A stretch of 23,812 nt of DNA. It comes from a virus. Below the pieces are notes generated by a model. The model was not told the DNA's origin. It searched no databases and worked only from the letters and a program-made list of their open reading frames with translations. The DNA is taken from the IMG/VR virus record IMGVR_UViG_3300039053_000002, positions 1 to 23,812 of that record; one strand, 5' to 3'. The first letter of the stretch is position 1. Each line of letters begins with the position of its first letter. This document shows positions 1 to 23,812 of this stretch, one piece after another. The translations under genes and the position numbers were made by a program.

Positions 1-2
1 GA

Positions 3-764
3 TGGTTCACACATTGGGGCCTGGCGCTATCCCACGGCATCAAAATTGGTGACGAAGATTGCCCTCGGATTAAATTGATCCGGTCAGAAATGCGCATCCA
101 GAACGCACCGGCCAGAACCAAGTATCTCACCCGAGAACAGGTCGAGGCGATTGTTGCAGAGGCCGATAGGCGCGGGGCGGATCACATCGCCATAAGCCTT
201 CTGTTCCGGTTTGAGTTCCTTTTGAGAGGCCGCGACGTGTACGGCGAATGGGAACCCTTGAATGGCCGCAAAGGCGGAGTCCAGCACAACGGCAGCATTT
301 GGGTGAAAGGCCTGACTTGGGAAATGTTCGACACGGATCTTACCAAATTCAGCAAAGTGATCAGCAAAACACGGAAGAGCCTGCCCGAGCCCTACACCTT
401 CGATCTGACCAACGTGCCCGCGCTACGCGAACGCTTGATGAAGATACCGAAAGAGAAGCGCGTTGGCCCTGTTGTGACGGTCAGGGGCGGGAAGCCACCA
501 AGCGAAAACGCCGTGACCAACGGCTTCAAGCGTATTCTCCGGCATCTCATCAAGGACGAGGCGAACGCACACCTTGGATTGACGGACAGCTTGCGCATCA
601 GTGACGCACGATCCGGCGGCATTACGGAGGCAAAGTCGATGGTTGACCCGATGATGCTGCGCGATGCAGCACAGCACACACAGATCAGCACCACGGATAG
701 ATATGTTCGGGGAAGGTCAGAGGCGGCAAACAATGTTGTCGCAATCAGGGGGAAAATGAAGTGA
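3..764 (+). CDS. int: Tyrosine recombinase (phage integrase), C-terminal part, 5' end outside window
   Basis: The frame is open to the left edge, so the start is outside the window; the TTG at 75 is only an internal codon. The visible 253 residues cover the end of the core-binding region and the catalytic domain. Counting from that TTG, the likely catalytic residues are Arg51 (LLRGRDVYGEW), Lys98 or Lys101 (SKTRKS), Arg179 (ISDARSGG), His201 (AQHTQ) and the nucleophile Tyr210 (STTDRYVRG). The usual His of the HxxR box is replaced by Ser (SDAR), a variation I recall from other proteobacterial integrases. Enzymes of this family integrate and excise phage DNA at att sites. It is the only clear + strand gene and converges on the late block, with attachment-site-like repeats directly downstream. 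Confidence 0.88.
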   Translation, partial: WFTHWGLALSHGIKIGDEDCPRIKLIRSEMRIQNAPARTKYLTREQVEAIVAEADRRGADHIAISLLFRFEFLLRGRDVYGEWEPLNGRKGGVQHNGSIWVKGLTWEMFDTDLTKFSKVISKTRKSLPEPYTFDLTNVPALRERLMKIPKEKRVGPVVTVRGGKPPSENAVTNGFKRILRHLIKDEANAHLGLTDSLRISDARSGGITEAKSMVDPMMLRDAAQHTQISTTDRYVRGRSEAANNVVAIRGKMK

Positions 765-802
765 TCAGAATGAGAACATGAGGAACGAATAGGTAACACA
801 CT

Positions 803-812
803 GAGTAACGGG
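803..812 (+). repeat. GAGTAACGGG repeat, copy 1 (candidate integrase arm site)
   Basis: First of four copies of a 10-11 base motif packed into about 180 bases after the integrase stop. It is followed one base later by a second direct copy. Clustered short repeats near an integrase are typical of arm-type binding sites; that role is inferred. Confidence 0.6.
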
Positions 813-813
813 A

Positions 814-824
814 GAGTAACGGGG
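814..824 (+). repeat. GAGTAACGGGG repeat, copy 2 (candidate integrase arm site)
   Basis: Full 11-base copy in direct orientation, spaced 11 bases from copy 1. Together with the inverted copy at 907-917 it forms a perfect 11-base inverted pair separated by 82 bases. Confidence 0.6.
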
Positions 825-906
825 TTCCATTTTATCCATTAAAACAGATAGATATGCGGTGAATTTCAGTGATTGCAAAACGACAGCACATTGTTTGTTT
901 TCAATA

Positions 907-917
907 CCCCGTTACTC
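907..917 (-). repeat. GAGTAACGGGG repeat, copy 3, inverted (candidate integrase arm site)
   Basis: Exact 11-base match on the minus strand (CCCCGTTACTC on plus). It ends two bases before the core-like inverted repeat at 920-944. Confidence 0.6.
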
Positions 918-919
918 AT

Positions 920-944
920 AATTTCCAGTTTACCGCCGGAAATT
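920..944. other. Candidate attP core: inverted arms around a 7-base spacer
   Basis: Left arm AATTTCCAG (920-928), spacer TTTACCG (929-935), right arm CCGGAAATT (936-944). The arms are inverted repeats matching at 8 of 9 positions. Tyrosine recombinase crossover sites typically have two roughly 9-13 base inverted core sites around a 6-8 base overlap, so the geometry fits. It lies after the integrase gene and is flanked by the GAGTAACGGG repeats. It could instead be a weak hairpin at the end of the late operon, but no T-run follows on either strand. The function is inferred; a matching host attB is not available here. Confidence 0.45.
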
Positions 945-946
945 CC

Positions 947-1201
947 CTAAATCGTTATCAATATGAAAACCAAAAGTAACGGGGCAAATGGGTACACACT
1001 GCCCCACATAAACCCCCGTTGATCCCACCAGTTCTTTTGCCGCCATTGGATAACCTCACGCACAGCATAGAACACCGGACCCACCAGCAAGGCCAGCACC
1101 GGATTGGGAAGGTTCAGGACGTAGGCCACAACAAACGCGGCCAAGCTGATCAGGATGGACAGAGGGAAGTGTGAGTAAGGCCATTCTCTGAAATTGATCA
1201 C
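947..1201 (-). CDS. Small membrane protein at the end of the late operon
   Basis: An 84-residue protein with three hydrophobic stretches, at about residues 14-30, 34-48 and 66-84, ending in a very hydrophobic C-terminus (LLLVFILITI). The start is a GTG whose last two bases overlap the TGA of the upstream LamG-like gene (GTGA), which suggests translational coupling. The family is not recognised. Size and topology would allow a holin or a superinfection/immunity membrane protein, but nothing in the sequence decides this. The stop codon lies two bases from the putative attachment core. Confidence 0.7.
   Translation of the reverse strand: MINFREWPYSHFPLSILISLAAFVVAYVLNLPNPVLALLVGPVFYAVREVIQWRQKNWWDQRGFMWGSVYPFAPLLLVFILITI
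975..984 (+). repeat. AGTAACGGGG repeat, copy 4 (candidate integrase arm site)
   Basis: Ten-base match in direct orientation on the other side of the core-like repeat. It lies inside the 3' end of the last late gene, so this gene's end may double as part of the attachment region. Confidence 0.5.
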
Positions 1202-1992
1202 AACGTCACCCCAATGCGCTTTGCCATAACCGCTTCACCTCGCTTGGTATCAACGGTTCCGGTGACGCTCTGGATAATTGTAAGACCGTAGATGGCGCCT
1301 TGGAAAACCAAACTCGTACCGGCGCGAGACCCGACGTATAGGACATGGTTCCCCATAGGACCGTCACCCATACTGGCTGTCACATTCTTTTCTAGAGACC
1401 CATCAACCCAAAGCTGGTGCATCCCTGCGGAAAGGCCCACCTTATGCGTCGTGACGTATTTTTCACCAACTGAAAGCCCGACATAGGTAAGAACGCTTCT
1501 GAACCCATCTCCAGAAGCCATTGCTTGCCCATCGGAATTGAGGTTGGTGCGCGGGGCAAGGAGCGCGAAAGTCCCGTGATTAGAGGTATCATCCGCCGCC
1601 GTGGAAAACTCATAGATCACCCGAGAGTTTGTATCCACTTCCTTTTCCCAAGCACAGAACACAGTCACTTCATCGGAAGCGGTCAGATCAACCGAGAGCG
1701 TTTCCATAAAGGTTCCCGCGAAGAAGTACAGATAGAGTTTCCCCGCACTGTCCTGCATCAACGTCGGCTTGAGCAGGTCATCATCCTGATACAGATAATA
1801 CCCGCTTCCGTTGGAACAATTAACCCGCCCTACATCATCCCCCACGCCAGCAGGAATGGTGCCGGCAGCATCCTGAAATACTGTGGAAAGGTCAGATGGA
1901 TCAAAGTCCACCGCCGGATTGAGCCGCCGCATAGACTTTCGATACTTCCCACGAAGCCCACCGCCAAGGATGAAGTTCGCCGGATCAGTCAT
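1198..1992 (-). CDS. LamG/concanavalin A-like virion-associated protein
   Basis: A 264-residue protein. The frame is open further upstream, but the ATG at 1992 (MTDPANF) is preferred because it overlaps the preceding stop by 8 bases, as its neighbours do; the longer N-terminus would lie over the upstream gene. From about residue 80 the sequence alternates beta strands in the manner of a LamG/ConA-like sandwich, ending in the GNHVLYVGSRAG and IYGLTIIQS strands common in phage laminin-G-like proteins. Such domains bind glycans or act as capsid or tail decorations. Placed after the spanins, it may be a late-expressed accessory virion protein. The fold assignment is by pattern only. Confidence 0.65.
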   Translation of the reverse strand: MTDPANFILGGGLRGKYRKSMRRLNPAVDFDPSDLSTVFQDAAGTIPAGVGDDVGRVNCSNGSGYYLYQDDDLLKPTLMQDSAGKLYLYFFAGTFMETLSVDLTASDEVTVFCAWEKEVDTNSRVIYEFSTAADDTSNHGTFALLAPRTNLNSDGQAMASGDGFRSVLTYVGLSVGEKYVTTHKVGLSAGMHQLWVDGSLEKNVTASMGDGPMGNHVLYVGSRAGTSLVFQGAIYGLTIIQSVTGTVDTKRGEAVMAKRIGVTL

Positions 1993-2269
1993 GCGACACC
2001 GCCACGGACGTTCCGTCAGGCGCGTATGCATAAACCCGTGCGCCGGTAAGGCCCGGCCACAAATCCGCGACAGCTTCACCAATTAATGCGGCACCAGGCA
2101 GGAGAAGCAGGCTGCCGGCCTCTGGGCCATCATCAGGTGCCGACGATCCACGGACCAGCCAGCAAGGCGCCCCGCCGGTATTTTGGAGAGTGATAACGGA
2201 CGTTACGTCGGCATTGGTGACTTCACCCCATGCCGCGCCATTGACCGATACAGTGTCAGATTGTGCCAT
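1985..2269 (-). CDS. Small beta-rich protein of unknown function
   Basis: A 94-residue protein with no signal peptide or membrane segment, rich in Ala, Gly, Val and Thr. Short predicted strands (VTSVITLQNTGG, CWLVRG, GARVYAYA, SVAVSHD) suggest a small beta-sandwich. This composition is typical of small phage structural or decoration proteins, but I do not recognise a named family. The ATG at 2269 overlaps the end of the Rz1-like gene by 14 bases, and an AAAGG ribosome-binding site lies 7-8 bases upstream. It is followed by the LamG-like gene with an 8-base overlap, so the two are probably made together. Confidence 0.65.
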   Translation of the reverse strand: MAQSDTVSVNGAAWGEVTNADVTSVITLQNTGGAPCWLVRGSSAPDDGPEAGSLLLLPGAALIGEAVADLWPGLTGARVYAYAPDGTSVAVSHD

Positions 2270-2495
2270 TTGGTTTACCTTTCAGCTTTCGCCCACTCAG
2301 GGTCTCGACTTTATCAGCGCAGTTTAGAAGGGCCGCGCGATCCTCGCCCCACAGAACTTCTATCTGTTGATCATTCAGCCAGCCATCAGGAAGGTTCACG
2401 GGCGCAGCGCATGGATCAGCAGACTTAGCGAATGGCTTTGAGCCGCTGCACCCTGCTAGGGCTAAGACAACGATCAACAGTGACAGGTTCCGCAT
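2256..2495 (-). CDS. Rz1: Outer-membrane spanin lipoprotein (Rz1-like)
   Basis: The frame is open further upstream, but the ATG at 2495 gives a proper lipoprotein: MRNLSLLIVVLALAGC, with lipobox LAGC and lipidated Cys16. An AGGAA site sits 6-7 bases upstream. The mature part is short (79 residues in total) with several Cys and Pro. The gene starts inside the 3' end of the Rz-like gene in another frame (71-base overlap) and extends past it, the classic Rz/Rz1 arrangement. Rz1 sits in the outer membrane, binds the inner-membrane spanin across the periplasm and fuses the two membranes in the last step of lysis. Confidence 0.85.
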   Translation of the reverse strand: MRNLSLLIVVLALAGCSGSKPFAKSADPCAAPVNLPDGWLNDQQIEVLWGEDRAALLNCADKVETLSGRKLKGKPNGTI

Positions 2496-2712
2496 ATGCT
2501 TGTTCCTCAAGTTGTCGAGCCAGTTCGTCACGTTCACGAGCAATTTCAATTCGCGCCTGATCCAGTTTCTGCCCGGCCTCAATCCTTGCCAGCAACTCTA
2601 CCTTATGAGCGGTTTCCGCCGCACTGTACCCCATCGAATAGCCACGCCACCCGGCTACCCCGATCAGAGCAATGACGCCGAGAATGATCCAAGGCAGAAG
2701 TTTGACGTTCAT
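2425..2712 (-). CDS. Rz: Inner-membrane spanin (Rz-like)
   Basis: A 95-residue protein with one N-terminal membrane segment (about residues 6-21, LPWIILGVIALIGVAG) and a charged, probably coiled-coil periplasmic part (residues 30-72, rich in Glu, Arg, Ala and Leu). This is the i-spanin architecture. ATG at 2712 overlaps the stop of the preceding membrane protein gene (ATGA). The outer-membrane partner is encoded partly within its 3' end. Sequence identity to lambda Rz is not obvious; the call rests on topology plus the embedded lipoprotein gene. Confidence 0.82.
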   Translation of the reverse strand: MNVKLLPWIILGVIALIGVAGWRGYSMGYSAAETAHKVELLARIEAGQKLDQARIEIARERDELARQLEEQAYAEPVTVDRCLSPSRVQRLKAIR

Positions 2713-2906
2713 GACGAAGCCTCAATAAGAACGCCAGCGACAGCGCCAACGCCTGCACAGAAACCGGATACCAGCATAAAGGCAAACGCAGCGTCACCAT
2801 CAAATAACCAAACCACCGAGGCGACAATCAGCCCAAGGACGAAACCAACCACCGCGCCAATACCGAGAAAAGAAAAGAACGCAATTCCAGACAAATTAGG
2901 CATCAT
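2709..2906 (-). CDS. Two-segment membrane protein, holin candidate
   Basis: A 65-residue protein made almost entirely of two hydrophobic segments, about residues 8-33 and 39-62, joined by a short FDGDA turn. The small size, two membrane spans and position between endolysin and spanin genes fit a class II holin or an antiholin. The Gly-rich helices also resemble generic glycine-zipper membrane proteins. It starts at an ATG overlapping the endolysin stop (ATGA); a second ATG follows directly. Its lytic role is not shown by any motif. Confidence 0.7.
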   Translation of the reverse strand: MMPNLSGIAFFSFLGIGAVVGFVLGLIVASVVWLFDGDAAFAFMLVSGFCAGVGAVAGVLIEASS

Positions 2907-3592
2907 GCAACTCCCTTCATGCAGAGCTCATAAGAGGCCGCGCGACGGTTCACGAGGCCGCGTATGACGCGCCCCCCTGCCTTGTTCCACCACGTTAGGG
3001 CTTGGCACCCGCCGGAGATATTACCCGCGTTCAGGCGGCGTGTTGCCGTGCTTCGGCCAGCGGCCCGCACACCGGCGTTATAGGCCAGTTCGACATAAGA
3101 CGTGTCGCGCTCCGGTGTCAGGCGAAAATTGATAGTTTCGGGCGTGAAATATTTGTGCAAGCTGGCTCGATATTCCACCAACTCACGGCCAAGCATATCG
3201 GCGCATTCTTTATCGGTGTAATAATCGCCCCGCTTCACGCCTTTGGTTTCGCCATAGCAGACCGTCCACACGGGCGGGCTCGCTATCCGATCGAGGTAGG
3301 CATGATTGCGCAGGCCTTCCCACTGCCCGACAAACGGTATTGCGACCACGAGAAAGGCGGTCAGAGCGTCGGAACGCATCTTTGTGGTGTCGATACCTTG
3401 ATCGATCATCCGGCCAGCAGAACCGGCAATGAGCAAGAACATCCCCATCCACCACCAGAAGCGCGGGTTTGTATCAGTTTCGGCCAGCCAGTAGATCAAT
3501 TCGGGAACAATCAAACAGGCGATGCCGATATAATTGGCCCACATGCTGAACGCCTTGAGAGCGATATTCTTTGCGTCGGGTATGAGTTTCAA
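2903..3592 (-). CDS. GH24 endolysin with N-terminal holin-like membrane domain
   Basis: I choose the TTG at 3592 (MKLIPDAKN) rather than the longer reading from 3652. The TTG overlaps the previous stop (TTGA), has AAAGGA 7 bases upstream, and the extra 20 residues are Arg/Cys-rich and atypical. The 229-residue product begins with a two-span membrane domain (about 19-37 and 45-60, ending GRMIDQG) resembling small phage holin-like proteins. A third hydrophobic stretch follows (77-89, LTAFLVVAIPFVG), like a signal-arrest-release segment. The muramidase domain comes next with Glu92, Asp101 and Thr110 (WEGLRNHAYLD, then VWTVCYGET). Glu-Asp spacing is the normal 8 residues; Asp-Thr spacing is also 8, against the usual 5. 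It should cleave the glycan backbone of peptidoglycan. Confidence 0.85.
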   Translation of the reverse strand: MKLIPDAKNIALKAFSMWANYIGIACLIVPELIYWLAETDTNPRFWWWMGMFLLIAGSAGRMIDQGIDTTKMRSDALTAFLVVAIPFVGQWEGLRNHAYLDRIASPPVWTVCYGETKGVKRGDYYTDKECADMLGRELVEYRASLHKYFTPETINFRLTPERDTSYVELAYNAGVRAAGRSTATRRLNAGNISGGCQALTWWNKAGGRVIRGLVNRRAASYELCMKGVA

Positions 3593-4128
3593 TTTTCTAT
3601 CCTTTCGGGTTCGATAGCACTTGCAATGCAGACAGGTTCGAGTTCGACCCATCCTAAAACTTTGTCTTCCACGCGCGCTTGCCAGCAGGTTTCCATGAAC
3701 CAGCCCTGCAATGGGTCAATGACGACTGTTGAAGGATAATTGGCCCACCATTCCAAGGTTTCAGGCTGGCGATACCGCGTCCCATCAGGGTTTGCGGCGT
3801 AGTCAATCCAACCCGACCATTCAGGTGTCCACGCATGGCGGAAGGTGCTTCGATCACGCAAGGCCACCTTATACCGGCCATTGAACGCCTGTTTCGCATG
3901 ACCGTCCGTATAGACCACCAGCTTGCCATGTTCGCGCGCGAGGTCCGCATGCGTCACACTGAACAAATCGGCTGTTTGGGGGAGGTCCAGACGCGCCTTG
4001 ATTTCATCACGCTCTGCCTTTTGGGCCAGGGTGAATTGCCGGATCTCATTGCCGAGAGATACAGCCAATGCCGACAGGGCCGCGATCAGAATAAACCAAC
4101 TCTTTGCCGCCCCACTTGTGCTTTTCAT
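3589..4128 (-). CDS. Membrane-anchored protein of unknown function in the lysis cluster
   Basis: The ATG at 4128 overlaps the preceding stop (ATGA) and gives 179 residues (MKSTSGAAKS); a start at 4143 adding MDHGR is possible. One hydrophobic segment (about residues 10-26, SWFILIAALSALAVSLG) acts as signal anchor. A helical linker follows, then a globular part rich in Trp and aromatics (WTPEWSGWIDY, LEWWANYP, LQGWFMETCW). The rest is probably periplasmic. The family is not recognised. Its place directly before the endolysin, and the TTGA coupling to it, suggest a role in lysis or its control; this is inference only. Confidence 0.68.
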   Translation of the reverse strand: MKSTSGAAKSWFILIAALSALAVSLGNEIRQFTLAQKAERDEIKARLDLPQTADLFSVTHADLAREHGKLVVYTDGHAKQAFNGRYKVALRDRSTFRHAWTPEWSGWIDYAANPDGTRYRQPETLEWWANYPSTVVIDPLQGWFMETCWQARVEDKVLGWVELEPVCIASAIEPERIEN

Positions 4129-4331
4129 CCGCCCGTGATCCATTTTAAAACCTTTCCCAGATCATCCCGGAAGGCGATTAGAGCCGCGAGAATGCCGGCG
4201 ATATACGCCGACCAGCTTCGCACCGTTGACCAGAGCCATTCCATGCGCTCGTCTTCTTTGGCGATTTTCTTGAGGCGCACGATTTCCGCTTGCGTCAACT
4301 CTTTGGCTTTATCGTCTTCCATGACAGTCAC
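4125..4331 (-). CDS. Small single-span membrane protein, holin-like candidate
   Basis: A 68-residue protein with a charged helical N-terminus (about residues 5-30), one hydrophobic segment (about 37-54, WSAYIAGILAALIAF) and a short C-terminus (VLKWITGG). The overall plan recalls small T7-group type II holins, which have a charged N-terminal helix and one or two spans, but identity is not clear. The start is GTG at 4331 or ATG at 4322; neither has a strong ribosome-binding site. The stop overlaps the next start. The 80 bases upstream (4332-4411) hold only weak hairpins and no gene. Confidence 0.65.
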   Translation of the reverse strand: MTVMEDDKAKELTQAEIVRLKKIAKEDERMEWLWSTVRSWSAYIAGILAALIAFRDDLGKVLKWITGG

Positions 4332-4411
4332 TTTCGTTCACCGGATATATGGGCCTATCCCGCCGCCCGGTTCGGGGTTGCTCAGATCAAGAGACCTTCT
4401 TGCTTCAAATC

Positions 4412-4588
4412 TTATTCGTCGGGGCCGGATGCCTCTTTGTCCGGCGCCAAGTTCGCCACGCCTTGATTGAAAAAGATGTATGTGTCGCCATCCATGCTGC
4501 CATACGACCCGACAGGCAGTTGCGCAGCCACTTGCTTGATCAGGTGCAGAAGGCGCACATCCATTGTCACTTTCACTTTGTTTGTCAT
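4412..4588 (-). CDS. Small hypothetical protein after the second fibre gene
   Basis: A 58-residue protein beginning MTNKVKVTMDVRLLHLIKQV and ending ASGPDE. The start ATG at 4588 overlaps the stop of the 377-residue fibre-like gene (ATGA), which is the main support for it being real. It has a short beta strand then an amphipathic helix, is soluble, and has an acidic tail. No family is recognised. Its position directly after a fibre gene would fit a small fibre-assembly factor, but the sequence shows nothing specific. Confidence 0.6.
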   Translation of the reverse strand: MTNKVKVTMDVRLLHLIKQVAAQLPVGSYGSMDGDTYIFFNQGVANLAPDKEASGPDE

Positions 4589-5718
4589 GCCACTACCGCC
4601 AATTTCACCACTGTGTTTGTCCCGAGGTCCAAGACCTCAATGTGTCCCGTGATAGCCGCGTCCGATTGGGATACGACCTCACCAAAACCGACTATGCCGG
4701 TTCCCTTGCCTGTCAATTTCAGGTTTACATTGTCGTCACCGCCAAACGCCGTGACCGTTGCAGCAGCACCCGAAATGCCGCCTTCGATCGATACGCCGTT
4801 CACGACGTCACCGGACCCATATTTGACAGAGAAGATGTTGTAAGCGGGGCCCTCATCATCACCGATGAAGAATGCGTTATCGTCAAACTGCATGCGCCAC
4901 AAAACGGTTGGGTCTTTGACGGTGCTGGTGATCTTTACCACCTCTGCCTGATCACCATCGACGCTATCCACACCGTCACGAGAATACCATGTGAAGCCGA
5001 TGTTATACGGCATGACCATCGCGCGCCCAAAGCCCTCGCTATAAGCAGGATCGGGCTCATCAGTCTGACCATCGCGCAAGATGCTGTTGAACTCGAACAG
5101 GATACCCTGGTGTCCCATCCCGCCATTGTTGATTATGTGGATGAACGAGCCGATTGCATAGCTGTCACCAAAGACCACCGTGTCTGATCCGGCAGCCAAG
5201 CGGAGAGTGTTTGTCACACCTGTTGCCACGTCCTGATAAGGCGTCGGTTTGCCGACCACCCCCGCAAGGTTGGCGACGTTGATTTCAATACCGACGTTGC
5301 CCTTGGTGGCGCCGTTTGCCCGCACACTATCGAAGTATCCGGCAGTCGCAGAGAGGCCCGAATTGTCATTCAAGACAAAGCCGGTGACGCCCAAAGCGTT
5401 GTTCCCGCCAGACGTCCGGCTTGCCCCCGAGATAGCAATGCCACCCGAGGCATCGCTTACGACTGAAAGGCGGGCCTGATCTTCGGCATAATCCCAATGC
5501 TCGACGGGATTGATTGAACCCGGCGACGAAAACGATTGCAGCCAAGATCCACCCGTTACCGACCCGTCACGCGCGTTGTTGTGGAGAGCGCCAGCGCCGA
5601 TATGAACGCGCCCGAATGTTCGCCAGGCGTCAGGATCAGGCGAGCCGTTGTCCAGACCGTAGAAGAAGTTCTGATCATCCGGCCCCTGCCAAATCGGCTT
5701 TTTGAAAAAATCGGTCAT
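4585..5718 (-). CDS. Second tail fibre-like / receptor-binding protein
   Basis: A 377-residue protein with AAGGA upstream of the ATG. It starts with an aromatic-rich stretch (MTDFFKKPIWQGPDDQNFFYG), then a Gly/Ser/Asn-rich beta region (SDASGGIAISGASRTSGGNN) typical of phage fibres, and ends in a short beta stretch (GHIEVLDLGTNTVVKLAVVA). No catalytic motif is evident. It lies between the tailspike and the lysis genes, 9 bases after the spike stop, so it is probably co-translated with it and may bind it or act as an alternative fibre. Its function is inferred from composition and position. A tail fibre assembly protein is less likely given the beta-rich make-up. Confidence 0.62.
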   Translation of the reverse strand: MTDFFKKPIWQGPDDQNFFYGLDNGSPDPDAWRTFGRVHIGAGALHNNARDGSVTGGSWLQSFSSPGSINPVEHWDYAEDQARLSVVSDASGGIAISGASRTSGGNNALGVTGFVLNDNSGLSATAGYFDSVRANGATKGNVGIEINVANLAGVVGKPTPYQDVATGVTNTLRLAAGSDTVVFGDSYAIGSFIHIINNGGMGHQGILFEFNSILRDGQTDEPDPAYSEGFGRAMVMPYNIGFTWYSRDGVDSVDGDQAEVVKITSTVKDPTVLWRMQFDDNAFFIGDDEGPAYNIFSVKYGSGDVVNGVSIEGGISGAAATVTAFGGDDNVNLKLTGKGTGIVGFGEVVSQSDAAITGHIEVLDLGTNTVVKLAVVA

Positions 5719-5727
5719 ATCGTTTCC

Positions 5728-8700
5728 TTACAAAACCATGTGAATTGTGAAGCCGCGAATATCAGCCCCAAGGCCAGACACATCAGCCCATTTAACACTC
5801 ACGTCGTCGCCGGTTTGCTGCCTGTAAAGTTCCAGATAGTTAGAGTTTGCCCGCGTCTTAACAAAGTACGTTCCGATGTGAGGAAGTTGCTGCGTCAGAA
5901 CATTTACAAATTGCTCTTTCGACGCCGCATTTGCAGCGGTAAGAACTTCAGGAAGTTGAATGCGCACCGTGTCTGCAGATGTGACTGTTGAAGCGTCCAT
6001 GTTGTATATCGCGTTGATCGTGATTGTAGCGATGCCTTGCGAGATCGAATAGAAACCAGTTACCGGCGTCGGGGAAGCAGCCACAGGATCTTGCGCATCC
6101 GCCAGATAGCAGTTGGTAATCTCCCCATTACTTACGTCGTTCATCCACCCCAGATAGGCCTGTCTGCGATCACAGCCACTAGGGTAGATAATCCCGTCGT
6201 TGGTCGTCACTTTGGGAATATCAACCCCAACCATGTTCTCTACGTTTGAGAAATCCCAACCGGACGAGGCATCAATGCCCTGAACCTTCACGTTTCTGAT
6301 GGAGGTATAGCCGACACCAGATTTTGCCCCGCCTACAACAGAATGGGTTTCCGCCCCGATCAGTTGCGGGTTCTCCATCGTGCCGCCATCCACTTCAACG
6401 TCAGCATCATCAGGTGTCACAATCCGGTTTATATCCGTGTCGTAGACATAAACGTCTACCTTCGGATGCTCGTCCACACTGATAGACATCTTGGTAGAGT
6501 CCGTGACGCGAAGCTGAACTCGGTAATCGCCAACACCCGCCGCAGCCCCCGCATACTGCGTTGGGAATTGAATACCCAAGCCAGTGAAGTTTGTTCGCGT
6601 TGCCTTGGCGTTGATGATGTTCAGTGTGCAGTTATCCGTGTCCGCAGGCAGGACCATGTTTTGATAGTCAATCAAGCACTGGAAGCGCCAATTGCCGGCA
6701 CCAGTGATGTTTTCGATATGGATGTTGGACGGAGCAATCGGGGCAATCATCGACGCGCCTGAATTAACCGTGATCGACACAGGAATAATCTCTCGGTTAT
6801 CCCCATTGCTATCTAGGTCTGTGCGAGTGATGTTGCGCACGGTGATGCTGCGAGCCACAGGCGCCGAAATGACCTCAGTTCCAACAGGGTTCGTAGTGGC
6901 GTCTACAATAGTCCATACAAAGCTATGATTAGACCCCTCGACCCCATCAACGATGATGTTGCCATAGAAGTACCCGCCGTAGTCTGTGCGGAAGTTGACA
7001 ACGGGCGCATCAATCCATTTGCAGTTGGTGATCTGCAACGTGCCGCCGCCCCATCCGAGGTACACCCCCCGATTATAGACCGTGCTGTCACTGACAAAGT
7101 AGTTATGCCCGCCGTTGTGGAAGTCCACCCGGTTCAGGTTACAGTTCGAAACGTACAGGCCATTACCGTTGTTGGTGCCCATCGCGCCCCAACCTTCGGT
7201 TGCCGTGCAGTTGTGCATGCGAACCTCTGCAAAGTCTTCGAAGTTGAACACATAGGTTCCGCCGCCATCGCCACCATCTTGTTGAGCGTGGGCAACCACA
7301 TCGTCAATCTGGACATAGGCCGCGCTGTAAATTTTGATCAGGCGGTTGATCGTGTCAGGGTCGGCATCGCCATCCTTCTGCATAAACTGCATGTTGCCAA
7401 TGCGGACATTGTTCCGCTCGATACGGAAGATTTCTTGGTTGTTGAAGGTGTCCGTATCCACAGTGCCGCCGACAATTTCAATCCGGCCACGCAGGGGCAT
7501 CAGACGGTATTTGTAGTAGATTTCCGTTTCAGCGGTCATATCCACAGAGAGCGGTTGCAGGGTGCGGGCGTTGACACCAATCGCAAACGACTGGCGATAT
7601 GAAAGCAGCCCATCCTTGTAACGATTGGAGATATTTGGCCCCGTCCCACCTGAACCTTGGATGTATGCGTAGCCAGCATGTCGGCAGAAGTCGGCAGTCG
7701 GACGAGTCGAACCGGCAGTGTAATCACCCACAAGGGAACCGTCCGCTGCAGGCGTAGCCACATTGCCGGTCACGAGCGGAGTGTCCGCATTATAGACGTG
7801 GTACATCGTGTTGACTGTGTGGCTTGCCGGAGTGTCTTCTAGCCCGTTTACGGCTTTCAGTTCGCACCCTGCGATGTTGAAGTGCGTGTTGACTACGATC
7901 CACCCGTCCGCCTCTGTATTGGCATACGGCAGCCCAGAATAGGAAACCAGCAACCCGTTTTCATTGGCGTAGAAAAAGCAAAGCCGGACAGCGGCAGTGT
8001 CATTGACGGTCCCGTCAAACCCGTCACCAAACTGATCAGGGAAAACGACATGACCGAAAGGCACCCAACCAGGCATATCCGTAATGTCCGTTGCGCCCAT
8101 CTTGCGCTGATACACGCGGTTGTTGGCGGTAAACGTGGCGCCATCCCCAAGGATTTGCGCAAAGGCTGTTTGAGAGTAGGTTACACCCTCTGCCCGAGTA
8201 TCAAAGCAAGCACCGCGGGCCTTCAATGCCTCTTCGGCATCGTCCCAAGGGCCAGCTGTGCCAAGGTCCGAAAGCATAGAAATGTCTGAGGAAATAGGCG
8301 CGTGGCTTCGGATCTCGAAAGACGACCCGTCAGGCGGGGCCTCGTTAAAGCGCAAGATCGAATTGTCGGTTGGATGCAGCGCGTATTCGCTCGAAAGCAC
8401 GGTGCGGCCTTCCCAGTTGACCAGCACATGCACGGCAGACGTTACGGTCTGACCGATTGCAAAATCAACCGTGGTTCCGTCGCCGGTATGAGACCGCAAA
8501 ATATTTTTGACCAGCCCCGCATCACCACCGCTTGCAGAGTTCCCAAGATCGACATTGATCAGTTTGCCGCCCGACCACTGCAAAAACTGTTCATCGTCAC
8601 CTGGCTCAACCTCGAAACCTTCACCAATTCCGGCGCGAATAGTGCGATCCAGTTCCCGTGCATGCTCTTGCTGAACGGCCGTGATCCGGTCCAAATCTTC

Positions 8701-8997
8701 TTGCAGGTTTGTGGCGAGGTTTGGGCTGTTGCCGAGGTAATTCTCTTCCCGGCGGGGCGTCCGAGCGCCAAAGATTTCAACGTCTACATCCGTGACGCTT
8801 GAGGTCAAAACAATAGAGGCGTCAGTCGAAACCCCATTGTTGAACTTTCCCGAAACGGAATAGCCGGAAGTGATCAATTCCCCATCAACATAGACTTCCA
8901 AGTCTTCATCGCCATAGATAGGGAATGGGATTTCAAACTCAGTCGTGGGAACAACCGGCTCGTATTTAAAGTAGCGTGTGGAGACAGCAAGAACCAT
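5728..8997 (-). CDS. Tailspike with T7 gp17-like anchor and pectate-lyase-like beta-helix
   Basis: The start is the ATG at 8997 (MVLAVSTRYFKYEP), with AGAGG 8 bases upstream; the TTG at 9012 is less likely. The product has 1089 residues. Residues 1-150 resemble the T7 gp17 tail-attachment domain: beta strands, then the helical NLQEDLDRITAVQQEHARELDR segment. Residues 165-235 look like a second adaptor domain (TGDGTTVDFAIGQTV). A pectate-lyase-like entry motif at about 321-337 (DQFG, GTVNDTAAV) opens a long repetitive beta-helix with NGLYVSNCNL-type turns. This is the plan of glycan-binding or depolymerising spikes. Catalytic residues cannot be assigned by eye. It has its own promoter-like element 49 bases upstream. 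Confidence 0.85.
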   Translation of the reverse strand: MVLAVSTRYFKYEPVVPTTEFEIPFPIYGDEDLEVYVDGELITSGYSVSGKFNNGVSTDASIVLTSSVTDVDVEIFGARTPRREENYLGNSPNLATNLQEDLDRITAVQQEHARELDRTIRAGIGEGFEVEPGDDEQFLQWSGGKLINVDLGNSASGGDAGLVKNILRSHTGDGTTVDFAIGQTVTSAVHVLVNWEGRTVLSSEYALHPTDNSILRFNEAPPDGSSFEIRSHAPISSDISMLSDLGTAGPWDDAEEALKARGACFDTRAEGVTYSQTAFAQILGDGATFTANNRVYQRKMGATDITDMPGWVPFGHVVFPDQFGDGFDGTVNDTAAVRLCFFYANENGLLVSYSGLPYANTEADGWIVVNTHFNIAGCELKAVNGLEDTPASHTVNTMYHVYNADTPLVTGNVATPAADGSLVGDYTAGSTRPTADFCRHAGYAYIQGSGGTGPNISNRYKDGLLSYRQSFAIGVNARTLQPLSVDMTAETEIYYKYRLMPLRGRIEIVGGTVDTDTFNNQEIFRIERNNVRIGNMQFMQKDGDADPDTINRLIKIYSAAYVQIDDVVAHAQQDGGDGGGTYVFNFEDFAEVRMHNCTATEGWGAMGTNNGNGLYVSNCNLNRVDFHNGGHNYFVSDSTVYNRGVYLGWGGGTLQITNCKWIDAPVVNFRTDYGGYFYGNIIVDGVEGSNHSFVWTIVDATTNPVGTEVISAPVARSITVRNITRTDLDSNGDNREIIPVSITVNSGASMIAPIAPSNIHIENITGAGNWRFQCLIDYQNMVLPADTDNCTLNIINAKATRTNFTGLGIQFPTQYAGAAAGVGDYRVQLRVTDSTKMSISVDEHPKVDVYVYDTDINRIVTPDDADVEVDGGTMENPQLIGAETHSVVGGAKSGVGYTSIRNVKVQGIDASSGWDFSNVENMVGVDIPKVTTNDGIIYPSGCDRRQAYLGWMNDVSNGEITNCYLADAQDPVAASPTPVTGFYSISQGIATITINAIYNMDASTVTSADTVRIQLPEVLTAANAASKEQFVNVLTQQLPHIGTYFVKTRANSNYLELYRQQTGDDVSVKWADVSGLGADIRGFTIHMVL

Positions 8998-9045
8998 GTG
9001 GAGACCTCTCAATTAAGGCCATTTTCCCGCTTTACTTGCTGCCCC

Positions 9046-9056
9046 CGCAATGCACC
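9046..9056 (-). promoter_or_regulatory. Late promoter-like element, copy A (before tailspike)
   Basis: Exact GGTGCATTGCG on the minus strand, in the 63-base gap between the large ejection protein gene and the spike start codon, 48 bases from the ATG. It is followed by GGGGCAG. T7 has promoter phi17 at the same place before its fibre gene. Its role as a phage polymerase promoter is inferred from position and recurrence. Confidence 0.6.
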
Positions 9057-9060
9057 TAGA

Positions 9061-12000
9061 TCAGTCGTTCACCGTGTCCTTGAAGGTCCGCGCGACTTGG
9101 CCGGTCATATCCATGATTTGAGCGATAGGATGGTTGTTATAAGGGAGCGGGCGCAGAAGTTTCTTGGCATCCCGTTCCGTCATTTTCCCCGTGCCCATCG
9201 CCGTTACACCTTCGATCAGGCCAATCCCCATATCAACACTCGGGCCCAACGTACCCATTGCCATAGACCGCCCCATAAAGCGCGACGTTGGTTCGCCAAG
9301 GGTCATGCCGGTTGTGGGGCGCAAGGCAGCGTTCGCAAGCGCCTTTGTCGGCTCTGTAACCTCCATGAGAATGCCGGTCACGCCCGATCGATCCAAGGCG
9401 TCGAGCCATAGCGCCGACCCCTCTTTTTGCTCATATCCGCCCATGCCCGCTTTGAAACGGGAAACCACCATGCCCAGAGTCACCGCCATGAGAAGTTGAG
9501 ACAGAACGGCCCCATCAGAGCGTTGCAGGCCAGACAACAGAATGCGGTGATGTGACGACACTGCAAAACTTTTGAATTGCGAGAAGAACTTGCCAGCTTC
9601 GCTTGAGAACGACAGCGGCTTATCCTGGCCGGGAGTGATAACCATCAAGTCCATTTCTCTGTTCATGGCTTGCTTGAAGGCGGTGAACGCCTCTGCATCA
9701 TCCCAATTCGCGCCCTTCGGCAGCCACAAATGGCCTTCCATATCGCCGTGTTGCTGAACCTGCTTTGCGATACGAACCGCCATCTGGCGATCAATGCCGT
9801 TTTCTGAGAGTTTCAAAAGCTGGCTTTTCGTCACCGTATCATCAGCCACGGCCATTGCCGCCTTGGACATTTTCGACGCCGACATTGCCCCGCCGATGGT
9901 CTTCCATGCGACGTTCCAAGGCACCATGCCAGTGCCGACACCAAAGCCATGCGCCAGCTTATCAAGGCCTCGTTCAAACTTGCTGTTCCGGCCATATGGC
10001 TCGAACACTTCGAACATCGATGTGGCGCGAGAGTTAAGATACCATTCCGCCGCGGACCCAAGTTCAAACTGATCATCCAGTGCCATTTTGAACCGCTTCG
10101 GATTGGTGATTGCGTCCATTGGCCCGAAAGCAGCCTCAAGCCCGTTCCGTCCGATCATGCCGGCAACGTCAGGAATTGCCGAAAGCGTCATGCCCCCGAG
10201 ATACCCCATGTAGGACAAAGACCGCGCGATACGGCCCCCGCGCACCCATCCATCGTTGGGATCATTTGGCACACCATAAACGCCTCTGATCCGTTCCATC
10301 ATCCCTTCAAGGTCTTTGACACGCTGTTCAAGTTCCTCTTTCAATGCGGTTCGCTCTTTCTCGGATTTGGCGACACGCCGCTTGACGTCGTATTCGTCCC
10401 GAATTTTGAGATATGCCTCGGTACTTCTGAAATCCACACCGCCGAATTGGCGCGTCAATTCAATATCCGGCAGCATCGAATTGAAGTAATGGCCCATGAC
10501 GTCTTGGACGTTGGTATTCAGCCACGGCAAAAGAAGATCATCAGACACGTCTAGAGTTCTGGCGCGTGTTGGGCTGGAAAGAGATGCACCATAGCTGTGC
10601 TGCCCCGGTTTGAGCCCCAAGATTGCGTTTACCGCATCGTCCACCGCGTCGGTGATTTCCAGATCATCAAGGCCAGCGTAATACTCATCAGCCGATTGGG
10701 CGTCCTTTGCCTTTTTCAGTTCTGGGATGATCTGTTTTAGTTCCTCTTGCGCCTCACTGATTTCATCAGCCACCTTGGGACCGATCACCTCTTCCAGTTC
10801 CGCGAGCCGCGCCTCTACGTCTTCCAGACGTTCCACCGCCTTGAGCAATCTCGCCTCTGCCCCGCCTTCGGATTTACCGGCGCGCTTACTGGATTTGTTG
10901 GCTTCACCAGCCTTGGCCCGAGTAATCTTCTGACGGTTGGATTTGCCCGGAAGCTGGCGAATGATCTTTTCGATAGGTTGATCTATGTCAATTTTCAATT
11001 CATCCATCGCCGCGAGAAATTCTTGCGCCGCTTCAAATCGACTGAGTTCAACGCTGTCATAAATCGAATAGACCTTTTCACCCCGGGCATTGTTCGACAG
11101 GGCGTCCCAGAAATCCGCCTCTGTTGACCCTTCCGGCAGATAGCCGAGTTCTTCCATCGTCGCCCGCATATCGTCAGCATGCATCCCATCTGGACGCTTG
11201 ACGGTATGAGAGGAACTATCCAGAGCGGCCTGCAATTCGCCTGAACCATCATCGCGCAGACCGCCCATGCGACGAACCAAGGAAAGCATATCTTCCGGCT
11301 CATTCTTTTTCGCACCGCGAGCCTCTTTCAGCATCTCCTTAAACGCCGCGAGTTCGTCACCTTCCATCAAGGTTTCTTTGAGGTTGTCGGCGCGATCCTT
11401 GAAAATCTTTCGCAGCGATCCGGTAACGCGCCCCACGGCCTCTTCACGCTTAATCGCGGATTTAGCCCGAGCCTTTTTGTCTTTGGCTTTCCGCATGGCC
11501 TTGTTGAATGCAGTGCGCGCCGTGCGCCCCCGCTCTTTGGCCTGGTGCTTTCGCCCTTCCAGCTTTGACACGGTATCATCAAAGGCCAACCGCTCTTCGG
11601 CCTCTGCCCGTTTGCGCTTAAATTCGCGATCCAACAAAACCGTTATGTCGTTGTCCGTTCCGTCGCGAACATGGGCGGCGATCTTCTCACTGTTGTAGAC
11701 GCGGCTCAGATAGCTTTCGCCATACTTGAGTTGCAACCCTTCATCAAAAATGCCGACGTCGATTGCGTCTTGTTTGATCTTGTCGAAAATCTCTTTCCGA
11801 ATTTGCTGCGCGGCCTTTTCAACGTGCGGATTGAAATGCTTATCCCCGGAGAACATCGCCTTTCCGACTTCCTCCATGAACTCGACAGACGACCACTTGC
11901 CTTCCTTTCCGATCAAGGATTGGGCATTTGCCTTTATCGGGGCGGTAATTCGAGAGATTGTGCCAACATCACCATCATTGGCATATTCCGCAAAGGCCCT

Positions 12001-12975
12001 ATTCAGGTGGCCCATCGCGCTCGAGAGTTCTGTGTTCCGGCGCGTCTTCACTATGGTTTCGACAGAGGCATTCAAGCCCCCTGCCCGTTCACCAATTTCA
12101 TTCACCCGCCATTGGAGAGGGGTTTCAGCGAGTTGCGAAAGGGCCGAGCGAACTTCCATGAGATCCGAAAGCTGCGTCCGCAATATGGGATCAGTCCGAA
12201 CAACACCGCGCAGAACCGGCGTCTTGTTCACCCACTGAAACATTTCTTCACGACGCACGGTGAAATCCGAGTCGTTCTTTGCCGCGCTCAGGCTTTGCAA
12301 GTGACCATCAAATTCTCTTACGGCGTCGGGCAGTTGTTCGGCCAGTTTGGCGTTGGCCGCGAACTTACGCCGCGACATTGCCCCCGCACCCGAGCCAAGC
12401 ATGCCCCCGAGGATTACGGATCCGCCGATGGCAAATGCGCTTTCCATTTCCGTTCTGGTTGCTTGTGACTGATGCAGCGACACTTCGTCCGCCAAGGCAG
12501 CCATACCGGCCCACGCGCCCACATTGGCGGCTGTACGTGCCACGTTCGCCCCTTTCGCACCCTTTGCCACCGCACCGCCCGGCAGGAGCGTAGAAGGCGA
12601 GAGCATCGCCGCGCCCATAGATGCCAGCATGCCCCACCCGCCGGCAGCGTCCAGAGTTGAACGGTCTTCAATTTCCCGATCGATCTGCGCTTTCATACCG
12701 TTGACCTGTTCGCGGTTGCGCGCCTCGACAAAGCGTTCGGCATAATCCTCGTACTTGGTGCCCTGAATGTCTTCCCAGGCGCGATAGGTTGGATCACGCG
12801 GGACAGACCGATCATATTCAAAATCGCTCAGTTCCGAGATCACAGGGCTTTCAAGGCGAAGTGCGGCCCCCATTGTTTCACCGACCCCCGCGCTTTCGGT
12901 TTCGGGGCGCTGAATGCCAAACCCCTCCGGCAGCGCCAGAGGGGAGAAAGCATTGTTATTTTCTTTGAAAGGCAT
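9061..12975 (-). CDS. Large internal virion (ejection) protein, T7 gp16-position
   Basis: A 1304-residue protein, nearly the length of T7 gp16 (1318), directly before the fibre gene as in T7. It has AAGGA upstream of the ATG and lies 3 bases after the preceding stop. Two Gly/Ala-rich hydrophobic regions lie near the N-terminus (about 110-170 and 180-200) and another near the C-terminus (around 1160-1200), suiting a protein that inserts into host membranes. The middle holds a very basic helical stretch (around 480-530, many Lys and Arg) and a long coiled coil (around 700-770). I see no transglycosylase motif here; that domain is in the neighbouring protein. Known family role: forms part of the inner core and the DNA ejection conduit. 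Confidence 0.78.
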   Translation of the reverse strand: MPFKENNNAFSPLALPEGFGIQRPETESAGVGETMGAALRLESPVISELSDFEYDRSVPRDPTYRAWEDIQGTKYEDYAERFVEARNREQVNGMKAQIDREIEDRSTLDAAGGWGMLASMGAAMLSPSTLLPGGAVAKGAKGANVARTAANVGAWAGMAALADEVSLHQSQATRTEMESAFAIGGSVILGGMLGSGAGAMSRRKFAANAKLAEQLPDAVREFDGHLQSLSAAKNDSDFTVRREEMFQWVNKTPVLRGVVRTDPILRTQLSDLMEVRSALSQLAETPLQWRVNEIGERAGGLNASVETIVKTRRNTELSSAMGHLNRAFAEYANDGDVGTISRITAPIKANAQSLIGKEGKWSSVEFMEEVGKAMFSGDKHFNPHVEKAAQQIRKEIFDKIKQDAIDVGIFDEGLQLKYGESYLSRVYNSEKIAAHVRDGTDNDITVLLDREFKRKRAEAEERLAFDDTVSKLEGRKHQAKERGRTARTAFNKAMRKAKDKKARAKSAIKREEAVGRVTGSLRKIFKDRADNLKETLMEGDELAAFKEMLKEARGAKKNEPEDMLSLVRRMGGLRDDGSGELQAALDSSSHTVKRPDGMHADDMRATMEELGYLPEGSTEADFWDALSNNARGEKVYSIYDSVELSRFEAAQEFLAAMDELKIDIDQPIEKIIRQLPGKSNRQKITRAKAGEANKSSKRAGKSEGGAEARLLKAVERLEDVEARLAELEEVIGPKVADEISEAQEELKQIIPELKKAKDAQSADEYYAGLDDLEITDAVDDAVNAILGLKPGQHSYGASLSSPTRARTLDVSDDLLLPWLNTNVQDVMGHYFNSMLPDIELTRQFGGVDFRSTEAYLKIRDEYDVKRRVAKSEKERTALKEELEQRVKDLEGMMERIRGVYGVPNDPNDGWVRGGRIARSLSYMGYLGGMTLSAIPDVAGMIGRNGLEAAFGPMDAITNPKRFKMALDDQFELGSAAEWYLNSRATSMFEVFEPYGRNSKFERGLDKLAHGFGVGTGMVPWNVAWKTIGGAMSASKMSKAAMAVADDTVTKSQLLKLSENGIDRQMAVRIAKQVQQHGDMEGHLWLPKGANWDDAEAFTAFKQAMNREMDLMVITPGQDKPLSFSSEAGKFFSQFKSFAVSSHHRILLSGLQRSDGAVLSQLLMAVTLGMVVSRFKAGMGGYEQKEGSALWLDALDRSGVTGILMEVTEPTKALANAALRPTTGMTLGEPTSRFMGRSMAMGTLGPSVDMGIGLIEGVTAMGTGKMTERDAKKLLRPLPYNNHPIAQIMDMTGQVARTFKDTVND

Positions 12976-12978
12976 GGG

Positions 12979-15735
12979 TCATTCCTTTGCTTTGCGTTCG
13001 AAACGGTCAATTTCCGTTTGGGGATTGAACAGGCCGGGGTTCTCACGAGCGTAATTGCGGCCAAGGTCGCGCATGTGCTGCATGTATTTTTCATCACTCG
13101 GGACGTCGTTTTTCTTAAACTCTGAGGGATCGAAGAAGAAGCGATCCGGCAGCGCTTCAAGAACACCGTCCTTCATGTAGAAAAGCTGATAGCTTGTCTT
13201 GTCGTTTGACGTGGACTCTCGTCGAGTTTGGGCGTCCGAAACCAAGTATATGTCTTTGGCCTCCACCCAATTCTTGTGATATTCCCCCGCGTTGGTTTGC
13301 CCGCCTTTCCGCGCGAGGTCTCCAAACACATGTTCGCTGATTTCCTTCTCGATTTGGGTCTGCATCCAATCGTGTGAACCGTCAATTGGCGGGTATGCCG
13401 CTTGCAATTGCGGTGGATACTTCATGATACGTCGATTGCCCGTCACCGTGTTTGGCGCATAGATGCGGCCCAGATCATCAAGCGCACGGGTTTTCGCGCG
13501 GCTTTCATCGCCGGTTTCGATAAACGCCTTTTTGAACAGGGTTTTGTATTCCCCCATCATGGCCTCTTCGACGTAATCCGGCATCAGGTGTTCAACGCTT
13601 TCCTGCCCGTCAATCCCAATCGTCGGATCAGAGAACCAAGAGCTGTCATGGAAAGACACAATGTCGGAAATGTCCAAATTCTCCGCAAGGCTATCCGCCT
13701 CTTTGGATACGTTTTTCGGAACCTCTTTCCGGGCTTCGATCATGCGCGAACTTGCGGTTGTCGCATCACCAAATTCAGCAAAGGTTTTGTAATCGGACAG
13801 CGCGTTGAGCAATTCCTTGCTCTTGGCATGGTTCGTGAAGGCCGAGGGATGAGCCTGCATCAGCCCGTTCGCGACTTCCATCGCTTGCGCGACCTCTTCG
13901 GGATCATCTGAACGAACACCTGCCACGAGCGCGTTGAACATTTTCGTTGGCGCCTTCCCCGTTCTGTCCGTGAATTGAACGGCAGTCGAAATATGCTCTG
14001 GGTCTGATAGCGGATTTGCCCCGCCAAGAGATGCCTCATAAACATCATCGACGCGCGCGCTTACCTTTTTGTCGGCCATATCCAAGAACGCATCAGGGTT
14101 ATTCAGTTCCGAAAGCGTTTTCTGAATTTCAATTTTGCTCTTGTTCGCCTTTTCGAGTTGGGTCACGAGTTTGCGTTGCGCCTCATCTGAAAGGTTGTGA
14201 TCTTCCAGGATCTCTTGCGAAGTCAGCGTATCGTCAGCGTCAGCCATGCGGGTTTCATATTCTTGCGCCGAGAATTGTTCGAACCGGTTGCGCACAGCGA
14301 TTTGCTCAGACAGCGCCTTTGAGGCCAGAGCCATCAATTCCCGATCATCAATTTGATCGATCACGAGTTGCTGTTGCGCCATATCAGACGCTTTCATAGT
14401 CATTTTCCGCGCGGCCCAAACCTTCGCATCATGGACCGTCATGCCCTTTAGAAAATCGTTAGATGAAATCGTGTCTGCCGACACAAGGTCAGACACAAGA
14501 GCGCTCGGGTCACTCTTGAGCAGTTTCACAGCACCGCCAGCACCAAAGAAATGCGCCATGTATTCCGTGGCCGGATTGATTGGCAGCCCCGCATTGCTCA
14601 GAGCCATTTGGTTTTCACGCCGGAAATGCTGGTACATCTCGGATGATTTTGCGCGATCCGCGCGCAGTGCTTGTATCTGCCCCTCTGACAGCCCATTGGC
14701 CCATTCTGGCTTATACTTGTTCACCAATGATGCCCAAGTTCCTTTGAGGAATTGGTGCGGCCCGTATGCAGACGAATTTGGGTTCTTTGCGTTTGCACGG
14801 CCAGCACTTTCAACACTGATCACCCGGCCCTCAACGGACCCGTCAGTCAAGCCCGCAACGATACCGGCAGCGTCTATCCCCTTCATGCGCCCTTGCGTCA
14901 CCATGTAGAGTTTTTGGCGGGTTTTGGGATCAATGTCGGGATCAGACAGAAGGGTTTCGATTTCCTTGCGCTGTTCATCGCTGATCGACGTCGCGCCGAC
15001 CAAGCCGCTCAGTTCTTGCGTCAGCTTCGCCGCTTTTGCCGCCCCTCTTGTGCCGCGCAAAAACGCCTCTGTTTCCGCCGGAGTTTCCGAGATGTAAGCT
15101 GTGTCCGCACGAAATTCAGACAGGCGGACCAGTTCGGCATATTTTTCCTCTGCGGCTTCAAGATCACCTCCTATAACCAGGTTGATATAGTCGTCGGACA
15201 GCATGTCCCGCTGCGTCTTCGAGTTCCGGTTTGCTTCGGATTGGTCACGCTGAACCTGCGAGCGGTATAGGCCATTGAACCGAGCGCTGGCCTCACGTCG
15301 CGCGCTTGATGCAATATCTTCCCGCAACAGCGCCGGTACGCCTTCCTCACCTTCGAGAGAACGCACGTACAAATCAGAGGCTTCTTTGAAACCGGATGGA
15401 TCAAACTGATATTTGATTGCGAGTTCGGTCATGGTTTCGCCGGTGTCGATTGACCGTTGCGAAAGGAACTTGGCATAGGCTGCGCTGTTGTGGGCGCCGG
15501 CAAGTTCGCCGCCGAGAAGGCTCTTGTTATCGACCTTGAGTTGTCCGTTCTCATCGCGATAGACCGAGTTCAGACCGTCTTCTTTGGCCTGTTCAACGGC
15601 AGCCGGACGAACAACATCTTCCCCGACTTTCGCGAGGTCAGAGATTGCCTTCCACGCAAAGCCGGACCCGGTGTTGGCTTTGGCCGCGACCTGCGAAATG
15701 TTTTTGCGCCGGATGATTTCAGGGATACGTGCCAT
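12979..15735 (-). CDS. Internal virion protein with lytic transglycosylase domain (gp15-position)
   Basis: A 918-residue protein. Residues about 301-430 form a goose-type/SLT-like transglycosylase domain: VISVESAG with probable catalytic Glu309, then SSAYGPHQFLKGTW, and NPATEYMAHFFGAGGAVKLL, a form common in phage virion lysins. Flanking regions are long, soluble and helical. The enzyme would open a small hole in peptidoglycan during injection. Position matches T7 gp15, although in T7 the transglycosylase is at the N-terminus of gp16. ATG overlaps the upstream stop by one base (TAATG). Confidence 0.83.
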   Translation of the reverse strand: MARIPEIIRRKNISQVAAKANTGSGFAWKAISDLAKVGEDVVRPAAVEQAKEDGLNSVYRDENGQLKVDNKSLLGGELAGAHNSAAYAKFLSQRSIDTGETMTELAIKYQFDPSGFKEASDLYVRSLEGEEGVPALLREDIASSARREASARFNGLYRSQVQRDQSEANRNSKTQRDMLSDDYINLVIGGDLEAAEEKYAELVRLSEFRADTAYISETPAETEAFLRGTRGAAKAAKLTQELSGLVGATSISDEQRKEIETLLSDPDIDPKTRQKLYMVTQGRMKGIDAAGIVAGLTDGSVEGRVISVESAGRANAKNPNSSAYGPHQFLKGTWASLVNKYKPEWANGLSEGQIQALRADRAKSSEMYQHFRRENQMALSNAGLPINPATEYMAHFFGAGGAVKLLKSDPSALVSDLVSADTISSNDFLKGMTVHDAKVWAARKMTMKASDMAQQQLVIDQIDDRELMALASKALSEQIAVRNRFEQFSAQEYETRMADADDTLTSQEILEDHNLSDEAQRKLVTQLEKANKSKIEIQKTLSELNNPDAFLDMADKKVSARVDDVYEASLGGANPLSDPEHISTAVQFTDRTGKAPTKMFNALVAGVRSDDPEEVAQAMEVANGLMQAHPSAFTNHAKSKELLNALSDYKTFAEFGDATTASSRMIEARKEVPKNVSKEADSLAENLDISDIVSFHDSSWFSDPTIGIDGQESVEHLMPDYVEEAMMGEYKTLFKKAFIETGDESRAKTRALDDLGRIYAPNTVTGNRRIMKYPPQLQAAYPPIDGSHDWMQTQIEKEISEHVFGDLARKGGQTNAGEYHKNWVEAKDIYLVSDAQTRRESTSNDKTSYQLFYMKDGVLEALPDRFFFDPSEFKKNDVPSDEKYMQHMRDLGRNYARENPGLFNPQTEIDRFERKAKE

Positions 15736-16172
15736 TAACTTTTACCCCAACTGGAATATTCGCCGTATTGAGCGAGAGGAACAGCCGCCTTCACAAGGCC
15801 CGTGCCGAGCGACCACTTGGCCGACGATCTGGACGATGCTGCCGCTGATTTGTAGTTTGCAGCCTTTTGCCGATCATCTGCCCGAGAAATGAGCCGGTCA
15901 CGATCTGACGCATCCCGACGTTCAGCAAAGAGGGCCATTGCGTTCGGGCTGGTGCTTGATAGCCCATTGGCCCCGCGGGCTGCCCTGACGCTACTCTCTG
16001 CCCGCAAAAGGTCTTCACGCGCCAAGGTGTCGCGCTGCAACGCCTGCGTTTCCGCCAGGCGGGCGTTGAGTTCGTTTTGAGCGGCATCATCCATTGCCGC
16101 GCCATAGTTGGAAACCGCACTGGCCCCCGCGCTTGCAACTTGTGTAACAACCAGTGCTGTTATCGGGTCCAT
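15735..16172 (-). CDS. Internal virion protein, T7 gp14-like position
   Basis: A 145-residue protein: hydrophobic Ala/Val-rich N-terminus (PITALVVTQVASAGASAVSNYG), a long Ala/Glu/Arg-rich amphipathic helix region, and the motif SSVRAARGANGLSSTSPNA that is common in small phage internal proteins. T7 gp14 is slightly longer (about 196 residues) and forms the outer-membrane channel for ejection. It is coupled to both neighbours by one-base TAATG overlaps and lies between tail tubular B and the transglycosylase protein, as gp14 does in T7. Confidence 0.75.
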   Translation of the reverse strand: MDPITALVVTQVASAGASAVSNYGAAMDDAAQNELNARLAETQALQRDTLAREDLLRAESSVRAARGANGLSSTSPNAMALFAERRDASDRDRLISRADDRQKAANYKSAAASSRSSAKWSLGTGLVKAAVPLAQYGEYSSWGKS

Positions 16173-18385
16173 TAAACCACCACCCTATATCCTAGTTTCG
16201 TCAACATGAGCGGCCCCGGGCGCCCGCGCGTAATCTCGACCCGCTCATAGGATTCAGCGCCCAAGAAAGACATTTTGATCTGTGTGCTTCGCAAAGGTGG
16301 CGGGGTTGTCAAATCTTCCGACGCGAAAAAGTCACCGTATGGCCGACCATTCACCTCAAAAACACCAGTGCTGTGAACCGTCACAAACATCTGGATCAGG
16401 CGTTTGATCTCACGGACGCCCCGTTGCGTTCTGACAGACCTCCGCGACCAAGGCACGATCATGATGGGGAAGTGCAAACCGATCTGCGCGAACCCGTCCA
16501 CCCCACTCGGGTAAAGGATTTCATCGCCGCTACCGTCTTCCGGCTTCCCATTGTTGTTGATCACATAGTCGCCAACATCGAAACCTTCGAAGTAGACCTG
16601 ACAGGTGTGCCCTTTCACCTGAAATGCAGGGCTTGTCGTGACGCCGAGGTATTCCCCGCCATAGGTTCCAGACGGGTAAAACTCGTTCACTTCCGCAAAG
16701 GACGCGCAATCCAGAACGCACCCATAAACGAACCGCTCCGAAAAGCGATATTCCACGCCGTTGATTGTTCGATCGACAATTGCGCGAAGTGTTCCCGAGG
16801 CCTGATAAATCGCCTTGAACTCGCCTTCTGTTGTCCAAGGGCGCCATGAGATTATGTTTTCTGTCCGGTCCCACTGAGCGACAGCAGCCGTTCCATCTTC
16901 CATCGTCACAATGACCAGCAATTCGGGACGCTCATGCCCTGACGATGTTGCCCCGAGATAAACCGGCGTTCCGATCACATGGGGCGCATATCGCGAAATC
17001 GCTTCCACCCGCCAGCTTCGGTACACATCGCCGGACAAAACGGCCGCATGAACCTGGTTGCCCGTTGCATCCACAAAGACCGCGCCATCATCGACTGCAA
17101 CGGGGCGGATTTTCGAAGAGCCAATTCGGGAGAAGCGCACCGGACGAATTGTTTCAGGCGTCACTGCCGACCCGTCGCGCGTCAATTGGTAAAACAGGCC
17201 CCGAGATGTGAAGAACAGCAGATCTTCGGCAGAAATGATATGTTGGATTTCACCACCGGCATCTGCGGAAATCGCCTCTGCGAACCCGTCACCGTCGTTT
17301 ATGCCCGTCGAGAAGTCGTAAATATCCTGAGAGGCCGACGCGGCAAAGGCCAGCGGCAATTCTGGAAATCCGCCGAGGAACATGCGCCCACCGTGCCGAG
17401 CAGACGTGCCCGGATAGCCATGTATCGGGTTCCACATCTGCATATCCCAGAGGTATGTTGCGGCCTTGGTTGTCGCAGCAGTAACGGACGTCATGTTGCT
17501 GGCGGCGTTTGGCCCCACCAAGTCTTCCGACGTGGCAAACCCCGTGAAATTCGTTGTGACCAGAACAGTGATGGTTGTCCCTGAAATCTCTGTAATCACG
17601 CCCTGACCGCCGGACGCTTCGGCCTCGACTGCATCACCCACCTGAAACCCAGAGGCATCCGCCACGACCAAATCCATTGTGGGCGGCAGTTCTTCGATCA
17701 CGGTTGCATTGATCACGGTTTCGGACAGGCGAGACCCGAGAAGAATTTGCCGATCACCATACCGGATCATCACCCCGTTATGATCTGTTGACCAGATATT
17801 GTCAGACGCCGTGATCGTGATGGATCCGGTCAGCGCGCTTGGCTGTATCGTCACATCGCGGTAATGCCGCCAGAATGGCAGGTTATAGGCGCCGGCAGCC
17901 GTTGTTGAGAACGGGAAGTCAGAAAGCGACCACGACCCGCTACTTTCCGACAATTGTTGCGTTGGGAAATACTTCGAGCCGATCAGGATGGACGATGTGT
18001 CGGGATCAGGGATCAGCCAAAACTCAATATCGTCATAATTCGGGTTGCCGTACCCGCCGGTCATATTGGCCCAATCGACGCCGGTAATGGTGCCGATTGC
18101 TTTCGCCTCGCCGGGGATGAAGATTTCCAAACCGTCGCTATTGATCACGACTTCATAAATTCGGGCATCACTGAATGGTGCCTCAAATCCGTGGGTTCCA
18201 AGCACATCGTTCAGATATGCCGTGCCTGGCCGGCTTTCACACTGGCCTGTTGAAAGTGTGATGGTGTTGCTGGCTTCCAGCGTTGATTTTTCGATCAGGG
18301 CAATATCGTCACGCTCTTCCGCTTCGGGGCGGATAACGCCGAGAGAGAAATCATTCTGCCAGATTGTTTCCTTGCGGCCCGCCAT
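16172..18385 (-). CDS. Tail tubular protein B (T7 gp12-like tail nozzle)
   Basis: A 737-residue beta-rich protein. The N-terminus follows the gp12-family pattern: NDFSLGVIRPEAEERDD, then SNTITLSTGQCESRPGTAYL with the conserved RPGT at residues 52-55. Later segments (RHGGRMFLGGFPELPLAFAASASQDIYDFS) match the blade-type repeats of this family. Length is close to T7 gp12 (794). It builds the nozzle of the short tail below the tubular A ring. One-base TAATG overlaps tie it to the tubular A gene and to the gp14-like gene. Confidence 0.85.
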   Translation of the reverse strand: MAGRKETIWQNDFSLGVIRPEAEERDDIALIEKSTLEASNTITLSTGQCESRPGTAYLNDVLGTHGFEAPFSDARIYEVVINSDGLEIFIPGEAKAIGTITGVDWANMTGGYGNPNYDDIEFWLIPDPDTSSILIGSKYFPTQQLSESSGSWSLSDFPFSTTAAGAYNLPFWRHYRDVTIQPSALTGSITITASDNIWSTDHNGVMIRYGDRQILLGSRLSETVINATVIEELPPTMDLVVADASGFQVGDAVEAEASGGQGVITEISGTTITVLVTTNFTGFATSEDLVGPNAASNMTSVTAATTKAATYLWDMQMWNPIHGYPGTSARHGGRMFLGGFPELPLAFAASASQDIYDFSTGINDGDGFAEAISADAGGEIQHIISAEDLLFFTSRGLFYQLTRDGSAVTPETIRPVRFSRIGSSKIRPVAVDDGAVFVDATGNQVHAAVLSGDVYRSWRVEAISRYAPHVIGTPVYLGATSSGHERPELLVIVTMEDGTAAVAQWDRTENIISWRPWTTEGEFKAIYQASGTLRAIVDRTINGVEYRFSERFVYGCVLDCASFAEVNEFYPSGTYGGEYLGVTTSPAFQVKGHTCQVYFEGFDVGDYVINNNGKPEDGSGDEILYPSGVDGFAQIGLHFPIMIVPWSRRSVRTQRGVREIKRLIQMFVTVHSTGVFEVNGRPYGDFFASEDLTTPPPLRSTQIKMSFLGAESYERVEITRGRPGPLMLTKLGYRVVV

Positions 18386-18999
18386 TATCGCGCACCACGC
18401 TTATACGGCGCGCGGCGAGCCCTCATAAGCCGACCACCCCCACGCTTCATGAGTGACGTCTTGCTGCGGTTCTTTGAGCCTTTGATGCTGGCTTTGAAGA
18501 AGAACGCCTCTGCCTCGCTACTCTTGAATGCGCCTTCCTCGGGTTCTTCGATCACGTTTTTAATGACCGCTTCCAAAGCGCGCTGAACCCCGAGAGCGAA
18601 GTTCGCGGACCATGTGTGTTCTTCGCCTTCCCGAACATACTCGATTTCAATTGTTCGAGCGTTTGCGTTCACCAGCAGAGCAGGGACGCTCAGATCAAGT
18701 TCCCATGCCTCTTGAATGTCGGACGCCGAGACCTCGTTGAAATACACTTCGACCACATGAACCACCCCATCAGGCAGCGTATATGAGTCCTCGTAACCAA
18801 AGGTTCCGGCAGAGCGCGATGTGAGTGTTGAACGGGCCTTTCCGAAAGGAAGTGCCCCCGAAGCATCTTCGAAAGCGGCACGGACTATCTCATCATAGTT
18901 CGCGTCCATCGCTTCATAGATGCCAGTCTTATCCGCCGGACGGTGCCCGGTGTGATAAAGTGCTGCGTTGAACAGCGTTTCTTTTGATCGAATAGCCAT
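18385..18999 (-). CDS. Tail tubular protein A (T7 gp11-like head-tail adaptor)
   Basis: A 204-residue protein, near the length of T7 gp11 (196). Features are an N-terminal helical start (KETLFNAALYHTGHRP), a central FGYEDSYTLPDG strand-turn, a helix with WSANFALGVQRALEAVIKNVI, and a very basic C-terminus (GGGRLMRARRAPYKRGAR). It forms the ring between portal and nozzle. It is the first gene after the terminator and the third promoter-like element, and the tubular B gene follows with a one-base overlap. The GAGG before the ATG is only one base away, so ribosome binding is poor or uses another signal. Confidence 0.75.
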   Translation of the reverse strand: MAIRSKETLFNAALYHTGHRPADKTGIYEAMDANYDEIVRAAFEDASGALPFGKARSTLTSRSAGTFGYEDSYTLPDGVVHVVEVYFNEVSASDIQEAWELDLSVPALLVNANARTIEIEYVREGEEHTWSANFALGVQRALEAVIKNVIEEPEEGAFKSSEAEAFFFKASIKGSKNRSKTSLMKRGGGRLMRARRAPYKRGAR

Positions 19000-19028
19000 G
19001 CCTCAAAATCGCGAGATGCGGCTTTTCT

Positions 19029-19039
19029 CGCAATGCACC
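19029..19039 (-). promoter_or_regulatory. Late promoter-like element, copy B (before tail tubular A)
   Basis: Exact GGTGCATTGCG on the minus strand, 29 bases before the tubular A start, and four bases after the T-run of the intrinsic terminator. Transcription stopped by the terminator could restart here for the tail genes. A 6-bp hairpin (19011-19031) begins in its last three bases. Confidence 0.62.
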
Positions 19040-19043
19040 CCAC

Positions 19044-19073
19044 AAAAAAAGGCCCCGCGATAAGCAGGGCCTT
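19044..19073 (-). terminator. Rho-independent terminator between head and tail genes
   Basis: On the minus strand: stem AAGGCCCTGC, loop TTATC, stem GCGGGGCCTT, continuing into a run of seven T in all (19044-19050). The GC-rich stem is 8 bp with one G-T wobble, extended by two A-T pairs. It lies 25 bases after the stop of the last head gene. T7 has its terminator Tphi just after the capsid gene, so position supports function. Confidence 0.88.
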
Positions 19074-19098
19074 GTCTATATGTGATCACTCGCAGCGA

Positions 19099-19464
19099 TC
19101 ATTCGTCGTCGGGTTCTTCATCCATTGAATCAAGAATTTCCTGCATCTTGATCTTCACCGCTTCGCGAAGACGTTCAAGCTGAATGCCCTTTTTCACGGT
19201 GATGCCAAGCGACGTTGCCGCGATAACAACTTGCTCTTTCGACATTGTGGCGATGGATTGACCGCCGACCTTCAAATCAACTTCCCCGTCGTATTCCTGT
19301 TGGATCTCATAGAGACCTTTGGAATTTTTCAGGTTTTCCATTGCGGTTCCGTAGGGAACTTTCAGAGGGCCGGTTTTTTCGGCAGCCTTATATTCGTCTT
19401 CCGTGAACTTGACGTCGCGAAAGGATTTAGGCTTTGCGCAAACTGCGATTGTGACCATTTTCAT
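19099..19464 (-). CDS. Small acidic protein with SAP-like C-terminal motif
   Basis: A 121-residue protein, last of the head block. The N-terminal half is mixed alpha/beta. Residues about 74-111 (MSKEQVVIAATSLGITVKKG, then QLERLREAVKIKM) look like a helix-extension-helix of the SAP/HeH type, often found at the end of small phage head proteins. The last ten residues are strongly acidic (DSMDEEPDDE). It lies one base after the cement-like gene and just before the terminator, so it is probably produced with the coat. The exact function is unknown; head completion or decoration is likely by context. Confidence 0.68.
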   Translation of the reverse strand: MKMVTIAVCAKPKSFRDVKFTEDEYKAAEKTGPLKVPYGTAMENLKNSKGLYEIQQEYDGEVDLKVGGQSIATMSKEQVVIAATSLGITVKKGIQLERLREAVKIKMQEILDSMDEEPDDE

Positions 19465-19465
19465 G

Positions 19466-19894
19466 TTACACGTTCCCCAACACAGACGAGAAGCAGCCGA
19501 GGCCGATCGATGGCGACGTGCCGGCGGCGATCAAACGCAAACGAGCGTATTGATATTTGGCGCCGTTGTATTCGGTTGACCACATGATTTCAGCGGTATC
19601 GCCAACGGCGGTATCCGGGGCGCCCGATTGACGGACTTCCGTTGCGCCGAAATCGGCAACCGCAACAGCTGCGGCGACGGTTGAAAAGTCATCATCCGAC
19701 AGTTCGCAAACCACTTGGTAAAGTTCATCATTCGCGCTGATTTTGCACGATTCAATAGTTACCAGTGTGCGATATGCCGTGCGTGACGCCGCACGTTGGG
19801 TGATGGTGTCGAGAACGGCAGTTGCCGTAATGGCAGCCGATCCTAGAGCGCGATGCTCTAGGCGGCTGTCAAATGGGTGTGTCATATTTTGCAA
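19466..19894 (-). CDS. Probable capsid cement/decoration protein (Bbp16-like)
   Basis: A 142-residue beta-rich protein. The pattern SRTAYRTLVTIESCKIS, YQVVCELSDDDFST and YARLRLIAAGTSPSIGLG resembles the jellyroll cement proteins of Bordetella phage BPP-1 (Bbp16), which trimerise on the outside of the shell. This is pattern recognition from memory. Position right after the major capsid gene agrees. Two starts are possible: TTG at 19894, with AGGAGG at the ideal distance of about 8 bases, or ATG at 19885 (MTHPFD), for which the same site is about 16-17 bases away. I prefer the TTG. Confidence 0.62.
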   Translation of the reverse strand: MQNMTHPFDSRLEHRALGSAAITATAVLDTITQRAASRTAYRTLVTIESCKISANDELYQVVCELSDDDFSTVAAAVAVADFGATEVRQSGAPDTAVGDTAEIMWSTEYNGAKYQYARLRLIAAGTSPSIGLGCFSSVLGNV

Positions 19895-19935
19895 GGGAAA
19901 ACCCTCCTATGATTGCCACGCTTGCAGCGTTTTGG

Positions 19936-20910
19936 TTATGCCACGATTGCGGCGTCAGAGATCGAAGACAGGCGCATGATGGAATACTCGTCTTCGACTG
20001 TAATCCCTTGGTCCCATTCGAACAGATCACGTTCGAAGATGCCGCGATCTGTATCGACAGGCAGGAACTCGGGCTCGGAGGTCTGGATGCCGCACAGGCC
20101 ATCTTCGCGCAGCGAAACCAGATAGAGCGAAGTTGTCACAGCGGACCCGCCACCATATGCGACCTCGTTGAACGGCAGGAAGGTTGAACCCTTCGAAACG
20201 TCGTAGCCGATCAGAATTGGCAGTTCACCGAAGCGGAGGACGCGGCGGCCAAGCTGGCTATCGTAATCATCCGTGAAACGGTTGTTGGTCAGGCTTGGGT
20301 TACGCGCAGCGGCCTTGAACTTGGTACGCATGCGGCGAGATGCCAGCCAGTGAGAAGGCTCCGCAACCAGGTCTTCGCATTTGTCCATGTTGGACAGCGA
20401 GAGAGCCGCGCCGCCAGACGACGTGCTGTTTGCAATGAGGCGGGAATCGTCGGTTGATCCATCGACATTTCCGGCAGCATCAGCAACGCAGCGCTTTTTG
20501 AGGCCATTCCATTCTTTCGGATCAGACGAATTGTCGCCATTGATAAGCGTGTCCGTCCACACACGGGCGCCGTTTTTCATCTGGCCCTTCATGTAGGTGA
20601 TCCGCTTGCGCTGGCCGTAGCGCTTCAATTTGATCCGGTCAAATTCGATCAGACCCGAGATTGGGGCGCAAATGTCTTGGAATGTTTCTTCATCGCCGTA
20701 GCTGATTTCCGGCTCTTGGTTCAGGGCACGGAACGCAACATTCGGCTCTGCGGTTTCGCGATCAAAGCGGTTCACGCCTTGGCTTGCCGCCTTAAACGAC
20801 ATTGCCGCCAGAATGTCCGAAGATGCAGCAAAGGTTTCAATCATCCCGCTTGCGGTTGGGTCAGGTAGACCCTTGGCAAACTCGACAAGGTTAATGAGAT
20901 CGTCAGCCAT
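19936..20910 (-). CDS. Major capsid protein (HK97-fold coat, not the T7 gp10 type)
   Basis: A 324-residue protein with a strong AGGAGG site. The sequence order fits an HK97-fold coat: an N-terminal region, an extended-loop region with basic strands (RIKLKRYGQRKRITYMKG), the WNGLKKRC motif after the TLINGD helix, a Pro-rich helical core (SLTNNRF), and C-terminal beta strands (GRRVLRFGELPILIGYD, TSLYLVSL). The WNGL motif is common in coats of the P22/BPP-1-like groups. The gene follows the scaffold gene and precedes the cement gene. The exact family needs profile searching; the role as coat is well supported by context. Confidence 0.82.
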   Translation of the reverse strand: MADDLINLVEFAKGLPDPTASGMIETFAASSDILAAMSFKAASQGVNRFDRETAEPNVAFRALNQEPEISYGDEETFQDICAPISGLIEFDRIKLKRYGQRKRITYMKGQMKNGARVWTDTLINGDNSSDPKEWNGLKKRCVADAAGNVDGSTDDSRLIANSTSSGGAALSLSNMDKCEDLVAEPSHWLASRRMRTKFKAAARNPSLTNNRFTDDYDSQLGRRVLRFGELPILIGYDVSKGSTFLPFNEVAYGGGSAVTTSLYLVSLREDGLCGIQTSEPEFLPVDTDRGIFERDLFEWDQGITVEDEYSIMRLSSISDAAIVA

Positions 20911-20937
20911 GACAGGCCTCCTATTTTAGTTTGCGCT

Positions 20938-21666
20938 TTACTTTGCGCGTTGCGATAGGCCGAGTTCCAATCGTTCATCGACCGACATTTCACCGTAATT
21001 CATCGCCTTTGGTGCTGGCGTTACGGTTGAGTTGTGTTCTTTGAGAAGAGCCTCTAGGCCGCGCACCGCATCAGCCGACGTCAAGCCATTGAGAACGGCA
21101 TTGGCGAGCGGGCCTGGCATTTCCCGTTGAAGGACACCTTTGATCGTATCAATGCGCGATTGTGCGTTCTGCCCGAGTTCCTTCATTTGCTCCGCGGCTT
21201 CGGCTTGCGCGGCCATGTTCGAACGCAGTTCGCGGTTGACCATCAGGCCGGTGATTTTCTGCATAGCGTCTACGGGTGTCATTTCACCTTGCGCGATGCC
21301 GTGCATCATGGCTTGCAGTTCGGGAAGGTCGGGGTCTTCGGGGTTGAACATTGAGGCCGGATCAAACTCGACGGTGTTCCCGTCTTCATCCGTATGTTTC
21401 AGTGACTCGGGGTCGAAGCCTTCGATCAGTTTGAAATCTTCCGGCAGAGAAAGCGTGTATCCCTCTGGCCCTTCCGGCAGCGCGGATTTGGATTCATCGT
21501 ATTGCGCGCGGAACGAGGCCAGTTCATCAAACGACGAGCGGAACGAGGCAACGTCATAGGAACCGTCTTCACCTTTGAAGGTGTCGGGAACGAAAGACGA
21601 AAAGTCTGGTGCCGCATCTGGTGTTGCGGGTGTTTCATCTGGGGTCTGAGTTTCGGTATCAGCCAT
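20938..21666 (-). CDS. Capsid scaffolding protein
   Basis: A 242-residue protein starting at the ATG at 21666 (MADTETQTPDETP), with AGGAGA 10 bases upstream; the in-frame GTG at 21729 lies inside the promoter-like element and is unlikely to be used. The first third is acidic and Pro/Glu-rich, the middle and C-terminal parts are helical (MTPVDAMQKITGLMVNREL; AEAAEQMKELGQ), with a short basic end. This is the usual make-up of T7 gp9-like scaffolds. It sits between portal and coat genes and would be lost before maturation. Confidence 0.8.
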   Translation of the reverse strand: MADTETQTPDETPATPDAAPDFSSFVPDTFKGEDGSYDVASFRSSFDELASFRAQYDESKSALPEGPEGYTLSLPEDFKLIEGFDPESLKHTDEDGNTVEFDPASMFNPEDPDLPELQAMMHGIAQGEMTPVDAMQKITGLMVNRELRSNMAAQAEAAEQMKELGQNAQSRIDTIKGVLQREMPGPLANAVLNGLTSADAVRGLEALLKEHNSTVTPAPKAMNYGEMSVDERLELGLSQRAK

Positions 21667-21976
21667 TTGATACAAGTCTCCTGAGTTCGAGGATAAAATT
21701 GCGGACGGCGTTCTCTTCACGCAATGCACCGTCCGATGTTCCGTTTGGCATGGCGGAAAACAGGGTTGATTTTTCGAACAATTTCAACACCCTAAGCCCT
21801 GCGTCGGTTGTGAAGGTTTCGATAATGTCAGCTTCGAGGCCTTTGGCGTCTTCCGCGCCATTCTCGCCGTTTTGGCGCATCCACGTCAGATAGCGGCCCA
21901 AAGGAGAATGGTGGAATTGCTCATTCCTCATGCTTTTTAGATAGCGATCTTTCACGCTACTGCGGATCCCCGTCAC
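21659..21976 (-). CDS. Small helical protein between portal and scaffold genes
   Basis: A 105-residue protein; GTG at 21976 with AAGGGG 6 bases upstream overlaps the portal gene by 20 bases. A GTG at 21955 (one base after the portal stop) is an alternative. The sequence is helical and charged (HSPLGRYLTWMRQNGENGAED; DGALREENAVRNFILELRRL) with no membrane part. Its stop overlaps the scaffold start by 8 bases. The third promoter-like element (copy C) lies within its coding sequence as the DGALR codons. I do not recognise the family; position suggests a head-assembly accessory. Confidence 0.65.
   Translation of the reverse strand: MTGIRSSVKDRYLKSMRNEQFHHSPLGRYLTWMRQNGENGAEDAKGLEADIIETFTTDAGLRVLKLFEKSTLFSAMPNGTSDGALREENAVRNFILELRRLVSNG
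21720..21730 (-). promoter_or_regulatory. Late promoter-like element, copy C (before scaffold)
   Basis: Exact GGTGCATTGCG on the minus strand, 53 bases upstream of the scaffold ATG and inside the 3' end of the preceding small gene. It is followed by TGAAGAG. A 7-bp inverted repeat (21702-21708 with 21729-21735) encloses most of it. T7 has promoter phi9 before its scaffold gene. Confidence 0.58.
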
Positions 21977-23480
21977 TTGGCGCCCCTTGCTGTTGTTGTT
22001 GCATTTGCATCATGGCCTGCATCACTTCCTCTTGAGTGCGGAACGTGACCAGTTTGTCTTTCAGCTTGTCTTTGATGTTTTTCATCGACGTTGGCATATC
22101 GATAAGGACCATTGATTGCTCCGGCCCGACAGACTGCACGGTCATATCGATGATCGACTGTGAAACCATGACGTCTTCTCGGGCTTGAGCCCGTTCAAGC
22201 GGAGAGATTGGCCGAGGCGCCACGACGCCATTTTCAATCATTGGCAGCTTTACGCCATCAAGAAGCCCGCCGCGTTGACGCTCGAGAAATTCCAAGCGTT
22301 CCAGAAGGCCGACGCCAAATTCGCGCCACAACTTGCCAGCTGGCCGCGCGATACGGCGCAATTGCTTTTGTTCTTGCCCGATATACTGCGAAGCGGACGG
22401 GGGCGTTTTGCCCCTCTGTTCGAGTTCTCGGTAAAACCCGTTGTTCAGAACCTCTTCAAGTTTGTCCTGAGAATGGAAGTTCTGATCAAGGTGTTCGACG
22501 GTGCCAATCGCCTTGATGCTTTCCGCTGAACCAGGTGCAGAAGGATAGGTCATGCCGCTTTCAATGCCATCCGAAAGGTCAAGCATCCCGTCATGCGGGT
22601 AGGTGTAGGCCGGATCAAGGTTCCTATCCATGCCTTCCAGCGTCATTTCTGTGAGCGCGTTCAGGACGCGGATTGTGGGCAGCATCCGAAGGCCGGGACC
22701 GCGGCCCCAAGGTGATCCTGGCTTCGGATTGAACCGGCCAACAACCATTGGCATCTCGCCTTTGGCTTTCAGGTCTTTATCAAGCCCGATAGCGTCCCCT
22801 TCAACGCGGATTTCTGCGCGCCAGATAGGATTTTCTGGGTCTTCATATGTGGGCCAGAAGCCCCAAACCACATCTGACCGGCCATTTTTGGCGTTTTTGA
22901 TTTTGTCTTGCAGCTTTTGGGGCCATTTGGCCTTTGGGAAAAGCGCTTTGAGATCTCGGGTGTAATACGACTTTTTGCGGAAACGGTCTGCAATGCCGTG
23001 CGGCCCGATGGTGAGGTATGTTTCGGGCATTGGGATTGCTTCGCAAACGGTGTTTCCGTTCAGCGTTGGGCGTTCCACCCACATTGCGACGTTGCCGATC
23101 ACGGCGTCCTGAAATGCGGTCTGGCCTTCATCGTAATAGTTGGAACGGGACAGCGCTTTGTCCATCGTCTTTTCGTACAGGGCCAAATCCTCTTTGGCTT
23201 GCTGTTCGTCGTCCTCTTCGATTGCGGCCCCGGCTTCGAACTCCACCCAAGACGCATTTTCGGGCGTCATTGTCGAGAACAGCTCCCCGTAGAAATCTTC
23301 TGCGAGCGTGGCCGGCACGTCGGTGAAAATCTCTTCTGGATCGTAGGTTTTGGGCTGTGTCGCATCCCATTCGGTTTCACGGCCATTGAAGCAGAACTTG
23401 TAGACTTCCCGCGCTGGCCCTTCGATTTGGGCTTGTCTGATTTGTTTTGCGGCGCTGAACCGGTTTCCGAACTCATCCAT
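21957..23480 (-). CDS. Portal / head-tail connector protein (T7 gp8-like)
   Basis: A 507-residue protein, close to T7 gp8 (536). The N-terminus is helical; the segment FYGELFSTMTPENASWVEFE resembles the wing of podoviral connectors. The motif PWGRGPGLRMLPTIRVLN (from residue 257) is the conserved portal signature of T7-like connectors, followed by a long helical region and a Gln-rich tail (MQMQQQQQ). It forms the dodecameric ring through which DNA is packaged and ejected. It begins 3 bases after the stop of the small pre-portal gene. Confidence 0.9.
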   Translation of the reverse strand: MDEFGNRFSAAKQIRQAQIEGPAREVYKFCFNGRETEWDATQPKTYDPEEIFTDVPATLAEDFYGELFSTMTPENASWVEFEAGAAIEEDDEQQAKEDLALYEKTMDKALSRSNYYDEGQTAFQDAVIGNVAMWVERPTLNGNTVCEAIPMPETYLTIGPHGIADRFRKKSYYTRDLKALFPKAKWPQKLQDKIKNAKNGRSDVVWGFWPTYEDPENPIWRAEIRVEGDAIGLDKDLKAKGEMPMVVGRFNPKPGSPWGRGPGLRMLPTIRVLNALTEMTLEGMDRNLDPAYTYPHDGMLDLSDGIESGMTYPSAPGSAESIKAIGTVEHLDQNFHSQDKLEEVLNNGFYRELEQRGKTPPSASQYIGQEQKQLRRIARPAGKLWREFGVGLLERLEFLERQRGGLLDGVKLPMIENGVVAPRPISPLERAQAREDVMVSQSIIDMTVQSVGPEQSMVLIDMPTSMKNIKDKLKDKLVTFRTQEEVMQAMMQMQQQQQGAPSDGDPQ

Positions 23481-23483
23481 GCA

Positions 23484-23663
23484 TTACACCAGAGATTGAC
23501 CGGCGGATTTGCCGGTTGCGATTGAAACTCGTGGGGAACGCAGCTTTTGATAGACCTTGGTTTGCCCTTGCAGGTATTCCTGCATGGACGTCCGGTTTTC
23601 GCGTTCAGCAATCAGCCGTTGTTGCTTTTGCTCCGCGGTTTCCGTTGGTGTCGAGGGCTTCAT
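23484..23663 (-). CDS. Small pre-portal protein (position of T7 gp6.7/gp7.3)
   Basis: A 59-residue basic, hydrophilic protein: MKPSTPTETAEQKQQRLIAE at the start, Gln-rich helix in the middle, and a Ser/Gly/Lys-rich end (VSIATGKSAGQSLV). GGAG lies 9 bases before the ATG. T7 has two small virion-related proteins (gp6.7 and gp7.3) just upstream of its portal gene, also with basic Ser/Gly-rich ends, so an analogous minor virion role is plausible but unproven. Its promoter-like element (copy D) is 53 bases upstream. Confidence 0.7.
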   Translation of the reverse strand: MKPSTPTETAEQKQQRLIAERENRTSMQEYLQGQTKVYQKLRSPRVSIATGKSAGQSLV

Positions 23664-23772
23664 TTAGCAAAACTCCGTCATAATCACGAAGAAGATCAGC
23701 CAGAAGCGTGTCTGGCCGCAATGCACCTGACCGGATGCCGAGGACGTGTTTTACAAAACTTACGCAGGTCAT
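23605..23772 (-). CDS. Possible small ORF at right edge overlapping the pre-portal gene
   Basis: A 55-residue frame starting MTCVSFVKHVLGIRSGALRP and ending ATTADC. Its ATG overlaps the stop of a frame entering from the right edge (ending PETFSNQ), an ATGA junction like others in this genome. Against it, the last 59 bases overlap the better supported pre-portal gene and give a low-complexity tail, and no ribosome-binding site is visible. The promoter-like copy D lies inside it, coding for GALR. Confidence 0.35.
   Translation of the reverse strand: MTCVSFVKHVLGIRSGALRPDTLLADLLRDYDGVLLNEALDTNGNRGAKATTADC
23717..23727 (-). promoter_or_regulatory. Late promoter-like element, copy D (before pre-portal gene)
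   Basis: Exact GGTGCATTGCG on the minus strand, 53 bases before the ATG of the pre-portal gene. It is directly followed by a 6-bp hairpin (GCCAGA, loop CACGCT, TCTGGC; 23699-23716). T7 promoter phi6.5 has a similar place ahead of genes 6.7-8. Confidence 0.58.
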
Positions 23773-23812
23773 TGGTTTGAGAAAGTTTCGGGCAGTTTCG
23801 CCCGTTTTTCCG

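Follow-up and report, generated by a model that had tools for sequence, protein, structure and literature searches.

A conserved bipartite element ahead of the late genes of Roseobacter-group podoviruses: candidate promoters for the host RNA polymerase

In T7 and SP6 (Autographiviridae), one short late-promoter sequence is repeated 5' of the portal, scaffold, tail and tail-fibre genes, and a terminator lies past the capsid block. The elements described here share this layout; unlike the T7/SP6 promoters, they are bipartite with wobbling spacing, initiation is predicted about 40 nt from the core, and no single-subunit polymerase was found in the relatives searched. A second described class is the sigma-70 promoter activated at its -35 region, as by lambda CI at PRM, lambda CII and T4 MotA. 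Here the likeness lies in a spacing near 17, extra conserved sequence overlapping or next to -35 and a candidate phage activator with a CI-type XRE fold, and the difference in a motif of its own, repeated at each late block of a T7-like map, and an activator that is putative.

A broader podovirus relationship has been described for Sulfitobacter phage PhiGT1, with related phages placed within a major metagenomic podoviral family, in a paper in which the word promoter is absent (PMC10386132). XRE-LuxR-LuxI lysogeny modules are reported for Phaeobacter inhibens prophages (PMC13345283, preprint); two relatives of the present phage also carry LuxI/LuxR genes, whereas the P. inhibens prophages are Mu-like and myovirus-like, and the available portion of the preprint contains no late-promoter data.

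A repeated 11-mer at late-gene junctions

The window, a 23.8-kb IMG/VR fragment, contains four perfect copies of GGTGCATTGCG on the - (late) strand (9046-9056, 19029-19039, 21720-21730 and 23717-23727) and none on the + strand, as an earlier note on this DNA had reported. Counting all 11-mers of the window, we found GGTGCATTGCG to be the sole one with at least four same-strand copies. Of 300 dinucleotide shuffles, 4 contained an 11-mer with at least four copies (p ~ 0.01 over all 11-mers). Hence, at a shuffle rate of about 1%, the repeat is suggestive from the window alone, not decisive; a chance origin is settled against by conservation in the sequences of relatives.

Ten viral contigs and one prophage, in Ruegeria sp. 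EL01 (Roseobacteraceae), came out of portal and capsid searches as relatives. All of these have GTGCATTG on the late strand and, as far as the contigs reach, at the junctions where the window has it: 5' of the portal block, scaffold, tail tube A and tailspike. The motif thus occupies identical junctions in 12 genomes, on the late strand throughout, and additional copies lie 5' of the terminase gene (G001, G004) and of a gene beyond the tailspike (G010). Across the relatives, conservation covers the block K-GTGCATTGC-G-R-G-A-A; the first G of the 11-mer varies (G, T, A or C), leaving GTGCATTGC as the true core, and the conserved extension is R-G-A-A-(A), immediately 3' of the 11-mer. The A that the earlier note placed at the sixth downstream base is present in all four window copies and is not conserved in the relatives.

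The first candidate promoter (box 1, 23717-23727, -) lies within a small coding frame, is syntenic in 11 other genomes and is followed immediately by a small gene (23484-23663, -) whose ORF is kept in relatives, and then by the portal (head-tail adaptor) gene (21957-23480, -; PHROG 332, E=2e-41). The second (21720-21730, -), also in a coding frame, is syntenic in all relatives including G408, and its first downstream ORF is the scaffold-position gene (20938-21666, -, ATG at 21666), so named from position and conservation, with no family match; the major capsid gene follows (19936-20910, -; PHROG 212, E=5e-35). The third, an exact copy (19029-19039, -), precedes tail tube A (18385-18999, -; PHROG 394), and an intrinsic terminator (19044-19072, -; hairpin AAGGCCC...GGGCCT plus 7 T) ends directly 5' of it. 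Most relatives, like lake contig L193, also have a terminator at this place. The fourth (9046-9056, -), ahead of the tailspike/tail fibre gene (5728-8997, -; PHROG 16586), is syntenic in G002, G003, G004, G008, G009, G010 and EL01.

As previously described, two sites fall within coding frames (pre-portal and pre-scaffold) and two are intergenic, and the distance from motif end to ATG is 29-53 nt: 53 for the small pre-portal gene, 53 for scaffold, 29 for tail tube A and 48 for the tailspike, where an in-frame TTG upstream of the ATG lies at 33 nt. Where the motif lies in a coding frame, all listed genomes use GCA TTG, codons that are fixed at the pre-portal site, although GCA makes up 20% of Ala and TTG 16% of Leu codons; motif conservation in these coding copies is codon-independent in the aligned sequences.

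The host genome of Ruegeria sp. EL01 contains 20 motif copies without convincing extension or second box. Hence, a host regulator with its own regulon is unlikely, and we rejected it.

The second box and its distance to the start codon

About 17 nt 3' of box 1 lies a second box, GATTTT-like in the Roseobacter group and TGC-TTA/TGCTA in marine phages. The spacer from TTGCGR to the GATTTT-like hexamer is 17-18, with the second box at +27/28 and a one-base wobble. A box-2 matrix trained on the tail-tube-A copies (GCGATTTT) also predicted box 2 at further intergenic copies, among them those before the tailspike (Fisher p=1.6e-6, for sites that come from related phages and so are not fully independent). 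In the window, the -10-like candidates are CTGATCTT before the portal block (23692-23699, -; p=0.06 for this copy and, by Fisher test, 7e-13 for the class, though in a coding region), GCAATTTT before scaffold (21695-21702, -; p=0.0007), GCGATTTT before tail tube A (19005-19012, -) and a weak GAAAATGG before the tailspike (9019-9026, -; p=0.26, not significant here, class p=5e-6).

In tail tube A the ATG follows 5 nt after box 2, with no Shine-Dalgarno, and the gene is predicted to be leaderless. The GTG-to-ATG distance is 39-41 nt in 13/13 leaderless-type sites from three lineages (tail tube A of ten Roseobacter-type genomes, two sites of Microcystis phage Mwe-JY08 and one of L193), and exactly 40 nt at the Mwe-JY08 and L193 sites. 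Taking the A of ATG as +1, we found A-11 in 11 and T-7 in 12 of these sites, and essentially no Shine-Dalgarno. In the longer scaffold leader, 12/12 genomes have one. Taken together, the fixed ATG distance, the missing Shine-Dalgarno, A-11/T-7 and the terminator junction fit best with a -35/-10 promoter from which transcription starts without a leader. In sigma-70 terms, two boxes about 17 nt apart and A-11/T-7 are present, and the hexamer match of box 2 is poor, with box 2 weak at the window's tailspike copy. A sigma-54 promoter (GG-N10-GC) was rejected; the motif has GG-N6-GC, the wrong spacing.

In the sequences compared, the element is real, conserved, syntenic, strand-specific and bipartite, and lies at a fixed distance from ATG. 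From synteny, strand bias, the terminator-promoter junction and this positional code at start codons we infer promoter status, and the four copies very probably belong to a promoter family at T7-like positions, a proposal of the earlier note that is strongly supported. A box in two parts with wobbling spacing and a start about 40 nt downstream is, at the level of sequence, the promoter anatomy of a multi-subunit polymerase, not of the rigid T7 type, in which initiation occurs beside the core, and with almost as much confidence we take the host polymerase to read these promoters. In the mechanism we propose, K-GTGCATTGCG-RGAA would cover the -35 region, TTGCGR being its -35-like part; a GATTTT-like -10 box would follow about 17 nt on, transcription would begin about 40 nt past the GTG, and the tail-tube-A mRNA would be leaderless, starting on its ATG.

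Distant lineages and the candidate XRE helper

The core recurs as GTGC-N-TTG in distant lineages: the N is A in the Roseobacter prophages and T in the lake contig, and both Mwe-JY08 and a large family of marine podoviruses have G. Mwe-JY08 (about 31% portal and 38% capsid identity) repeats GTGCGTTG 5' of its portal, scaffold, tail and tailspike genes; the L193 version is GTGCTTTG. Scanning every viral contig of the collection for the two boxes together gave 115 matches, about the number estimated for chance except for the relatives and contig G408. That contig, picked up by the promoter pattern alone, encodes a diverged capsid of the group and has perfect promoters, as a distant relative.

A terminase search returned at least 80 loci, mainly from one marine podovirus family, and about half of those listed have, just 3' of the terminase gene, [TT]GTGC[G/A]TTG accompanied by a second box around TGC-TTA. 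Among the matches listed, the ratio of late-strand to opposite-strand copies of TTGTGCRTTG is 82:4 in these terminase-chosen loci and 75:5 in loci chosen independently by XRE. In three loci (L260/L262/L263) a variant box GTGAGTTG stands 3' of the terminase gene with the second box TGTGCTTA kept, a natural core variant. Motif-negative marine loci (L246/L248/L270/L265) share no alternative motif of 9 or more bases, and matches at the starts of MCFGG/MCIGG genes (L198, L208, L221) were set aside as coding coincidences. A repeated-word search of BcepC6B and Pelagibacter phage Hodr found no comparable motif. We found no description of the motif in the literature searched, which covered few subscription papers; the literal strings GTGCATTGC and GTGCGTTG gave nothing relevant among the matches listed, and little was found there on late-gene timing in podoviruses without their own polymerase.

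Poor sigma-70 hexamers, together with 8-10 bp around GTGCNTTG that are near-invariant across distant phages, suggest that a phage protein probably binds the invariant box and recruits host polymerase. On this evidence we consider it reasonably probable that the window copies are upstream boxes of a late-promoter family for the host multi-subunit polymerase, with a probable phage DNA-binding helper. The best candidate for the helper would be an XRE-type helix-turn-helix protein of about 160 aa, the sole conserved regulator in the Roseobacter group, whose gene lies just 5' of the small terminase gene, in the order XRE, small terminase, large terminase. It is present in all seven genomes that cover the region (G003, G004, G005, G006, G008, G009 and EL01, two of them near-identical there); the 160-aa protein of G009 is encoded at 21333-21815. 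In G010 the region lies outside the sequence, as it does in the window, which as a fragment lacks the early region and hence the XRE gene. The group's XRE matches PHROG 1373 (phage transcriptional regulators, XRE) with its helix-turn-helix half (E=6e-9), its N-terminal half falling outside the matched range. An AlphaFold model (mean pLDDT 79) has an alpha-beta-beta-beta N-terminal part and an XRE C-terminal part; residues 1-60 of the G009 protein, which include conserved cysteines, resemble, weakly, a HicA toxin fold (Foldseek E about 0.1-0.4).

Conserved XRE proteins are also encoded alongside the promoters elsewhere. The Mwe-JY08 homologue (hhalign E=1.5e-10) is encoded in the corresponding neighbourhood. 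The marine XRE is shorter and lies on the other strand about 5 kb from terminase, with an invariant recognition stretch SL[IV]HKWEQ[HY]KR[VI]PSGF. Among the matches listed, at least 80 marine loci were picked by XRE alone, and 30 of the 36 long ones contain the motif. Among the listed TerL-selected loci with enough upstream sequence, motif and XRE went together (7/8 versus 0/7, Fisher p=0.0014, in a tally made by hand with one borderline locus). This co-occurrence is an association, confounded by shared ancestry. We give XRE somewhat better than an even chance of being the recogniser of the box; that it acts as activator we put at even. Against this role of XRE, it is a common fold, the marine position is also usual for repressors, and an XRE site overlapping -35 could equally be an operator. 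One locus with XRE and no capsid gene (G068) was discarded as an informative case; it is a prophage-remnant XRE-small-terminase pair amid host-like genes (G068:C1 ~2478982-2479458; joined locus 38518-39472) with a transposase gene directly upstream.

Other readers of the box

That the same promoter family is read by another phage factor (small sigma-like or another helix-turn-helix protein), or by host sigma-70 alone, is unlikely but still appreciable. A marine copy ahead of the terminase operon, TTGTGCG-TTGACA followed by TGCTA, plainly shows -35/-10 character in its sequence; this perfect TTGACA with an extended -10 TGCTA means that some copies look like ordinary sigma-70 promoters. However, the invariant GTGC 5' of -35, absent from host promoters, is unlike sigma-70 alone. 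Several other small helix-turn-helix proteins exist, but their genes are not conserved across the group; an OmpR-type winged-helix protein of G009 was rejected as reader, since a search of the other genomes did not find it. In marine loci L315-L342 a conserved purine run, ATGGGGGGAGAGAGGGAGAGGGGGG, comes after the pre-terminase promoter TTGTGCGTTGACA...TGCTA.

XRE could also be a repressor on the box, silencing late genes in lysogens or early infection, which we regard as improbable. XRE proteins are often repressors, and one bound over -35 would block polymerase; but in the Roseobacter group the conserved XRE gene adjoins the terminase genes and is oriented early-to-late, and the box hexamers are weak unaided. 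Lysogeny itself is expected in the group: the window has a truncated integrase (75-764, +; PHROG 1) and relatives G003, G004, G008, G009 and G010 a full one, hence the group is temperate. G009 encodes a LuxI-type autoinducer synthase and a LuxR receptor (L020, 10824-11405 and 11490-12074, -), and ORFs at 11238-12488 of G008 are similar to them. Hence, lysogeny control in these prophages may be separate from the conserved XRE, plausibly in a module of XRE-LuxR-LuxI type.

Very improbable is the explanation favoured by the earlier note, T7-like promoters for a divergent phage single-subunit polymerase encoded elsewhere in the genome. Coding-strand copies do stand ahead of late gene blocks, at positions like those of T7 late promoters; past the core, the conserved GRGAAA is reminiscent of the initial transcribed sequence of T7-type promoters, and the window is only a fragment. 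However, Pfam PF00940 (RNA_pol) matched nothing in the relatives, including 44 kb prophage records, nor in Mwe-JY08, Hodr and 17 further contigs, whereas the T7 control gave E=1e-110; several searched records are incomplete, so that a firm negative is confined to the long records (G008, G009, the EL01 prophage, Mwe-JY08 and Hodr). The relatives have no ORF of N4-type virion polymerase size, none exceeding about 1,320 aa. Nor is the element a contiguous, rigid promoter of about 23 bp with its start at the 3' end: it has a second box and variable spacing, and the start-codon geometry predicts initiation at +40, with no leader. Hence, we find no support for the "unseen phage RNA polymerase". A role outside transcription, as a signal for packaging, replication or recombination, is hardly credible. 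Chi is an example of a short word repeated with a strand bias, but the fixed start-codon distance, the terminator directly upstream and the restriction to a few gene junctions speak against such a role.

Returning to host polymerase with a phage helper, we suggest tentatively, at a confidence a little short of even, that a podovirus clade with T7-like late order, including an abundant marine family, manages without a phage polymerase: one small XRE activator would steer host polymerase to dispersed GTGC-N-TTG promoters, activator and promoter would have diverged together, by one central base in each lineage, and leaderless expression of a tail protein would be built into the promoter. Such phages would provide an activator and a promoter that can be tested as a pair, and a case for comparison in which a T7-like gene order is run without T7 polymerase. 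A shared, readable late promoter is also a late-gene marker for uncultured phages, and it found G408 unaided. In its early region, G009 also encodes an ORF with a Tad2-like domain (Thoeris anti-defence; L020, 14481-15005, +).
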